From contig CP076040.1 in the NCBI GenBank assembly GCA_014529675.2, positions 1,674,001 through 1,738,000 of the forward strand: a stretch of DNA of 64,000 bases, written 5' to 3'. Positions 1 to 64,000 of the stretch are shown piece after piece (positions within the stretch are counted from its first letter, which is position 1; every line of letters starts with the position of its first letter). The notes under the pieces are model-generated. The model did not search any database. It was not told the origin of the DNA and saw only the letters and a program-made list of their open reading frames with translations. The stretch is from Opitutia bacterium ISCC 52 (lineage in GTDB: Bacteria; Verrucomicrobiota; Verrucomicrobiia; Opitutales; UBA2995). Position numbers and translations under genes: made by a program.

Positions 1-2284
1 GGTTCATTGCTTCGCGAATAATCCGGTGGCCATGGAGATTATGGAAGTAGGCTTCGCCACGATAGTTCTCTGGGAAGGTATCAGCCAGATAGAGCGCCAG
101 GCCAGCGTGAGCGTGACCTCCGCCCATTGCAGAGGTATCAGCTGGGGCAGGGGGGCGAAGGGCTTTATTTTCACGCCAGAATGCGTGCTCCGTGATCTCA
201 CCGGCATAGTGCCTGTGATCGGCGATGGTATCAATGCTCTCAAAAATGTAGGGATTGAAATGCGAAGCTGAACCCTGCCGAATGTAGCGTCCACCTTGTA
301 CCATATTGTAGAAGTGGGGGATCACACAGGCACTGATAAAGAAGTCGCCCTGTTCATTGAAATCCACGCCCCACGGATTACTGGTGCCGTAGGCAAATAC
401 TTCGAACTCGTCCTTGGTCGGGTGATAGCGCCAAACACCGGCATTGAGCTTCGTGCGTTCGTCGTCAGTAGTTCCTGGTTTGCCCACATTGGAATGGGTG
501 AAAACTCCGTGGGTTCCGTAGAGCCAGCCATCTGGGCCCCAGGTAAAACTATTCAATGTTTCGTGGGTGTCCTGTAGTCCCCAGCCGTCTAAGAGAATCT
601 GAGGTTCGCTGTCAGGCACATCATCGCCGTCGGCATCAGGATAAAACAGGAAGTAAGGAGCGGCTCCTACGAACACTCCTCCAAAGCCTACTTCTAGACC
701 ACTGGCTAAGTTGATGTTGTCGGCAAATACCTTGCGTGAGTCGAAGGTGCCATCGGCATTGGTGTCTTCAAAAATAAGAATACGGTCGGTACCCTGACCC
801 TCAGGGGCACGACGAGGATAGGTGGTTCCTTCAATGACCCAGATACGACCTCTGGCATCGAAACACATTGCAATCGGTTGTACAAGATCCGGTTCCGCGG
901 TGATGAGGTCTACCTCAAATCCTTCAGGGGCTTCCATGATCGATACTGACTCTTCAGGCGTTAAATCGATTCTGTACTTATCTTGGGATCGTCCCCCGGC
1001 AATTTTCCAGGCTTCAGTCTCAATCATAAATGTATCCGGATCCTGGATATGAATGGTCAATCCGTGTTTGCTGGAACTTACGATGTCAGGACTGCCATCG
1101 TTGTTTAAATCGTCGACAAGCACTTCAACGCCAACTCCCGAGTTGTCGTCCACAAAGTGGGGGACAAACGCTACGCCATCTAAACCACGTTTCAGGCGAA
1201 ACCAATAAACGACAGGATCCTGCAATCCTCCTTCGTCTTTGCCATGGTGGGCATACCAGCGTTTACCCGTGACGACATCTTTTACGCCATCGCCATCCAT
1301 GTCTTCCAGAGCCAGCGCATGCAGTTGCGAGAAGCTAATGCCTTGAGGGTTGTCGGTGGAACTATTTCCCATGATGAGATGCTCCACGTAATCACCGGAG
1401 GAAGTCTTTTCATACCAGGCCAGACCATAACCGTGAGCGTGAAGACTGGTGATCAGGTCGCCATCGCCATCTCCGTCGATATCGTAGCCTAGAATCTGAG
1501 CTCCGCCACGCGAGGGGCCTTCGTGCCAGGTGTGTTGAGTCCATTCTGTATCGGCAACCGTGGTGGAACTTCTAACTCTGCGACGGTTTGTTGCCCGACC
1601 TGAACCGGAAGAGACTTTTTTAACTTCGCCAGATGGCTGTTTGAACCAATGTTGTTTTCCCACTACATCCAATCGCCCATCGCCATCCATGTCGATCACG
1701 CCTAGACCGTGGTCGAATTTTCGCGACATGCCATCATCTGAAACCGCCGTCCAATTCCAGCGTGCGGTTGGATCATCACCGGCTTCATAGTATCCATAAG
1801 CCGTTCCTCTTACAGAAACCATTTCTGGCAGGCCACCCGGAATGAGATCAATAAAATGTGGCGACTCATTACTGATGTCATCAGCCAGGATCTTCATCGC
1901 CCAGCGATTGACTGACCCTGCATTTCCGGGATTGATATAGAGACGAGCTTCCTTGGCTGGAAAGCCATAGACGAGAATGTCGTTTAAACCATCGCCATTG
2001 ATGTCGTGAACATAGCAGAAGAAATTGTCAGAGTAGGAGCGGATATTAAAGGGTTTCGGTTCGTAAAACTCATGCTTCTCTTCAAACTCCGGTCCCTTAT
2101 ACCAGAATGGCCCACTGACCAGGTCACCTTTGCCATCACCATCGATGTCTCCAAAGGCGGCACCCTCGGTGTAGAAGTCATGGTGCAGATCTTTAGAGTT
2201 CCAACCGGGAGCCGCAAAGAGCGTAACACAGCTACTACCAATTAAGAGGAGGTTTAGGAGTAAGAATCGAGAGCGAAACATCAT
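1..2284 (-). CDS. Secreted FG-GAP/VCBS repeat protein fused to PVC-type dehydrogenase propeller (3' end outside window)
   Basis: An open frame of 761 codons runs from a double ATG (2284, 2281) to the left edge with no stop, so the protein is C-terminally incomplete here. A hydrophobic leader (about residues 1-25) suggests export. Residues ~40-430 carry repeated calcium-binding FG-GAP/VCBS motifs of the DxDGDGxxD type (DIDGDGKGD, DINGDGLND, DMDGDGRLD, DMDGDGVKD), the signature of an extracellular beta-propeller. From ~residue 449 the sequence switches to the PVC-type membrane-bound dehydrogenase family (EAPEGFEVD, then FDARGRIWVIEG, then LIFEDTNADGTFD), a second propeller related to glucose/sorbosone dehydrogenases. 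A His-rich stretch (GGGHAHAG) and HNLHGHR lie close to the edge. In this family a HEAT segment and a cytochrome c domain often follow; whether they do here cannot be seen. The substrate is unknown. The strand is shared with the downstream-lying genes to 13580 except the metallophosphoesterase. Confidence 0.85.
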   Translation of the reverse strand, partial: MMFRSRFLLLNLLLIGSSCVTLFAAPGWNSKDLHHDFYTEGAAFGDIDGDGKGDLVSGPFWYKGPEFEEKHEFYEPKPFNIRSYSDNFFCYVHDINGDGLNDILVYGFPAKEARLYINPGNAGSVNRWAMKILADDISNESPHFIDLIPGGLPEMVSVRGTAYGYYEAGDDPTARWNWTAVSDDGMSRKFDHGLGVIDMDGDGRLDVVGKQHWFKQPSGEVKKVSSGSGRATNRRRVRSSTTVADTEWTQHTWHEGPSRGGAQILGYDIDGDGDGDLITSLHAHGYGLAWYEKTSSGDYVEHLIMGNSSTDNPQGISFSQLHALALEDMDGDGVKDVVTGKRWYAHHGKDEGGLQDPVVYWFRLKRGLDGVAFVPHFVDDNSGVGVEVLVDDLNNDGSPDIVSSSKHGLTIHIQDPDTFMIETEAWKIAGGRSQDKYRIDLTPEESVSIMEAPEGFEVDLITAEPDLVQPIAMCFDARGRIWVIEGTTYPRRAPEGQGTDRILIFEDTNADGTFDSRKVFADNINLASGLEVGFGGVFVGAAPYFLFYPDADGDDVPDSEPQILLDGWGLQDTHETLNSFTWGPDGWLYGTHGVFTHSNVGKPGTTDDERTKLNAGVWRYHPTKDEFEVFAYGTSNPWGVDFNEQGDFFISACVIPHFYNMVQGGRYIRQGSASHFNPYIFESIDTIADHRHYAGEITEHAFWRENKALRPPAPADTSAMGGGHAHAGLALYLADTFPENYRGEAYFHNLHGHRIIREAMN

Positions 2285-2659
2285 AGTGTATGTAGGGTAA
2301 ATAGATCAGTAGTATAATAACGATGAGCGACTGGTTTGTCTGGGGCTGTTTGGTCAAAATCTATTAGATCTTAGTCATGGTATATGAGTGATTGTATTTT
2401 AGGCATACGGTAAGATCGGCGGTTGCCGACGAACACAGAGAGGACACATCTACAAGCAAAGCGCAGAATAACAGCCACCTCTTGTCGCTGGAAATTGTAT
2501 TAATGTAGCCGCCGTTGTGAGACGGTGGACATCGATCGTTCTGTGATCGGACACCTCGGCGATGTGTCCCTACCTTTCGATTCGGGACTTTCCTCTGTAG
2601 GAGGTGGCTTGCCGCCGAATTGTAATACATGAGGTTCATGTCTTTAAATAGGGACGTTT
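2285..2659. other. Intergenic stretch rich in short hairpins, no gene
   Basis: No convincing coding frame. The 91-codon minus-strand frame that crosses it is largely a translation of inverted repeats and has no recognisable domain. The stretch separates the sulfatase at 2660 (its start lies at 4081, so this is its 3' side) from the start of the FG-GAP/dehydrogenase gene at 2284. It must therefore contain the promoter of that gene, but no clear -35/-10 pair could be picked out. Confidence 0.6.
2504..2616. repeat. Cluster of three REP-like hairpins
   Basis: Three stem-loops follow one another: CCGCCGT (2509-2515) with ACGGTGG (2522-2528); GGACAC (2549-2554) with GTGTCC (2564-2569), followed by CTACC; and TGTAGGAGGTGGC with GCCGCC (stem 2603-2608/2611-2616). 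The TGTAGG...CCTACC boundary words recur in the other palindromic elements of the window (near 11997, 15215 and 16914). This resembles bacterial REP elements. No T-run follows the stems, so they are not ordinary terminators. Confidence 0.6.
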
Positions 2660-4081
2660 CTATTTTCCTCCGAGTGGACGGATTTCTGTTCCTTCTTTGT
2701 CTGAGTCGCCCAAGGTCTTGCGGGCTTCATCCGCGAAACGTTTCAAACGAGCCACGATATTCGGGTATTGGTCGGCTAGGTTGGTGGTTTCTCCAACGTC
2801 GGTTTCCAGATTGTAGAGGCTCAGGCCAATCTCTTTTACTTCTTGCCCATGACCGGGTTGTCCTCCTCCGCCTCCGCTCCAGACAATGTAGTTTCCAGGA
2901 AAGATGAGTTTCCATTTTCCGCCGCGGACCGCGCTGAGTTTGCGACCCGACCAATAGAGGAATCCGCGTGTATAATTCGAAGGTTCCTTGCCCATGAGGA
3001 GATCACTGATATCGATGCCGTCTACCGGACGGCCTTTGGGCATGGGCGCGCCCGCTAGCTTGGCAAAGGTCGGAAGCAGGTCGATGGTGGAGGCAAATTT
3101 ATTGCTGATCTTCCCTTGTTCGATTTTGCCCGGCCAAGTCATCACGCCTGGCACACGATAGCCGCCTTCGAAGAACGTTCCTTTACCTTGGCGGAGTGGA
3201 CCGGCACTACCACCATGATCGCCATAACGTAACCAGGGACCATTGTCGGAAGTGAATACTACCAAGGTGTTTTTGCGAATGCCATGATCGTCGAGTGAAT
3301 TGAGAATCTGGCCGACACTCCAATCGATTTCCTCGATCACGTCACCGTATTCTCCCCGCTTGGTTTTACCTTCAAACTCATCGGTGGTGTAGAGTGGCAC
3401 GTGAGGCATCGGGTGGGGGAGGTAAACAAAGAAGGGCATGTCTTTGTTTTTCTCAATAAATGAGACCGTACGTTCTGTGATTTTTTTGGTGTGATACTTT
3501 TGGTCTTCGGGGGTGATCTGTTTTTTGATGACCTTCGTGCCTTCGTAAAGCGGAAGGATAGGGAAATTGTAACGCGTTCCGATCTCAGGATGCAGTTCCC
3601 ACATGTCGTGCGAATAGGGCACTCCATAAAATTCATCGTAGCCCTGGCTGGTCGGTAGGAATTCCGGCTCGTGACCCAGGTGCCATTTTCCGAAACAAGC
3701 TGTGGCGTAATCTTTTTGTTTTAACACATCGGCAATGGTCCATTCGTCGGGATGCAGACCCGTCTTAGAATTAGGGCCGAAATTGTTGTTCACACTCACT
3801 CGCTTGGGGTAGCTGCCGGTATTGATCGCTGCTCGTGAAGGGCTGCAGACCGCATACCCTACGTGAAAATCCTTAAAGACCATGCCTTCCGCGGCCATGC
3901 GGTTTAGGTTGGGAGTTTCATAGCCCTCGGCCCCATACGGCCCAATATCCGCGTAACCCATGTCATCGCAGAAGATGATGATGAAATTGGGGCGATCGTC
4001 AGCAGGCCTTGCAGCCTGAAGGAATGATGAAACAATTGAGAATGCCAACAATGTGACCAGGAAACGAGTGAGACGAGTCAT
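2660..4081 (-). CDS. Secreted arylsulfatase (type I sulfatase, S1)
   Basis: A 473-residue sulfatase with a signal peptide (hydrophobic residues ~6-23 ending near QAARP). The metal-binding start IIFCDDMGYAD, the formylglycine motif C79-S-P-S-R, GKWHLG (131-136; Lys132, His134) and SDNG (278-281) are all present, so the active site is complete. Cys79 must be converted to formylglycine by a maturase not found in this window. The HGGSAGPLRQGKGTFFEGG block resembles the arylsulfatase A-like branch. It probably removes sulfate esters from a glycan in the periplasm or outside the cell; the actual substrate cannot be read from sequence. It is divergent to the metallophosphoesterase remnant at 4188, with 106 bp between the two starts. 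Confidence 0.92.
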   Translation of the reverse strand: MTRLTRFLVTLLAFSIVSSFLQAARPADDRPNFIIIFCDDMGYADIGPYGAEGYETPNLNRMAAEGMVFKDFHVGYAVCSPSRAAINTGSYPKRVSVNNNFGPNSKTGLHPDEWTIADVLKQKDYATACFGKWHLGHEPEFLPTSQGYDEFYGVPYSHDMWELHPEIGTRYNFPILPLYEGTKVIKKQITPEDQKYHTKKITERTVSFIEKNKDMPFFVYLPHPMPHVPLYTTDEFEGKTKRGEYGDVIEEIDWSVGQILNSLDDHGIRKNTLVVFTSDNGPWLRYGDHGGSAGPLRQGKGTFFEGGYRVPGVMTWPGKIEQGKISNKFASTIDLLPTFAKLAGAPMPKGRPVDGIDISDLLMGKEPSNYTRGFLYWSGRKLSAVRGGKWKLIFPGNYIVWSGGGGGQPGHGQEVKEIGLSLYNLETDVGETTNLADQYPNIVARLKRFADEARKTLGDSDKEGTEIRPLGGK

Positions 4082-4187
4082 AAACGATAGGGTAGAACAG
4101 GAAGAAATTCCCGGGTGGTATTCTTCACGGGTGCCAACTATCGGTCAAGCGCGCGTTGAAGGTTGTGCAGTACCTTATTAGGAGTGT

Positions 4188-5797
4188 GTGATTTCGGCGC
4201 TTGTTGGTGTTGCTGCGCTCGAAACGGCGATAGCGTCCTACCTACCTATTTCTACTTCTCTCGTTGTTCTCTTGGTATGTTCGCTAGGTGCGAATCCTGT
4301 GTTTGCTAAGAATGCTTATGGGATCGTTTTCGAAGATCGCAATGAAAACGGTGTTCGCGATTCTGGTGAGCGAGGTCTTCCTGCGATTGCAGTTTCGAAT
4401 CAGCGAGACGTGGTCCTGACGGATGCGGATGGAAAGTGGTCGTTGCCATACGGCGAGGACACCGTTTTCTTGTTATTAAACCTTCTGGTTGGGCTACACC
4501 GCTGGACGATAATGACCTGCCCCAATTTTATTATATTCATAAGCCTGGAGGTTCTCCTACCCATTTCAAATATCATGGGGTCGATCCAACGGGTCCACTG
4601 CCCTCGTCGATTGAATTTCCCTTTCATAGGCAGAGCGAGCCCGATCACTTTCGCACCATCTTCTTCGGTGACCCGCAGCCAAGGAATCAAGACCAGGTGG
4701 ATTACGTTGCCCACGATGTCATTGCTGAACTGATAGGTACCGATGCGAAGTTTGGCGTCACTTTGGGAGACATCATGTTTGACCGTTTGGAACTGTTTGA
4801 CTCGTCCAATACGAACATCGCCCTGATAGGAATTCCCTGGTACAATGTTATCGGAAACCATGATATTAACATGGAAGCGAAAGTGGATTCTGATTCCGAT
4901 GAAACCTTTATGCGTTACTTTGGTCCCAGCTACTATTCATTTGATTATGGTCCTGTGCATTTCATCGTGCTTGATGATGTAGAATGGGGTCACCGGGAAG
5001 GCAGCAACAGAAAATATCACGGTGGCCTAGAGCCCGAGCAAATCGAATTTGTTAAGAACGATCTAGAACTGGTGCCAGAGGAAAGGCTGGTTGTCCTGAT
5101 GATGCACATTCCACTTGGAGAAATTGGGAATCGCGCCGAGTTATATCGCCTGATCGAACACCGCCCTCATACCCTTTCCCTCTCGGGGCACACTCATTGG
5201 CAGGCGTATCAATATATTGGCAAAGATGATGGCTGGATGGGTGATGAACCACATCACCGCATTGTTACGGTGACGGTTTCTGGAAGTTGGTGGAAGGGGG
5301 CTAAGGATGAACAGGGGATTCCTCACACGACGATGCGGGATGGCGCTCCCAATGGTTACGCCATCGTTACCTTTGACGGGGCCGGGCACACCTTTGGTTT
5401 TAAGGCCGCTCGTCAGCCTGTATCTTATCAGTTGAGTGTGTATGCTCCAGATGAAGTGGCTTCAGAAGCGCTGTCCCAAACAGAAGTCTATGTAAATGTA
5501 TTTAATGGGTCCGAAAAATCTGTTGTCCGTATGAAAACAGGAAATCGAGCTGATTGGATTACCTTAAGAAAAGTAGACGAATTCGATCCGCAATACGTGG
5601 CCATTCGAAATCGCGAGATGGATAAGAATCCAGATGATAAAAGAGCTCTCCCTTGCCCAGTACCATCCGCGCATTTATGGAAAGGTGCGCTACCAGGTGG
5701 TCTTGAATCTGGTTCACATCTTAACCAGGTAGAAGCGAGTGATGCGTATGGACGAGTTCATAAAGGTCAGTGGTTGGTGCGGGTATTAAGGCAATAG
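4188..5797 (+). pseudogene. Calcineurin-like metallophosphoesterase, frameshifted near 4465-4472
   Basis: Two plus-strand frames together make one protein. The first (from GTG 4188) gives a possible signal sequence and an SdrD-B-like N-terminal domain (EDRNENGVRDSGERG). The second carries the phosphoesterase: FFGDPQP, LGDIMFD, IGNHDIN, MMHIPLG and SGHTHWQ, the full set of metal ligands, then a C-terminal beta domain to 5797. The layout matches proteins with MetallophosN/MetallophosC domains. The frame changes at a pyrimidine run (GTTTTCTTGTT), as if one base were lost; restoring it joins GEDTVF to VIKPSGW. It is either an inactivated gene or a sequencing error. The start is also uncertain: 4200-4245 looks like a degenerate REP-type sequence and there is no ATG before the hydrophobic stretch. 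It lies alone on the plus strand between minus-strand genes. Confidence 0.8.
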
Positions 5798-5827
5798 AGA
5801 GAAGTTTGCCGATCTTTTATTTTAGAT

Positions 5828-6664
5828 TCACTCAAACACACGTGCGTGTTTATGAATGAAAACAGCAACGCGTTCGGGATCTGGATGTGTGAAGTGATGG
5901 CCATTTGACTTTTCGGTGCCTGCTTCGACCTCAATGATTTCTATGCTGCCTCCCAGCTCACGGTAGCGATCAGCCAGGATAAATGTGTTTTCCTCCGGGG
6001 GGACCACTCGATCGTTCAGAGAGACAATGGTCATCAGGGGGATCCGCGCGTAGGCAATAGGTGCCATTACATCGATAGGATTTTTGTCAAATGCCAGTGC
6101 CTCCTCCTGTGTGAAACCGTATTGATCGAGTAAGGTTGCCCAGGTCTTTGGATGACCGATGCCTGCGCCTTGTCCTAGAGGCCAACTTTTGAAATCGCAG
6201 ACGGGAGTATCGGCGTAAATGCAGCTCACTCGTTCCGGGTGGCGCGATGCCCAACGATAGGCAAACAATCCTCCGCGACTCACCGCTTCGAGAGCAGGTT
6301 TTTCAGCTAGTCCATAGGTGCCTGTCATGACCTCGTAAAAGGCATCCCAGTGGTTCGTTGCAGCAGGGCTTCCCAACATGCCATTCGTATCCATGAAGGC
6401 GATGTGAAATCCTTGTTCCATTAACAAAAGGTCTTCGCCGGTATGGAAACCTGTAAAACGTGCTCTCCATACCCAGGGCTTTCCGGGGGCTGCTTGATTG
6501 GGGACTACGACATAGCACGGACGTCCATCGGCCTCAAAATCATAACGTTGGTATCCATTCCAATCGGATGCGTCACCGGGCCATTTGGTTTGTGCCTGAA
6601 GTAGGCATTGAAAAAGGAGAAACGAGCAAAAGATCGCTATTTTGAAGGGTCGTTGGGGGCGCAT
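5828..6664 (-). CDS. Secreted alpha/beta-hydrolase
   Basis: About 278 residues from ATG 6664; a TTG five codons upstream would only lengthen the leader. There is a signal peptide (MRPQRPFKIAIFCSFLLFQ... to QAQ). The fold is recognised from the nucleophile elbow AVSRGGLFAY, where Ser sits in an A-x-S-x-G variant of GxSxG, from the acid region MTIVSLNDRVVPPEEN, and from the late His in SNGHHFTHPD. It is likely an exported esterase or peptidase-like hydrolase, and in this neighbourhood a carbohydrate esterase is plausible but not shown. It ends the short minus-strand gene run 11773 to 5828 and lies 17 bp after the VOC gene. Confidence 0.75.
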   Translation of the reverse strand: MRPQRPFKIAIFCSFLLFQCLLQAQTKWPGDASDWNGYQRYDFEADGRPCYVVVPNQAAPGKPWVWRARFTGFHTGEDLLLMEQGFHIAFMDTNGMLGSPAATNHWDAFYEVMTGTYGLAEKPALEAVSRGGLFAYRWASRHPERVSCIYADTPVCDFKSWPLGQGAGIGHPKTWATLLDQYGFTQEEALAFDKNPIDVMAPIAYARIPLMTIVSLNDRVVPPEENTFILADRYRELGGSIEIIEVEAGTEKSNGHHFTHPDPERVAVFIHKHARVFE

Positions 6665-6681
6665 GATAATCTGCTGCAAAA

Positions 6682-7044
6682 TTATTCAACAAACGGGATA
6701 TCTTTCCTCGCGGCTGTACCCAGCCAGAGTATGTTGCCATCGATATCCTCTAACTTCATCTCGTAGGCCCATTCTTGGTTCAATGGTTTCTGGCGAACCC
6801 TTACGCCTTTCTTCGGGAGCTCTACGAACCAGTCATGGCTACTAACTCCAATCCAAACCCAAGTTGGCTTCTTCTCGCCATGAATTTGAGAGAGCATGAT
6901 CTGGCAACCGTCTCTTGACACGGCGGCTGCGACATCGCCTTGCCATTCAATGTTGAAGTCCAGTTTGCTGGTATAAAACTCAAGGCTGTCCTTTAAGTTT
7001 TTAACCGGGAGAACCGGAACGGTGCATTGGATGAGTTTGTCCAT
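6682..7044 (-). CDS. VOC-family (glyoxalase/bleomycin-resistance fold) protein
   Basis: A 120-residue single-domain protein. It starts with the typical VOC pattern (VPVLPVKNLKDSLEFYTSKLDF) and ends with LEDIDGNILWLGT, where the E/D-D-x-D-G-N element is the conserved beta-strand turn of the family. There is no signal peptide, so it is cytoplasmic, unlike its secreted neighbours. VOC proteins include glyoxalases, dioxygenases and drug-binding proteins; a single module such as this usually works as a dimer. The substrate is unknown. It lies 12 bp after the stop-side neighbour at 7057 and close upstream of the alpha/beta-hydrolase, so it is probably co-transcribed with them. Confidence 0.75.
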   Translation of the reverse strand: MDKLIQCTVPVLPVKNLKDSLEFYTSKLDFNIEWQGDVAAAVSRDGCQIMLSQIHGEKKPTWVWIGVSSHDWFVELPKKGVRVRQKPLNQEWAYEMKLEDIDGNILWLGTAARKDIPFVE

Positions 7045-7056
7045 GATGAGAGAGGA

Positions 7057-7779
7057 TTATTTTTTCCCCGCTCGGTTCCAAACTTTGAAGTCATCCATGA
7101 CGAGGTTCTTGGGAACGGAAATCGCGATGTTGCTTTTAGTCGGATGAGCGAATCCAGGTGAGCGGTGCTCTAACTGAAAAGTGTCGTTCATAAATACGCG
7201 TACGATGTCCCCGTCCAGCTCGAACATCAGCTCATGCCAGGTGTCCGGTTTGAGATGGATGGGGGACTTCTTTTCGGTCTTCGCAATCAGTTGTTTAAGC
7301 TCTGGACTGGTTTCGCCAGCTTGTCGACGTTTGCGAAGTTCCAAGTTCATCGAGCCGTTCATCTGGTCGGCCACGGACACTTCCTTGTTGGTTACGCGCA
7401 CCGTGCATACGTGGCCCGCATGAGCAGTCTTCAACTCGTTATCGTTAAAGTTCACACCCAGGCGATCTCCTTCACCGATTTTGAAGCGCATTGAGATCGT
7501 ACAGTCGCCCAAGGCAATATTGTGCTTAAAGGAGACCGCATGGTTGGCATGCTCAAGCCGACGAATCTCCAAGGCACCACCCTTTAGGTAGACCTGTTTC
7601 TTTCCATCCGCTCGCCAGGCACTGTTGGTTGTCCAACCATTGCCGGGAGCATCTTCAGTCTTCGATCCATCGGGACGATCAAAGGAATCGGTAAAAACAA
7701 GCTCAGCTGAAAGTGTGTCTCCGCCAAAGAGTGTGAAGCAACTTAAGGCAATCGTTAGGAGAAGAGGATTATTTCTCAT
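7057..7779 (-). CDS. Secreted LamG/DUF1080-like lectin-fold protein
   Basis: 240 residues with a clear signal peptide (about 1-25, cleaved near SAE). The opening FTDSFDRPDGSKTEDAPGNGW and the closing PKNLVMDDFKVW are typical of concanavalin-type jelly-roll proteins annotated as LamG-like or 3-keto-disaccharide hydrolase (DUF1080). The central KPDTWHELMFELDGDIVRVFMND is the characteristic strand pair. No catalytic residues can be assigned. The start codon overlaps the stop of the PQQ-propeller gene by four bases (ATGA at 7776-7779), so the two are translationally coupled. A role in binding or handling an extracellular sugar is an inference from fold and neighbours. Confidence 0.7.
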   Translation of the reverse strand: MRNNPLLLTIALSCFTLFGGDTLSAELVFTDSFDRPDGSKTEDAPGNGWTTNSAWRADGKKQVYLKGGALEIRRLEHANHAVSFKHNIALGDCTISMRFKIGEGDRLGVNFNDNELKTAHAGHVCTVRVTNKEVSVADQMNGSMNLELRKRRQAGETSPELKQLIAKTEKKSPIHLKPDTWHELMFELDGDIVRVFMNDTFQLEHRSPGFAHPTKSNIAISVPKNLVMDDFKVWNRAGKK

Positions 7780-9227
7780 AGATTACCTACCGCGATCAGA
7801 CTCTCGTAGGTTCTCAAGTAAGCCACCTCATTATAAAACAAGGGGGTTGCGCGATAGGCACCCAGCTTGTTGCGGGCGATTTCCTTAAAGCTGCGACCTG
7901 GCTTAAAGATGACCATATCTCCGTCTTCCGTACCGTGGTAGATTTTATTATCCGCACAGACCAAAGTCGGGTAGGCGGTTCCTGAAACACCTTTTAGGTG
8001 TTCTTCGTAAACAACTTTGCCTGTGTCTGCTTCCAGGGCGGTTATCACACTTTCCTGCCCGACCACATATACGAGGTCATCGTGGACGAGTGGTGAACTG
8101 TAGTACCTGTCTTTTGCTACGGCCGTATTCCAGAGTAGATCTAGTCCCTTCTTTTCCAGGCTCTTTATTGTGCTGGGTATTTTGTATGCATAAACATTGC
8201 CGTCTTCTTTACCTACGCCATTGGCAGCATAGATGACTCCATTGACCAGGGCAGGGGTGTTGAAGATGGCCCAGCTGCGGTCGCGGTTGATCTTAACCAG
8301 TCCGTCGTGGAGAATCTTTCCATCGCTGACGCGAATCACTTCTCCTCGTGGCGCGAACATAAAGTATTGGCCTTCGATTTGGAACGGTACCGGAGTTCCG
8401 AATACAACTTCAGAAGGTGTGCTCCAGAGGATCTTTCCAGTCATCGGATCCAGCGCGTGGTGATCGTCAGCCCGGATGATGAGTTTGCCATCGATGATTT
8501 GAGGCATGGTGGATCCACCCCAGTTGTGGTCGGGGTGATCGATGAAACTGGTCCACAAGCGATTGCCCTTGAGGTCGTATGCCACGACGGCTCCAAAACC
8601 ATACTGAACATATAGGCGCTCTCCATCGTAGTGAGGGCTATAGGACGTATAACCGTTGGTGGTGTGAGCCGGTGGCATGTCGAAATTCTTGTAGAAGGGC
8701 TGCTTTCTCATCTCAGCTGCTTTCTTGTTCAAGCCATCCATTTCTGCCTGTTTGTCTTTCAGGTTTTGTGCGGCTTGATTGTTGTCAGGATCTCTCTTTA
8801 CCGAGGCTTCCAGACGACGAACAACATTGCGCAGTTTACGGGCGTCCTGCGTGTAATTGTCGATATCCGCTTTGTAAGCTTGCAGCTCGGCCTCCTTGGA
8901 TCCGCTCACGCCGTGCAGGGTGAACAGGTCATTGCTTTTTTGCCAAATGACCTTTCCAGTTTTGGCGTCGGCGCAAATCAGTTGATCCGGTTCTGCGGTG
9001 AAGAAAAGTTTCCCTTCGACCAGGATGGGAGTCCCGTTGCTTTTCGAGTCTAGAGGAATGCTAAATACTTGATCCGACTTCCAATCCGTTGGAGCGGATT
9101 GCACCTCGTAGGTGCCGTTGTGATTGCCACGCCAGACGGGAAGATCAGCCTGAGCCAGTGGTGATGTTAATAAGCCAATAGCCAGGTACTGTATGAGTTT
9201 TCTTAGGGTCGTGAATGAAGTATGCAT
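7776..9227 (-). CDS. Secreted PQQ-like beta-propeller protein with coiled-coil insert
   Basis: 483 residues with a signal peptide (to about QADLP). Repeated tryptophan-docking strands such as ADAKTGKVIWQK, HALDPMTGKILWSTP and ITALEADTGKVVYEE show the PQQ/BamB-type beta-propeller. Between the first and second blades (about residues 108-172) is a charged helical stretch (KEAELQAYKADIDNYTQD, then RRLEASVKRD, then KDKQAEMDGLNKKAAEMRK) that should form a coiled coil and is not part of a normal propeller. This group is common beside secreted hydrolases in Verrucomicrobiota and Planctomycetota; it may be an exported dehydrogenase-like or scaffold protein. No PQQ ligand set could be confirmed. It overlaps the next gene by four bases. 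Confidence 0.75.
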   Translation of the reverse strand: MHTSFTTLRKLIQYLAIGLLTSPLAQADLPVWRGNHNGTYEVQSAPTDWKSDQVFSIPLDSKSNGTPILVEGKLFFTAEPDQLICADAKTGKVIWQKSNDLFTLHGVSGSKEAELQAYKADIDNYTQDARKLRNVVRRLEASVKRDPDNNQAAQNLKDKQAEMDGLNKKAAEMRKQPFYKNFDMPPAHTTNGYTSYSPHYDGERLYVQYGFGAVVAYDLKGNRLWTSFIDHPDHNWGGSTMPQIIDGKLIIRADDHHALDPMTGKILWSTPSEVVFGTPVPFQIEGQYFMFAPRGEVIRVSDGKILHDGLVKINRDRSWAIFNTPALVNGVIYAANGVGKEDGNVYAYKIPSTIKSLEKKGLDLLWNTAVAKDRYYSSPLVHDDLVYVVGQESVITALEADTGKVVYEEHLKGVSGTAYPTLVCADNKIYHGTEDGDMVIFKPGRSFKEIARNKLGAYRATPLFYNEVAYLRTYESLIAVGNL

Positions 9228-9268
9228 GTAATGTAAGGTTTTTTTCTTAAGGTAAATTCGTTGATAAC

Positions 9269-11773
9269 TTAGTTATCTGAAAAGTCGATAAGTTCCGAAA
9301 CCTGGTAGGCGCCTGTCTGAGCTGCGGTCAGATCGCGGTTTCTTTGAATGTCGCGGGACGTAACAGGAGAGGCGCTGTGATTCCACGCCCGGCGAATATA
9401 AGTCATTGTAGCGGCGAGCTCATCATTGCTCATCATGCCGATCGGCGGCATGGAAGGGAGGATCTTGGGTGACTGATAAGTTTTCCCGTTCACATCGATG
9501 GAACCTTCGAGCCCATGTAATAAAATGCGGGCGAGACGATCGGGATGGCCGGTGACCCATTCGGAGTTTACGAGAGGCGGTGCTAACATAATAATGCCTT
9601 CCCCGTTGGCTCCGTGGCAGGATGCGCAAAGGCTGCCGTAGATCGTCTGTCCTTTGGCGAAAAGTGCTTTCTCTTTGGAGGAGAGTGCTGTGGCGGATTT
9701 CTCTTTGCGAGTGGAAGGCTGATTTCCCGGCCATTGTAAGTAAGTCAGGAAACGAGGGTCTTTGATTCCCGGAGATTTGGGAAACTGCAGTGGCTTATCG
9801 CGTTCGAGCAATGCGATGAGTAGGCCTTCTCGAATCGCAGCAGCCTGCCAGCTGCTTCCGAGAGCCAGTTGAAATAAATGACCGACCTCAATGGAGTTTT
9901 CTCGACGCAGGGCAGCTGCAGCCAGTTCCTGGATAAGCAGTTTTTTGCTAGAGGATTCCTGACTCCATTCTTCGAGGTGAAGTAGCTGGTCCAGGAAATG
10001 AAGCTCTTGTTTTTCTAAACCACTCAGTAATGCTTCACGAATGTGAGGATTCTCATGGTGTTGGGTCGCAATCTGTAATCGAGGTTGATGGCTTGCCTGA
10101 TGATCAAATTCGTCCAATGCCAGCACACGATGAAAGGTGCGTTCGACGTTTTCCGTTTTAATCTTCGAAAGGGCGGCCGAGATTTGTTTGGCATTGGCAC
10201 CACTCTTTGCTTGGCGAGCGGCCACTGCACGAGCGTGGATGGCGATTTTATCGTGGGAATGGTTGATTAAATTTAGTGAAAGCTCGAGGGTATCAATACC
10301 CATACCGTCCAAAGCCCAGAGTGCGTGAATGGCTGCCAGTGAGTCGGATCCATTTGCCAATGCTTTAAGAGGTGCAATGGCTTTTTCAGGACGTTCCCAA
10401 ACGAGCCACTGCTGAGCCTTATCTCTCACCCAACCGTTGTTGTGTTTGAGTAGTTCGACCCACTGCTCAGGAGCGAGTTTGTTAAAGTCTGGAAGGCTAT
10501 TTCCGTCATGGCTATTCGACTGGATCCGGTAGATGCGCCCGAGGTTGATAGGTTGCTCCAGTTTGCGTCGTTCACTCTCGCGACGAAGGAAAGGAGTCAT
10601 GAAGTCCGCTTGTTGGATAATACCTCGATACATATCCACAACGTAAAGGGCCCCGTCAGGTCCGCCAGAGAGTGAAACCGGGCGAAAACGTTCATCAGTC
10701 GAGGCCAGGAAATCGCGATCCGGGTAGGCGTTGACGCCTGAAACGGTCAGCCCTTTATCGACGATCAGATTATGCTTAATGGTATTGGCTGCTGGGGCAC
10801 AGACGAAGGCATCGCCCTTGAAATGACTGGGGAATGCATCACCTCGATAGATCCAGGGCGAGCAGGCTGAGGCGAAACGAATCAGTTTCCCTTCTGTATC
10901 CAAAACGCCAGGTCGATAACCACGGTTGATCGCAGTGTTCATGCGAATCGGATAAACAAACTGATCTGTGGATACCGTGGCGTTGGCCGAAAGGGTGGGT
11001 TTGAAATGGGGGTTTCGAGTCAGGGTGTTAGGAGGAGCTATATCGGCATGCAATTGCGACCAGTGAAAATTGTAGAAGAGTCTTCCGTAGTCGTCCTGGG
11101 TGATTCCCCATTGTCCGCGGTTCTCTGTAGCCTCGGTCACCCAAGCTCCATCAACACGTTTGTAGCGTTTGTTCGAGCGGGAATTATAGATCCAATTATC
11201 TAACCCGATAAGTAGCCCGTTGGGTCGGTGTTCAACGCTGCCATGAGTCGCATACTCGGCATCGATCAACTCTTTACCATCTGGAACGAGATCTCCATCT
11301 GCGTCTGACACGAACCAAAGCTTGTCATGCTCTGCCACCAATAGGCCTTCTTGAAATACGCGCATGGCACGCGGCAAAACCAAGTCGTCGAGGAACCGAG
11401 TTGCTTTGTCCATCTGGCCATCTCTATCCGTGTCTTCCAAAATGGAAATACGACCGTTTTTTTCAAATTGATCGGTGGCATCGATATCCATCATGAATCC
11501 CCGCATTTCGCAGACCCACATGCGTCCGTGGATATCCCAATCTATAAGTACCGGATCCTCAATCGTCGGTTCCGAAGCCACCAGCTCAATGTTGAAGCCG
11601 TCGACGAGCACAAAGCTTTGAAGGGCCACCTCCGGCGAACGAGGAGGGGAGAGCGACGGCTTTATCCCCGATGGTAAGTCTGTTTCTGATTCGTATGTTT
11701 CCTGCGCACCCAGACCGAAGGGCAGGAGGGACATCAGTAGAAATGCAGAATATCGGGGTATGTGGACAAACAT
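9269..11773 (-). CDS. PVC-type membrane-bound dehydrogenase with HEAT segment and C-terminal cytochrome c
   Basis: 834 residues. Signal peptide to about GLGAQ. Residues ~50-400 form the dehydrogenase propeller (VDGFNIELVASEPTIEDPV, IHGRMWVCEMRG, SGGPDGALYVVDMYRG). A helical HEAT-like middle follows (~430-670), and then a class I cytochrome c with CASCH at 716-720 and a likely axial Met in PSMPP (~775). Such proteins are expected to oxidise a sugar or alcohol outside the cytoplasm and pass electrons to the attached heme. It lies 41 bp upstream of the PQQ-propeller gene and on the same strand as everything from 11773 down to 5828, so it probably heads that transcript. Confidence 0.88.
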   Translation of the reverse strand: MFVHIPRYSAFLLMSLLPFGLGAQETYESETDLPSGIKPSLSPPRSPEVALQSFVLVDGFNIELVASEPTIEDPVLIDWDIHGRMWVCEMRGFMMDIDATDQFEKNGRISILEDTDRDGQMDKATRFLDDLVLPRAMRVFQEGLLVAEHDKLWFVSDADGDLVPDGKELIDAEYATHGSVEHRPNGLLIGLDNWIYNSRSNKRYKRVDGAWVTEATENRGQWGITQDDYGRLFYNFHWSQLHADIAPPNTLTRNPHFKPTLSANATVSTDQFVYPIRMNTAINRGYRPGVLDTEGKLIRFASACSPWIYRGDAFPSHFKGDAFVCAPAANTIKHNLIVDKGLTVSGVNAYPDRDFLASTDERFRPVSLSGGPDGALYVVDMYRGIIQQADFMTPFLRRESERRKLEQPINLGRIYRIQSNSHDGNSLPDFNKLAPEQWVELLKHNNGWVRDKAQQWLVWERPEKAIAPLKALANGSDSLAAIHALWALDGMGIDTLELSLNLINHSHDKIAIHARAVAARQAKSGANAKQISAALSKIKTENVERTFHRVLALDEFDHQASHQPRLQIATQHHENPHIREALLSGLEKQELHFLDQLLHLEEWSQESSSKKLLIQELAAAALRRENSIEVGHLFQLALGSSWQAAAIREGLLIALLERDKPLQFPKSPGIKDPRFLTYLQWPGNQPSTRKEKSATALSSKEKALFAKGQTIYGSLCASCHGANGEGIIMLAPPLVNSEWVTGHPDRLARILLHGLEGSIDVNGKTYQSPKILPSMPPIGMMSNDELAATMTYIRRAWNHSASPVTSRDIQRNRDLTAAQTGAYQVSELIDFSDN

Positions 11774-11931
11774 CAGGGGTATGTGGGTGAAAATGGAAAC
11801 TAGCTCAGATGAAAATGAACTTAAATTGTAGGAGCAAATTTATTCGCGACCTGACGGTCCTTGGTATACTAGTCGCTCAGATAGATGGAACAAATTTGGC
11901 CAATTTAGAATTTTCAAAGGTAAGCGGGTAA

Positions 11932-12008
11932 GGCAAGCGCGTCCTCGCGGTGCCGCCTTTCAGAGTAAATCGTTGTCGGCATAGCTGGAAGCTATGGCCC
12001 TACCTTTT
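11932..12008. repeat. REP-like palindromes ending in CCCTACC
   Basis: A first imperfect stem (GGCAAGCGCG...CGCGGTGCC) is followed by a clean hairpin, CATAGCT (11980-11986), GGA, AGCTATG (11990-11996), then GCCCTACCTTTT. The CCCTACC end word matches the elements near 2570 and 16914. It lies between two minus-strand genes (the 3' end of the sulfatase and the start of the cytochrome-bearing dehydrogenase), and no coding frame uses it. Confidence 0.55.
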
Positions 12009-12014
12009 ATTTAT

Positions 12015-13580
12015 TCACGCCGGATCCTCCTTCGGCACTCCATAGTTCTTCTCATGTTGTTCTAAAGTCTTCTTCAAACGTTTGACGATTCCCTGATAGT
12101 CCGCGTTCTCATACACGTTGTTGATCTCTTGAGGATCCTCCTCGAGGTCGAAGAGCTCCCACTCGTCGGTGATGTAGAAATGCATGAGTTTGTAGCGATC
12201 GTCACGTACGCCGCGGTGGCGGGCCACCATGTGCGGACCTGGATATTCATAGTAACGGTAATAGATACTCTCACGCCAGTTGGAGGGCGTCTTGCCTTTG
12301 AGGATTGAAACGATGGATTCGCCGTGGAGATTCTTGGGTGACTTAAGTCCAGCTACTTCCATGAAGGTGGGGGCGTAGTCAATATTCTGAACGAGGGCTT
12401 CAGGTTTTGATCCCGGTTTGATCTTACCGGGCCAGCGAGCGATGAGGGGCATGCGGAGTGATTCTTCATACATCCAACGTTTGTCGAACCAGCCGTGCTC
12501 TCCCAGGTAGAATCCCTGGTCGGCGGAATAAATGACGAGCGTATCATCGGCCGTACCTGATTCGTCGAGCGCAGCAAGCAATCGACCGACCTGATCATCG
12601 ATCTCTTTGATGCAGCGGAGGTAGTCCTTGATGTATTCTTCGTATTTAAATTCGAGCAGTTCGAGGCCGGTCAGGTTGGCTGCTTCAAAGCTTCTGTTGC
12701 GTGGGCCATAAAATGCATCGAATGCTTTACGCTGTTCGGGAGTCAGGCGTTTGTAGTGTGGATTTTGAATGTCGTAAGTGACGAGTGGAGGATTGATTTT
12801 GAGGTCATGCTCGTATCGCATGTGTCGACCGATCTCCATTTCCTGATGCCAGAGAGGAGAGGAGCGCGTTTCGTAAATATCGTAGAGCGTATCCGGTTTG
12901 GGAATGACTGCATCTCGCAGATAGTCAAATTGATCCGTATCGGGCATCCAGGTACGGTGAGGCGCCTTGAATTGGCACATGAGGAGAAAGGGTGAGTCAT
13001 CACTTTGCTTTTTTAGGAACTCGATGCTCAAATTGGTAATGGCCTGAGTGGAATGACCGGGAATTTGGATCATGCCATCGGGTGTTCTGAAATCGGGATT
13101 ATAGTAACTGCCCTGTCCCGGGATGACTTTCCATTCATCGAAGCCGGTCGGCTCACTGCCCAAATGCCATTTGCCAAAAATCCCGGTATTATATCCGGCC
13201 TTTTGTAGCTCCTTGGGAAAGGTCCACTGGCTTCCGTCAAACCCGTCCTTTGGCTTCAGCTCTGGATTGTTTCCGTAAAACCCGTTGGCGTTACTATGCT
13301 TGCCGGTAAGTATGGTGGCTCGGCTGGGACCGCAGATGGAATTGCCACAAAAGCTGTTGTCGAAGATTGCTCCTTGCTCAGCCAAGCGGTCGAGATTGGG
13401 GGTTAGGTCGTGGGCTTGGGCAAAATCCTGCAGCCAGGACTCGTAGGCACCGATGGCCTGGATGGTATGGTCATCGGCAAAAATAAAGAGGATATTGGGG
13501 GTCTTTGCATGGGATACTCCAGCCCAGCTTAGGCTGAGCAGGGTTAGGAAATGAATCAGGGTAGATAGATGTCTTAGCAT
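12015..13580 (-). CDS. Secreted sulfatase, N-acetylglucosamine-6-sulfatase-like
   Basis: 521 residues with a signal peptide cut near SHAKTPN. The active site is complete: ILFIFADD, formylglycine motif C83-G-P-S-R, GKWHLG (136-141), FKAPHR, and SADQGFYLGEHGWFDKRW. The CGPSR motif preceded by FCGNSI and the EHGWFDKRWMYEES block resemble the N-acetylglucosamine-6-sulfatase/mucin-desulfating branch of the S1 family, but that substrate call is an inference. It would act in the periplasm or at the surface. It is divergent from the three-sulfatase run starting at 13735, with about 150 bp in between holding both promoters. Confidence 0.92.
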   Translation of the reverse strand: MLRHLSTLIHFLTLLSLSWAGVSHAKTPNILFIFADDHTIQAIGAYESWLQDFAQAHDLTPNLDRLAEQGAIFDNSFCGNSICGPSRATILTGKHSNANGFYGNNPELKPKDGFDGSQWTFPKELQKAGYNTGIFGKWHLGSEPTGFDEWKVIPGQGSYYNPDFRTPDGMIQIPGHSTQAITNLSIEFLKKQSDDSPFLLMCQFKAPHRTWMPDTDQFDYLRDAVIPKPDTLYDIYETRSSPLWHQEMEIGRHMRYEHDLKINPPLVTYDIQNPHYKRLTPEQRKAFDAFYGPRNRSFEAANLTGLELLEFKYEEYIKDYLRCIKEIDDQVGRLLAALDESGTADDTLVIYSADQGFYLGEHGWFDKRWMYEESLRMPLIARWPGKIKPGSKPEALVQNIDYAPTFMEVAGLKSPKNLHGESIVSILKGKTPSNWRESIYYRYYEYPGPHMVARHRGVRDDRYKLMHFYITDEWELFDLEEDPQEINNVYENADYQGIVKRLKKTLEQHEKNYGVPKEDPA

Positions 13581-13734
13581 AGGCTTCTTTGCTTAGGAGA
13601 AATTCGAGGGCTGGCAAAACTTTTAATTCTGGCCCGATAAATGCATTTTAGTCTTTGCCGATTCTCAATCATGCCTTTGGATCGTTCTTCGTCTCACTCG
13701 AATGCTAGAACGTATTCCTTCTAAAGAACTACCC

Positions 13735-15183
13735 ATGACTAGAATTATACTGATTACCCTGTTTTCTATCTTTTCTTTCTGCGGTCTTTTCGCAAAAGAC
13801 CCCAACGTCCTCATCATTCTGGTGGATGATTTTGGTTACGGAGATCTTAAGAGTTACAATCCGGACTCGAAGATCCCAACGCCGCACCTCGATCAACTGG
13901 CCGCGGAAGGCATGCGCTTTACCGATGCCCATTCGGCTGGCTCACTCTGTCACCCGTCACGCTATGGTTTATTGACCGGGCAACTGCCTTACCGCATTGA
14001 TTATTCGAAGTGGCCTCAGCATGGCCTGATCGATCCTGAGCGAACCACGGTTCCTTCTCTATTGAGGGGGCAGGGTTATAGCACAGCCATGGTCGGGAAA
14101 TGGCATTTGGGTTTTGAAGAAAATGGTTACGAAAACCCTCTACCAGGTGGACCCGTTGATGTGGGGTTTGACAACTTCTTCGGTATTCGGGCTTCAACGG
14201 ATATTCCGCCTTACTTTTACATCGATGGAGACCGAGCGCTAGTTCCGCCCATCGATCGGATTGATAATAACTATAGTGATGACGGATGGACTAAGATCCA
14301 AGGTGCATTCTGGCGTGAAGGGGGTATCTCACCGAATTTACAATTGGAGGATGTCTTGCCACGCTTCACCGATGAAGCCGTAGGCGTGATTCGTGACCAT
14401 GCTCGCGAAGATTCGGGTAAACCTCTATTTCTTTACCTTGCTTACCCGGCGCCGCACACGCCGTGGTTGCCATCACCGGCTTTCCATGGACTGACCAACA
14501 ATATGTATGGAGACTTCACCGCGATGGTCGACTACATGATCGGCCGTGTGCTGACTGCGCTTGAGCAATCCGGCATGAAAGAAGAGACCTTGGTCATCTT
14601 CAGTTCTGATAATGGACCCGTTTGGTATGACAAAGATACCGAGCGCTACGACCATGCTTCGACCGGTGGTATGCGCGGAATGAAGGGGGACGCTTACGAA
14701 GGTGGACACCGTATGCCATTTATCGTCCGTTGGCCGGGTGAAGTGGAAGCGGGTTCGGTAACAGACCAGACCATTTGTTTTACGGATGTCCTCGCTACCA
14801 TCGCCGATGTCACGGGCCGAACGTTGAAAGAAGGTGAAGGTCCCGATAGTTTTTCATTTCTCGAAGCGCTCAAAGGCAATGGTGTAAAGCACACCGATGC
14901 TCGCGCTCCTCTCGTCCTCCAATCTGCTCGTGGCCATTTTGCCATTCGCTCCGGTAAATGGAAATACATCAATGGTCTTGGCTCCGGTGGTTTCTCAGAT
15001 GGATTCAGTGCTGCCTACAAAGCAGTAAAGCCAGGTCCGAACGACCCCACCGCCCAATTATACGACATGGAAAAAGACCCCCAGGAGACCACCAATCTTT
15101 GGAAGAAAAATCAGAGTGTAGTGAAGCGCTTAGCCGCAGAACTCGATAAGCTCGTCGAAGTCCAACAGACTCGGGAGTATTGA
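13735..15183 (+). CDS. Secreted arylsulfatase (first of a three-gene tandem)
   Basis: 482 residues from ATG 13735. An in-frame ATG at 13702 would put eleven residues in front of an otherwise normal signal peptide (MTRIILITLFSIFSFC...LFAKD), so the internal start is preferred. Motifs: LIILVDDFGYGD, formylglycine motif CHPSR (Cys72 from this start), GKWHLG, PAPHTPW, SSDNGP and the C-terminal YDMEKDPQETTNL. It is probably an arylsulfatase A-like exo-sulfatase acting on a carbohydrate. The stop overlaps the start of the next sulfatase by four bases (ATGA, 15180-15183), so the two are translated together. Confidence 0.9.
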   Translation: MTRIILITLFSIFSFCGLFAKDPNVLIILVDDFGYGDLKSYNPDSKIPTPHLDQLAAEGMRFTDAHSAGSLCHPSRYGLLTGQLPYRIDYSKWPQHGLIDPERTTVPSLLRGQGYSTAMVGKWHLGFEENGYENPLPGGPVDVGFDNFFGIRASTDIPPYFYIDGDRALVPPIDRIDNNYSDDGWTKIQGAFWREGGISPNLQLEDVLPRFTDEAVGVIRDHAREDSGKPLFLYLAYPAPHTPWLPSPAFHGLTNNMYGDFTAMVDYMIGRVLTALEQSGMKEETLVIFSSDNGPVWYDKDTERYDHASTGGMRGMKGDAYEGGHRMPFIVRWPGEVEAGSVTDQTICFTDVLATIADVTGRTLKEGEGPDSFSFLEALKGNGVKHTDARAPLVLQSARGHFAIRSGKWKYINGLGSGGFSDGFSAAYKAVKPGPNDPTAQLYDMEKDPQETTNLWKKNQSVVKRLAAELDKLVEVQQTREY

Positions 15184-16886
15184 TGGGGAATTGTATGGCT
15201 GGAGATTCTTTTGCTGTAGGAGCGGGTTTATCCCGCGATCCCTTTGTAAAGCCTCGAAACAATCGGGGCATCAAGCCCCTCCTACAGTTGTTCAGCCTAT
15301 TGGCTCTCTGCTCTCCGCTCTTCGCTGCGGAGCCTCCGCCTTCGCCCAACATCCTCCTTATCGTCGCCGATGACCTTGGCTACAGTGACCTCGGTTCCTT
15401 CGGTGGTGAAATCGACACGCCCAACTTGGACAGTCTGGCTGCGAATGGCGTTCGGCTGACTCAATTCTATAATACAGGCCGCTGTTGTCCATCTCGTGCC
15501 AGTATCCTGACAGGTCAGTATCCGCATAAGGTCGACCTGGGGCACATGACAATCGATCTTGAGCGACCTGGTTATCGCGGGCGTGTATCAGAGGATGCCC
15601 AGACTATAGCCGAGGTGTTAAAGCCAGCCGGTTACCGATCTTTTATTGCGGGTAAGTGGCATCTTGGTACGGACGATCCGACGCAACATGGATTCGAAGA
15701 ATTCTACGGAACCCTCACCAGTGCCAAACGTTTCTTTGATCCGGATCATATCCTGAGAAGGCCGGAAGGCCGAACGGGCAGGCCATACGCCGAAGGTGAA
15801 TTTTATGCCACCGATGCCATTACGTATCATGCATTGGATTTTCTGGATCTCGCTCGTGAGACACCGGATCAACCTTGGTTTTTATATTTAGCGCACCCGG
15901 CCCCGCACTTTCCCCTACACGCCCCGAAAGAGGAGATCGCCAAATATGCCGATCGTTATTCAGAGGGGTGGGACGTACTTCGTGAAGAGCGCTTGTCCCG
16001 CATGAAGGATTTGGGGATTGTCGATGGATCCACCGAATTAAGTCCTCGGTCACCGTGGTGGAACTACGGCGAAACGGAAACCGGTTTCAACCCGGCCTGG
16101 GATGCGATTGATGAACCTGGTCGAAAGGAAGATCTGGCCCGACGTATGGCCATCTATGCCGCCATGGTCGATCGCATGGATCAACAAATCGGCCGGGTGT
16201 TGGAAAACCTTAAAGCCAATGGCGAGTTTGAGAATACCTTGATCGTGTTTACCTCCGATAACGGCGCCTGTGCCGAGTGGGACTGGCGGGGCTTTGACGA
16301 GCGCTCCAGTAATATTAACCACCTGCATGAAGACCTGGATAGCATGGGTGGTTCCGGAACGTTTCATAGTGTGGGTTCCGCTTGGTCGAATGTCTCGAAC
16401 ACGCCTTGGCGGATGTACAAGCATTATAACTACGAGGGAGGTATCAACTCCCCCGGCATCATTCATTGGCCAGCTCAGTTGTCGGGAAGGGCAGGGCAAT
16501 TGTTTCATAGCCCGACGCACATCATTGACCTAATGCCGACCATCGTCGCTGCAACAGGTGTGAAATATGAAGGCCAACTCCCCATGCCCGGGGAGGACTT
16601 GGTGGCACAACTGGATTCCGATCCTTCCGCTTTCCGAACCCTTTACTTCGAACACGAAAGCAACCGAGCGATTCGTGAAGGAAACTGGAAGCTGGTCGCA
16701 TTGAAGTATCAGCCTTGGGAACTCTACAATATGACCACCCTTCGCACTGAAGGAAAAGATGTCTCAGAAAAATACCACGACGTGGTATCGCGACTCAGTT
16801 CCAAGTGGGACACCTGGGCAGAAGAGAATCACGTGACGCCGTTACCGAAAGATTACAAAGTCAAATATTTGCCGAAGATTGAATGA
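15180..16886 (+). CDS. Secreted sulfatase whose 5' end is overrun by a REPIN-like repeat
   Basis: 568 residues from ATG 15180. Active-site motifs: LLIVADDLGYSD, formylglycine motif C102-C-P-S-R, GKWHLG, HPAPHFPLHAP and TSDNGA. A Cys in the second motif position is unusual but tolerated. The first ~36 residues read through a 72-bp inverted repeat (15215-15286) and look like noise; the true leader is LLQLFSLLALCSPLFAAEP. A TTG at 15287 directly after the repeat could be the real start; otherwise the leader carries an abnormal 36-residue extension. It sits four-base coupled to the sulfatase upstream, and the third sulfatase follows after 196 bp. Confidence 0.88.
   Translation: MMGNCMAGDSFAVGAGLSRDPFVKPRNNRGIKPLLQLFSLLALCSPLFAAEPPPSPNILLIVADDLGYSDLGSFGGEIDTPNLDSLAANGVRLTQFYNTGRCCPSRASILTGQYPHKVDLGHMTIDLERPGYRGRVSEDAQTIAEVLKPAGYRSFIAGKWHLGTDDPTQHGFEEFYGTLTSAKRFFDPDHILRRPEGRTGRPYAEGEFYATDAITYHALDFLDLARETPDQPWFLYLAHPAPHFPLHAPKEEIAKYADRYSEGWDVLREERLSRMKDLGIVDGSTELSPRSPWWNYGETETGFNPAWDAIDEPGRKEDLARRMAIYAAMVDRMDQQIGRVLENLKANGEFENTLIVFTSDNGACAEWDWRGFDERSSNINHLHEDLDSMGGSGTFHSVGSAWSNVSNTPWRMYKHYNYEGGINSPGIIHWPAQLSGRAGQLFHSPTHIIDLMPTIVAATGVKYEGQLPMPGEDLVAQLDSDPSAFRTLYFEHESNRAIREGNWKLVALKYQPWELYNMTTLRTEGKDVSEKYHDVVSRLSSKWDTWAEENHVTPLPKDYKVKYLPKIE
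15215..15286. repeat. REPIN-like inverted pair of REP elements inside a sulfatase 5' end
   Basis: The ends TGTAGGAG (15215-15222) and CTCCTACA (15279-15286) are perfect inverted copies. Inside are two hairpins, GCGGG (15222-15226)/CCCGC (15232-15236) and GGGGC (15265-15269)/GCCCC (15275-15279). Two REP hairpins in opposite orientation about 40 bases apart is the REPIN arrangement normally mobilised by RAYT (TnpA-REP) transposases. The TGTAGGAGCGGG start word resembles well-known REPs of gammaproteobacteria. No RAYT gene is in the window. Confidence 0.8.
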
Positions 16887-16888
16887 AC

Positions 16889-17039
16889 GGCGCTCTCGCC
16901 GCCGCGAGGTCGCCCTACCTAAAATACAGAAAAGGGAGGGCTCGATCGCCGAGCGAGCCGTTTCATAATGAATTTAAAATTAAGAAATGTAGCGATGGTG
17001 TTTCACGAGCTCTAGCGAGAAGGCCTGACAACACCATCG
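16889..17039. repeat. Three consecutive palindromic elements between sulfatase genes
   Basis: CTCGC (16895-16899) cgcc GCGAG (16904-16908) is followed by CCCTACC. GGCTCG (16939-16944) pairs with CGAGCC (16954-16959). A third, larger hairpin has a perfect 10-bp stem, CGATGGTGTT (16993-17002) with AACACCATCG (17030-17039). The loop of the last carries TTCACGA and GAGAAGGCCTGACA, which reappear at 45421-45448. The 70-codon frame over this stretch is an artefact of the repeats. Confidence 0.65.
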
Positions 17040-17082
17040 AAAGGACGAGGACGACAACTTTAAAACAACCCATACAAACACC

Positions 17083-18429
17083 ATGCGCACTCTAAGTCAT
17101 AAATTCCTTTTCATTCCATTATTTCTCTTAGCTCTTAGCTCTTCGCTCCTTGCTTCCCCACCCAACATCGTTGTCATCATGACGGACGACCAGGGCACGC
17201 TCGATCTGAATAGCTACGGTGCGAAGGACCTCTACACACCCAATTTCGATCGCATGGCGGAGAATGGGGTTCGGTTTACGCAGTTCTATGCAGGATCCTC
17301 AGTATGTTCTCCGTCTCGTGCTTCACTGCTGACCGGGAAGTCACCGTCCGGAGCGGGACTAACCGGTAACTCGGGTCGGGTAGGTGGCTTGCCTCCTGAG
17401 CAGGTAACGATCGCTGAAATGCTCCAAGCCGAAGGCTATGCCACTGCGCACATTGGGAAATGGCATTTGGGTAAAGACCAGGGGCGTCGGCCGGAGAACC
17501 AAGGCTTCGATTACACCTTCGGTCACATGGAGGGATGCATCGATAACTACTCACACTTCTTCTACTGGAGTGGACCCAATTACCATGACCTCTGGGAAAA
17601 CGGGAAAGAGGTCTATGAGGACGGCTACTTCTTTCAGGATAGTCTGATCGAAAAATCGCGTAGATTCATCTATGACAATAGGGACCAACCCTTCTTTATC
17701 TTCCTTGCTATCAATCTGCCGCACTATCCACTACAGCCAGACGCCAAGTGGCTCGAGCATTATAAAGATCTTCCGTCTCCACGAAAGAACTACGCAGCCT
17801 GTGTTTCCACCGTCGATGAAAAGGTCGGCTTGCTCATCACGCACCTGGAATCAGCCGGTGTGCTGGACAATACCTTGGTTATCTTTCAATCCGACCACGG
17901 TCACTCGGTGGAGGAACGTACCATGTGGGGTGGGGGATACGCCGGGCCTTACCGCGGATCCAAGTTTGGGTTTTTCGAAGGTGGATTGCGCGTCCCCGCT
18001 ATCGTGATGGGGCCAGGTGTAGCCAAAGGTTCAGAGATTCATAATTCAGCTATGAGCATGGATTTTCTACCCACCATTGCTGACTATTGTGAAGTCTCTG
18101 AAATGCCGGAAGGTGTCGAAGGCACAACCCTGCGCTCCATGCTCGAAGGCAACGACACTCAACTACGCAACACCATGCGCTGGAACATGCGTGGAGATCG
18201 CTGGGCGGTCCGTCACGGACCCTGGAAACTACTCTTCAATCCACGTGATGACACCAAAGAGTATCCGAAACTGGATACCGCAGGCAAAGACCGTTATTTT
18301 CTGGCCAATCTTGAGATGGACCATTCCGAAAGCCGGAATCTCATTAATGACTATCCGGAAAAAGCCGAAGAGCTTTTGGAAATTTACGAAGACTGGCAGC
18401 ACTCAGCAGTTGTAGAACCGTTGCCCTAG
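17083..18429 (+). CDS. Secreted arylsulfatase (third of the tandem)
   Basis: 448 residues with a signal peptide (MRTLSHKFLFIPLFLLALSS...LAS). Motifs: VVIMTDDQGTLD, formylglycine motif C75-S-P-S-R, GKWHLG, INLPHYPLQPD and QSDHGHSVEERT. The HSVEERTMWGGGYAGPYRGSKF block identifies a common marine-bacterial sulfatase subgroup. Complete catalytic set; substrate unknown. The 196-bp gap to the previous gene is filled with palindromic repeats, so it may have its own promoter or be read through. About 195 bp of non-coding DNA follow before a TolC remnant. Confidence 0.9.
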   Translation: MRTLSHKFLFIPLFLLALSSSLLASPPNIVVIMTDDQGTLDLNSYGAKDLYTPNFDRMAENGVRFTQFYAGSSVCSPSRASLLTGKSPSGAGLTGNSGRVGGLPPEQVTIAEMLQAEGYATAHIGKWHLGKDQGRRPENQGFDYTFGHMEGCIDNYSHFFYWSGPNYHDLWENGKEVYEDGYFFQDSLIEKSRRFIYDNRDQPFFIFLAINLPHYPLQPDAKWLEHYKDLPSPRKNYAACVSTVDEKVGLLITHLESAGVLDNTLVIFQSDHGHSVEERTMWGGGYAGPYRGSKFGFFEGGLRVPAIVMGPGVAKGSEIHNSAMSMDFLPTIADYCEVSEMPEGVEGTTLRSMLEGNDTQLRNTMRWNMRGDRWAVRHGPWKLLFNPRDDTKEYPKLDTAGKDRYFLANLEMDHSESRNLINDYPEKAEELLEIYEDWQHSAVVEPLP

Positions 18430-18624
18430 GTTATTGGATTCGCGTTGTTAGTCCCTTATTCAGCTTTGATAAATTTTGTTATCTGGGATTATGGGATAGA
18501 ATCCCTCTCATTGAATTGAAATTCGGTTTCTGTCTATAGTGCATAGCCTCTTATCATTCTTACAGGAAAACACTAACTTTTTATCTGAACTTGATATCTT
18601 GACAGGAGTAAAATATCCAATTGG

Positions 18625-19713
18625 ATGCGAATTAATATGTGGGGTATTGTCCCCATGCTCTCATTGGTATATTCTTTACTATTTAGTAGTCCATGTCATG
18701 TGACTTTGGGCTCGGAAATTACGGCTGAATCTCGTTTTGAAAGAGTCGAAGAGCTGTCTTGGGCTGCTTTCATGCAGAGGGTGGTTGATTACAACGATAC
18801 CATACAAGGTCAGCTACTTGGCTTTCAATCAGCCAGGCACTTGCGGAAGGCTGAAACAGGTGTATCTGAACCTGCCTTTGTTGCATCTACTGAGTTCGTA
18901 GACCGTGACCAGCCGAATAACTTTCAACTCGAACGTAGTCTTGGTTTACTAAATGGCCAAGACCCTGGAGGATATCCCAGCATTTTTCTTGAGCGAAACT
19001 GGAATTATTCCTCAGCCATTGAAGTGGCTACACCCTTTGGAACGCGTTTTCGATTGGGAGCAACGGCTAGCGAGATTCGTAATAACGTTCCTAGACCCGC
19101 AGAATTCATCGATGTAAGTGAGGAGGTTTCGACTCAGGTAGGATTTTCTCTTGAACAGCCATTATTGAAAGGAATGGGCTTTGGAGCAAATTTAGCTTCA
19201 TTACGTCTTGCTGCCCGACAATCAGAAATTGCTTTTTAGGAATATAGAAGGGAATTAATTCAGATAGTTGCTACTGCCGAGATCGCTTATTGGGAATTGT
19301 ACTACTCGCAGGTTGCCTACGAGCTGAATCTTGAGTCAGTTGAGTTAGCCAACACACTATTGTCAGACAGTCTCGCCAGTTTTGAAGCAGGCCGTGGTTC
19401 ACAGTTGGATGTATTGGAAGCAGAAGCTGGCCTTGCTCAGCGAGAGGCATTGCGCAAGGAAGCTTCTTTGCAACGAATAGAAGCGCTCAATAATTTAGCT
19501 ATGTTCTTTGGAGGTATGCCAAAGGAAAATATGATTAGTTACGTTGCGACAGACGCACCTGTTTCGAAGCCGGTAGAGATCTCCTTCGATTCGAGTATAC
19601 TAACAGCAATGACCATGAATCCTGATTTTTTGAATATACGTCTTCAGATGGCTCAGGAGTTAATTCGATTGGGGGTTTGCAAAAAGCTTCAAACCTCTGA
19701 GACTGTAACTTAG
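18625..19713 (+). pseudogene. TolC/outer-membrane efflux protein remnant with in-frame TAG and lost C-terminus
   Basis: The reading frame from ATG 18625 continues beyond an amber codon at 19237-19239 in the same frame: ...RQSEIAF, stop, EYRRELIQIVATAEIAYWEL. A CAG to TAG change (Gln) explains it. The protein has a leader, LERNWNYSSAIEVATPFGTRF, EQPLLKGMGFG and the long helices ATAEIAYWELYYSQVAYELN and QLDVLEAEAGLAQREALRKE, which are typical of the alpha-barrel of TolC-type outer-membrane factors. The normal second repeat half is missing after ~19670 (QELIRLG), where unrelated sequence begins. With a nonsense codon and no second half this cannot make a working channel. No membrane-fusion or pump genes lie nearby. 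Confidence 0.75.
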
Positions 19714-19737
19714 GGTGAAGTGGTGTCGCTCACGAGT

Positions 19738-20430
19738 TAAGAAGCGACTCAAATGCTCATCGCAGCCCAACAAAGTTGGAAGCTCTCCGGACTGCTGTCA
19801 GGATCTCAGCTTGCCGGCCTTAAAGGACTGGAGATTGTCCTGGTCGATTTGCAGGGCCCGACACTGGCAGAGGTCAATGGCGATTCTATCTTCATTGATA
19901 TCACTGCTGCCGGTTACGGTTGCTTTGTGGACGAAACGCCGCTCCATAATGAGGAATCTGAGTTAAAAACTGATGCGAATTTGTTATCCGCTGAAAAGGG
20001 TAGTGATGCCTGGGATCGCATCGATTTACTCTCAGTGCTGCTGCACGAGCTTGGCCATGTAGCTGGATTGGATCACGATATCGAACACACCGTTCTTGCC
20101 CCAATAATGGCTGAGAATCTCGACCCAGGTAGTCGCTATATGATGCCGGTGGCACTATCATCTTTTGTCATTAGATCAAAAGCGCCCTTTTTGGAGAGTG
20201 GATACGGTTTTCATGTGAGCTTACCTACGATCTGGCCTGTTTCATGGACTCTATTTGAATGGTGGCTCCCCAGGATAAATTAACACGGCAATTGTTGGAG
20301 ACCAGGTAACGGGCAGCGAGGTCTTTATCAGACGCCCGGAGGATGGGTCGGACGTTATTGGGATTGGATCGCTTGGCTGAGGCTTCGGTTCGGATTACAG
20401 TGTGTTTGATAGCCATCCATACCTGTAGAT
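19738..20430 (+). pseudogene. Fragment of a large surface protein with matrixin-like HELGHxxGxDH domain
   Basis: Coding likeness resumes with a TAA (19738-19740) where a Gln is expected, then EATQMLIAAQQSWKLSGL, ADLxG-type strands (VDLQGPTLAEVNGDSIFID), AGYGCFVDETPL, and the zinc motif HELGHVAGLDH. This combination is the matrixin-like module found in very large LEPR-XLL/cadherin-type surface proteins. The frame then decays. From 20288, in another frame, a last recognisable stretch reads AIVGDQVTGSEVFIRRPEDG, interrupted by a TGA, and ends with SDYSVFDSHPYL. No start, no full domain and at least two nonsense codons mark it as debris. It abuts the TolC remnant, implying a deletion that joined two unrelated genes. 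Confidence 0.65.
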
Positions 20431-20478
20431 TTGAATCAAATTGATCAGCCGTTGAATTCCAAAAGGCTGCTTGTTCTG

Positions 20479-21825
20479 TTAATCCAATTGCTCGACAAAC
20501 GAAGCTGCTGTTTTTTCCCGAATTTCCTCCAGGCTCGAGCCGGGCATGATCTCTCTAAGGGTAAGTTGGCCTGCACTGTAGTCGAATACGGCCAGGTCAG
20601 TAATAATAATGGCGACTGCCTTTTGGGCGGTGAGTGGCAAAGTGCATTGAGGTACGATTTTTGAAGTCCCATTCCGGCTCGTATGAGTGAGTGTAATTAC
20701 TAACTTCTTGGCGCCGGATGCGAGGTCCATAGCTCCGCCAACTCCTAGTAGTGGCTTTCCTGGTACGGCCCAATTGGCTAGATTTCCACTTTCATCGACT
20801 TCGAGGCCACCCATGATGGCCACATCCACATGACCGCCGCGAATCATCCCAAATGAATCAGCGCTGTCGAAATAGCTGGTGCCATTGAGGGCTGTGACGG
20901 GGATCTTGCCGGCGTTGACTGGATAGTCCATGGCACCCCCGCCATCGGTGGGAGAAGGCCCTATGCCCAGCATGCCGTTTTCGGTGTGTAGAGTGATGCC
21001 ATCTTCCTCCTTAATGAGCTCGGCCACCAGGGTGGGAATACCAATTCCCAGATTAACAACATGTCCTGAACGCAGCTCGAGGTAGGCGCGTTGAGCCATA
21101 TTCATTCGTGTTTCAGGAATCTTGCGTTGGCTGTCGATACTTGCTGATGAGCCCAGATTTTTTTCTGACAATTTACATTCAATCAAATAGTCAACATGGC
21201 AGCCTGGGGTATGGATCGCCTCAGGTGCGAGCGCTCCGGCAGGAACGATCTCTTCGACTTCAGCTACCACGATGTCTGCAGCAGTCGCCATGGCCTTATT
21301 AAAATTTTGCTCAGTCATGCGGTAAACCAGGTTCCCAACCGTATCTGCCTTCCAGGCACGGATGAAAGCTACGTTGCCGCGGATGCCTTTGATGAAGACT
21401 TGCTCGGTGCCATTGATGGTTCGTCTGTCCCGGTTTTCTGCGAGAGGCGTACCGGTGGATGTGGGTGTATAAAATCCGCCGATTCCAGCCCCACCAGCTC
21501 TGAGCGCTTCGGCCAGTGAACCTTGAGGCAGGAGTTCGTATTCAACTTCACCAGACTGTGCTGCATTGACTGCGTCGCGGTTGCTGGTGAAGAAGGAACC
21601 AATCATCTTTTTGATTTGCCCATTGAGGAGTAACTTACCCCCGCCGAGGTTGGATTCACCCACATTATTTCCCACGTAGGTAAGGTCTTGAATGTCGGTC
21701 TCAGCGAGTGCATGTAGCAGGCTTGTGGGATTGCCGGTCATACCAAAACCTCCTACGAGAAGCGTGTCTCCGCTACTTACTTTTTGGGCGGCTTCTTGAG
21801 CTGTTATAACGGGAATCCTGTTCAT
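20479..21825 (-). CDS. pcaIJ: 3-oxoadipate CoA-transferase, fused A and B subunits
   Basis: 448 residues covering both halves of a family I CoA-transferase. The A half has the glycine loop [12 protein letters not shown]; the B half has [13 protein letters not shown] and the catalytic glutamate in TENG (Glu282). In most bacteria PcaI and PcaJ are separate; here one chain carries both, as in eukaryotic SCOT. The enzyme transfers CoA from succinyl-CoA to 3-oxoadipate (beta-ketoadipate), feeding the thiolase PcaF. Acetoacetate as substrate is the alternative, but its position at the end of a complete protocatechuate operon favours 3-oxoadipate. Cytoplasmic. It is the last gene of the operon, 21 bp after pcaC. 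Confidence 0.88.
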
Positions 21826-21846
21826 TAAACGACTTGCTTATCTTAA

Positions 21847-22242
21847 CTAGAGCTTCCCCAGCTCTTTTAGGACAGGCGTTGCCAGCTTGAAGGCCTGGTT
21901 GGCCGCTGGAAGTCCGCAGTAGATGGCTGTGTGCATGAAGACTTCTTTGATTTCTGCTACGCTGACTCCATTTGTGATCGCCGCTCGCACGTGCATTTGA
22001 AGTTCCTCGTCTTTTCCTTCCGCTACCAGGATGGATAGGGTGAGCAGGCTGCGTGTCTTTTTGTCTAATCCGGGCCGGTCCCAGATTTCACCCCAGGCAT
22101 ATCGAGTGATAAACTCCTGAAAGTCTGCGTTTAATTCGTTCGTGCTTTCGACGGCTTGGTTCACGTGCTCATTTCCTAGGACGGCTCTTCGGTTTTTCAT
22201 GCCGCGGGCATGAATGTCTTGTGTGTTGTCTTTCTGGCTCAT
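21847..22242 (-). CDS. pcaC: 4-carboxymuconolactone decarboxylase
   Basis: 131 residues, the usual size of a stand-alone PcaC. The sequence begins with the family pattern RGMKNRRAVLGNEHVN and includes WGEIWDRPGLDKKTRSLLTL, the conserved core of the CMD/AhpD fold, then LQMHVRAAITNGVSVAEIKE. It decarboxylates 4-carboxymuconolactone to 3-oxoadipate enol-lactone. Its start overlaps the pcaD stop by four bases (22239-22242), which matches their consecutive steps; in some bacteria the two are fused as PcaL. Cytoplasmic. Confidence 0.93.
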   Translation of the reverse strand: MSQKDNTQDIHARGMKNRRAVLGNEHVNQAVESTNELNADFQEFITRYAWGEIWDRPGLDKKTRSLLTLSILVAEGKDEELQMHVRAAITNGVSVAEIKEVFMHTAIYCGLPAANQAFKLATPVLKELGKL

Positions 22243-23033
22243 TGAGAATGCTGTAGTAAAAAATTCAATACGGTAGAGTTAAATGTCTCTGCTTGTTCAA
22301 TATTTGAAAGGTGGGCTGCGTCTTCAATTTCCAAATATGAGGCTCCGGGGATTCCGGCCGCGATCAGTTTCCCGTGTTCGGGGGGCGTGGCTTGGTCGTC
22401 GGCCCCAGCAATTATCAGGCAAGGCTTGTTGATACTTGGAAGACTGGGACGGCAATCCATATCCCTTATGGCTCCACAGCAACCTGTGTAACCCTTGATA
22501 GGCGTCGATTGGAGTTGTTCACGAACCGAGGTCTGGTCTGCAGATTCGGTCGCTAGAAACGGAGGTGTAAACCAGCGGTTTAATACAACTTCAGTAATGG
22601 ATGCCATGCCATGATCAGCTACTTGTTGTATGCGTAAGTTCCAAAGATCGGCGGGTGGCAGAAAGGCAGAGGTGCAGCAGAGTGTAAGTGATTGGATACG
22701 TTCGGCTGATTGGCTTCCCAACCACATGCCGGTCATGCCTCCTAGGGACAATCCACAGAAGTGAACGGAATCAAGCTCAAGGGCATCTAGTAAATCAACA
22801 ACGTCGTTACCGAGACGCTCAAGCGAGTAGGGGCCTTCGGGCGCATCTGATTGCCCATGGCCGCGCGTATCGTAGCGAAGGATTTGAAACGAATCAGCAA
22901 AGGTCAGAGCCTGCTTGTCCCACATGGACCGGTTTGTTCCGAGGGAGTTTGAGAATGCCAGAGTCGGTTTGGACGAATCGCCTTCCAATTGGTAGCTTAT
23001 CTGAATTCCGTCACTGGTTGCTATGCCGGGCAC
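22239..23033 (-). CDS. pcaD: 3-oxoadipate enol-lactonase
   Basis: 264-residue alpha/beta-hydrolase without leader, GTG start at 23033. Nucleophile Ser96 lies in HFCGLSLGG, the oxyanion region is LAFSNSLGTNRSMWD (SNSLG is the PcaD hallmark), and the catalytic His241 is in AAHLSNIEQ. It hydrolyses 3-oxoadipate enol-lactone to 3-oxoadipate. It lies directly between pcaB (2-bp gap) and pcaC (four-base overlap) in the protocatechuate operon. Confidence 0.93.
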   Translation of the reverse strand: MPGIATSDGIQISYQLEGDSSKPTLAFSNSLGTNRSMWDKQALTFADSFQILRYDTRGHGQSDAPEGPYSLERLGNDVVDLLDALELDSVHFCGLSLGGMTGMWLGSQSAERIQSLTLCCTSAFLPPADLWNLRIQQVADHGMASITEVVLNRWFTPPFLATESADQTSVREQLQSTPIKGYTGCCGAIRDMDCRPSLPSINKPCLIIAGADDQATPPEHGKLIAAGIPGASYLEIEDAAHLSNIEQAETFNSTVLNFLLQHSQ

Positions 23034-23035
23034 GT

Positions 23036-24355
23036 TTAAGAATCCTCCTTGTTTAGAAGTCGTTCCATAAATACGGAGCTGGAGCCCAGCGCTTGTTGGA
23101 TATCAAACACGGTTACTAATGCATCGGTGTCCAATATGGATTGGACGACTGTATTTTCTGCCACTACTTGAGAGAGTGTTCTGTTCTGGTCAATGGATTG
23201 ATTTACCAGAATTTCAACCAGGTCCTGTGCTTCAACGCGTCCCAGCTTTGGTAGGAGGGCTCCGGACAGTCGTTCAGAAAAGACCACCTCTTGGGTCGCA
23301 TCTAAATTTGTGCGCATTCTACCTGCATCTACTTCCAGACCTTCAGCAATTTCAGTCATAGCGGAAGAAGCTTCCAAGGCAGTCGAGAATAGCTCTTTCA
23401 AACTCGGCCATTCTGATTGCCATCCCCCGAGTCCTCGTTCGTGTTCCTGAGGCATGCCTGAAAGCAATGAGGATACTAGTGCGGGAGTTCGGTTGGCAGC
23501 TGCCAGAATATGCATGCATCCGACCGGGTTGCGTTTATGAGGCATGGCTGAAGATCCGCCATTCCCGGGTTTACTTGGTTCTCGCAGCTCGCCAATTTCT
23601 CCCTGCATGTGGAGGGAAATGTCTCGTGCTATTTTTGCCAAACTTCCCATTAATATACCCACCGAAGAAGCCAGATTCACGAGCCTGTCTCGATGAGTAT
23701 GCCAGGGTGCGTCTGCCAAAGGTAGATCGAGTTCATCCGCTAGATTCTGTGATACTTCCGGTCCTTTTGAGCTCAAACTCGAGAGGTTTCCCACAGCTCC
23801 GCCGAATTGCAGGCAAAGCGATTGTTGTGCGGTTTCCTCAATTCGAATCTTTCCTCGTCTTATAGCAGCCGCCCAACCAGCCACCTTCAGTCCGAAACTT
23901 ATCGGTGGACCTGCTTGTAATAGGGTGCGACCAAGAAGTGGGGTTCGTTCGTGCAAAACGGCTAAACTGGTAAATTCTGAATCGATCTGTGATAGGTTCT
24001 GATAGATCGATTGAAGAACTTCTCTGAGTTGAAGAACAGTGGCTGTATCCAAAATATCCTGACTAGTTGCCCCGAAGTGGACAAAGTGAGAGGCGCTTTC
24101 TGATAGGGGGTGAGTTTGCGATACCAGTGCTTTGACAAGCGGGATGACTGGTGTGCCTGCTATTGCTCCCTGCGACTCAAGCTCTTGAGCATTGAATAAG
24201 CCTGTTCTGCAGGCCTCTGTGATGGCGATGGCTTGTTCCTGGGAGATAATGCCTGATTTTGCAAGCGCACCGGCTAATGCTGCTTCAACTTTAAGTATAG
24301 CCTTGAGTCTCTGCTCTGAAGATAAGGCATCCGACTGTTCGTTTGTGGAACTCAT
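23036..24355 (-). CDS. pcaB: 3-carboxy-cis,cis-muconate cycloisomerase
   Basis: 439 residues of the fumarase/aspartase superfamily. The signature GGSSAMPHKRNP lies at ~266-277, with HFGATSQDILDT near 93-104 and LGRTLLQAGPPISFG near 141-155. It cyclises 3-carboxymuconate to 4-carboxymuconolactone. The length is normal for bacterial PcaB. It starts 4 bp after the pcaF stop, consistent with a single transcript. Adenylosuccinate lyase is the related alternative, but the pca context and LLQAGPPISFG settle the call. Confidence 0.93.
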   Translation of the reverse strand: MSSTNEQSDALSSEQRLKAILKVEAALAGALAKSGIISQEQAIAITEACRTGLFNAQELESQGAIAGTPVIPLVKALVSQTHPLSESASHFVHFGATSQDILDTATVLQLREVLQSIYQNLSQIDSEFTSLAVLHERTPLLGRTLLQAGPPISFGLKVAGWAAAIRRGKIRIEETAQQSLCLQFGGAVGNLSSLSSKGPEVSQNLADELDLPLADAPWHTHRDRLVNLASSVGILMGSLAKIARDISLHMQGEIGELREPSKPGNGGSSAMPHKRNPVGCMHILAAANRTPALVSSLLSGMPQEHERGLGGWQSEWPSLKELFSTALEASSAMTEIAEGLEVDAGRMRTNLDATQEVVFSERLSGALLPKLGRVEAQDLVEILVNQSIDQNRTLSQVVAENTVVQSILDTDALVTVFDIQQALGSSSVFMERLLNKEDS

Positions 24356-24359
24356 TTCT

Positions 24360-25568
24360 TTATACCGCTTCTAGTAGAATGGAAATGCCCTGGCCTACAC
24401 CGATGCACATGGTGGCGATGGCTCGTTTCTTTCCTTGCCGCTTGAGTTCTCGAGCCAGGGTTCCGGTGATACGTGCCCCTGACATGCCTAAAGGATGTCC
24501 CAATGCGATGGCGCCACCATTGACATTCACATGGGTGGCATCGTCGGGGATACCTAGTTGGCGAAGTACTGCCAAGGCTTGCGAGGCGAATGCTTCATTG
24601 ATCTCGAATAAATCTATGTCCGAGATTCTGAGTCCGGTCTTGCGCAGGAGTTTTTCTGTGGCCGGGTGGGGGCCCATGCCCATGATGCGTGGTTCAAGAC
24701 CAGTGGCCGTGATGGCTGAAATTTTTGCGATGGGAGAGAGACCATACTTTTCACCGACTGACTCCGATCCAATCAGCAGTGCGGCAGCTCCATCGTTGAC
24801 ACCTGAGCAATTTCCCGCGGTGAGCGTACCTTCTTCACGGAATGGGGTTTTTAGTCCTGCCAGTTTTTCCAGAGATGTGTCTGATCGAGGATGTTCATCT
24901 TTGTCGACTATGACGGTTGCACCTTCTTCGTTGGAAGTGGCTACCGGAATTATCTCTTCGGCTAATCGACCACTCACTTGAGCTTGGACCGCTTTTTGGT
25001 GGGAACGAAGGGCGAAGGTGTCCTGATCTTCTCGGCTAATGCCAAATTCCTTGGCTACGTTTTCTCCTGTTTCCGGCATCGAATCGACGCCATAAAGGTC
25101 CTTCAATTTAGGATTTACAAAGCGCCACCCCAAAGTGGTGTCGTAGATCGTGGCATCGGGAAGCTTTTCTTTTTCTGACTTGGCCATGACCAAGGGGGCT
25201 CGTGACATGGACTCGAGACCTCCAGCGATTACCAAATTGTGTTCGCCGGTCCAAATGGTGCGGGCTGCATAGCCCGCAGCTTCCATGCCGGATCCGCACA
25301 GACGATTTACAGTTAGACCGGGGATTTCTTTTGGAAGACCCGCTAAAAGCAGTGACATACGAGCGACATTGCGATTGTCCTCGCCTGCCTGGTTTGCGCA
25401 GCCAACCAGGACATCATCGATCGTGTTCCAATCGACACCCGGATTTTTCTCCATCAATGCTTTTATTGCAAGAGCTGCTAAATCATCGGGACGTATGGAC
25501 GACAAAGTGCCCCCGAATCTTCCAATGGGTGTTCGGATATAGTCGTAAATGAATGCAGGCGTGTTCAT
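24360..25568 (-). CDS. pcaF: 3-oxoadipyl-CoA thiolase
   Basis: 402 residues with the full thiolase active site: Cys91 in NRLCGSGMEA, His358 in GGAIALGHPLG and Cys388 in TMCIGVGQG. FIYDYIRTPIGRFGG at the N-terminus is typical of PcaF/PaaJ. It cleaves 3-oxoadipyl-CoA into acetyl-CoA and succinyl-CoA, the last step of the beta-ketoadipate pathway. Encoded between pcaG and pcaB, with 24 bp to pcaG and 4 bp to pcaB. Confidence 0.93.
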   Translation of the reverse strand: MNTPAFIYDYIRTPIGRFGGTLSSIRPDDLAALAIKALMEKNPGVDWNTIDDVLVGCANQAGEDNRNVARMSLLLAGLPKEIPGLTVNRLCGSGMEAAGYAARTIWTGEHNLVIAGGLESMSRAPLVMAKSEKEKLPDATIYDTTLGWRFVNPKLKDLYGVDSMPETGENVAKEFGISREDQDTFALRSHQKAVQAQVSGRLAEEIIPVATSNEEGATVIVDKDEHPRSDTSLEKLAGLKTPFREEGTLTAGNCSGVNDGAAALLIGSESVGEKYGLSPIAKISAITATGLEPRIMGMGPHPATEKLLRKTGLRISDIDLFEINEAFASQALAVLRQLGIPDDATHVNVNGGAIALGHPLGMSGARITGTLARELKRQGKKRAIATMCIGVGQGISILLEAV

Positions 25569-25592
25569 TGAGTGTGTGAGAAGATCATACTA

Positions 25593-26165
25593 TTAAAATT
25601 CCAGGAATACGGTTTCCTGGTCTCCTTGCATGTGAATATCAAATTGGTAGATGATCTCGCCCTCTTCTTCAACTCTTTGAGCAATCAAGGTCGGACGCCG
25701 TTCGGCTGGTAGTTTTTGTAGCAAGGGATCTTGAGCATTGGCTTCTACTTCATCGGAAAAGTAGAGTCGGGTGAATACATGATGCATGAGCCCTCTTGAG
25801 AAAATAGTCAGGGTTATGTGCGGGGCCTGATGGTCGTCCACGGAGCCAGGCTTGATGGTGTGAATCTGGTAACGGGCATCTTCACCCCGACCCGTTCCGA
25901 CGCGACCAAAGCCCGAGAAACGGTCCTGAACTACAACCTCTGCATACTTTCCAGAACTGTCTGCCTGCCAGCATTCAACGACAGCATGTTTCATTTCTCC
26001 ACCTTCTCCGTTATAAAGTGTCCCTCTGATCGTGATCACTTCTCCATCAGCTCCTTCAGTGACGAGATCGCCTGTGCCGAGGTCGGAATGGTCGTATCCA
26101 TATTGTTGTGGCGTTAGGCCGTAAGAGAAAAACGGACCGACGGTCTGGGATGGTGTTTGTTTCAT
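25593..26165 (-). CDS. pcaG: Protocatechuate 3,4-dioxygenase alpha subunit
   Basis: 190 residues from ATG 26165, which leaves one base after the pcaH stop and gives the standard PcaG opening MKQTPSQTVGPFFSYGL; the in-frame ATG at 26207 would overlap pcaH by 41 bases and is rejected. It has the intradiol dioxygenase beta-sandwich (IRGTLYNGEGGEMKHAVVECWQAD, HITLTIFSRGLMHHVFTRLY). As expected for the alpha chain, the iron ligands are not complete; it contributes to the substrate pocket of the heteromer with PcaH. Confidence 0.93.
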   Translation of the reverse strand: MKQTPSQTVGPFFSYGLTPQQYGYDHSDLGTGDLVTEGADGEVITIRGTLYNGEGGEMKHAVVECWQADSSGKYAEVVVQDRFSGFGRVGTGRGEDARYQIHTIKPGSVDDHQAPHITLTIFSRGLMHHVFTRLYFSDEVEANAQDPLLQKLPAERRPTLIAQRVEEEGEIIYQFDIHMQGDQETVFLEF

Positions 26166-26166
26166 A

Positions 26167-26865
26167 TCAGTGATCAGTCGGTGTTGCTTTGGGGCCGCGA
26201 ATGACAATGTCCCAACGGTAGGCCAGGGCGAATCCCGATTCTGTATCGTTCAGAGAAAAATCTGCTATCATGCGTTTGCGGGCTTCATCCGGAGGACCTC
26301 GATAGATGGGATCGAATTCCAGCAGTGGATCTCCCTCAAAATACATCTGCGTGACCAGGCGAGTCATCATGTTGGGTCCAAAAATTGAGAAATGTATGTG
26401 AGGGGGGCGCCAGGCATTGTGATGATTACCCCAGGGGTAGGCTCCAGGCCGAAGGGTCAAAAAACGGTATTCACCGTCCTTGCCAGTGATGATTCTGCCA
26501 GCTCCCAGGAAATTCGGATCTATCGGTGCTTCATGATTGTCCTCTGAGTCAATGTATCGTCCAGCTGCGTTTGCTTGCCAGACTTCTACCATAGCGTGGG
26601 GGACAGGCTTACTGTTTTCATCCAGCACCCGACCCGTAACAATCAATCGTTCGCCGATCGGATCGCCCCCGCTAGAGCCGTTCTTGGTTAAGTCGTAATC
26701 AAATTTACCCAAAGCCGAAGCATCAAATTGGGGTCCGGTCAGCTCAGTGATGGTTTGGGGAACGATGATGGGATCCTTGCTCGGACTTCGAGTGGTACTC
26801 GATTTGTAAGGTGGATGAATGAGAGGTGGGTGACTCTCTTTATCTTTCGGGGTATAGGGTTTCAT
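26167..26865 (-). CDS. pcaH: Protocatechuate 3,4-dioxygenase beta subunit
   Basis: 232 residues. The four ferric-iron ligands are present with exactly the family spacing: Tyr104 (AAGRYID), Tyr143 (RPGAYPW), His156 and His158 (RPPHIHFS). It opens the protocatechuate ring between the hydroxyls, giving 3-carboxy-cis,cis-muconate, together with PcaG. Length and the start MKPYTPKDKESHPP are normal. Encoded 37 bp after pobA, so hydroxylation and ring cleavage are adjacent in the operon. Confidence 0.95.
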   Translation of the reverse strand: MKPYTPKDKESHPPLIHPPYKSSTTRSPSKDPIIVPQTITELTGPQFDASALGKFDYDLTKNGSSGGDPIGERLIVTGRVLDENSKPVPHAMVEVWQANAAGRYIDSEDNHEAPIDPNFLGAGRIITGKDGEYRFLTLRPGAYPWGNHHNAWRPPHIHFSIFGPNMMTRLVTQMYFEGDPLLEFDPIYRGPPDEARKRMIADFSLNDTESGFALAYRWDIVIRGPKATPTDH

Positions 26866-26902
26866 TGTTCTAAAGGTGATTGATGGTGCATGGTCTGTGG
26901 CT

Positions 26903-28087
26903 TCAAAAAGGTAGTCCCACGTAGTTTTCAGCTAAGCTGGCTTTTGCCGAGTCTGAATGCACCAGGTATTCCAGTTCGGCAATTTGAAGTTTGTAAGCCA
27001 TGCCGTGGGTTTCGTCGTCTGGAAAACGGTGAGTGAGGTGGGTGAACCACCAGGAAAATCGAATGGCTTTCCAAACGCGAGTCAGTGCACGTTCGGAATA
27101 TTGGTCGAGTCCGCAGGTGTTGTTGTTTGAGAAGTAATCGACAAAGCCTTCGGCCAGGTAATGAACATCCGAAGCTGCAAGATTCAACCCCTTGGCTCCC
27201 GTGGGAGGTACGACGTGCGCGGCATCGCCAGCGAGGAAGAGAGATTTATAACGCATCGGTTCCGCAACGAAGCTACGCAGCGGGGCGATACTTTTTTCAA
27301 TAGACGGACCGATTTCAATCTGAGAACCGACCTCCTTACCAAACATGCGGATCAGGGTTTCCCAGAAGCGATCATCTGACCATGTGTCGACTGTTTCATT
27401 GGCATCGCATTGAATGTAATAGCGACTGCGTGTCGGTGATCGCTGACTGGCCAGGGCAAAGCCGTCTTCGTGGTTGTTGTATATCAGTTCTTCGGATACA
27501 GGCTTTACATCGGCTAATACTCCCAGCCAACCGAAAGGATAAGCACGTTCATACGTTTGTAGAATATTTGAAGGTATGGATTGCCTCGATACACCGTGGT
27601 AGCCGTCGCAACCCACGATAAAATTACAGGCTACCTGGACAGTTTCGCCTTTGTGTTGGCCGCTTATGAGTGGGCTGCCTTCCTCGATTCCGGAAATACT
27701 TACGTCCTTCGCATCGTAGAGAGGTTCCTGGTCTCGCTGGGCATGAGCATCCATCAAGTCCTTGGTGACTTCTGTTTGTCCATAGACGGTTACGGTTTTA
27801 CCAGTGTCATGGGCATTGAAACTAATGCGATGATTGATATCATTGAATTGAATGCCGATTCCGTTGTGGGTGAGTCCTTCTCTATGCAGACGGTCGGCTA
27901 CGCCAGCCTCTTCAAGCATATCGACCGTACCCTGTTCTAAAATCCCGGCACGAATGCGTCCTTCTACGTAAGCTCGGGAGTGTTTTTCCAGAATGATGGA
28001 ATCAATTCCGTGCTTATGAAGGAGTTGGGAAAGAAGGAGACCTGCAGGACCACTCCCAATAATACCGACCTGTGTTTTAAGCACCAT
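26903..28087 (-). CDS. pobA: 4-hydroxybenzoate 3-monooxygenase (FAD)
   Basis: 394 residues, the usual PobA length. FAD-binding GSGPAG at 11-16 followed by LLLSQLLHKHGIDSIILE; the second flavin motif GCDGYHG; and GDAAHVVPPTGAKGLNLA near the C-terminal third, all typical of aromatic hydroxylases of the PHBH group. It converts 4-hydroxybenzoate to protocatechuate with NAD(P)H and oxygen. Second gene of the operon, directly after the MarR regulator, so 4-hydroxybenzoate is the probable entry substrate. Confidence 0.93.
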   Translation of the reverse strand: MVLKTQVGIIGSGPAGLLLSQLLHKHGIDSIILEKHSRAYVEGRIRAGILEQGTVDMLEEAGVADRLHREGLTHNGIGIQFNDINHRISFNAHDTGKTVTVYGQTEVTKDLMDAHAQRDQEPLYDAKDVSISGIEEGSPLISGQHKGETVQVACNFIVGCDGYHGVSRQSIPSNILQTYERAYPFGWLGVLADVKPVSEELIYNNHEDGFALASQRSPTRSRYYIQCDANETVDTWSDDRFWETLIRMFGKEVGSQIEIGPSIEKSIAPLRSFVAEPMRYKSLFLAGDAAHVVPPTGAKGLNLAASDVHYLAEGFVDYFSNNNTCGLDQYSERALTRVWKAIRFSWWFTHLTHRFPDDETHGMAYKLQIAELEYLVHSDSAKASLAENYVGLPF

Positions 28088-28137
28088 GTTTGAAGGCCTT
28101 CAGGCTTTTCCTTCCTCCAGAGATTCAACCAGGGTTT

Positions 28138-28569
28138 TCAAGTGTCGCTGAATTCCGCTAGTTGCTTCGGGGTAAAATGAGCTGCAATGCGTTCTTCCAG
28201 TTGATTTGCCAGTTGATTGTAGTCTGGTTCCAGTTGTTTTGCCAACGGCGTTAGTTGGGCCCGGGTAGCTCGTCCATCGCGGTCGTCTGCGACCGTTTCA
28301 ACGAGTTTCTGTTTTTCTACATCCCTGACCAAACGGGTTATGGTCATTTTGGAGAGATGAAGATTTTGCGCCAATTCGGTTTTCGTCTGCCCGTCTTGTT
28401 CGTAGAGAGCGAACATCAAATTCCCCATACCTGGCTTGATATGTTCATGAAGCGAAGACGCCTCAAGCGACTGTTTTAGAAGCTCGCGAAAAACGATGGA
28501 GGCTCGACTAAGGTAGAAGCCAACTGACTCCGTGCCCATTTCCAGACTGGGTTTATGTTCGGTTTTCAT
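28138..28569 (-). CDS. MarR-family regulator of the 4-hydroxybenzoate operon
   Basis: 143 residues, winged helix-turn-helix: TKTELAQNLHLSKMTITRLVRDVEKQKLVE with the wing DDRDGRATRAQLT. MarR proteins are dimers that release DNA on binding phenolic ligands. It is the first gene of the minus-strand run to 20479, and a perfect 24-bp palindrome lies 13-36 bases upstream of its start codon. That suggests self-repression together with the whole pathway; the likely effector is 4-hydroxybenzoate or protocatechuate. Whether it represses or activates is inferred. Confidence 0.88.
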   Translation of the reverse strand: MKTEHKPSLEMGTESVGFYLSRASIVFRELLKQSLEASSLHEHIKPGMGNLMFALYEQDGQTKTELAQNLHLSKMTITRLVRDVEKQKLVETVADDRDGRATRAQLTPLAKQLEPDYNQLANQLEERIAAHFTPKQLAEFSDT

Positions 28570-28581
28570 AGAGAAGGTGAT

Positions 28582-28605
28582 ATATAGTAACAGATGTTAC
28601 TATAT
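28582..28605. promoter_or_regulatory. Perfect 24-bp palindrome, candidate MarR operator
   Basis: ATATAGTAACA (28582-28592), GA, TGTTACTATAT (28595-28605): two 11-base arms that match without error. It sits just before the MarR start codon (28569), where the promoter of the pob/pca operon must be. No second copy was seen before pobA or any pca gene, consistent with one promoter for all nine genes. Confidence 0.85.
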
Positions 28606-28894
28606 GTCAATGGGGAGGGAGCAACGAAGTGCTGGAATTATTTGATAATTTGGCGGGACTAACTGCCGATCCTCGTGCTAACCTGATTCATGCTTAACGA
28701 ATCACCGAGTCTCGTCGTGGCGATCAATCCATGGACTTTATTTGGCCACCCAACTCCAGAGAAAGCTCGGCACACTTGGGGTGACAATTGGTATTTGTTT
28801 TAAACCGGAATGGATAACTGTGTTTCCTGCTAATTATTCTCGCTGCGATTTTGTTTTTGGATCAGCCTTCTGTGTAAAGCGTGACTTCCCCCTT

Positions 28895-29428
28895 ATGAAA
28901 ACTACGACCTGCCTCCTAATCTTACTCTGTGCATTCACTCTCCAAGGAGCAGAACCTTCCTTCGCCGAGACAAAGGAATGGATCGAGCTAAATATCGACG
29001 CGCTTCTTGCTGCCGAAAAAGAAGATTATGGGAAATTCACGTCCCATAGTGATTATGAATTTATGGACCTCGAGGGACCTTACTTGAGGTTTGTAAGCAG
29101 ATTGGAGATGTCCGGTGTTGGTGCGAGTACCATCGGTGTTCCAGACGAGACATATTATAGGCATATTCTAACTATAAATCTGCTCGTAGTGGAGGTAACT
29201 AAACATGAGAAGGATGATTTCATCTTGTTCAGCTGCGAGGAGATTTCAAAAGGGATCAAATCAATGGCCGTTACTTCTAATGATCCTACTACTTCGAAGT
29301 TTCCAAGGTACTTAGACATAAGGAGAATTAAATGTATTTCTAATGAAGCTCGTGACCGGCTTCTAAATGCGATTAATTACTACCAGGATCTCATTCGGAA
29401 AGAATCTGTTGATCCAAATCTGTTCTAG
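28895..29428 (+). CDS. Small secreted protein of unknown function
   Basis: 177 residues from ATG 28895, chosen because it begins a normal signal peptide (MKTTTCLLILLCAFTLQGAEP); longer frames start at a TTG at 28742 and add 51 residues with no leader character. The mature part (~155 residues) is mixed alpha/beta without a recognised domain. It includes EWIELNIDALLAAEKEDYGK and DIRRIKCISNEARDRLLNAI. It stands alone on the plus strand, divergent to the MarR gene and followed by a strong terminator hairpin. Confidence 0.7.
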   Translation: MKTTTCLLILLCAFTLQGAEPSFAETKEWIELNIDALLAAEKEDYGKFTSHSDYEFMDLEGPYLRFVSRLEMSGVGASTIGVPDETYYRHILTINLLVVEVTKHEKDDFILFSCEEISKGIKSMAVTSNDPTTSKFPRYLDIRRIKCISNEARDRLLNAINYYQDLIRKESVDPNLF

Positions 29429-29451
29429 TTGTCTGGGATCTGTCTTAAAGA

Positions 29452-29489
29452 AAAATGCTGAATCACAAGTGTTTGTTATTCAGCATTTT
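29452..29489. terminator. Bidirectional-type terminator hairpin
   Basis: AAAATGCTGAAT (29452-29463) pairs perfectly with ATTCAGCATTTT (29478-29489) around a 14-base loop, with A-rich left and T-rich right flanks. It starts 23 bases after the stop of the small secreted protein. The minus-strand sialidase from 31154 ends at 29967, so the hairpin could end transcripts from both sides. Confidence 0.8.
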
Positions 29490-29500
29490 AAGTTTATAAA

Positions 29501-29524
29501 TGGTGCCCCCGGCGGGAGTTGAAC
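29501..29524 (-). other. Orphan 3' end of a tRNA gene, probable attachment-site scar
   Basis: On the minus strand these 24 bases read as the T-loop, T-stem 3' half, acceptor 3' strand and CCA of a tRNA (TTCAA...CCCGC, CGGGGGC, A, CCA). The 5' part is missing: the bases before the T-loop do not pair with CCCGC. An isolated tRNA 3' terminus is the usual footprint of a tyrosine-recombinase integration (attL/attR). No integrase gene is left in the window. Confidence 0.7.
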
Positions 29525-29966
29525 AAGAGCAGGAATTTCACCTACTTTCATCTCTTTGCACTTGTCGTTCTTTAACAGCACGTTAACGCATTTTGAAAAA
29601 TTGGCCCAAGTGCAGCTAGATGCAATGAAATGAACGAAATCTAGCAAATAGCTAGCAAATCGTGGATTGGGAAACTTGAGAAATATTGTCAGGAAATTGA
29701 CAGGAATGGACGTTGGATGGCTTTTGGCGCTTGTTAATATTGATTTAGGTGGCGGGATACTTCCCCAGAATTCAAACCTCTCAGCGAAGATGCTTATTGG
29801 AGAACATGTGAAGAGTTGGTCTCAACCTAGTCTCATATGCCTGTAAAGTTTACACCCCATGCATTTTGGCGGAAAAGGTGCAGGAAATTAACTTCGAAGA
29901 AGACATCCCTTGGCCAATAACACAATCTAGAGGCGATTAATGTCACTTACTAAGGGAGAGGATGAA
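29525..29966. other. Non-coding stretch beside the tRNA scar
   Basis: About 440 bases without a supported gene. It holds two direct copies of CTAGCAAAT (29641-29649 and 29652-29660), eleven bases apart. Near 29837 there is a short decayed frame starting MPVKFTPHAF that recalls toxin-like DUF4258 proteins but breaks after a few residues. This looks like residue of a lost mobile element. Confidence 0.45.
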
Positions 29967-31154
29967 TTATAAACCAGTAATGATGGCGGCCTCGATGTAA
30001 GAATGCTGGCATTCCTCGGTAGCGATGTAATACAGCGCAACCAGCTCACCAGTGTGATTTTGCAGTAGCTGTGGATATCCCATGTCATAGGAAAATGGAT
30101 TATCTCGAACAACAACTTCCTGGTCCCATGAACGGCCATTATTTTCGCTTATGCGTAAAAAGATTTTACTGGATGAACGGTTGGCGAAACAACATGCCAA
30201 TCTACCATCCTTCAGCATTGCCAGACCTGGGGGATTGCCATTATCCACGCCGGTTTCCCCAACCTTACTTAAGAATGTCCAGGAGCGACCTGAGTCTTTT
30301 GATGCATACGCATCTATCCAGCAGGGTTGCTCTTCCTTACTAGGATTGCGACGACGAAGCGCCATCACTAAATCTCCATTGCCGGCTTGAACAACTGAAG
30401 GCATCACTGCTCGGTAGTGATCGGTCCAAGGAACCACCCATCCGGCAAATTTAAATGATTTTCCTCCATCGGTTGATTCAGCAACAAACGGTTTGTCGAG
30501 CCTGTTTGCATATTTGAAATCCCTTCTTCGGGCCGACATGTAAATTTGAATGGAATTTTCTCCGGTAACCCGGTAGTTTGTCCTGGCAGTGATATCCATT
30601 CCCTTCAGGTTTTTGTCGTCATTCAGTTTGTTGAAACGGTAAGGGCCACCCCATTTTTTGCCTCGGTCGTAAGAGATGTAAAAGTGACCCCTCTTATCTC
30701 TGGTACCGTGATAACCAGTAGCAGCTACACGTAGTGCAAATTCTGGATGACCAAAACGAATAATACCCGGTGAAGGTTTTACTTCACCATCGTCACCCAC
30801 AAAGTTGTTCGGATCTTCCCTGATCCAGCTTTTGCCTCCGTCTTTGCTGCGAGCCAGGTTCGTCAGCTGTTCTTTTCCAATATTGTGCCCGCTCTGTTCC
30901 TGATAACTACCATTTGTAAACCCGACCAGAATTTCCCTGCCATTATCCCATTTCCACATGCCGTTGTTTGCCGGCCATCCAAAGAAGCGATCTGGTTTGG
31001 CTGCTGCCGTAACATACTTGATATTCTCTTGTATCGTTGATGGAGAATGTTTGTCTGCTCTAGCCAAAGCCGGAAGAGCAAAATAGCTGCCTGTGGTAAA
31101 TAGAAGACTTTGCTGAATGAAGGCTCGCCGGTCTTTACGGGTCGATTTTTTCAT
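29967..31154 (-). CDS. Tat-exported sialidase-family (BNR repeat) protein
   Basis: 395 residues. The N-terminus KKSTRKDRRAFIQQSLLFTTG has a twin-arginine pattern (D-R-R-A-F-I) before a hydrophobic stretch, so Tat export is likely. Five Asp-box motifs mark a six-bladed sialidase propeller: SKDGGKSW, SYDRGKKW, STDGGKSF, SKDSGRSW and SENNGRSW. The sialic-acid Arg triad could not be confirmed, so the substrate may be another sugar acid or sulfated glycan. About 485 bp of non-coding DNA separate it from the sulfatase upstream. Confidence 0.8.
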   Translation of the reverse strand: MKKSTRKDRRAFIQQSLLFTTGSYFALPALARADKHSPSTIQENIKYVTAAAKPDRFFGWPANNGMWKWDNGREILVGFTNGSYQEQSGHNIGKEQLTNLARSKDGGKSWIREDPNNFVGDDGEVKPSPGIIRFGHPEFALRVAATGYHGTRDKRGHFYISYDRGKKWGGPYRFNKLNDDKNLKGMDITARTNYRVTGENSIQIYMSARRRDFKYANRLDKPFVAESTDGGKSFKFAGWVVPWTDHYRAVMPSVVQAGNGDLVMALRRRNPSKEEQPCWIDAYASKDSGRSWTFLSKVGETGVDNGNPPGLAMLKDGRLACCFANRSSSKIFLRISENNGRSWDQEVVVRDNPFSYDMGYPQLLQNHTGELVALYYIATEECQHSYIEAAIITGL

Positions 31155-31639
31155 AATTTCCTTAATATTTGTATTCCGGTTGTATAGCTAGCAAAATCAC
31201 CAAGAATAAATACTGCTTGAAGCCAAATATGGGTCCCGATTGGTCACCTCGTAAATGGGTCGTCGCACTTGATCCCCGACGGCAAAGACCATGTCAACGA
31301 ATCGGTTCAATCGCTGCCAAAAAGCCCTCTACTGAGACCGTGTTGAGGTGAGAGAGTTCTAAAGGATTCGCTTTTAACAACTGTGCTTTCAATTGCCTTG
31401 GTGCTTCTTTGATTGAACCAATCGCTTCTCCTTCTTTGCTTAGGTTTTTAAATTTATTCGGATACAAACTTGTGCTGTATCTAAAGCCTTTTTAGTGAAA
31501 TAATCAGGTAAATTCTCAATCATCAATCTATCCACCTTTGGGCTGACAAGCGACATGCACTATGCATGAAATCATTCTGTCGATCTGGAATGCGGGCAGT
31601 TTCATTCGTAACAGAGTTCTGGATACGCATATGTGATGT
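31155..31639. other. Intergenic stretch, nothing recognised
   Basis: No convincing gene. The minus strand holds short stretches with coding look (EGEAIGSIKEAPRQLKAQLL, then LSHLNTVSVEGFL around 31300-31440) in a frame closed by stops on both sides, possibly a decayed gene. The promoter of the Tat sialidase should lie near 31160-31250 but no clear boxes were seen. Confidence 0.4.
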
Positions 31640-33001
31640 TCAGTGGACAGGCCAGTGAGGAGATGGTGTGTGCTCTGCTGTTAACCGAATTTCAAATTTT
31701 TCAACCAATTTTGGGTATTGCGATGAAACATCTACTTTTTCCTGAGGATCTGTTTCCAGATCATACAATTCCAGTTGGCCGTCCATTCCGTAGCGAACTG
31801 CTTTCCATTTTCCCAACCTCCCGGCCTGCCAAAGTCGTCGCTTTGGGTATTCCCAATATAGAAACCGTTCTGAGAGTTCGTCTTGCTTCTCCCCGAGTAT
31901 CGTAGGTAGCAGACTTACCCCATCCAGATTTCCCGGCAGTGGCGCATTCGACAACTTCGCAAGCGTTGGCAAAACGTCCACAAACATCCATGGCGTGTCA
32001 TTGCTTTCTCCTGCTTCAATGACTCCTGGCCATTTCATAACCAAAGGAACCCTTAAGCCACCTTCGTAAACCGTTCCCTTGCTTCCTCTTTGACCGGCTG
32101 CAGAATCAAGAAAGGTGGTCCGATCATTTCCGACCGCACCGTTGTCTGAAGTAAAAAATACCAGGGTGTTTTTCGTGAGGTTCCATTGTTCGAGTTCCTC
32201 AACAATTTCCCCGACGTAGCTATCCAGACGGGAGACCATGGCCGCATAGATCTTCACATCCTCCGGCCAATCCTTTTCAGTGTATACACCCAGGTAGGGC
32301 ACTTCCATCAAGGAATGCGGGATGGTAAGCGGGAGGTACAAAAAGAACGGATCCTCCTTATGTGAGCGAATGAAATCCAGGGCAAAGTCCCGCATTAAAT
32401 CATTGGAATAGATCTCTCGTTTCCCGTTCTGGTTTTCAGGAATGGGCATTTTCTCAAGATTCCGCCAAAGGAAATCTGTGTAGTAGTAAGGAGCATGATT
32501 TTGGTTCAGGTAACCAAGCCATTCATCGAAACCCATTTGTGTAGGAGTTGCATTAGACGTTGGTTCTCCGATCCCCCATTTCCCTGATATTCCTGTGTCG
32601 TATCCAGCCTGTTTCAACACCGACGCCACCGTGGGTTCATTGCCGATAAGCGATAAGCGTCTGCTTCCCTCGCCAAACTGTTCCAGTTCTCCACCTTTTT
32701 TCGGACTATTATTCCGAATCCTCGCATGTCCGCTATGCAATCCCGTCATCAACACGCCACGGGCCGGAGCACATACCGGAGAGCCCGAGTAAAACTGAGT
32801 AAAGCGAGTCCCCTCCAGAGCTAATTGGTCTACGTTTGGAGTTAAAATCTTTTCCCCACCAAAACAGCCAAGGTCTCCATAGCCTAAATCGTCGGCCATG
32901 ATGAAAATAATATTAGGCGGTGCGTCCGATCGGTCAGGATCGGCCCCCACACCGTAGCAAGAGAATAACAGGAGTAACAAGAGTATGGGTATGGATTTCA
33001 T
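31640..33001 (-). CDS. Secreted sulfatase, CAPAR/GKWGIG subgroup
   Basis: 453 residues with a leucine-rich signal peptide (MKSIPILLLLLLFSCYGVGA). Motifs: IIFIMADDLGYGDLG, formylglycine motif C77-A-P-A-R, GKWGIG in place of the common GKWHLG, LTIPHSLMEVP and TSDNGAVG. The Gly for His change is shared by a known subgroup of S1 sulfatases that take a different residue in the sulfate pocket, so activity is still expected. Substrate unknown. It is 80 bp downstream of the FG-GAP gene and probably in one transcript with 36685-33082. Confidence 0.88.
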   Translation of the reverse strand: MKSIPILLLLLLFSCYGVGADPDRSDAPPNIIFIMADDLGYGDLGCFGGEKILTPNVDQLALEGTRFTQFYSGSPVCAPARGVLMTGLHSGHARIRNNSPKKGGELEQFGEGSRRLSLIGNEPTVASVLKQAGYDTGISGKWGIGEPTSNATPTQMGFDEWLGYLNQNHAPYYYTDFLWRNLEKMPIPENQNGKREIYSNDLMRDFALDFIRSHKEDPFFLYLPLTIPHSLMEVPYLGVYTEKDWPEDVKIYAAMVSRLDSYVGEIVEELEQWNLTKNTLVFFTSDNGAVGNDRTTFLDSAAGQRGSKGTVYEGGLRVPLVMKWPGVIEAGESNDTPWMFVDVLPTLAKLSNAPLPGNLDGVSLLPTILGEKQDELSERFLYWEYPKRRLWQAGRLGKWKAVRYGMDGQLELYDLETDPQEKVDVSSQYPKLVEKFEIRLTAEHTPSPHWPVH

Positions 33002-33081
33002 CGGTACATCTTTCTAGAACCACCTGGACATGTTTCTGTTGGTTCAATTGTCATACGGGCCAGACAGGCATTAGAAATAGT

Positions 33082-35133
33082 TTACTTCCAGCTTATGTGT
33101 TCACGACGGTAGTAAATAAAACGGCCGTACTCGGTGCCGACAATCAGGTCGGGTTCATCGCTGAAGAAGGCTGTCGCAGGTGAGCAGGAGTGTTGGCCTA
33201 GGTGAACCGGCTTTCCCCGGTGGTGCATGAGCTTGGGATAGGCGAATACGGGCTTTTGGTTGGTTCCTTTGTTTTCCAGCAGGAGCACTGCGGCACCAGC
33301 CTTATTGCGCGACCAGGGTAGGCCACTTTCATCAGCCACGGGCACAGTGCCGTGCCGAGGGGTACCCACGATGAGGTCAAAATCTCCATCGCCGTCCCAA
33401 TCGACGGATTCGAACTTGGTACGACCCCGACCACCGGCATTGAGAAAATTCGCATGAATGGGAGAGCCGTCTTCCAACAACAACTTACCGCCATCTTCCA
33501 GGTTGTAGACATCAACTTGGTAGTAGAGGTGAAACTGATCGTCATCATTGAGTGTGATGTAGACCCGTCGACCATTCAGGGTATCGATGCCGGGTCGGGT
33601 ACGCCAACTACCATGCATGTCCAGATCGTCGAGGTAGAGTGGCTTTTCTGAAGCTAGTTGGGGATTGGATTTCGTGCCCACATTCAAATACACAGAATGC
33701 TTGCCCCGCACATCGCCCATGAGGATGTCGAAAAGACCGTCTCCATTCCAATCGTAGACGTTGGGGCAGGTGTAACCCCAGCGGGCTTCACCGGGACCTT
33801 GTATGCTCCCATATTGGCCCTGAATGTGGACCAACTCTCCCGCGGCGGCTATACGTTGAGGTGAAGCAAATTGCGGATGCTCGTTGTCAGCCAGGTTCTC
33901 AAAAAACAAAAAGAATCCTTGGGAATTCCCCGCCACGATATCCAGGTTTCCATCGCCGTTCCAGTCGACGACATTGGGTACGACCAAGGTGCCCCCAGAT
34001 AACTCGGCTGACGCCTGCTGGACTTCTCCCATCGGCTGGAAAGCGATTCGATCGGGAAGATCCTTTTCAGGCTGTCTTTGATAGTAGTACATGCCTCCTT
34101 CGCCTGAGGCCAGGATATCCATTCGCGAAGAGTCACCCGAAGGATAAGCCATGACGTTGGTCCAGGTTTCTGGATGGCGTAGTGAGATACCTTGCTCATC
34201 GACGACCGGATTCTTAGTAATGCCCTTACTTCTATTAGGTGGCATGAAGCCAGTCAGGGAATGCAATCCGCCAAGCAGAGTTCCCAAAACCAGTCTGGGG
34301 TCTCCCTGATTATTCAACACGGCCATCCCATTGATGCCGAATTGCCCGCCATTCTCGTGGCTTAGGATTTCCTTAGCCATCACCTTTGAAGGAAGGTCGT
34401 TCAATGGAAACTCCACCCGATAGATCGCACCCCTCGGAATGCCGCCCATCCAGATGCCGGATCCATCAAAGGGTCGGTAAGTGATGTTGCGGTGGTGCAC
34501 CAGGGTCGGTTTGTAGCTAACATCATCTCTTACGCTTAGGAACAGGGTGAGTTGCCCGTCGTCACTGATTGAGGCTGTGGCTGAACTGGGTAGTCGTGGG
34601 ATTCCAGAAAGGCTGATTCTAGATTCGACCATGAAGCGCAGTCCGTTCTTGTCGAAGCGAGCAATGATAATTTCTTCGTGCAGTACCCAGATTCCAAGGA
34701 CATCAGAATTTGAAGCCTGAAACACATAGCCCGCAACCGCATGATCCTGAAGCGAATGATTCTCCAGTTCGGGCAGCTCCGATGCATCGATTTCTATGGG
34801 CGGAGAAAATACGGGCACACCGTTCGGGGCATCATTAACATAGCGATACAGTTGAAAGCCCGGATACCAACGATCGGAACTGACAAAGATATCCGGACGC
34901 TCTCCCTTATAAACATGGGCAAATCCGAGGGGCGTTGAACTGATCCCGATGGATGCTAAGGGACCTATACCCTCCTCGCCACCAACGAGGATAGGTTGTC
35001 CGCTTGCCATGAGTTTCCTATTCTGCGCCGTGGCGAAGGTGGCCAGAAATAGAGAGGCGCAAAGTAGAGTACGTGTGAGAGGGAAAATAAAAGCCATTGA
35101 ATGTTGTAACGTATATTTGAATACAGATTTCAT
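33082..35133 (-). CDS. Secreted FG-GAP/VCBS repeat protein
   Basis: 683 residues from ATG 35133, 13 bp after the sulfatase stop. A second ATG at 35097 gives a tighter signal peptide (MAFIFPLTRTLLCASLFLATF), and an ATG at 35244 would run deep into the upstream gene and is rejected. It is built of repeated propeller blades with DWNGDGNLDIVAGN, DWNGDGLFDILMGD and DWDGDGDFDLIVGT, calcium-binding VCBS motifs. There are no catalytic signatures. It probably binds or displays carbohydrate at the surface; a polysaccharide-lyase-like propeller is the alternative. It lies between two sulfatases. Confidence 0.78.
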   Translation of the reverse strand: MKSVFKYTLQHSMAFIFPLTRTLLCASLFLATFATAQNRKLMASGQPILVGGEEGIGPLASIGISSTPLGFAHVYKGERPDIFVSSDRWYPGFQLYRYVNDAPNGVPVFSPPIEIDASELPELENHSLQDHAVAGYVFQASNSDVLGIWVLHEEIIIARFDKNGLRFMVESRISLSGIPRLPSSATASISDDGQLTLFLSVRDDVSYKPTLVHHRNITYRPFDGSGIWMGGIPRGAIYRVEFPLNDLPSKVMAKEILSHENGGQFGINGMAVLNNQGDPRLVLGTLLGGLHSLTGFMPPNRSKGITKNPVVDEQGISLRHPETWTNVMAYPSGDSSRMDILASGEGGMYYYQRQPEKDLPDRIAFQPMGEVQQASAELSGGTLVVPNVVDWNGDGNLDIVAGNSQGFFLFFENLADNEHPQFASPQRIAAAGELVHIQGQYGSIQGPGEARWGYTCPNVYDWNGDGLFDILMGDVRGKHSVYLNVGTKSNPQLASEKPLYLDDLDMHGSWRTRPGIDTLNGRRVYITLNDDDQFHLYYQVDVYNLEDGGKLLLEDGSPIHANFLNAGGRGRTKFESVDWDGDGDFDLIVGTPRHGTVPVADESGLPWSRNKAGAAVLLLENKGTNQKPVFAYPKLMHHRGKPVHLGQHSCSPATAFFSDEPDLIVGTEYGRFIYYRREHISWK

Positions 35134-35146
35134 AATAGGAATAACC

Positions 35147-36685
35147 TTAATAGTCGTGCCCGGCAGCGCTTCTGGTGCAGGATTCGATCCAGGACTCCAA
35201 GGTCTTGCGCATCCGACTAACGCGGTCAGGTTGCCGGGAAGCAATATCGGCTGCTTCTCCTGTGTCTTTCTTCAGGTCGAACAGCATCCATTGTTTACCG
35301 CCATTCACTGAGAGGAGTTTGTAGTGCTCGTCTACCAGCGCCATTTGTTTGGTGCCTGGTTCTGCCAGGACATCCTTGGCACTCTTTACCGGTGCCTGGA
35401 ACGCAATGGGTTCACCGCGTTTTTGTCGCTGTCCGGTCAGGAGTGGCATTACATCCATTCCATCTAAGGGCGGCTGGTTTTCTGGTAACTCCACTCCGAC
35501 AGCTTTCAGCAAAGTCGGATAAAAGTCGCTGGTGCTCATTGGAGCTTTGATTACACGCCCTTCTGCAAGTTGATCCGGCCATTCGACGATGGCTGGAACT
35601 CGGATGCCACCTTCCCAAAGCGTGGCCTTCTTGCCTCGGTAAGGGCCGGCTGAATTAAAATCGTGGATGTAGGTTGGCCCGTTGTCTGAGCAGAACCATA
35701 CAATTGTATTTTCTTGAAGATCGTGCTCTCGCAGCCAGGCGCGTAATCGGCCTATTTGTCGATCCATGGCCGTGATGGCTCCAAACCAATGTTGGGCCGG
35801 CATGGGCTGATTGCTATAGCGTTCCCGGTCTTCGTTGGAGGCGACGAGTGGTGTATGGGGTGTGTGAAACCAGACCAGTGAAAGGAAGGGTCGATTAGCT
35901 TCAACCTGCCGCCTCATAAAATCGATGGCCCGATCCATCGCCAACTCCGATTCATAGCCACCCAGCCATTCGTCCACCATTTGCCCCGAACCAGTCCAGT
36001 AACTGGCCCGCCAGCGATGACCTCCCGTTCGCTGGTTAAAGGCAACAGATACGGTTTGTAGATGGCGGTAGTCGTTTTCCCCATACGCGCCACCGACATG
36101 GTAGATGGGATTATAAGTTGGTACCATGGATTCCGCCGAAAAGCATTCATCAAAACCATTTTCCCAAGGAGGTGAATAATTGGCAGGATCAATCGCACCC
36201 GGAAATTCACTTTGTTTCAAAGTTTTGCTCAGTCCGCCCACATGCCACTTCCCGAAATGACCGCTGGCGTAACCATGTTCCCGCAAAACTTCGGCAATCG
36301 TGATCTCTTCCCGTTTGAGGGGAGCTTCGCCCGCCCATTCAATTCCGTAACGAAAGGGATGTCTTCCGGTCAGGCAGCTGGCCCTGGTAGGAGAACATAC
36401 CGGGAAGGCCGCGTAAAACTGATCCAGGCGCACGGCCTCCCGCGCCATCGTATCGAGATGCGGGGTGTGAACCGTGGAATTCCCGTTGTAGGCGACATCT
36501 CCAAAGCCCAGATCATCCGCCATGAGCAAGATGATGTTTGGCTTTGACAGGTGGCTTCGCCCTTCGGTTGATTGTCGCTCTGCTCGAAACACCACAGGCG
36601 GCTTTTCGCTTTCTGCTGCCAAAAGGCCAATGGCGTAAAGCGACAAAGCGATCAGAAAGGTAGAAATTGCCTTAGGTCGATTCAC
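35147..36685 (-). CDS. Secreted arylsulfatase
   Basis: 512 residues from a GTG at 36685 that opens a normal signal peptide (to about LLAAE). Between leader and fold is a 25-residue linker. Motifs: IILLMADDLGFGD, formylglycine motif C97-S-P-T-R, GKWHVG, FHTPHTPL, CSDNGPTY. The active site is complete. The long insert with SYWTGSGQMVDEWLGGYES is typical of one arylsulfatase A-like subgroup. Substrate unknown. It is followed after 13 bp by the FG-GAP gene. Confidence 0.9.
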   Translation of the reverse strand: MNRPKAISTFLIALSLYAIGLLAAESEKPPVVFRAERQSTEGRSHLSKPNIILLMADDLGFGDVAYNGNSTVHTPHLDTMAREAVRLDQFYAAFPVCSPTRASCLTGRHPFRYGIEWAGEAPLKREEITIAEVLREHGYASGHFGKWHVGGLSKTLKQSEFPGAIDPANYSPPWENGFDECFSAESMVPTYNPIYHVGGAYGENDYRHLQTVSVAFNQRTGGHRWRASYWTGSGQMVDEWLGGYESELAMDRAIDFMRRQVEANRPFLSLVWFHTPHTPLVASNEDRERYSNQPMPAQHWFGAITAMDRQIGRLRAWLREHDLQENTIVWFCSDNGPTYIHDFNSAGPYRGKKATLWEGGIRVPAIVEWPDQLAEGRVIKAPMSTSDFYPTLLKAVGVELPENQPPLDGMDVMPLLTGQRQKRGEPIAFQAPVKSAKDVLAEPGTKQMALVDEHYKLLSVNGGKQWMLFDLKKDTGEAADIASRQPDRVSRMRKTLESWIESCTRSAAGHDY

Positions 36686-37089
36686 AACCAGCCACTCGGT
36701 TCGGAGTTTGTCCGGCTGAGCGGGTGTAAATAAGGCAATCTGGCCTGCCCCTTGACAAATGTTGTGTTTGCGCCGCTACCCACGTACTGGTCCTTGGCGT
36801 AAACGTGGGGCTGGAACATCCAAGGATTCGGGGTGGTTTTTGATGATACGCGATGAATGAACCATTGACCCTTTTGCGATGCCAAGGCGTCCAAAATTTC
36901 TCCCACAGAATGGTCGAGATCCTGGATAAAGTCACCATAAACACCACATCCTCTGCTACCTCTCATTTTTTCCGATGTATTTACGGGATTATGGATTGCT
37001 ACAGTTGCAAAATACAAAAGAAAACGGTTTATCTGGATTGTTACGTACCGAATGAAAAATCTATTCACAGGCACGACGGCCAAAATCAT
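36682..37089 (-). pseudogene. Chimeric sulfatase remnant (arylsulfatase middle joined to choline-sulfatase tail)
   Basis: No sulfatase start or formylglycine motif. The first part (FLLYFATVAIHNPV, SEKMRG, VYGDFIQDLDHSVGEILDA) is the middle of an arylsulfatase A-like protein. At the word DALASQK it switches to the C-terminal tail of a choline-sulfatase type enzyme (WFIHR, SKTTPNPW, KDQYVGSGANTTFVKG). The tail DNA, 36733-36891, aligns without gaps to 45928-46086, the end of the sulfatase at 45886, at about 80% identity by hand. It is a deletion product between two former sulfatase genes. Confidence 0.75.
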
Positions 37090-37125
37090 TGGAAACCTCT
37101 GGTATCATGCGCTGCCTAAAAGTAC

Positions 37126-37162
37126 CATGAGATTGGGAGCCAATTTCTCGATTAATCTCATG
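37126..37162. terminator. Possible terminator hairpin after the 37192 sulfatase
   Basis: CATGAGATT (37126-37134) and AATCTCATG (37154-37162) are perfect inverted repeats with a 19-base loop, 30 bases after the stop of the minus-strand sulfatase. The T-run on the 3' side (minus strand TACTTTTAGG) is weak, so an ordinary intrinsic terminator is only likely, not certain. Confidence 0.4.
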
Positions 37163-37191
37163 TGTAGTTGTTTCCTAATACAATATGGCTT

Positions 37192-39000
37192 TCACCGCTT
37201 CCTGACGTAGGCATAAAAGGCTCCGACTTCAACGCCTTCTCTGGTTGTAAAAAACGAAGACATGCGAGTCTTTCCTGCTAGTAAGTAAACTCTGAATACG
37301 ACCTCTTTGGCACCGGGTTTGACCGGAGCTTCTACGACTTGATCGCCAATACGGACCGTGGCCTTGACGGCTGGAACGGCGTTGCCGGGACTTGCTCGGA
37401 AGGGAGTCTCGCCGGGCACGTCATCTCCGGGAGGAAGCGGGGCGTCGATCGCGATGTCGACTTCCACGGGCCAACGGCGCAAACGGATTTCGTAGTCGCC
37501 GGCCTCGACCACTTTGACGTTCCAGTCGCCGATCACCGCCGGATTGTCCATGGCCTCACGTACGAAGGCTTGGTTCCAAGGGATCTTGACCTTGGTGTCC
37601 TCGACCATCCAATCATGGCTGGTCAGCAGGGTTGGATTTTCGGCAGGGTGGCCCAGATGGATCGCAGGAATATTTTTGAAAGTGGGTTTCAGTTCGGCCC
37701 ACCAGTCATCGTAGAAAGCTCTGAGCCGGGCCATTACTTTGGGATGCGCATCCGCCACGTTGTTCGTCTGTCCCGGGTCCTGCTTCATGTCGTAAAGTTT
37801 CTTGCCGTTTACCAGTCGCCATCGGTTGGTCATGACGGAACTCTTCTGCCATTTGACGGGATCGATTACCCGTTGAGAGTCGGTGATCAGGATCCGGTCT
37901 GGCCAGGTGCCGTCGGCCAAACGGGCCTTACCCTCCAGTAAGGGGCGAATACTGCGGCCGTCGAAGTTAACGCCTTTGGGTGGAGCGATCCCGCATAAAT
38001 CGATCAGGGTGGGAAACAGGTCGACGTGCGCGGTAATGGGTTCAATATCCCGGCCGCCGGTGAGTCCTCCTTTAGGCCAATGGACAAAGAATGGGACTCG
38101 ATGCCCTCCGTCATACTCGCTGGTCTTTCGGCCACGCATGCCGGCGTTGAAAATTTTGTCCCCTGTCTTGGTGCCGTTGTCGGTGGTAAAAATGAAGATC
38201 GTATTGTCCGTCAGTCCTTCTTCCTCGAGAAAGCTGCGGAATCGGCCGACGTTGTAATCGATGTTGGCGATCATGCCGAGGAAGTGACCGACATAGACAC
38301 CGTAATCTTTTTCGTAAGGATCCGCGAATTTCTGAGGAGCATGCATGGGCCAATGCGGAGCGTTGGTGGAGATGTAGGCAAGGAAGGGCCTGTCGGCTTT
38401 TATCTGGACCTTGATAAAGCGCTGGGCGTAGTCGAACCAGACGTCGGTGCAGTAACCCTCAGTCGGTTCGGGCTTCCCATTGTGAAAGTAGGTATCGTCG
38501 AAGTAAGCGTTGTTCCAGTAGTCGGACGTTTCGGCGATGGTGCCACCGCCATGGCGAAGCACCTCCTCGAAGCCGCGATCTTCCGGGCGGTAAGGATAGT
38601 TGTCGCCCAGGTGCCACTTGCCAAACATGCCGGTGGCGTAGCCGGCCTCCTGAAAGACCTGGCCCAAGGTGACCGCGTCCTCCCGCAGCAGTGAGCGGCC
38701 GAAGGTGGTGTGCCAGGCTCCCATACGGTTGGGCCAATGACCGGTCATCAGCGCCGCGCGGGTGGGCGTGCAGGTTGGGGCCACATGGTAGTCGGTCAGG
38801 CGGACCGACTCCTGGTAAAGCTCATCGAGGTGCGGGGTCTTCAATACCGGATTGCCGTGGCAGCTCAGGTCGCCATAACCCTGGTCGTCGGTGAGGATTA
38901 AAACCACATTGGGTCGATTATCAGCCGTCGCCGCTTTGACAAACGACAGAATCGCCGCGACGGCAATCATTGTGAGTGTTGGTATCCTATTGATGTTCAT
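37192..39000 (-). CDS. Secreted arylsulfatase with C-terminal beta domain
   Basis: 602 residues, signal peptide to about ATADN. Motifs: VVLILTDDQGYGD, formylglycine motif C77-T-P-T-R, GKWHLG, STNAPHWPMHAP, TTDNGTKTG. After the catalytic part (~to 440) comes a ~150-residue extension (DWNVKVVEAGDYEIRLRRWP, RIGDQVVEAPVKPG) that reads as a beta-sandwich, a common add-on of PVC sulfatases possibly used for carbohydrate binding. Codon use is visibly more G+C-rich than the genes before 36685, as in the following transporter. It is last in the minus-strand set from 44305 and 32 bp after the SSS gene. Confidence 0.9.
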   Translation of the reverse strand: MNINRIPTLTMIAVAAILSFVKAATADNRPNVVLILTDDQGYGDLSCHGNPVLKTPHLDELYQESVRLTDYHVAPTCTPTRAALMTGHWPNRMGAWHTTFGRSLLREDAVTLGQVFQEAGYATGMFGKWHLGDNYPYRPEDRGFEEVLRHGGGTIAETSDYWNNAYFDDTYFHNGKPEPTEGYCTDVWFDYAQRFIKVQIKADRPFLAYISTNAPHWPMHAPQKFADPYEKDYGVYVGHFLGMIANIDYNVGRFRSFLEEEGLTDNTIFIFTTDNGTKTGDKIFNAGMRGRKTSEYDGGHRVPFFVHWPKGGLTGGRDIEPITAHVDLFPTLIDLCGIAPPKGVNFDGRSIRPLLEGKARLADGTWPDRILITDSQRVIDPVKWQKSSVMTNRWRLVNGKKLYDMKQDPGQTNNVADAHPKVMARLRAFYDDWWAELKPTFKNIPAIHLGHPAENPTLLTSHDWMVEDTKVKIPWNQAFVREAMDNPAVIGDWNVKVVEAGDYEIRLRRWPVEVDIAIDAPLPPGDDVPGETPFRASPGNAVPAVKATVRIGDQVVEAPVKPGAKEVVFRVYLLAGKTRMSSFFTTREGVEVGAFYAYVRKR

Positions 39001-39032
39001 AGCTTCCAGTTAAACTACAGGTTAGGCAGGTT

Positions 39033-40514
39033 TTAAACGGTGTCCTTGTTCTGTTGGCCGCCTACCGGTAGTAGACTGGCAAGAGCGCCGACCGTGGCTC
39101 CAGTGACGAAGGAGGCAGGCATCATCCACTGAAAAGTCAGCCCAAATATATTGAAATAGGCTACGGCGACCGCCATGGCGATACTGCACAGGACGGCAAC
39201 ATGCGTGCCGAAAGAGTTGGACCAGGGCACAAACATAGCCAGGAAAAACAGAAGGAATAACGGTGCGACCAAAAGGGTGCCGATCTTGTAGCAGAGTTCC
39301 AGGATGTTACCTTCGATCTGGCCGATCAAAGAGCCGAGCAAAACCACAACTGCGCCAATAACGAGGGAGACGTATTTGGCCAACCGGACGCGGCTTTCCT
39401 CGGAACCTTTCTGCTTGGATGACAAGCGGTCAAAGAAGTCGGAGGTGATGACCAAGCAGGCTGAATTCAAACCCGACGAGAGACTGGACATGGCGGCAGC
39501 CAGCAGGCCGGCGATGACGATGCCGCTAATTCCCCTTGGCAATCCTTTTACGATGTAGATCGAGAGCAACTTATCGGCGTCATTCAGAGGTGACTGTCCG
39601 GCAGTCAGCATTTCCGGCCTTAATTGGAAATAGGCCAGAATGGTCAGGCCCACAGCTGCCAGGAAGGGCCAGAGCAACAGGTTGCCCAACAAAGCCGTGA
39701 TAAAGGTTCGGCGCGCTGCCTTGGCGTCCCGTGTAGCCAGGTATCTTTGAATGGCCATTTGATCGGATCCGGCGGTGCAGACAAACCAGGTAAAATAAGA
39801 AAGGGCCGCCCCAACAAAAGTGAACCGCACGGCAGGGTCGTACCAGAACACTGGTTTCTGCCAGTGCTCGGGCCACTCTTTTGGCCACCACGGGTCCACG
39901 CCTCCCAACTCAACCGATATGAAAATCACTATCAGGATGGCGCCACCCAGAAGAATGACCGTTTGAATGACATCGGTCAGCACGACCGCCCGTAGACCGC
40001 CCATCGAGGTGTAGAGCACGGTCACCATACCAAGGACAACACAAATCCAGGGCACTGAGGACGAATCCAGCCCCATAACCGGCGCCAGCACGACGTCCGC
40101 CGTGGCGAATATCACCAGCGACATCCAGCATAGCCGCAGGATCAGGAAGAAGCAGGACCCCATCATGCGAACGCTCAGCCCGAGTCTGGTTTCCAGGATT
40201 TCGTAGGCGCTGGTGACGCGCAGGCGCATGATGTAGGGAATCAAGAACCATCCGACGACCAACGCGATAAAAGGAAGGGCGACCAACTGGGCCAGGGCCA
40301 TGGGCCCGTATTTGATCATCTCGCCCGGGATTCCCAGGTACGTAACCGTGCTCAGAAGCGAGGCAAAGAGCGAGAGCCCTACCTTCCAGGGCGACATGTT
40401 TCGGCCGCCCAGGAGGTAGTCATCGGTGGTACTGGTGCGTCTTGCATAGTACCAGCCTACGGCTAGCATTCCCAGCGCAAACGCAAGGACAACACACCAG
40501 TCTATAAAGGCCAT
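39033..40514 (-). CDS. Sodium/solute symporter (SSS family)
   Basis: 493 residues with about 13 hydrophobic segments and no leader. SSS hallmarks: DDYLLGGRNMSPWKVGLSLFASLLST (N-terminal helix and sodium site region), TSAYEILETRLG, and AGLLAAAMSSLSSGLNSA, the conserved helix 8 region. It imports an organic solute with sodium across the inner membrane. The neighbours (lyase, epimerase, sialidase) point to a sialic acid or other sugar acid, as for NanT of the SSS type, but this is an inference. It is a clear paralogue of the carrier at 54467. Confidence 0.9.
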   Translation of the reverse strand: MAFIDWCVVLAFALGMLAVGWYYARRTSTTDDYLLGGRNMSPWKVGLSLFASLLSTVTYLGIPGEMIKYGPMALAQLVALPFIALVVGWFLIPYIMRLRVTSAYEILETRLGLSVRMMGSCFFLILRLCWMSLVIFATADVVLAPVMGLDSSSVPWICVVLGMVTVLYTSMGGLRAVVLTDVIQTVILLGGAILIVIFISVELGGVDPWWPKEWPEHWQKPVFWYDPAVRFTFVGAALSYFTWFVCTAGSDQMAIQRYLATRDAKAARRTFITALLGNLLLWPFLAAVGLTILAYFQLRPEMLTAGQSPLNDADKLLSIYIVKGLPRGISGIVIAGLLAAAMSSLSSGLNSACLVITSDFFDRLSSKQKGSEESRVRLAKYVSLVIGAVVVLLGSLIGQIEGNILELCYKIGTLLVAPLFLLFFLAMFVPWSNSFGTHVAVLCSIAMAVAVAYFNIFGLTFQWMMPASFVTGATVGALASLLPVGGQQNKDTV

Positions 40515-40571
40515 AACATGGGTCTTCCGATACTTACTTGGTTATTTAAATTCAAAACGTAATCTTGCGAA

Positions 40572-40737
40572 CTAGGGAGTGTGTGTGAATTCTGGAACGA
40601 GAGGATGAGATGAGATATGGAGTTCAAAATATAGTCCAAAAACGAGGTGAATCGAGATTCATCGAGTTTGCAGCCCTGAATTTTGAGGACAAAGCTCGCT
40701 CAGCCTCGACATGAGTGAATTTACAAACACTCCCTAG
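40572..40737. mobile_element. 166-bp MITE-like element with 21-bp terminal inverted repeats
   Basis: The left end 40572-40592 (CTAGGGAGTGTGTGTGAATTC) and the inverted right end 40717-40737 (CTAGGGAGTGTTTGTAAATTC) match at 19 of 21 positions. The 124 bases between have no frame. No clear target duplication was seen. The right end overlaps the last codon and TAG stop (40734-40736) of the lyase gene. Non-autonomous transposon-like element is the best label. Confidence 0.65.
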
Positions 40738-41714
40738 AGAACACCCCAGTTCCTAAGGACATCCTTGACCTGCTCTTTGTCAGCCTCGTTGAGGTTGCAC
40801 ATCGGAGATCTCATCCGTCCGCCTGGAAGGCCAATGGCATTCATTGCTTCCTTGCATACCGCTTGATAAGTGAATGTATCATTCGAAGCAATGTAGTCTG
40901 AGAGGACATGTGGGCATGGTCCTTTTTCCTGACCGAGTTTTGAAATCAATTCATGATAAGGCGCTGTCATGTCCATGAGCCTTCTCAATTCATCAAAGTC
41001 TTTCGCCTCGGCTGCCCGTGAGAATTTCAATGGAATCTCTGGAGCAAAGTTGCAAAGCTCAGTCACGAATGCCGGGCAATCGAAGATTACCTCAAACGGG
41101 AAGAGCATCTGCCCCGGGCCGCAAACCATGATCATGTCTTCCGGATCGAGCGCCTTCTGCATGGCATAGAACGCCAATGCGTTGGTGGTGTTTTCCTTGT
41201 TGGCAATGATGTTGTCGACCTTGGAGAGGCGCGCCATGAGAGCAGGAGGTATCCACAGTTTGCTCGTCGTCGGGTTGTTGTAGACCATGATGCCGATATC
41301 GATACTGGTGGCGATCTGTTCGAAGTGCCGACACAATTCTTCACCGCTGCAAATATGATAATACGGAGAAACCACCATGATGCCGTCTGCGCCGGCTGCC
41401 TCCGCGTGTTTGCTCATTTCGATCGTGTATCTGGTTCCGGCACGGGCAGTTCCGACTATAACGGGCAGGCGGCCATTCACTTCTTCGATGACAATTTCAG
41501 TTGTTCTTCTGCATTCGTCATCGTTCATTGCGTAGAATTCGCCAGTGCTTCCGTTTACAAGAAAAACACCTTCACCCTGCATATTCTCAACGGCGTGGCG
41601 GACGTTGTGTCGCAGGGCCTTTTCATCAAGCGCTTCGTTTTCATCGAAGGGCGTCATGGAGAGGTGCACGGGACCCCGTATTCGTTTTTTCAGTTCTTGA
41701 GGATTCATTGGCAT
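40734..41714 (-). CDS. DapA/NanA-family lyase (N-acetylneuraminate lyase or related aldolase)
   Basis: 326 residues, a class I aldolase barrel. NGSTGEF at 54-60 is the substrate carboxylate loop, Tyr145 lies in VYNNP, and the Schiff-base Lys173 is in ANKENTT. With AGE-type epimerase and sialidase encoded next to it, cleavage of N-acetylneuraminate to ManNAc and pyruvate is the first hypothesis; the family also includes keto-deoxy-sugar-acid dehydratases and aldolases, and the residues do not decide. Length is slightly above the usual ~295-300. The stop codon lies inside the terminal repeat of the MITE-like element, so the last residues may have been altered by its insertion. Confidence 0.85.
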   Translation of the reverse strand: MPMNPQELKKRIRGPVHLSMTPFDENEALDEKALRHNVRHAVENMQGEGVFLVNGSTGEFYAMNDDECRRTTEIVIEEVNGRLPVIVGTARAGTRYTIEMSKHAEAAGADGIMVVSPYYHICSGEELCRHFEQIATSIDIGIMVYNNPTTSKLWIPPALMARLSKVDNIIANKENTTNALAFYAMQKALDPEDMIMVCGPGQMLFPFEVIFDCPAFVTELCNFAPEIPLKFSRAAEAKDFDELRRLMDMTAPYHELISKLGQEKGPCPHVLSDYIASNDTFTYQAVCKEAMNAIGLPGGRMRSPMCNLNEADKEQVKDVLRNWGVL

Positions 41715-41814
41715 ATGTTGCTATTTCTTTTGATATTGTTTCGAGTTGCGGCGGCTTGATCGTGTCGGATGACGGATCTAACGCCTTTGTGTTATTAAAA
41801 TTCCTTCAGTCATT

Positions 41815-43110
41815 TTAATCGGGATTTTGAACAGGGAGGCTGCTCTCCGCGAGTTGCTCGAGCCGGACCAGGCATTCCATGATCGACCGCCCGCTGTGAT
41901 AGAAGGCTTTCCAGGGATTGCCGATATCTCCGACCCAGACCTTGCCCTCCCTGTCGAGCAGTTGCCGCCATTCCCCAATCCGGTGGTTGATCATGTGGCG
42001 ATTGGCAAAGTCCCAGGTCTTTTGAAAAGCGGTTAGATACTGTTCGTCGTTGAAATTCTCATACGCATCGAGATAGCCCACCAGCGCCTCGCTATTTTGC
42101 CACCATTCCTTATCTTTCACGATAGCTTCGCCTTCGTGAGGTCCATCTCGAAAAACTCCGCCCAGGGTGTGGTCGAAGCCATATTTCAAGGAATGATCCA
42201 CCAGGCTTCGGGTCAGTTTCGCGTAAGGATCTTTCGGCATGCCCAGCGTCTCGATAGCCCGATGGAGAAGCCAGGCGAGTTCAACGTTGTGACCGTAGGA
42301 GGTACTGTCGACCGGACCTTCTATAACTTCCCCGGTTGCCCGCTCTGCATTCCAGGTCCTTTGGATGTCGATCGGAGGGATCGGTGTGAAATCGAGACTG
42401 AAGTGGTTCAGGCCGCATCCGGCCTTCTTATCGACCATTCTTGACAGGATGACCTGGATCACTTCTTCCAGCTTTCTGCGATGGATCTCCTTTCCGCTGG
42501 CCTGGGAGAGAGTCGTAAACGCTTCCATCAGGTGCATGTGGATATCCAAAGACTTTCGGTCCCCGCCAGCAAAGCCCGGGGCACAAACGCTCCAGTCGGC
42601 TTCCAGATTTTCGTAATAGCCGCCCCGCCAGGTATCGGCGGCAAAGGTCTGGAGGAGATCGAAGGTCTTCTGGGCAAAGTCCAGACCTCGTGGATCGCCC
42701 GTGGACAAGGTGTACTGGGCCAGGGAATAAATGGCGAAGCTTTGTCCATAGACAAGTTTAGCCCCGTCGATCAGCTGACCGTCGCGTCTGACTTTCCAGA
42801 ACCATCCGCCCTGTTCTGAATCCCAGAAATGATCCAGCAGGAACTCGAAGCCCTGCCGGGCAGCGTCTTTGAAATCCTCACTTTCCGGATACATTGTGAA
42901 GGCCGCAGAGAAGCCCCAGATCATCCGGGTCTGCGTGACGAGCATCTTGTCTGTGTCGTCCGTCGGCTTGCCTTCAGCATCGAAGGAGGTCAAATAACCT
43001 CCGTGCTCCTTATCTACTCCATTTTCCAGCCAGAAATGAAGGATGCCCGTCTCCAGGTGTTCCTGCATCTGGAGGCGTGTTTCAGTCATGCGGGACATTG
43101 CTTTACTCAT
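41815..43110 (-). CDS. AGE-family 2-epimerase (N-acylglucosamine or cellobiose type)
   Basis: 431 residues with the (alpha/alpha)6 barrel of the AGE superfamily. Key His-bearing motifs: SLDIHMHLMEAF, SYGHNVELAWLL, DKEWWQNSEAL and PWKAFYHSGRSIMEC. A good Shine-Dalgarno (GGAGG) precedes the ATG at 43110. It would interconvert ManNAc and GlcNAc (useful after sialic acid cleavage) or epimerise a disaccharide or other sugar; the tail FYHSGR is nearer the AGE type but does not settle it. Encoded 13 bp after the sialidase and upstream of the lyase. Confidence 0.85.
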   Translation of the reverse strand: MSKAMSRMTETRLQMQEHLETGILHFWLENGVDKEHGGYLTSFDAEGKPTDDTDKMLVTQTRMIWGFSAAFTMYPESEDFKDAARQGFEFLLDHFWDSEQGGWFWKVRRDGQLIDGAKLVYGQSFAIYSLAQYTLSTGDPRGLDFAQKTFDLLQTFAADTWRGGYYENLEADWSVCAPGFAGGDRKSLDIHMHLMEAFTTLSQASGKEIHRRKLEEVIQVILSRMVDKKAGCGLNHFSLDFTPIPPIDIQRTWNAERATGEVIEGPVDSTSYGHNVELAWLLHRAIETLGMPKDPYAKLTRSLVDHSLKYGFDHTLGGVFRDGPHEGEAIVKDKEWWQNSEALVGYLDAYENFNDEQYLTAFQKTWDFANRHMINHRIGEWRQLLDREGKVWVGDIGNPWKAFYHSGRSIMECLVRLEQLAESSLPVQNPD

Positions 43111-43123
43111 GATCCCTCCCCTT

Positions 43124-44305
43124 CTATGGGGTGTCGATCCACCAGTGTAATACGTTGGTATTGCTCAACTCATAGGCGTGCGAGGCCTGGATCAGGAGCC
43201 GGTTCTTGCGGTCGGGATTCAAAGCTCCGACCACGAGTCCATTGGAATAGGCCCCTAGCCCGTGCTCACGCATCCGCAAAAAAACACCTTCGTCCCAGTT
43301 AAGGCCATCACTCGATGAATATAGAACCATGTGCCCCTTTTCTTTGCCCAGACTTCCGCTCCGCCCATAGAGGAAATAGGAGCCGTTCATCCTGGTTAAC
43401 TGGGGATTCCGCATCTTTTTCGCAAAGTGGGAGGTCTCTACCTCGGACCAGGTACGGCCTCCATCGTCGCTCAGCACATAATCCATGTTGAATTCGTCGT
43501 TACGGTTGTAGATGTAGGCGACCAGGCTTCCGGATTCCAGTTGCTCCATGGTTCCGTAGGATTTGCCTTCCGTATCGAAAGGAAGTTGGCTGCGCTTCGT
43601 GAAGGACCGGCCGCCATCCTTGCTGGCATACAGCTCGTAGACATGTTCCGGCTTGTTGCCCAGGAAGTTGATCTCGTTATCGTTGGCAAAATACAGTGCG
43701 AGGATTTCTCCATCGACATAGCGGGCGTCATAGACACGTCCTCGTTCATTCACCACGGTGAGCGGCTCGCTCCAGGTCTGGCCCTGGTCCCTGCTAATGA
43801 TGTAGGTCGGGATCTGGAATCGTCTCCAAACCGAATCCGAAGTGATATTACAGACGAGAAAGAAAAGAACTATGTCCCCGTCATCCGTCAGAATGGCTTT
43901 TTCAGCAAACGCGGAAAACTTTTCGCCTTCGGGTCCACCGTTTTGTCCCGACTCGAAGAGTTGTTTCGAATAGGATAGTACTTCCGGATCACTCCAGGTT
44001 TTGCCCCCGTCTTCGGAGCGTTTATATTCCATCCAACCCACGGCCGAGTGACCTTTATTGTCGTTCGAACAATTCGGATAGAAGGCCAGGATCTTGCCGT
44101 CCGCATACTCGACGAGCGCGTGACCCAAATGTCCGCTCCGACCGGCCGGGTTATGGTCCACAAAGAGGATCCCGTCGTTGGGTGGAGCCGGCGGATAAAC
44201 CTCGTAAACTGACCCTCTATTACTCTTCAGGCTTTCTGCAAATGACAGGCAACAGAGAACGTGGCAAATGATTAGAACACTGGAAAAGCGGAGATATTTA
44301 TTCAT
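43124..44305 (-). CDS. Secreted sialidase-family (BNR) protein
   Basis: 393 residues from ATG 44305, chosen because it starts the signal peptide (MNKYLRFSSVLIICHVLCCLSF); a longer frame from 44407 reads through the 28-bp palindrome. Five Asp boxes: SEDGGKTW, SRDQGQTW, SKDGGRSF, SDDGGRTW and SSSDGLNW, so a six-bladed sialidase propeller. The YRIP arginine motif of classical GH33 was not found; NPAGRSGHLGHALVEY may take its place. It is likely the first gene of the sialidase-epimerase-lyase-SSS-sulfatase set and is divergent from the AraC regulator. Confidence 0.82.
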   Translation of the reverse strand: MNKYLRFSSVLIICHVLCCLSFAESLKSNRGSVYEVYPPAPPNDGILFVDHNPAGRSGHLGHALVEYADGKILAFYPNCSNDNKGHSAVGWMEYKRSEDGGKTWSDPEVLSYSKQLFESGQNGGPEGEKFSAFAEKAILTDDGDIVLFFLVCNITSDSVWRRFQIPTYIISRDQGQTWSEPLTVVNERGRVYDARYVDGEILALYFANDNEINFLGNKPEHVYELYASKDGGRSFTKRSQLPFDTEGKSYGTMEQLESGSLVAYIYNRNDEFNMDYVLSDDGGRTWSEVETSHFAKKMRNPQLTRMNGSYFLYGRSGSLGKEKGHMVLYSSSDGLNWDEGVFLRMREHGLGAYSNGLVVGALNPDRKNRLLIQASHAYELSNTNVLHWWIDTP

Positions 44306-44332
44306 GTGTGTAGAGAAGTTCTTAAACGTGCC

Positions 44333-44360
44333 GGTACTGGCAAACGGATTTGCCGGTACC
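44333..44360. promoter_or_regulatory. 28-bp near-perfect palindrome between sialidase and AraC genes
   Basis: GGTACTGGCAAA (44333-44344), CGGA, TTTGCCGGTACC (44349-44360): 11 of 12 positions pair. It lies 28 bases before the sialidase ATG and 122 bases before the AraC ATG, where an operator for the divergent pair is expected. AraC proteins often use direct repeats rather than palindromes, so another repressor, or an RNA hairpin in the leader, is possible. Confidence 0.6.
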
Positions 44361-44482
44361 AATTGGGCGTGAGGCATTTTAGTAATGAGTATTTGCTTCA
44401 CTTCCAATTAGTTTTTGTATTATAAGGGATAAAGATCCCCATTTGAATACAATTTAGAGGCATAAAAATACGGAAAATACGC

Positions 44483-45286
44483 ATGCATGAGGAAATGACC
44501 CTTTGCCGTTGTCACGCCGAAGCTCCCTTACGGGTCGAGTTGTGCGGCATATCCTATTGCGACGGCAGCTATCGCAGGCGGCGCAACAACTCCAGGTTCA
44601 CAGTGATAGAGTACATCATTCGCGGGAAAGGAACGCTGGAGGTAGGTGACCAGGTGTATCATCCCCAAAAGGGTGATGTATACTTCGTGACTGAAGGCAG
44701 CGAACATGAGTACAGAGCAGATCCTAACGATCCCTGGACGAAGATCTGGTTTAATACCTCCGGCCCACTACCATTGGCTTTACTAGACATCTACGGACTT
44801 CGAGGTGTTAATCACATTCCGTCGGTCAGCGTTGAGCCCCTGTTTCGTGAGGGCTACGAAGCCTGTGTTGAGGATCCCAACCAAGCGGAACAGGTTGTAG
44901 CCATTACGCTCCATAATATTTTCCTGCAAATCTCAACGGTGCTCCGCTCAAGGCATCAGAACGCTTTTAGGCGAAGCCAGAAACTGCACGATTATCTTGA
45001 AAGTTGTGTTGAAGAGACTCCCAGCTTGGACGATATGGCAAAGCTCATAGGACGATCACCCTCCCAAACGATACGCATATTCAAACGTGAATGGGGCATA
45101 ACGCCCTACCACTTCCTCATTGAGCGAAAGCTTATGAAGGCAAGGGTACTGCTTACTGGGAGTGTCAAGTCCGTCAAAGAAATTGCCTACCAACTCGGCT
45201 TCAACAGCGAGTACCATTTCTCCGCCCTGTTCAAAAAGAAGGCCGGCATGTCTCCCAAGGCCTATCGCAATTCCATTGTGCATTGA
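44483..45286 (+). CDS. AraC-family transcriptional regulator
   Basis: 267 residues. The N-terminal half is a cupin-type sensor (RFTVIEYIIRGKGTLEVGDQ, QKGDVYFVTEGSEHEY). The C-terminal ~100 residues are the double helix-turn-helix: LDDMAKLIGRSPSQTIRIFKREWGITP and VKEIAYQLGFNSEYHFSALFKKKAGMSPKAYR. It probably senses a sugar or sugar acid and controls the divergent set starting at 44305. It ends before a 600-bp convergent spacer with palindromes. Confidence 0.9.
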   Translation: MHEEMTLCRCHAEAPLRVELCGISYCDGSYRRRRNNSRFTVIEYIIRGKGTLEVGDQVYHPQKGDVYFVTEGSEHEYRADPNDPWTKIWFNTSGPLPLALLDIYGLRGVNHIPSVSVEPLFREGYEACVEDPNQAEQVVAITLHNIFLQISTVLRSRHQNAFRRSQKLHDYLESCVEETPSLDDMAKLIGRSPSQTIRIFKREWGITPYHFLIERKLMKARVLLTGSVKSVKEIAYQLGFNSEYHFSALFKKKAGMSPKAYRNSIVH

Positions 45287-45885
45287 TAAATGGACCGCGA
45301 GTAAACGGTCGGACTCAGTGAACTTTATCGAGTTCGATATAGACGACTTCTTGAAGGCGTAGAATCTGCTAGAACTTTCCCTGTGGTCTCTGCCACAGGG
45401 TTACAAATTCACTTTCGATCTTCACGAATGAATTGAGAAGGCCTGACATCGCCCTGCGGTCCTGGCCGAAGGGTAGGACAGGAAGCCTGGTGATACCCCG
45501 TGGTCTTGCCACGGGGTAAGGCTTTCTGAGCGTGGCGATTTCATTCCAAATTCTGGAATGTTTGGATCAGGTAGTGAATGGGCAGCAAAGTCCCATTCCA
45601 ACCAATAATCGTGCAGCACAATGCTATTATGTGTATCGTGTTAAGAAAACCTAATTAAGGATTTTTTAGTAGTTATTATTTGAATACACGTAAATGAATA
45701 GGACTGGAATAAATCGTGTGCTTTTCAACCGTATCCGAATACTGAGTGATACTACCCACTATGTTTTACAGGATGGGCACTTCGTTTTGTCGTCATTCTC
45801 ATTCTTCGGTAACCGCCATCTCTAGTCCCACAAATAGTTTACAAAAGTGGATGATGAAAGCACGGTCATTGATTTCATGAAAATG
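45287..45885. other. Convergent spacer with palindromic repeats, no gene
   Basis: The AraC gene (plus) and the sulfatase (minus) end towards each other here. Two strong hairpins and a weaker one lie at 45379-45518. 45540-45880 is A+T-richer and shows no supported frame. The stems could stop transcripts from both sides. Confidence 0.6.
45379..45518. repeat. Twin hairpins of one repeat family around a shared repeat word
   Basis: CCCTGTGG (45379-45386) TCTCTG CCACAGGG (45393-45400), and TACCCCGTGG (45494-45503) TCTTG CCACGGGGTA (45509-45518). Both are perfect stems with nearly the same loop, so they are copies of one element. Between them, TTCACGA and GAGAAGGCCTGACA (to 45448) match the loop of the hairpin at 16993-17039. 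Confidence 0.75.
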
Positions 45886-47457
45886 TCACTCGGTCCGTGG
45901 CTTGTCCGGTTGAGCCGGTTCGACATAGGGCAATCTGGCCTTTCCTTTGACGAAAGTCGTGTTTGCGCCGCTGCGCACATACTGGTCCTTGGCGTTTGAG
46001 GAAGGCTGAAAGACCCATGGATTCGGGGTGGTCTTTGACAGTATGCGATGAATGAACCACTGACGTTTTTGCGATGCCAAGGCGTCTCGCCGATACTGAT
46101 CCGGGTTCCAGACCCGCAGCAATTCCTCGTGCATACCGGACAACACCTCGGCATAGGTTTCGTTACCGGCGAGATTGTTTAACTCGCTGGGATCGGCTTC
46201 CAGGTCGAACAGCAGCGCCGGATCCGTTTCACAATAAACGTATTTAAACTTTCCTTTCCTTACCATCAGGCAGGGAGCATAGGTCCCCTCAGCTGAATAT
46301 TCAGCAAACACTGGATGTTCCCAAGGATTACTCTCCGTCGACAACAGGGGCAGCAGGCTATGACCTAAAATCGGCTCAACGTAGTCGACCGGCTCATCCT
46401 CGATTCCCAGTTCAACAAAAGTAGGCAGCAGGTCGAGCAAGGAAACGGTCTTCGAAACGCGGCGCCCCTTCAACGGCGATTTTCCCGGCATTCGCACGAT
46501 CAAGGGTACGCGAACCGAACCTTCCAGCAATGACTGTTTGTACCAGAGTCCCCGCTCGCCCAGCATTTCGCCGTGATCTGAGGTGAAAACGACCACCGTC
46601 TCTTCCTTCAGGCCTGAGTCCTCGAGTGCAGTCATAAGCTCCCCGAGCTTGTCGTCGATGTAGCTTAACATGCCGTAGTAAGCACGTCGGGCATTGCGCA
46701 CATTGTCTTCGGTGACAGTGTATTCGTCGATGTGGAACATGTGATGCAGACGCCGTGAATGCGCATCCATTTCCTCCAGGGAAAGTGGGGGTACATCAGG
46801 CATGTCGATCTCATCCTCCTCGTAACGATCCCAGTGTTCGCGACTGGCAACGAATGGACTGTGTGGCTGCGAAAACGAGACCGTCAGGAAGAAGGGTTGA
46901 GGCTCTGGTTGGCGCGCAAGATCGTAGATTTTCTGTACCGCTTGGTGGGCTACTTCCTCGTCGTAATCAAGCTGCAAGCTTCTCGCGCAGGGACCGGCCT
47001 CGATTACCGTACGCGGACTGATCCCGGTTGGCGCCCAGGGGATTTCCGGGGTGCCGGCCCGCCAGTCGGGCCCCCATCCGAAATCAGAGGGATAAATATC
47101 TGTAGTTAGCCGCTCTTCGTATCCATGAAGCTGATCCGGTCCGAGAAAATGCATCTTTCCCGACAACGCGGTATGGTAACCGAGGTGGCGGAGGTAGTGC
47201 ATCATTGTCGGCGCCGAGGCCGGCATTTCGCATTGGTGATCGAATACGCCCATTTCCGAAGCCATCCTTCCGGTCAACATCGAGAATCGCGAAGGCGCGC
47301 AAATGGGATTGGTGCAATAAACCGTATCAAAAACCACCCCTTCATCGGCTATATTATCAAGGTGGGGCATTTTTACGACCGGGTGACCATAGGCCGGCAG
47401 GAAAGCCGGATTCACCTGGTCTGCCATGATGAGAAGAATATTGGGTTGCTTGGACAT
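45886..47457 (-). CDS. Cytoplasmic choline-sulfatase-like enzyme (S1_12 type)
   Basis: 523 residues and no signal peptide, unlike the other intact sulfatases. Formylglycine motif C53-A-P-S-R (choline sulfatase has it at nearly the same place), then SGKMHFLGPDQLHGYEERLT, DIYPSDFGWGPDW, and SDHGEMLGERGLWYKQSLLEG, all diagnostic of the BetC branch. The tail WFIHRILSKTTPNPWVFQP also matches that branch. It would desulfate a small imported sulfate ester; choline-O-sulfate is the known substrate of the branch, but no choline dehydrogenase is nearby. Its tail was duplicated into the remnant at 36682. Last gene of the long minus-strand cluster. Confidence 0.85.
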   Translation of the reverse strand: MSKQPNILLIMADQVNPAFLPAYGHPVVKMPHLDNIADEGVVFDTVYCTNPICAPSRFSMLTGRMASEMGVFDHQCEMPASAPTMMHYLRHLGYHTALSGKMHFLGPDQLHGYEERLTTDIYPSDFGWGPDWRAGTPEIPWAPTGISPRTVIEAGPCARSLQLDYDEEVAHQAVQKIYDLARQPEPQPFFLTVSFSQPHSPFVASREHWDRYEEDEIDMPDVPPLSLEEMDAHSRRLHHMFHIDEYTVTEDNVRNARRAYYGMLSYIDDKLGELMTALEDSGLKEETVVVFTSDHGEMLGERGLWYKQSLLEGSVRVPLIVRMPGKSPLKGRRVSKTVSLLDLLPTFVELGIEDEPVDYVEPILGHSLLPLLSTESNPWEHPVFAEYSAEGTYAPCLMVRKGKFKYVYCETDPALLFDLEADPSELNNLAGNETYAEVLSGMHEELLRVWNPDQYRRDALASQKRQWFIHRILSKTTPNPWVFQPSSNAKDQYVRSGANTTFVKGKARLPYVEPAQPDKPRTE

Positions 47458-47509
47458 TCTGTATTTAGCTTTCAGCCATTGCGGTTAGTTCTTAATGAAC
47501 GGGTATCAA

Positions 47510-48664
47510 TCAGCAACATCCAAGGATATCCCAAAGCTCGGGGCGGCGCAGCTTTACGAGGGCTTCCATGAAATAATGGTCGCCGTACATTATCGATTCA
47601 TCCACACCGGAACGGCGTGGGTAATCCACGGTTCCGTGCATCAGTAAACCCGGTTTATCCGGATGATCAAAATAAATGCAGGTATCGATCAAACCATGGA
47701 CCATTCGCTCACCAGCCTGGGTGTACCTCTGCTCTCCAGTTCGGCGGCCCAGTTCGATCAGTCCACTGGCCGCAATCGCGCCTGCAGCAGAGTCCACCGG
47801 CTCATTGGCATCCTTCCGGTCGAAATCCCAGGGCGGGATGGTTCTCTCACCCATTTGGTTGAGGAAGTAATCTGCTGTCTTTCGTGCCGTCACCATCAAT
47901 TCATCCGACTCCAGAATGGCTCCCATACGGGTAAATCCGTAGAGGGTCCAAGCCTGTCCGCGGGTCCAGCAGGATTCGTCATGCGCGCCCTGATGGGTAC
48001 CTCTGTGTGTGACCTCACCCGTGTCCGGATCATGATCGACCACATGATAAGTCGCACCGTCCGGGCGGATGTGCTGCTTGCGGATGGTCTCGGCCGTCTG
48101 CACGGCGATTTCGTGCAAGTGGTTGTCGCCGGACTCTTTTGCCGCCCAGCAGACGATCGGCAGATTCATGATCGTATCGACAATCGCCAGCGCCAGGTAC
48201 TCCTGTCCTTCGGACGGATCCCAGGCTGGAATGTACGCGCCTGTCGGAACGAAACGAGAGGCCAGGGACTGGCCGGCGGTAATCGCCAGCGATCGCAACT
48301 GTTCGTCGGCCTTGATATTGTGGCCACGTACGCAACTAGGCTCGAACAGGAAACCCATATCGTGAGTCGAGCAGTCCGTAGCCCGTGGAGCTAGGCGCAG
48401 AGCCCAGGACCGTGCTGTCTTTAGGATGGCCGGATCCTCTCGCAGCGCTCCCGCAAGCCAGAGCATTCCCACAAAGAATCCACCCGTCCAGCGCGCGTGT
48501 TCACTGAGCAACCAATCACCGTCTTTCGTCACATGTGGAAAGGTGGGTAAGCGGTCTGCATCGCGCAGGCATTTGGCTATTCCCAGGTCAAGAGCTCTAT
48601 CAAGAATACTGCTGTTTTCTGCTGTAGGATTCGTCTTCATGCCTTTTTCCGCTTCATGATTCAT
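47510..48664 (-). CDS. GH88 unsaturated uronyl hydrolase
   Basis: 384 residues, (alpha/alpha)6 barrel. Asp102 in STHDMGF and Asp163 in IVDTIMNLP have the 61-residue spacing of the two catalytic acids of unsaturated glucuronyl hydrolases; DESCWTRGQAWTLYGFTRM is the family signature near the active site. It hydrates and opens the unsaturated uronate left by polysaccharide lyases. No leader, so cytoplasmic. A polysaccharide lyase is not in the window. It shows that the cluster handles a uronate-containing, probably sulfated glycan. Confidence 0.9.
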   Translation of the reverse strand: MNHEAEKGMKTNPTAENSSILDRALDLGIAKCLRDADRLPTFPHVTKDGDWLLSEHARWTGGFFVGMLWLAGALREDPAILKTARSWALRLAPRATDCSTHDMGFLFEPSCVRGHNIKADEQLRSLAITAGQSLASRFVPTGAYIPAWDPSEGQEYLALAIVDTIMNLPIVCWAAKESGDNHLHEIAVQTAETIRKQHIRPDGATYHVVDHDPDTGEVTHRGTHQGAHDESCWTRGQAWTLYGFTRMGAILESDELMVTARKTADYFLNQMGERTIPPWDFDRKDANEPVDSAAGAIAASGLIELGRRTGEQRYTQAGERMVHGLIDTCIYFDHPDKPGLLMHGTVDYPRRSGVDESIMYGDHYFMEALVKLRRPELWDILGCC

Positions 48665-48688
48665 TCTGTTTTCGTAATTGAATAGTCC

Positions 48689-49888
48689 TCACTCCTCGGG
48701 GTCCTCATATAATACACCCTTGGAAAAGTACTCCTCTATTTGATCCTCCGCGAAGCCCAGATCGTTAAGTATATCCCTGCCGTCCTGTCCACAACGGAGA
48801 GCAATGTGCCTGAGCTCTGGGACCTTTTCATCGTAACGCAAAGGGTGGTTGATCAAGGTGGCCTTTGATTGTTTAATAGGCACTTCCCGCAGCACTTGGT
48901 TTGCCGCGACTTGAGGATCGGTGCGCAGGTCACTGTAATCTTGTACCCGTGCATACCAGATGCCTTTTTGGTCAAATTTTTCGGCCATCTCCGACAGGGG
49001 CAATTCCTTTAACGATTTTGCCAGCTCATGGGCAAAGGCATCCCGTTCCTCGAGCAGATCTTTTTCCGAAAGTTCCCTTAGCAATTCGTTATTGAGGATT
49101 TCTGCCAATGAACCGGCGGTGTTATTCATCGAAATAGCCACAAAGCAGTCGGCCATTTGATAGATGCCGTAGGGCGCCGGATGATACCAGGTTGCCAAGT
49201 GGGAATCTCGCTTGAACACTTCGCTCGTCAGATCCGGTCGACTCAAGAACGAGGTAAGCGGCTCGGTCTGCAAGTCCAGGGCTGCATTTAAAAGATTTCC
49301 CTCGATATGCGTGCCCTCACCGGTTTGAAGCTGTTTAGCATAAGCCGCCGCAATTCCCATCGCTATGAGGGTTGAACCATGCTGATCGATAAGGGCGTTG
49401 CCTGCCGGGACCGGGCGCGCTCCGTAGTCGCCCATGGCGGCGATCATTCCACTACGCGCCTGAGCCAGCATGTCCTGCCCGGGTGCGTCCTTCATCGGCC
49501 CGGATGAACCATAGCCAGTAGCCGAAACGTAAATGATATCGGGACGGATCTTGCGCACTTCCTCCAAACCGTAGCCGAGCCGATCTAAAACCCCAGGGCG
49601 AAAGTTTTCCACCAGGACATGCGACTGCTTGATGATGCGGTGAATGACTTCCTTGGAATCCGGATGCTTCAGGTTCATGGCAATGCTGCGCTTATTCCGG
49701 TTGGCGGAAAGGAAGAAGCTGCTTACGCCATCGACAAAGGAATCGCCCCCCGACCACTTGCGCTCGAGCGGTCCGCCTGGAGGTTCAATCTTGATAACGT
49801 CTGCCCCCATATCCGCCAGATACTGTGTTGCCGCCGGTCCATGTAAGTAGTGGCAGAAACTGATAACCTTCATCCCATCAAGTAGCAT
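48689..49888 (-). CDS. Family III CoA-transferase (CaiB/BaiF)
   Basis: 399 residues from ATG 49888, which has a good Shine-Dalgarno (AGAAAGGA) and leaves 19 bp after the hydratase gene; a start at 49993 would overlap it by 86 bases. Family III marks: MKVISFCHYLHGPAATQYLADMGADVIKIE, NRNKRSIAMNLKHP, VENFRPGVLDRLGYG, and the catalytic Asp in PGQDMLAQARSGM. It moves CoA between carboxylic acids. With the adjacent hydratase it forms a CaiB/CaiD-like pair. The acid it activates is unknown. Confidence 0.88.
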   Translation of the reverse strand: MLLDGMKVISFCHYLHGPAATQYLADMGADVIKIEPPGGPLERKWSGGDSFVDGVSSFFLSANRNKRSIAMNLKHPDSKEVIHRIIKQSHVLVENFRPGVLDRLGYGLEEVRKIRPDIIYVSATGYGSSGPMKDAPGQDMLAQARSGMIAAMGDYGARPVPAGNALIDQHGSTLIAMGIAAAYAKQLQTGEGTHIEGNLLNAALDLQTEPLTSFLSRPDLTSEVFKRDSHLATWYHPAPYGIYQMADCFVAISMNNTAGSLAEILNNELLRELSEKDLLEERDAFAHELAKSLKELPLSEMAEKFDQKGIWYARVQDYSDLRTDPQVAANQVLREVPIKQSKATLINHPLRYDEKVPELRHIALRCGQDGRDILNDLGFAEDQIEEYFSKGVLYEDPEE

Positions 49889-49907
49889 CTTTTCGTCCTT
49901 TCTGTAT

Positions 49908-50723
49908 TTAACGGTGTTTGTAATTCGGAGCTCTTTTATTGAAAAAAGCGTCGACGCCTTCTCTGGCATCTTCGGTCGCGAAAACTTCATCACTCATAGC
50001 CAGGCTTGCCTCCAGCACTTCATCCCGGGACTTGCCCTCAAAATCTCGTATTCCCTTTTTCATGATCTGTACGGACTTTGCCGGTCTGTTTGCCAATTCG
50101 GTCGCGAACTCAACCGCCGTATCGAAGACTTTTTCTTTCGGCACCAGCCTATTGAGAAGTCCCCAGCTCAGCGCCTGTTCTGCAGGTATAAAATCGCCAA
50201 GGAGAAGCATTTCCTTGGCGCGAGATTCACCGATCAGACGCGGAAGCCGTATAAGACCGGCGCCGGGGTATACCCCTAACTTAATTTCAGGCAGGCCAAT
50301 CTTCATATCCATTTCGCCAATCCTGAAGTCACAGCATAAAGCCAGTTCAAATCCTCCGCCGAGAGCAACTCCCTGCATTGCGGCGACAGTCGGTTGAGGC
50401 AAGTCGTCGAGGCGATTAAAGACTTCGTTTTCATAGCGAAGCTTTCTCTCAATAACCGTTCCGGTCTCGATATATTCAGGAAATTCTTTTATGTCCGATC
50501 CAGCTCCAAACGCACCGCCTAATGCACCGGTTACAACCAAGCTTCGAATCGAGGGATCATCCTTGATTTCACGCAATGCCTGATCGAACATCTCGGTCAT
50601 TTCGCGGTTAAATAAATTCAATGGAGGACGGTTCAGGGTCAGGATAGCCACCCCGTCTTGTCTCCTCTCCAGCGTTACCATTTGCGGTGGGCCGGTGTCG
50701 TGTTCAGTAGTGTCTTTTGTCAT
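49908..50723 (-). CDS. Enoyl-CoA hydratase/isomerase (crotonase family)
   Basis: 271 residues from ATG 50723 (a start at 50759 only lengthens a disordered N-terminus). Crotonase motifs: AILTLNRPPLNLFNREM, GAFGAGSDIKEF (oxyanion hole), and AAMQGVALGGGFELALCCDFRI with a Glu-rich region LPEIKLGVYPGAG. It acts on an acyl-CoA made by the CoA-transferase downstream. Dehydration, hydration or isomerisation cannot be told apart by eye. Cytoplasmic. Confidence 0.88.
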   Translation of the reverse strand: MTKDTTEHDTGPPQMVTLERRQDGVAILTLNRPPLNLFNREMTEMFDQALREIKDDPSIRSLVVTGALGGAFGAGSDIKEFPEYIETGTVIERKLRYENEVFNRLDDLPQPTVAAMQGVALGGGFELALCCDFRIGEMDMKIGLPEIKLGVYPGAGLIRLPRLIGESRAKEMLLLGDFIPAEQALSWGLLNRLVPKEKVFDTAVEFATELANRPAKSVQIMKKGIRDFEGKSRDEVLEASLAMSDEVFATEDAREGVDAFFNKRAPNYKHR

Positions 50724-50793
50724 TGGCAGAATATTGCTGTAACGAATGGGTGGATACAAAATTAGTTCGGTGTTTATCCGCTCCGGTAGTTGT

Positions 50794-52098
50794 TCAAGGG
50801 ATGGACGCGGGAAAGAAATAACCAGGTTCGGGGTCGAAGGATCTCAGGGAGGATCTATTAAGGGAATAGAGCTCCGACAGAGGAATTTGGACTGCTTCCA
50901 TATTTTCCTTGTTTACTGAATAGATTACCCACAGGGAATCGCCGACCACAACCGAATGTGGATACTGGTACCCAGCCCCCTTGAATTTCCCCTTGTGCCT
51001 TAGCGGCGGCGCTATGAACTTGATGACGGCCATTCGATCGAAATTGAGACCGTCCCGAGACAACGAGATGGCAAGCATGGAGCGACCGCCCTGGCGTGGC
51101 GTCATGGGCAGGATGTTGTTGATCGCGTAGACCTGGCCATCCGGCAGCTTCCCGGCATTGGTTCGGGCAACGGAATCCGGGAAATTGGTCCTTGTAGGGA
51201 TTGTCCATTTTTTGCCCCCATCAAAGGAAAAGGAAACGTAATTACAACGAGGCCGCGATGCATCCACCTCGGCGCGGGATTGAGCGTGGATGCTGCCGCC
51301 GTCACGATAGAACCGCGCCCAAGTGCCGTCGGCGAGCTGCCAAGGCGGACTCGGTTCATTCATGCGGTGGTCATCATCTGAATCCGGGTATTGTCTGGGG
51401 CCGAAGAGGAGCTGTGGCAAGTTGGCCGGCTCCTTGAAATAGGCCTTGAACTTTTCAACAAGAGAAGGATCTCCCACTGGACGAGCAGGATAGCCGGGCT
51501 CTGCTTTAGGAGCTTTATCAGACAACCAGAATATATCGCCGAGCGATCCATTCGTTCGCACCTCTCGAGCTAGGAATCCGATCCGGACCCGCGATACCTC
51601 ATTGAAACGATAAACCTTTTCTTCCAACTCCCTGTCAGCGCAGGTGACGGCGTAGAGTCGATTGTCGATCACGGCGAATCCTTGCGAGGTTTGAAAGGGT
51701 TTGGGGCTTTCCGTCTCGGAAGCGGGCACGTTGTCGGCAAGCGGCGGAAACAAGACCTTCGGTTCGGACCATGTTTCTCCGTCGTCTAGCGAAAACCGGA
51801 GAATGCTGTGCTGGCCCGAAGTATTTTCGTCGCGGGCCTGACTGTCCCAGCAGCCGAAGAGAACTCCTTCGAAATAAGCGAGGAATCCGTGGTGGCTGAA
51901 CGTTCCATTCTCCGGGGTTCCACGCCAAAGCTTTGTGGTTCTCACGTTTTCTAGAAAGTGATATCGATGATCCGGCGCATCTCCAGCCGTCCATTCGACC
52001 ACTGGCATACTAACCGGTTGGGCAACCGCCTCTGTCAGACTCACGGTCACCGGGAGTATCAGCGAGAAAGCAAGAGAAAATTTGTCGATGACATTCAT
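50794..52098 (-). CDS. Secreted BNR/sialidase-like protein, paralogue of 56095
   Basis: 434 residues from ATG 52098 (MNVIDKFSLAFSLILPVTVS opens the signal peptide). It shares most of its length with the protein at 56095: RYHFLE, GQH, FPPLAD, PKPFQTSQGFA, KVYRFNEVSR, YFKEPANLPQLLF, PTRTNFPD, LPDGQ, RQGGR and DRMAVIKF. Asp-box-like turns: SLDDGETW, SFDGGKKW and SRDGLNF. Classical sialidase Arg residues are not evident, so it is a separate BNR family whose function is unknown. Confidence 0.75.
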   Translation of the reverse strand: MNVIDKFSLAFSLILPVTVSLTEAVAQPVSMPVVEWTAGDAPDHRYHFLENVRTTKLWRGTPENGTFSHHGFLAYFEGVLFGCWDSQARDENTSGQHSILRFSLDDGETWSEPKVLFPPLADNVPASETESPKPFQTSQGFAVIDNRLYAVTCADRELEEKVYRFNEVSRVRIGFLAREVRTNGSLGDIFWLSDKAPKAEPGYPARPVGDPSLVEKFKAYFKEPANLPQLLFGPRQYPDSDDDHRMNEPSPPWQLADGTWARFYRDGGSIHAQSRAEVDASRPRCNYVSFSFDGGKKWTIPTRTNFPDSVARTNAGKLPDGQVYAINNILPMTPRQGGRSMLAISLSRDGLNFDRMAVIKFIAPPLRHKGKFKGAGYQYPHSVVVGDSLWVIYSVNKENMEAVQIPLSELYSLNRSSLRSFDPEPGYFFPASIP

Positions 52099-52174
52099 GA
52101 GGAGCGCTATTGGCGGGCAATGCATGACAGGAAGGTTTTGTCACCTGCCTGGACGATTTTTGCCGATGGAAGCA

Positions 52175-53611
52175 TTAGTATTGGTTTTTGAATACGAGTG
52201 TTTTTAGCTGGCTCATCTCCTCGAGTGTGAATCGTCCGCCCTCACGTCCGATGCCGCTCATTTTGTACCCGCCGAAGGGTTGGTCGGCAGAGCGGTAAAG
52301 GCCGCTTCCATTGAATACGCAGCATCCCGTCTGCAGGGCTCGAGCAATTTGCATGGCCTTCCCCTGATCGCGTGTCATCACGCCGCCGGAGAGCCCGTAG
52401 ATGGAGTTGTTCGCTATTTCAATGGCTTCTTCAATGGTGTCGAAGCCGATAATGGGCCAAACCGGTCCGAATATTTCCATATCCCGGGCGATATCCATAT
52501 CGGGAGTAACATCCGTCAGCAGAGTCGGCTCAATAAAGGTACGGTTGAAACGTTTGCCGCCAAACAGCAGGCGTGCTCCTTGTTCGACTGAATGTTGAAT
52601 TTGCCGCTCAATATCGATCGCCGCTTTTTCGGAAGTAACGGGTCCGAAGGTCGTATTTTCGTCATTCGGATCTCCGACTTGGATGGCCTTGATTTTCTCC
52701 AGAAGCTGGTTGGTAAATTCCTCCCGGATCGAGTTCTGCACCATAAAGCGTTTGCTTGCGCAGCATATCTGGCCTGCATGCACGTGCCGCCCACAGAAAG
52801 ATTCGTGGATGGCCAGATCCATTTCGGCGTCCTCCAGGATGATCAATGCATCATTTCCTCCCAGCTCCAATGACACCCGGTGTAAATGCTCAGCACAATC
52901 CTTGGCAATTTGAATGCCGACTTCCGTGCTGCCGGTTAAACTGACCACATCGATATCTTTACTCGCCACAATGTATTTGCCGACTTTGGAGCCACTGCCA
53001 GTGAGGATTTGCACAGCGTTCGGTTCAACGCCGCTTTTCAACAGCAGTTCCGTCATCACGATATTACAAAGCGGGGTATCGGAGGCCGGTTTTACTATCA
53101 CGGCATTGCCCATCAGCAGTGCAGGGATTGCTTTCTGAACATAGAGCGAAATGGGGCTGTTGAACGGGAGTAGACAGAAGACGACTCCCCAGGGTTCTCT
53201 AACAGTTAGGACCAGATCGTTCTCTGCGATGGGATGGTTTCCTGGCGCGAATGTTTCGCCGCCCAGCGAGCGGGCGGCTTCGCAAAAGTTCCTGATTAGG
53301 AGCGTGGCCACGTTGATTTCTCCAGCGGCCAGGGTTTCGGTTTTTCCCATTTCCTCCATGCCCAGTTTGATGAGGTCTTCTCTGGCTTCCTTAAAGAGCT
53401 CTTCGAAGGCGTACAGGGTTTCTATTCTTTTATGCAGGGGTACTTGTGCCCATGTTTTGAAGCCTTTCCGCGCGTTCAACAAAGCGTGGTCTATGTCCTC
53501 CGTCGTTGCCATGGGTACGGTATCGACCACCGTATGCGTGGCGGGATTAATTACCTCTTGAACCGCGCCATCGCTCGCTTCGACATTTTGTCCCCCAATA
53601 ATCATCTTCAT
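52175..53611 (-). CDS. NAD(P)-dependent aldehyde dehydrogenase
   Basis: 478 residues with a strong Shine-Dalgarno (AGGAGG) before ATG 53611. Catalytic residues: Asn151 in PFNSP, Glu249 in LELGGND, and Cys283 in GQICCASKR (a second Cys follows directly). The C-terminus QPFGGYKMSGIGREGG is standard. It oxidises an aldehyde to the acid; in this cluster the product could be the acid passed to the CoA-transferase, or it could be lactaldehyde or a semialdehyde from the HpaI aldolase. Lies 24 bp after the aldolase gene. Confidence 0.9.
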   Translation of the reverse strand: MKMIIGGQNVEASDGAVQEVINPATHTVVDTVPMATTEDIDHALLNARKGFKTWAQVPLHKRIETLYAFEELFKEAREDLIKLGMEEMGKTETLAAGEINVATLLIRNFCEAARSLGGETFAPGNHPIAENDLVLTVREPWGVVFCLLPFNSPISLYVQKAIPALLMGNAVIVKPASDTPLCNIVMTELLLKSGVEPNAVQILTGSGSKVGKYIVASKDIDVVSLTGSTEVGIQIAKDCAEHLHRVSLELGGNDALIILEDAEMDLAIHESFCGRHVHAGQICCASKRFMVQNSIREEFTNQLLEKIKAIQVGDPNDENTTFGPVTSEKAAIDIERQIQHSVEQGARLLFGGKRFNRTFIEPTLLTDVTPDMDIARDMEIFGPVWPIIGFDTIEEAIEIANNSIYGLSGGVMTRDQGKAMQIARALQTGCCVFNGSGLYRSADQPFGGYKMSGIGREGGRFTLEEMSQLKTLVFKNQY

Positions 53612-53635
53612 AGTCTGATTCCTCCTATTATAGGT

Positions 53636-54397
53636 TCATGTTGCTTCATCGAATTTCCGGAAATCCTCCTTCAACCCGTTCGACCAACTTTTAAATTCTG
53701 CGCTGGCAACCAGCAGTTGCGCTCCCTGCTGAGCACGCCGTTTTAAATCCTCCGGCAATAGCGTGGGGCCTCCGAAAGCGACTCCGTGCTTCTGGCAGGA
53801 GGCAGCCACGGTTTCCCACGCCTGCTCAAGCGTCATCTCGCCGCTCTGCCGTAACCGCAACCCGAGGTCTGCGGGTCCCACGAAGATCATGTCCACTCCT
53901 TCGACCGCGGCAATGGATTCAACATTGCGAACGGCAAGCGGCGTCTCGATCTGTACGCAAAGAAATGTTTCTCGATTTGCCCAGGCCGCAAATTCATCCG
54001 GATCGTGATATTGGAAGTCAGCGTCCAAACCGCTGTTGTCAATTCCCCGCTCACCCAAGGGGGGAAACTTGACGGCATCAACGAGCTCCTTCGCCATTTC
54101 GGCGGTGGACACTTGTGGAACGAGCAATCCGGCGGCGCCTTCCTCAAGGTATCGATACAAGCCAATCTTTTCCAGCGTCGGGGGCCGGAGCATGATATCG
54201 ATATCATAAAGATGCGAGTAGGCCAGGAGCGCCTGGACCTCGCGAGGTGAGAAAAGCCTGTGTTCCAGATCGAGCCAGATACAATCGTAACCCGCTCGAG
54301 CTGCGTTGCAGACGAATGCGGGTATATAATGTCCAAGCACGCATGTGCGGATGATTTCACCCTTGCGCATGCGGGCGAGAGTTTTGCTTCTTCTCAT
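53636..54397 (-). CDS. HpcH/HpaI-family aldolase
   Basis: 253 residues from ATG 54397; the longer frame from 54454 has an implausible hydrophobic extension. Class II metal-dependent barrel: YDCIWLDLEHRLFS, ERGIDNSG, Glu in VQIETPLAVRN, Asp in FVGPADLGLRL. The family cleaves 2-keto-3-deoxy sugar acids to pyruvate and an aldehyde. Next to an aldehyde dehydrogenase this gives a cleavage-oxidation pair. The substrate is not readable. Confidence 0.87.
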   Translation of the reverse strand: MRRSKTLARMRKGEIIRTCVLGHYIPAFVCNAARAGYDCIWLDLEHRLFSPREVQALLAYSHLYDIDIMLRPPTLEKIGLYRYLEEGAAGLLVPQVSTAEMAKELVDAVKFPPLGERGIDNSGLDADFQYHDPDEFAAWANRETFLCVQIETPLAVRNVESIAAVEGVDMIFVGPADLGLRLRQSGEMTLEQAWETVAASCQKHGVAFGGPTLLPEDLKRRAQQGAQLLVASAEFKSWSNGLKEDFRKFDEAT

Positions 54398-54466
54398 GAT
54401 AATTTTTTCTGCGTAATGTGTTGATGTATGAAAGAGGATGAATACCAGGACCACTCCAAGATTCCG

Positions 54467-55963
54467 TTAGCTTTTTTTAGTCCAGGAAAACAATTTGCAG
54501 GCTACAAGGCCGACCAACAGGCCCACAATCAGTCCGGTTGGAAGTATTAATTGAAAGCTGATTGGATCCATACCTGTAATCGGATCAGGCCCAAACAGGA
54601 CTCCGGAGAACGCCGCAATTGCCGCGGCCGCGACACTGGCCAAGGTTGCGATCCAAACCCCAGGCGCGTTAGCGAAGGGCACAAAGAGTGCAAAAATAAA
54701 TAACAGTGCGATGGGTCCTGTTAGCAGATTGGTCGTCTTGTTCGTGACTGCGAGGAAGTTGCCAGGGACATACTTCACAAGTGTGCTGATTAAGACAACG
54801 ATGACACCGATTCCGATGGCCAGGCTGCGCGCCACGTGCAGATGCTGTTTCTCCGACTGTGGTTTCCGTCCAAACCGGTCGAGGAAGTCGGTCATTACGA
54901 CAGCCGTGATCGAATTCACGCCTGAGTCGATGCTGGACATGGCCGCTGCAAAGAGGCCCGAGACCACCAAGCCCGTTACCACCGGTGGCAGTTGGGCCGC
55001 TATGAAGTGCGGAAATAGCTGATCAGCTTGAGATTTTACGGAGCCATCTGCCGGTAATAAATCTGGACTTACTTGGAAGAATCCAAGCAGTGCCAAACCA
55101 ACAACGCCCAATGTCGATCCAACAACAAAGGCGGTGGTCAATTGCATGGCGATGGCTTTACGCGCGGCTCTGACATCCTTTGTCGACATGTACCGCTGGA
55201 CGGAGACCTGATCACCCATGGAAGTGCATACTAGAAACAGGAAAATCCACAGCATGGAGCCTGCGACCGTGACTCTTGTTGACGGATCTAAACTGAACAA
55301 TGGTTGCTTGTCCCACACATCCGATTGCCATTCAGTTGGAAACCAGGCGAAGCCACCCATCTTCCAGGTAACTGTGCCGATAACGATTAATGCCCCGCCG
55401 TACAAAAGAAGGGATTGCATCAGGTCGGTTATGACGACGGCACGTAGCCCGCCGACAGAGGTATAGGTAATGGCAAAGATCGCGGTTACTATAACGATCC
55501 AGGGAATCATTTCATCGCCCGCGCCGATCATAATGGCAATGGCCTTGGCGGTCATGTAAATCAGCAAGGACATCCAGACTAATCTTAACGTGAGAAACAT
55601 CGCCGCGCCCAGCATGCGAACACTCAGTCCAAGGCGTTGTTCCAGTAACTCGTAGGCACTTGTGACACGATTCTTCATGTAGACCGGAAGAATCACAAAT
55701 GCCAGGGTGAGGAATATGAACGGATAGGAAAGGTAGACGGCCATATAGGCAGGACCCTTACCCAGGACTTCTCCTGGTATCGCCAGATAACTGATCGTAC
55801 TCAGAAGCGTGGCGAACAAAGAGACGCCAACCAGGATCGGATTCATGCTACCTGATCCAATGAAATACTCTTTTGTGTCTTTCTGCTTTCTACCAAAATA
55901 CCAGCCAACTACGATCGTCGAAGTCGCGTAGATAAATACAATAATCCAGTCGACAGGCGTCAT
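54467..55963 (-). CDS. Sodium/solute symporter (SSS family)
   Basis: 498 residues, ~13 membrane segments. TKEYFIGSGSMNPILVGVSLFATLLST and VVSGLFAAAMSSIDSGVNSI are the SSS hallmarks; ITYTSVGGLRAVVITDLMQS is also typical. Close to the carrier at 39033 over its whole length. It imports a product of the surrounding hydrolases, probably the one fed to the aldolase and dehydrogenase encoded just downstream. Confidence 0.9.
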   Translation of the reverse strand: MTPVDWIIVFIYATSTIVVGWYFGRKQKDTKEYFIGSGSMNPILVGVSLFATLLSTISYLAIPGEVLGKGPAYMAVYLSYPFIFLTLAFVILPVYMKNRVTSAYELLEQRLGLSVRMLGAAMFLTLRLVWMSLLIYMTAKAIAIMIGAGDEMIPWIVIVTAIFAITYTSVGGLRAVVITDLMQSLLLYGGALIVIGTVTWKMGGFAWFPTEWQSDVWDKQPLFSLDPSTRVTVAGSMLWIFLFLVCTSMGDQVSVQRYMSTKDVRAARKAIAMQLTTAFVVGSTLGVVGLALLGFFQVSPDLLPADGSVKSQADQLFPHFIAAQLPPVVTGLVVSGLFAAAMSSIDSGVNSITAVVMTDFLDRFGRKPQSEKQHLHVARSLAIGIGVIVVLISTLVKYVPGNFLAVTNKTTNLLTGPIALLFIFALFVPFANAPGVWIATLASVAAAAIAAFSGVLFGPDPITGMDPISFQLILPTGLIVGLLVGLVACKLFSWTKKS

Positions 55964-56094
55964 GACTGATCCAGGGTTATGCCGTCCAAGTACACTGGAG
56001 GGAGTTCTTTCGTCTTTAACACCTCAGCAGCTGATCTCATGTCTATTCCTTAGTCGCATACTCAAGAGCTGGATATAGGGTGATGGTAATCATG

Positions 56095-57369
56095 CTAATG
56101 GGAGACGGGCCTTTGCGATGCGCTATCGATGGCATAAAGTTCTGCCAATGGGATGCGAGTCACTTCGACGTCTTCCTTATTAACCGAGTAGATGACCCAG
56201 AGGTGTTTTCCGACCACTTCGGAATGCGGATACTGGAAACCTCCAGCCCCTTTTGATTTGCCTTCGTATCGCTGGCTAGGTGTACCAAACTTGATGACCG
56301 CCATGCGATCGAAGATGAGTCCATCCTTGGATAGGGAGATGGCCAGCATCTGCCTACCGCCCTGTCTTGCGGACATGAGCAGCGGATTGTTGATCACATA
56401 GAATTGACCGTCCGGCAGTTGCCCTGAATTGGCCCGTGCCCCTGTATCCGGAAAATTGGTACGTGTGGGCGCGCTCCATGTTTTCCCGTCATCAAAGGAG
56501 AACGAGGCATAGTGGCGACGGGGCCTTGAGGCCTCGATCTCGGCGCGAGTGGTTGCGTGAACTGTCCCCTGATTTCGATAAAGTCTTACCCAGGTCCTGT
56601 TGTCAAGGCGCCAAGGTTGGGTAGGCTCAGTCATGCGGTGTTCGTCATCGGAATCAGGCCACTGTCTTGGTCTAAAGAGTAACTGGGGTAAGTTGGCTGG
56701 TTCCTTGAAATAGGCGTTGAGCTTGGCAACCAGTGAAGGGTTGCCGGCGGGTATGGATGGATAGCCAGTTTCCGGCTTTGGGGATTCGTCGGACAGCCAG
56801 AAGACCGGCCCTACTGTTCCGTCCACACGCACCTCGCAAGCGAGTAAGCCGATCCGGGTGCGTGAGACTTCGTTGAAGCGATACACTTTTTCTCTCAAAG
56901 CCCGGTCGACACAGGTCACCGCATACAATTTACCATCTACTTCGGCAAAGCCCTGGGAAGTCTGAAATGGCTTGGGTATCTTGGCTACCGAGGCCGGGAC
57001 ATAGTCGGCGAGTGGAGGAAATAATCGCTTTTGTTTCGACCAGGTTTTTCCTTCATCGGTTGAGTAACGAAAGACACCATGCTGCCCGGCCGTATTTTCA
57101 TCTCGCGCCTGGTTATCCCAGGAAGCAAAGAGCACGCCTTTATAATAGCGAAGGAAACCGTGAAGGTTAAAGGTTCCTGTTTCCGGAGTCGCGTACAACA
57201 AGTTGGTGGTCTTGGTTTTCTCCAAAAAGTGGTAGCGAAATTCGGGTTCGTCCTGGATCGCCCACCTCACAACAGGTTGTTCGGTAGCCGTAAGGGTTAA
57301 GCTCGCAATAGTAAGTGCAAGAACGGAGCAGATCAGGAGGCTGAATCGTAGCGGGTATCGTTTGATCAT
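56095..57369 (-). CDS. Secreted BNR/sialidase-like protein, paralogue of 50794
   Basis: 424 residues with a signal peptide (MIKRYPLRFSLLICSVLALTI to about ATE). Nearly colinear with the protein at 50794: RYHFLEKTKTTNLLYATPE, GQHGVFRYSTDEGKTWS, KPFQTSQGFAEVDG, YRFNEVSRTRIGLLA and FPDTGARANSGQLPDGQ. It keeps the Asp-box turns STDEGKTW and SFDDGKTW. No known catalytic set. The pair flank the transporter, aldolase and dehydrogenase genes, so they probably came from a tandem duplication in the cluster. Confidence 0.75.
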   Translation of the reverse strand: MIKRYPLRFSLLICSVLALTIASLTLTATEQPVVRWAIQDEPEFRYHFLEKTKTTNLLYATPETGTFNLHGFLRYYKGVLFASWDNQARDENTAGQHGVFRYSTDEGKTWSKQKRLFPPLADYVPASVAKIPKPFQTSQGFAEVDGKLYAVTCVDRALREKVYRFNEVSRTRIGLLACEVRVDGTVGPVFWLSDESPKPETGYPSIPAGNPSLVAKLNAYFKEPANLPQLLFRPRQWPDSDDEHRMTEPTQPWRLDNRTWVRLYRNQGTVHATTRAEIEASRPRRHYASFSFDDGKTWSAPTRTNFPDTGARANSGQLPDGQFYVINNPLLMSARQGGRQMLAISLSKDGLIFDRMAVIKFGTPSQRYEGKSKGAGGFQYPHSEVVGKHLWVIYSVNKEDVEVTRIPLAELYAIDSASQRPVSH

Positions 57370-57408
57370 CGAGTTCGGTGATTAATTCTTTGGGTAAAGT
57401 TGAAGGTA

Positions 57409-58875
57409 TTAGTGTGATTCGAAAAAGTACTCAGGATACCGCCATTTCCAATCGGCACTCTTTTTGGGATTTCCATCTCCAATGGCAGTGATGATTTCAT
57501 CGATGTACTGTTGCAACACGTCGGGATGTCGTAAGGGGTCATTTGTCTTATCCTGCCAGGCGAAAAGCTGTTTCTTGAGTCGCTCGAGGATGACTTGATG
57601 GTCTCTATCGCCTGACAAGTTCTTGAATTCGTAGGGATCGTTCTCCAGGTCGTATAACTCGAATTCGGGAGCGTGTTTCATCGATCGATATCCGGCAGCA
57701 ATGGCAGGATTGGACTCGATGATGCTTGTACTTACTTTTGGAAAGTGACGTTCCATAACGAAATCGAATTCGGGATTTTCCAAGTGGGGCGCCAGGTTGT
57801 GAATCAGCTTGTATCGCTCACCCCGAACCGACCGTTGCGGGAAGAAGTTGAATAGTCCGTGCAAATGCCACTCGGCAAACAAGTAGGGGCGCCATTCCGG
57901 CTTCTTACCTTTTAGCAGAGGAAGCAGTGAACGTCCTGGCAGAGAGTTTGGCGCATCCACTCTAGACGCTTCGAGGATGGTCGGTAACAAATCGATCGTG
58001 GAGACGAGCTCTCGTCTTCCTTGACCCGCTTTGCTTATGCCGGGCCACGAAGCAATCAGCGGAATGCGCAGGCCACTTTCCAGGCAGGTTCGCTTGCCTC
58101 GAAGCAAGTCGGCTCCGTGATCGCCGAGATAGATGACGAGCGTATTGTCTGATTTGCCGCTCCTCTTCAACTTCTGCAGGAGATCTCCAATCAGCGTATC
58201 CAAACGATTCATACAGTTGTAGTGGTCGGCTGTTTGCTGCCGCAGGTCGGGATGATCGACTCCCATGTAGGCGAGCGGTTTTACGTCCGCTCCCGTGAGC
58301 GGTTTTTCTGGGAGGTTCTCCACTTGCGGGATAAAAGGCCGGTGGGCATCCGGATAATTGACCATGAGGAAGAAAGGATCCTCGGAAGCCTTCATAAATT
58401 CGCCTGCCAAACTCGCGTATCGACCGAGTTTCTTGCGACCGAAGTTGGCAGTTGGTATTTCTTTGAAGTCGAACGGAAAAGCGGAGGCGGGATTGATGTG
58501 AAGCTTTCCGATGATCCCGGTGCGATATCCCGCATCCTTAAGACTGCGGACGACGTTCGGCGTATCTTTTTGATACATCCGAAAGTCCCAGGTCGCCAAA
58601 CCGATCTGGCCATTCTGGTGGGGATAAAGTCCGGTAAGAATCGAAGAACGGGATTGGCTGCAACCGGCTTGGGTTACAAAGGCTCGATCGAAACGCACGC
58701 CGGTCTCCGCCAGCTTATCCAGATTCGGTGTCTGCACATAAGGTTCCCCATAACAACTCAGTTCGGGGCCATTGTCCTCGGAAGTGATCAGCAGAATGTT
58801 GGGCCGGATGTTTTCACCACAGGCTAGAACCGCGGCCAGAATGAGTCCGCTTAATGAATAATGGATAACCTTCAT
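57409..58875 (-). CDS. Secreted sulfatase with unusual CSQSR motif, possible lipoprotein
   Basis: 488 residues. The leader MKVIHYSLSGLILAAVLAC ends with Cys19 in a lipobox-like VLAC. ILLITSEDNGPELSCYG starts the fold. The activation motif is C72-S-Q-S-R, with Gln where Pro is standard, then GKLHIN in place of GKWHLG, and YLGDHGADLLRGKRT. The HGAD/GKRT region resembles heparan N-sulfatase (sulfamidase)-like enzymes. Whether a maturase still converts Cys72 is the open point. Paralogue of 60175. Confidence 0.85.
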   Translation of the reverse strand: MKVIHYSLSGLILAAVLACGENIRPNILLITSEDNGPELSCYGEPYVQTPNLDKLAETGVRFDRAFVTQAGCSQSRSSILTGLYPHQNGQIGLATWDFRMYQKDTPNVVRSLKDAGYRTGIIGKLHINPASAFPFDFKEIPTANFGRKKLGRYASLAGEFMKASEDPFFLMVNYPDAHRPFIPQVENLPEKPLTGADVKPLAYMGVDHPDLRQQTADHYNCMNRLDTLIGDLLQKLKRSGKSDNTLVIYLGDHGADLLRGKRTCLESGLRIPLIASWPGISKAGQGRRELVSTIDLLPTILEASRVDAPNSLPGRSLLPLLKGKKPEWRPYLFAEWHLHGLFNFFPQRSVRGERYKLIHNLAPHLENPEFDFVMERHFPKVSTSIIESNPAIAAGYRSMKHAPEFELYDLENDPYEFKNLSGDRDHQVILERLKKQLFAWQDKTNDPLRHPDVLQQYIDEIITAIGDGNPKKSADWKWRYPEYFFESH

Positions 58876-59040
58876 GTCGATAAATAGTCTTGTTTCGATG
58901 TCATGGGGTAGTGTCTGGCGACAATTTGAATCGATCTACCAGCGTAATCATGCGTTTCCGAATCACAGATTCAAGGGCTTCACTGTGGTTCTATTAAGGA
59001 ACCAGAAGAAAAAGCTAATTCTCCCCCTATTCTTTAACCG

Positions 59041-60129
59041 TTAGGCTTCGCGATGCGAGATGCTGTCTCCTTCCACGAAATCGGGGATCAACAAAACGGA
59101 TTTCGGCTTTGTGGAGGTATTGTGGATCAGTCTCTTGATGTTGCGGTACAACTTTCCGGCAAACAGGATGGGGCTTTGCTCATAACGGGCAGGAGTGGGC
59201 CTAAGGTAGCGTTGAAAATACTCTGATCCCCGGCATATCAGGGAAACATCATTCGGAACACGCAAGCCCCTTTGGGTGAGCGCGCTGAATACCGTCAAAT
59301 ACTGGAATGCATTGTTAACCAGCATGGCGGTGGGCTTGGAGCGCTGTTTCATGAGCCGATTTACTATGTGTATTATGCGATTAACCGAGGAATCCAGATG
59401 CACAATGTTTCCTACTGCTGGATTATCTTCAAAATGTTCGTTAATGCCTTCGAGAAATCCAGTTTCACTTCGAATGTCTCCAGCCAGTAGCGGTGGAGGA
59501 GTTAGGTAAACAATGTTCCGATGTCCCAAGCGTCGCAAAGTCGCTACGGCATGGCGACAAAGCGCCTGATAATCAACGTCTACATAAGGCAAATCTATTC
59601 CCTGATGACAGGAACCAGCGATCAGGCAGGGTATGTTGTTTAAACAGAACCAATTTTGGACGGCTTTATTAGATGCCACCAGCATCCAACAATCGCACCT
59701 CTCCTGTTCAACTAATCGTTGAATAGCCTTTTCCGAACCCGTCTTGAAGTATTGGTTTCCATCGTAATATTTCAGAACATACTCGTCTTTTGCCAGCCGG
59801 TCGCGCAAAGCGTCAATATAGAGAATCTTTCTGGGATAAACGGTTTCGATTGGACTGGGAGAAAGGACTCCAACGACATGACTTTTCTTCGTGGTTAGCT
59901 TGGAGGAATTCCTGGTAATTCGAACGCCTTGTCTGTTAATGATTTTAATCATCCCTTCCATTTCCAGGATCTTAAGAGCTGCCCTCAGGCTGTTTCGACC
60001 TACCCCAAGGTCCTTGGACAGTCTTCGCTCGCCAGGAAGCCAATCGCTCCAATCGCCATCAAGAATACCATTCCTGATAACGGTTACCGTCTGATCAATT
60101 ACGGAAACTCTATCAACCGTCAAAGGCAT
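59041..60129 (-). CDS. GntR-type HTH / LacI-type sensor hybrid regulator
   Basis: 362 residues. Residues ~10-75 are a GntR winged helix (LPGERRLSKDLGVGRNSLRA, ILEMEGMIKIINRQGV). Residues ~85-355 are a periplasmic-binding-protein-like sensor of the LacI/GalR type (HVVGVLSPSP, LRRLGHRNIVYLTPP, GLRVPNDVSLICRGSEYFQR). This mix is typical of sugar-responsive regulators in Verrucomicrobiota and Lentisphaerota. It lies between two paralogous sulfatase genes inside the long minus-strand cluster, and is the obvious local regulator of it. Confidence 0.88.
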   Translation of the reverse strand: MPLTVDRVSVIDQTVTVIRNGILDGDWSDWLPGERRLSKDLGVGRNSLRAALKILEMEGMIKIINRQGVRITRNSSKLTTKKSHVVGVLSPSPIETVYPRKILYIDALRDRLAKDEYVLKYYDGNQYFKTGSEKAIQRLVEQERCDCWMLVASNKAVQNWFCLNNIPCLIAGSCHQGIDLPYVDVDYQALCRHAVATLRRLGHRNIVYLTPPPLLAGDIRSETGFLEGINEHFEDNPAVGNIVHLDSSVNRIIHIVNRLMKQRSKPTAMLVNNAFQYLTVFSALTQRGLRVPNDVSLICRGSEYFQRYLRPTPARYEQSPILFAGKLYRNIKRLIHNTSTKPKSVLLIPDFVEGDSISHREA

Positions 60130-60174
60130 GAGAAACGACGTTATGGAAGGATGTTTTGTGTAAATCCCAAAGAA

Positions 60175-61725
60175 TTAATCCTCTAAGCGATTTATTTTAT
60201 TAGTTAGGTTGGTGTGATCAAAGTAATCGGGATAGCTCCAAGGTTTTTCTCGGGATTGGCGTTTGCTGGAGATGGCACGGACTTCGGTGGTCAACCGTTT
60301 GAGGTTTCGGGGATCGAGAAGTGGGTCGTGCGTACGGTCTCGCCAGGCGAGGATTTGCTGTTGGAGCTCATTCAAAACCTCGGCGTGGGCGGGCTTGTCG
60401 GCGAGATTGTGAAACTCAAAGGGATCCAATTTCAGATCATAAAGCTCGAAGCGGGGCGGCTGTCGCATCAGAGCGTAGGCACGACGGACCTCCTCAGCGG
60501 CGGCCGCGATGACGGCTTGAGGATCAAAGGACTTGTGAGGGTCGTTGAACTTCGCCTCTCCGACCAGCTTGGTGAGCGTGAACTCGTAGTCAGGATGAAC
60601 CTCACCGGAGAGGAGATTCTCGATCAGCTTGAAGCGATCGTTACGGACGGTCCGCTGAGGGAAGAAGCTGGTCGCGCTGTGAGTGTGATACTCGGTGAAC
60701 AGGTAGGTGCGCCAGGCGGGAGTGCCAGGCTGGAAAAGGGGCTGAAGGGGACGACCCGGCAGGTTAGGGACCGGCATCGCCCCGGCTGCTTCCAAAAGGG
60801 TAGGCATCAAGTCGATGGTAGAGACTAGGTCATCCCGTTGTTGGGGCGAGATTCGTCCCGGCCAGCGAAGGAGCAAAGGAATGCGGACGCCTCCTTCATA
60901 GCTGGTGCGCTTGCCTCGAAGCATATCTGCGCCGTGGTCCCCAAGGTAGATGACGATGGTATCGCCGGCCTTGCCGGAGCGCTCAAGAACGGCAAGGAGA
61001 TCGCCGATCAAGGTGTCCATTCGGCTGAGGCAATTGTAATAGTCGGCGATCATTTCCCGCATGGCCGGGTCGTCCAATCCCATGTAAGTCATGGGTTTGA
61101 CCTCGTCACCGGTTTGCGGATCTGCCGGCAAACCGTCGACCTGGCGAATCCAGGGGTCGTGCGGGTCGGGGTAATTGACGCTGAGGAAGAAGGGCGCATC
61201 CCCTCCGTTTATAAAGGTCTCCGCGTGTTTTGCATAATCTCCGAGATTCTCCCGGGCGAAATTAGCGTTCGTGATGTGGTGGACATCAAAGGGAAAAGCG
61301 GAAGCTGGATTTATGTGGAGCTTGCCGATGAGCCCCGTGCGATACCCTGCGGCCTGGAGGCTCTTGGGTAGATTCGGTGTGTCCTCGCGATAGAGTCGGA
61401 AGTTCCAAGTCGCCAATCCGATCTGGCCGTGCTGGTGAGGATAGAGACCGGTGAGGAAACTGGCGCGACTTTGGCTGCAACCAGCTTGGGCGACATAGGC
61501 GCGACGAAAGAGGAGTCCTTCAGTGGCCAAATGGTCCAGGTGAGGCGTTCGTGCATAGGGGTCGCCATAGCACCCGAGCTCGGGACCATTGTCCTCCGAG
61601 ACAATCAGCAGGATGTTGGGACGGTTGTCTTCAGCGCTTCCTTCGGTCGCAAGTAGGCAGCTGGCTAGTACACAGGCGCTGATGGCTGACAGGAGAAGAG
61701 AACGGGGAATAAGGTCTAACTTCAT
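60175..61725 (-). CDS. Secreted sulfatase with unusual CSQSR motif (paralogue)
   Basis: 516 residues, signal peptide to about EGSAED. ILLIVSEDNGPELGCYG, activation motif C83-S-Q-S-R (again Gln for Pro), GKLHIN, NYPDPHDPW, YLGDHGADMLRGKRT. It shares with 57409 the stretch QAGCSQSRxSxLTGLYPHQ and the GLATW that follows. The C-terminal segment is about 30 residues longer. Sulfamidase-like activity is suggested by the HGAD/GKRT block but not proven. It is 9 bp after the sulfatase-sialidase fusion gene. Confidence 0.85.
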   Translation of the reverse strand: MKLDLIPRSLLLSAISACVLASCLLATEGSAEDNRPNILLIVSEDNGPELGCYGDPYARTPHLDHLATEGLLFRRAYVAQAGCSQSRASFLTGLYPHQHGQIGLATWNFRLYREDTPNLPKSLQAAGYRTGLIGKLHINPASAFPFDVHHITNANFARENLGDYAKHAETFINGGDAPFFLSVNYPDPHDPWIRQVDGLPADPQTGDEVKPMTYMGLDDPAMREMIADYYNCLSRMDTLIGDLLAVLERSGKAGDTIVIYLGDHGADMLRGKRTSYEGGVRIPLLLRWPGRISPQQRDDLVSTIDLMPTLLEAAGAMPVPNLPGRPLQPLFQPGTPAWRTYLFTEYHTHSATSFFPQRTVRNDRFKLIENLLSGEVHPDYEFTLTKLVGEAKFNDPHKSFDPQAVIAAAAEEVRRAYALMRQPPRFELYDLKLDPFEFHNLADKPAHAEVLNELQQQILAWRDRTHDPLLDPRNLKRLTTEVRAISSKRQSREKPWSYPDYFDHTNLTNKINRLED

Positions 61726-61734
61726 GGAGCGGTG

Positions 61735-64000
61735 TTAGGGTTGGCCCAGCCACTCGAGGTTGAAGTGGGCTAGAGTGAGATTGGCATAAGCCCAGTCGCG
61801 ATTGCGTTTTATTTTGGGAGGGTCCACACCGCTTTCATAAAAGCAAAGAATAGATCCGTCTGGCAGTACTGCCAAGTCGCTGTATGCGCTGGGCCCGTCC
61901 TCTAGTAATTTTTGCACTGGCCAGGTGAGGCCACCGTCATGACTGAGCTTGATGGTAACGTCGTGTCGTGCGGAGTGCTTTCGTTTGGTGGTGTGAGGAT
62001 TGGAAAACAGAAGGACCGAACCAAGAACACCATCAGCGCCCTGGTGGGCAACGATTCCTGCCATGCAACCGGGTTCAAGAAGATCCTCCACGATCTGAGG
62101 CTCCGACCAGTTCGTAGCGCCATCGTCGCTATAGCTGGCAAGACGGCGGTTGCGTTCGTGTGAATTCCGCACGGTCATGATCACCCGCCCATCGGCCAAC
62201 TGGGCTACGTTGGGTTCTCCGCCTTCACGGATTGCAAGGTCTCCGGCCTGCCAGCTGGCTCCGTTGTCATCGCTGAAAATTACGCTTGTTGCTTTTCGCA
62301 GCGGAGCATTTTCTTCGTAGGTGGCCAGCCAAAAGGGTACTATTAATCGGCCATTCGCTAACTGAATTGCGTGTCCCGGGCCGGAAGCAATTGCCTGCCA
62401 ATCTAGTTCATCCCGAAACTGATCCATGGCATAGGTAATCTCGACCGGTTTACTCCAGCTGAGTCCGTCATCTTTGCTTACCATGTAAAATGCACGGGCA
62501 TATTCGACGCAGTAAACCATATGCACCAAACCGTCCTTACCGGCGATGACCATTGGGTTGTTGACGGTCTGCTCATCCGGACCTCCCATGTCCTTGCCTC
62601 GTTTGCTTTCAGGCATATGAGGATTGCGCGGAAGCCTGGGACCCATATGAGCTACCTGCTTGGCCGGTGAAAACGTCTTTCCACCATCCGTGCTGCGCCG
62701 CATATGTATTTCAATTTCACCCCGGTCAGCTTCCCTTAATTTCCTGGCTTCGCAGTAGGCGAGGATGGTTCCTTTGGCGGTGACGACGATGCCTGGAATT
62801 CGATAGACGGAATAGCCGTCTGTTTTTTCCTCGAACAGCACTTGTTTGTTGAGGAAGGGTTCTTCGTTTGCTGCTGAGGCGAAGGCCTGCTGCTCATTCA
62901 TTTTTGCCCGCAGCTCGTCCAGGACTCTGGAGTTGGCAGGTTCATCGACAACATTGGCGTTTTCGATCCGGTAGTCTCCTCGTGGTGTCACGCTCGATAC
63001 ATCGGTATAGTCGTAAAGTTCTTCCGCGATCACCTCGCGGGAAGAGAAATCAACCCAGCGTCCATAGCGGTGAGTGGGCGTGCGGATGGAATAGCCCATG
63101 ACTTCCGGTTCGCTCTTGCTGAAGGGGCGGGCGAACTGACTGCGGACGATGTCGCGGCCGGGGGCATTAGGGTTGTCCAGGAGATGACGAAAGCTCGTGC
63201 CATCCAGCGGCCAGGGGGTCTCCAATCCGGCCAGATCCGCCAGAGTTGGATAAAGATCAACAAGCTCGACCAAGGAATCCGTTGGTATCCCCGGTTGATC
63301 CATCCCGGGAATCCGGACGATCAAGGGGACCCGCGTGTCCAACTCGAAGTTGGTCCCTTTACACCAGCGTTGTGTTTCCCCCAGGGCAAAGCCATGGTCT
63401 CCCCACAGAACTACGATCGTGTTGTCCGCCTCACCCAACTCTTCCAGCTTCTCGAGCAGTTTCCCCACTTGCGTATCCACATAGCTGACACACGCGTAGT
63501 AACCGTGCCGAAGGATGCGGGTTTGCTCGGCATTGAGTTGCTCGTCCCGGGGCATGTCGACATAGCCTCCCAGTTCGCGGTGAAAATGGTAGGCTGATTC
63601 CGGGGCGTCTTTCACTTCCCTGGGTTCGCCTTCAAGGGCAAACGCCTCGGGGTCATACCAGTCCCAATATTTCTTGGGGGCGTTGAAGGGCAGGTGCGGC
63701 TTGAAGAATCCCACAGCGAGGAAGAAGGGTTTTTCCTGCAGGGATAACTCCTCCAGGGTCTTGATGGCCAGATTGGCCAGCTTGCCGTCCGTATAGCCGT
63801 CGTCCGGCACATCGGCTCTTTCGTAGGACGGGCCCTTGCCGGAATAACCTTGGTTTTCCGGCAGGTAGTAGTTCTTCCAATCTGGCTTATGGAGTATGGC
63901 CGGAGTCGTCCAGGATGCATCGTCCTTCTCCTTGGCATTGCCGCTGATGATCTTGCCCAGGCTGAGTGCGGTATAGCCGTGCCGCATAAAGGCTTGGGGC
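61735..64000 (-). CDS. Sulfatase-sialidase fusion protein (5' end outside window)
   Basis: 754 residues are visible; the frame runs through the right edge (PQAF precedes the first internal Met), so the signal peptide and formylglycine motif are not seen. Residues ~1-380: C-terminal two thirds of an iduronate-2-sulfatase-like enzyme (SLGKIISG, AVGFFKPHLPFNAPKKYW, WGDHGFALGETQRWCKGTNFE). Residues ~395-754: a sialidase with the arginine motif YRIPG and Asp boxes STDGGKTF, SKDDGLSW, SDDNGASW and SHDGGLTW, so a GH33-like propeller. A two-enzyme protein for a sulfated, acidic glycan. The first visible gene of the cluster. Confidence 0.88.
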   Translation of the reverse strand, partial: PQAFMRHGYTALSLGKIISGNAKEKDDASWTTPAILHKPDWKNYYLPENQGYSGKGPSYERADVPDDGYTDGKLANLAIKTLEELSLQEKPFFLAVGFFKPHLPFNAPKKYWDWYDPEAFALEGEPREVKDAPESAYHFHRELGGYVDMPRDEQLNAEQTRILRHGYYACVSYVDTQVGKLLEKLEELGEADNTIVVLWGDHGFALGETQRWCKGTNFELDTRVPLIVRIPGMDQPGIPTDSLVELVDLYPTLADLAGLETPWPLDGTSFRHLLDNPNAPGRDIVRSQFARPFSKSEPEVMGYSIRTPTHRYGRWVDFSSREVIAEELYDYTDVSSVTPRGDYRIENANVVDEPANSRVLDELRAKMNEQQAFASAANEEPFLNKQVLFEEKTDGYSVYRIPGIVVTAKGTILAYCEARKLREADRGEIEIHMRRSTDGGKTFSPAKQVAHMGPRLPRNPHMPESKRGKDMGGPDEQTVNNPMVIAGKDGLVHMVYCVEYARAFYMVSKDDGLSWSKPVEITYAMDQFRDELDWQAIASGPGHAIQLANGRLIVPFWLATYEENAPLRKATSVIFSDDNGASWQAGDLAIREGGEPNVAQLADGRVIMTVRNSHERNRRLASYSDDGATNWSEPQIVEDLLEPGCMAGIVAHQGADGVLGSVLLFSNPHTTKRKHSARHDVTIKLSHDGGLTWPVQKLLEDGPSAYSDLAVLPDGSILCFYESGVDPPKIKRNRDWAYANLTLAHFNLEWLGQP

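Follow-up and report, generated by a model that had tools for sequence, protein, structure and literature searches.

Why should a gene cluster that takes sulfated glycans apart also carry a CoA-transferase and an enoyl-CoA hydratase? The question is raised by a run of minus-strand genes in Opitutia bacterium ISCC 52, found in a window (the whole stretch of DNA analysed here) of 64 kb. Such a pair inside a sulfatase/glycan locus is unusual. The earlier note had listed the genes of the run, and Pfam confirms each gene that it named. The run spans 61725-45886 and continues beyond the window, since a sulfatase-BNR gene at that end starts outside it. Its genes and their neighbours are given below, where G007 is a genome of the same family from another genus.

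61735-63987, minus strand: in-window part of a sulfatase-BNR fusion (PF00884, BNR_2/BNR_3)
60175-61725, minus strand: sulf1, sulfatase of the SGSH_C type with a CSQSR site
59041-60129, minus strand: regulator, GntR HTH plus Peripla_BP_3 (87% identical copy in G007)
57409-58875, minus strand: sulf2, sulfatase of the SGSH_C type with a CSQSR site (69% in G007)
56095-57369, minus strand: BNR1, GH143-like (sialidase-fold) hydrolase (PF13088; PF24067 sub-threshold)
54467-55963, minus strand: SSS, Na+/solute symporter (SSF Pfam match; 94.6% in G007)
53636-54454, minus strand: HpaI-type class II pyruvate aldolase (probable start ATG 54397)
52175-53611, minus strand: ALDH, aldehyde dehydrogenase (Aldedh; catalytic Cys in GQICC, Glu in ELGG)
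50794-52125, minus strand: BNR2, GH143-like (sialidase-fold) hydrolase (PF24067 above cut-off)
49908-50723, minus strand: ECH, enoyl-CoA hydratase (ECH_1; ORF extends to TTG 50759)
48689-49888, minus strand: CoAT, class III (CaiB/Frc-type) CoA-transferase (CoA_transf_3; GQD motif)
47510-48664, minus strand: GH88, unsaturated-glucuronyl-hydrolase-like (Glyco_hydro_88; HDMGF and DTIMN motifs)
45886-47457, minus strand: cholS, choline-sulfatase-like sulfatase without choline clamp (CAPSR site; TIGR03417)
44483-45286, plus strand: AraC-type regulator between the run (cluster B) and cluster A (84% in G007)
37192-44407, minus strand: cluster A, with BNR3, AGE-type epimerase, DHDPS/NAL-type aldolase (GSTGE), SSS2 and a sulfatase

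The GntR/Peripla_BP_3 regulator is a gene that the earlier note left unnamed. By Pfam, three sulfatases lie inside 61725-45886, in addition to the sulfatase-BNR fusion at 63987-61735, whose full ORF is 916 aa with an N-terminal sulfatase part (seen in locus L048); the run itself holds two BNR_2 proteins. Gaps between its genes are 9-165 nt, mostly below 55 nt. From SSS to cholS they are 12-52 nt, and none of these gaps contains a minus-strand terminator-like site. The ORF of CoAT reaches GTG 49993; its probable start is ATG 49888, preceded by AGAAAGGACG, and with this start the apparent overlap between ECH and CoAT vanishes.

Do the CoA genes belong to the glycan locus? They do. G007 has sulf2 through cholS in identical order at 69-95% identity (sulf2-BNR1-[broken BNR]-SSS-HpaI-ALDH-BNR2-ECH-CoAT-GH88-cholS), which makes the grouping more than chance. 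The earlier note had regarded the CoA pair as integral to the locus and had asked whether close relatives lack it or have it at another site; in G007, a genome with the entire locus, the pair is in place. Cluster A, a set of the sialic-acid utilisation type, accompanies the run there too. Two of the eight family genomes have ALDH, CoAT and full-length close copies of BNR, and none of the three was seen without the other two: G001-G006 have no CoA-transferase, and they also lack the orthologous ALDH and close BNR copies, the only ALDH orthologue besides the window genome being that of G007 (91%). Four other relatives (G002, G004, G005 and G006) have an SSS homologue (65-66%) adjoining HpaI without CoA genes. 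A sialidase-like BNR gene is adjacent in three of them, and one also has AGE and a glucosamine-6-P isomerase-type gene nearby. This company makes it plausible that HpaI acts on a sialic-acid-like keto-deoxy acid.

If the run is a glycan locus, what small acid does it release? The best clue comes from BNR1 and BNR2, which are 63% identical to each other and match the N-terminal, sialidase-like half (the propeller) of BT_1020 more closely than they match other sialidases. A profile of the two finds BT_1020 with an E of 1e-51, and the next sialidase with 2e-8; BNR2 as a single sequence finds 5mqr with a phmmer E of 3e-18. The predicted fold of BNR2 superposes on 5mqr with a VIA Z of 29.5 (324 residues, 3.1 A, 28% identity); the next sialidase reaches 26.5. 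This model was built on 16 sequences (pLDDT 70.0) and replaced a poor one from 4 sequences (pLDDT 52.6). BNR2 and BT_1020 also have the motif YSVNKE in common. The N-terminal domain of BT_1020 is GH143, the hydrolase that releases Dha (3-deoxy-lyxo-2-heptulosaric acid) from rhamnogalacturonan II, an assignment indirectly supported by GH142 being the C-terminal barrel of the same protein. GH143 has one known characterised member. Dha is a sugar acid characteristic of the scales of prasinophyte algae and of plant rhamnogalacturonan II. Together with 5-O-methyl-Kdo it is typical of prasinophyte scales and of the theca of Tetraselmis (PMC10762512). Judged from sequence, the small acid is likelier to be a sialic-acid-like 2-keto-3-deoxy sugar acid than a compound of the choline/carnitine type.

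The enzymes of CoA chemistry are sound members of their families. CoAT passes PF02515 (287.9 vs 23.3 bits) and scores below the cut-off of every substrate-specific equivalog model. It is the sole CoA-transferase of its kind found in the genome, and a scan of genome contigs gave no match beyond a contig that is evidently G007. In the CoAT tree the pair from the window and G007 groups with Aminobacter, in a mixed clade that leaves the substrate unsettled. ECH, one of only two crotonases in the genome, passes PF00378 and has both crotonase glutamates (GGGFELA, GLPEI). No acyl-CoA dehydrogenase was found in the genome and the sole strong thiolase is pcaF, so that ordinary beta-oxidation is unavailable, which agrees with a self-contained CoA step. 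In each of the ten Verrucomicrobiota CoAT loci read, ECH is no more than about 3 kb away from CoAT; most of these loci also have a LacI-type regulator and SDR plus lactonase or solute-binding genes.

We tentatively favour, at somewhat short of an even chance, the idea that the run is one glycan-utilisation locus in which the CoA genes serve the last steps in degrading an acidic keto-sugar cut from the glycan. The glycan is a sulfated polysaccharide, probably of the algal type. While gene content, gene order, conservation, the fold class of BNR2 and the catalytic residues were observed, we infer the substrate, every reaction and the recycling of CoA in the scheme that follows. Secreted sulfatases would remove sulfate, and BNR1 and BNR2 would release a 2-keto-3-deoxy sugar acid, our best guess being Dha, for import by SSS. 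HpaI could then split Dha into pyruvate and a C4 aldehyde acid (threuronate), which ALDH would oxidise to tartrate. CoAT would place CoA on tartrate, and ECH would withdraw water from the resulting tartryl-CoA, a 2,3-dihydroxyacyl-CoA, giving the enol of oxaloacetyl-CoA. By analogy with the CaiB/CaiD cycle, CoAT might hand the CoA to the next tartrate and free oxaloacetate. GH88 and cholS would trim unsaturated uronate and sulfate from the same glycan.

Several observations argue for this Dha scheme: the block conserved in a second genus, the match of the BNR proteins to BT_1020, SSS with HpaI in relatives, the co-occurrence of ALDH, CoAT and BNR, the hydratase glutamates of ECH, the proximity of CoAT and ECH, and the deoxyribonyl-CoA route proposed for Klebsiella, a precedent for CoA-bound sugar acids (PMC6365646). 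Other observations weigh against it. The co-occurrence comes from two genomes, the identity of the BNR proteins to the one characterised GH143 is only 28%, and the CoAT clade is mixed, with the nearest outside relative (52%) on an Aminobacter plasmid alongside acyl-CoA dehydrogenase and MaoC. We know of no crotonase that dehydrates a 2,3-dihydroxyacyl-CoA. Tartrate could also be handled without CoA; no dedicated tartrate dehydratase was seen, only one class I fumarase-type gene.

Another potential role for the CoA genes lies on the uronate side, and we consider it unlikely. The unsaturated uronate released by GH88 would open to a 4-deoxy-5-keto sugar acid, ALDH would oxidise its aldehyde to 2-keto-3-deoxyglucarate, and HpaI, acting like GarL, would yield pyruvate and tartronate semialdehyde, with CoAT and ECH working on a side acid. 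GH88 has a weak Pfam match (PF07470, 32.2 vs 26.6 bits), but against the PDB its likeness to UGL is clear (6e-53), and it carries the two catalytic Asp motifs. HpaI passes PF03328 (93.2 vs 25 bits) and has the active-site residues Arg, His, Glu and Asp (D-x-EH, LRP, QIE, GPADL). GarL-type models are among its best matches. With the HpaI, GarL and RhmA equivalog models it scores far below cut-off throughout. CoAT adjoins GH88 also in the unrelated genomes of Bradyrhizobium and Halostagnicola, a hint that the task of the CoA genes may lie with the uronate, and so a point against the Dha scheme. However, no polysaccharide lyase, KduI/KduD or tartronate-semialdehyde reductase was recognised in the run, the relatives have HpaI and SSS without adjacent GH88 or ALDH, and CoAT and ECH are left without a clear role. 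Plasmid searches with HpaI, ALDH and SSS gave distant, mixed contexts only.

CoAT and ECH might instead act on an organic-acid group released from the glycan (for example, 3-hydroxyacyl or succinyl), in which case they would share the operon and not the HpaI/ALDH pathway. This is improbable in our view. The nearest PDB match of ECH is a 3-hydroxypropionyl-CoA dehydratase, CoAT is about equally similar to the dicarboxylate transferases SUGCT, YfdE and Frc, and some of its relatives lie beside acyl-CoA dehydrogenase/MaoC. Yet no esterase was recognised in the run, and in a genome without acyl-CoA dehydrogenase and a general thiolase the enoyl-CoA product has no obvious exit.

The pair could also be a passenger, co-transcribed but without a functional tie to the glycan genes. 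Its presence in only two of eight family genomes and the non-glycan context of the nearest outside CoAT would agree with this. We think it quite unlikely, given the identical order in two genera, the position of the pair, flanked at short distance by BNR2 and GH88, and the fact that other Verrucomicrobiota, actinobacteria and haloarchaea also have CoA-transferase/hydratase pairs in clusters of a sugar type.

Degradation of a sulfated quaternary amine (choline-O-sulfate, carnitine), the substrate suggested in the earlier note, has very little left to recommend it. It is true that cholS passes TIGR03417 (618 vs 433 bits) and has the choline sulfatase 6fny as its best match. Choline sulfatases are marked by a clamp, GW-X13-WYHN with Trp129 and His145, and by a C-tail gate of Leu499/Asp500 (PMC9063841). 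In the alignment with 6fny, cholS keeps Trp129 but has W143A, Y144P, H145T and N146G (GW...WAPTG), and its gate reads N-T-T for N-L-D (L499T, D500T). CoAT scores 83.7 vs 413 bits with the carnitine equivalog (CaiB, NCBIfam), ALDH scores 379 vs 669 bits with the betaine-aldehyde dehydrogenase model TIGR01804, no choline dehydrogenase is present in the run, and the GH143-like BNR proteins and HpaI would go unexplained. On these residues and scores we set the choline/carnitine route aside; the other part of that interpretation, the CoA pair as part of the glycan locus, stands on the order kept in G007. A sulfated, zosteric-acid-like hydroxycinnamate, with CoAT, ECH and ALDH turning coumarate into 4-hydroxybenzoate, was prompted by a complete-looking pobA/pcaHGFBDC/IJ operon 17 kb away in the window (28569-20479) and is hardly credible: pobA occurs in G000, G001, G002 and G005 and was not found in G007, which has CoAT and ALDH, a distribution on which the route was set aside, and ECH, with its two hydratase glutamates, is not near hydroxycinnamoyl-CoA hydratase-lyases among the matches listed.

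If the Dha scheme is correct, the locus would supply a catabolic route for Dha, of which no description was found in the open-access literature searched; an HpaI-type enzyme would stand in for sialic-acid-type lyases, and class III CoA-transferases and crotonases would act on sugar acids. A broader and rather doubtful possibility is that CoA-dependent dehydration of sugar acids, with a CaiB-type transferase and a crotonase replacing metal-dependent dehydratases, operates here on Dha from a sulfated glycan and also elsewhere in Verrucomicrobiota, in actinobacteria and in haloarchaea. Even should the substrate be wrong, conservation of the locus allows the question to be tested directly, with four soluble enzymes.

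How does the run compare with known systems? By sequence, profile and fold, BNR1 and BNR2 are best matched to the N-terminal GH143 domain of BT_1020; they differ from it as single-domain proteins without the GH142 half, at 28% identity and in a sulfatase-rich context. With sialic-acid loci (sialidase, SSS/NanT, NanA, NanE, NagA/NagB) the run shares a sialidase-fold hydrolase, an SSS carrier and a pyruvate aldolase, and cluster A has BNR, an AGE-type epimerase, a NAL-type aldolase and SSS2. The run differs in its many sulfatases and in having HpaI and ALDH, then CoA-transferase and hydratase, instead of a NanA-type lyase and the ManNAc route; NAL and AGE lie in cluster A, outside cluster B. Deoxyribonate catabolism in Klebsiella michiganensis, the only case of CoA-bound sugar acids found in the literature searched, likewise has a sugar acid as CoA thioester and a CoA-transferase in the cluster, but it uses a CoA-synthetase, a dehydrogenase and a thiolase, with no crotonase or aldolase (PMC6365646). 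Carnitine dehydration by CaiB/CaiD employs both enzyme classes from adjacent genes, as the run does, with a similar CoA recycling proposed here; the run differs in its glycan-degradation context and in the failure of the carnitine-specific model. Finally, operons of other Verrucomicrobiota, Glaciihabitans, Rhodococcus and Halobellus also have CoAT and ECH adjacent or near (33-41% identity), in the company of LacI/IclR regulators, SDR/Gfo oxidoreductases, lactonases and DHDPS-type aldolases and, unlike the run, without sulfatases or BNR hydrolases.

The run of sulfatase and glycan genes read here is on the minus strand of a 4.8 Mb genome assembled as one contig (G000). Its genes, and two other sets in the window, are as follows.

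63987 to 45886, minus strand: sulfatase-BNR fusion, sulf1, GntR-type regulator, sulf2, BNR1 (sialidase fold), SSS (Na+/solute symporter), HpaI (class II pyruvate aldolase), ALDH (aldehyde dehydrogenase), BNR2 (sialidase fold), ECH (enoyl-CoA hydratase), CoAT (class III CoA-transferase), GH88, cholS (choline-sulfatase-like)
20479-28569: apparently complete 4-hydroxybenzoate/protocatechuate operon (pobA, pcaH, pcaG, pcaF, pcaB, pcaD, pcaC, fused pcaIJ, MarR)
2660-18429: five further sulfatase genes (2660, 12015, 13702, 15180, 17083) surrounding a DUF7133/cytochrome c protein, a PQQ-type propeller and a 3-keto-disaccharide-hydrolase-like gene

Intergenic gaps in the minus-strand run are 9-165 nt. 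Motif inspection found class-typical catalytic residues in every enzyme class checked, and a pattern scan that performs no better than on shuffled sequence gave no minus-strand terminator-like site in any gap of the SSS-to-cholS stretch. The fusion is a single ORF of 916 aa, with a sulfatase part and a BNR sialidase-like domain, at L048:735-3485; it takes up window positions 61735-63987 and continues past the window edge.

The co-location of CoA genes with sulfatase and glycan genes, remarked on in the earlier note, holds up under genome comparison. Another genus of the family (G007) keeps the order from sulf2 to cholS, where its contig stops within the gene, at 69-95% identity (ECH 75%); a neighbouring set (BNR3, AGE, NAL, SSS2, sulfatase) adjoins on the same 33 kb contig. 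This glycan locus is genuine as well as conserved and unusual, and the CoA branch is an integral part of it. No CoAT was found in the six other family genomes (G001-G006), several of the compared genomes being fragmented MAGs in which gene absences are not absolute. ALDH orthologues (91% versus 38% or less) and full-length close copies of BNR1 and BNR2 are likewise limited to G000 and G007, whereas the SSS and HpaI pair is also present in G002, G004, G005 and G006 (65-66% and 53-59% identity), adjoined in three of these four by BNR_2 sialidase-like genes. In G004 three genes come after the pair: one for an AGE-type epimerase, one probably for NagA (read from the sequence, with no Pfam match) and one of the glucosamine-6-phosphate isomerase type. 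Because of this distribution, the locus reads as an ancestral core of hydrolase, importer and pyruvate aldolase that gained ALDH, ECH and CoAT along with the GH143-like BNRs. G007 has a third GH143-like BNR gene (L010:3071-3943), which is broken: it lacks its middle and has stops in frame, and this points to recombination among the copies. The pobA gene occurs also in G001, G002 and G005 and was not found in G003, G004, G006 or G007.

As to substrate, the choline or carnitine compound suggested earlier is not supported: cholS matches its family model but has lost the residues of the choline-holding clamp and gate, and neither the carnitine nor the betaine model is matched. A short ORF at 36682-37089, whose C-terminal part resembles the cholS tail (QWFIHR..SKTTPNPW..QYV.SGANTTFVKG), is probably the remnant of a second such gene.

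The best-supported of several candidates, itself unproven, is 3-deoxy-lyxo-2-heptulosaric acid (Dha). Ndeh et al. reportedly described the N-terminal half of BT_1020 in 2017 as a GH143 Dha hydrolase. BNR2 matches the Pfam model for that N-terminal propeller; a single-sequence search found BT_1020 (5mqr) at 3e-18, and a 16-member profile did so at 1e-51 over residues 47-408, the next sialidase being at 2e-8. The predicted BNR2 structure (pLDDT 70, pTM 0.74) superposes on 5mqr with Z 29.5 (3.1 A over 324 residues at 28% identity); ordinary sialidases score three Z units lower. BNR2 and BT_1020 both carry a YSVNKE motif, whose Tyr is the likely nucleophile. At its C-terminal end BT_1020 has a GH142 barrel (PMC7263609), and Dha and 5-O-methyl-Kdo have been reported from prasinophyte scales and Tetraselmis theca (PMC10762512). 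More distant GH143-like BNR genes adjoin DHDPS-family aldolase genes at L092, L095, L098 and L099 (in G004, G006, G007 and elsewhere in G000); by their context these are other ulosonic-acid-type loci of the family.

We infer the following route as a whole, its chemistry being drawn from established knowledge. HpaI-type cleavage would give pyruvate and a C4 aldehyde acid, which ALDH would oxidize to tartrate; the crotonase ECH, in which both hydratase glutamates are present, would convert tartryl-CoA to the enol of oxaloacetyl-CoA, and CoAT would move the CoA to the next tartrate, freeing oxaloacetate. Such a scheme would use all four enzymes and end in central metabolites. The genome has no acyl-CoA dehydrogenase (PF00441), two ECH_1 genes and a single strong thiolase, the pcaF of the protocatechuate operon. 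With no outlet through ordinary beta-oxidation in sight, a CoA step that is complete in itself is favoured.

CoAT falls under the cut-off of all substrate-specific models and is about equally near SUGCT, YfdE and formyl-CoA transferases. A role for CoAT and ECH on a sugar acid is plausible, not proven, because sugar-type contexts exist but the nearest CoAT relative (Aminobacter, 52%) has acyl-CoA dehydrogenase and MaoC as neighbours, and the CoAT tree is mixed. In G597, two class III CoA-transferase domains stand in tandem in one 644-aa ORF (L080:9879-11813), with ECH and ALDH near. Conserved Verrucomicrobiota operons (L011-L013, L076-L079) hold LacI, SDR, CoA-transferase, ECH, a solute-binding-like protein that seems to have no signal peptide and, in some, a lactonase. 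At all ten Verrucomicrobiota loci read, ECH adjoins or lies near the CoAT relative (34-42% identity), typically also with LacI regulator, SDR, lactonase and solute-binding-like protein; CoAT relatives accompany LacI and a DHDPS-type aldolase in Glaciihabitans and Rhodococcus, and GH88 adjoins CoAT in Bradyrhizobium and Halostagnicola.
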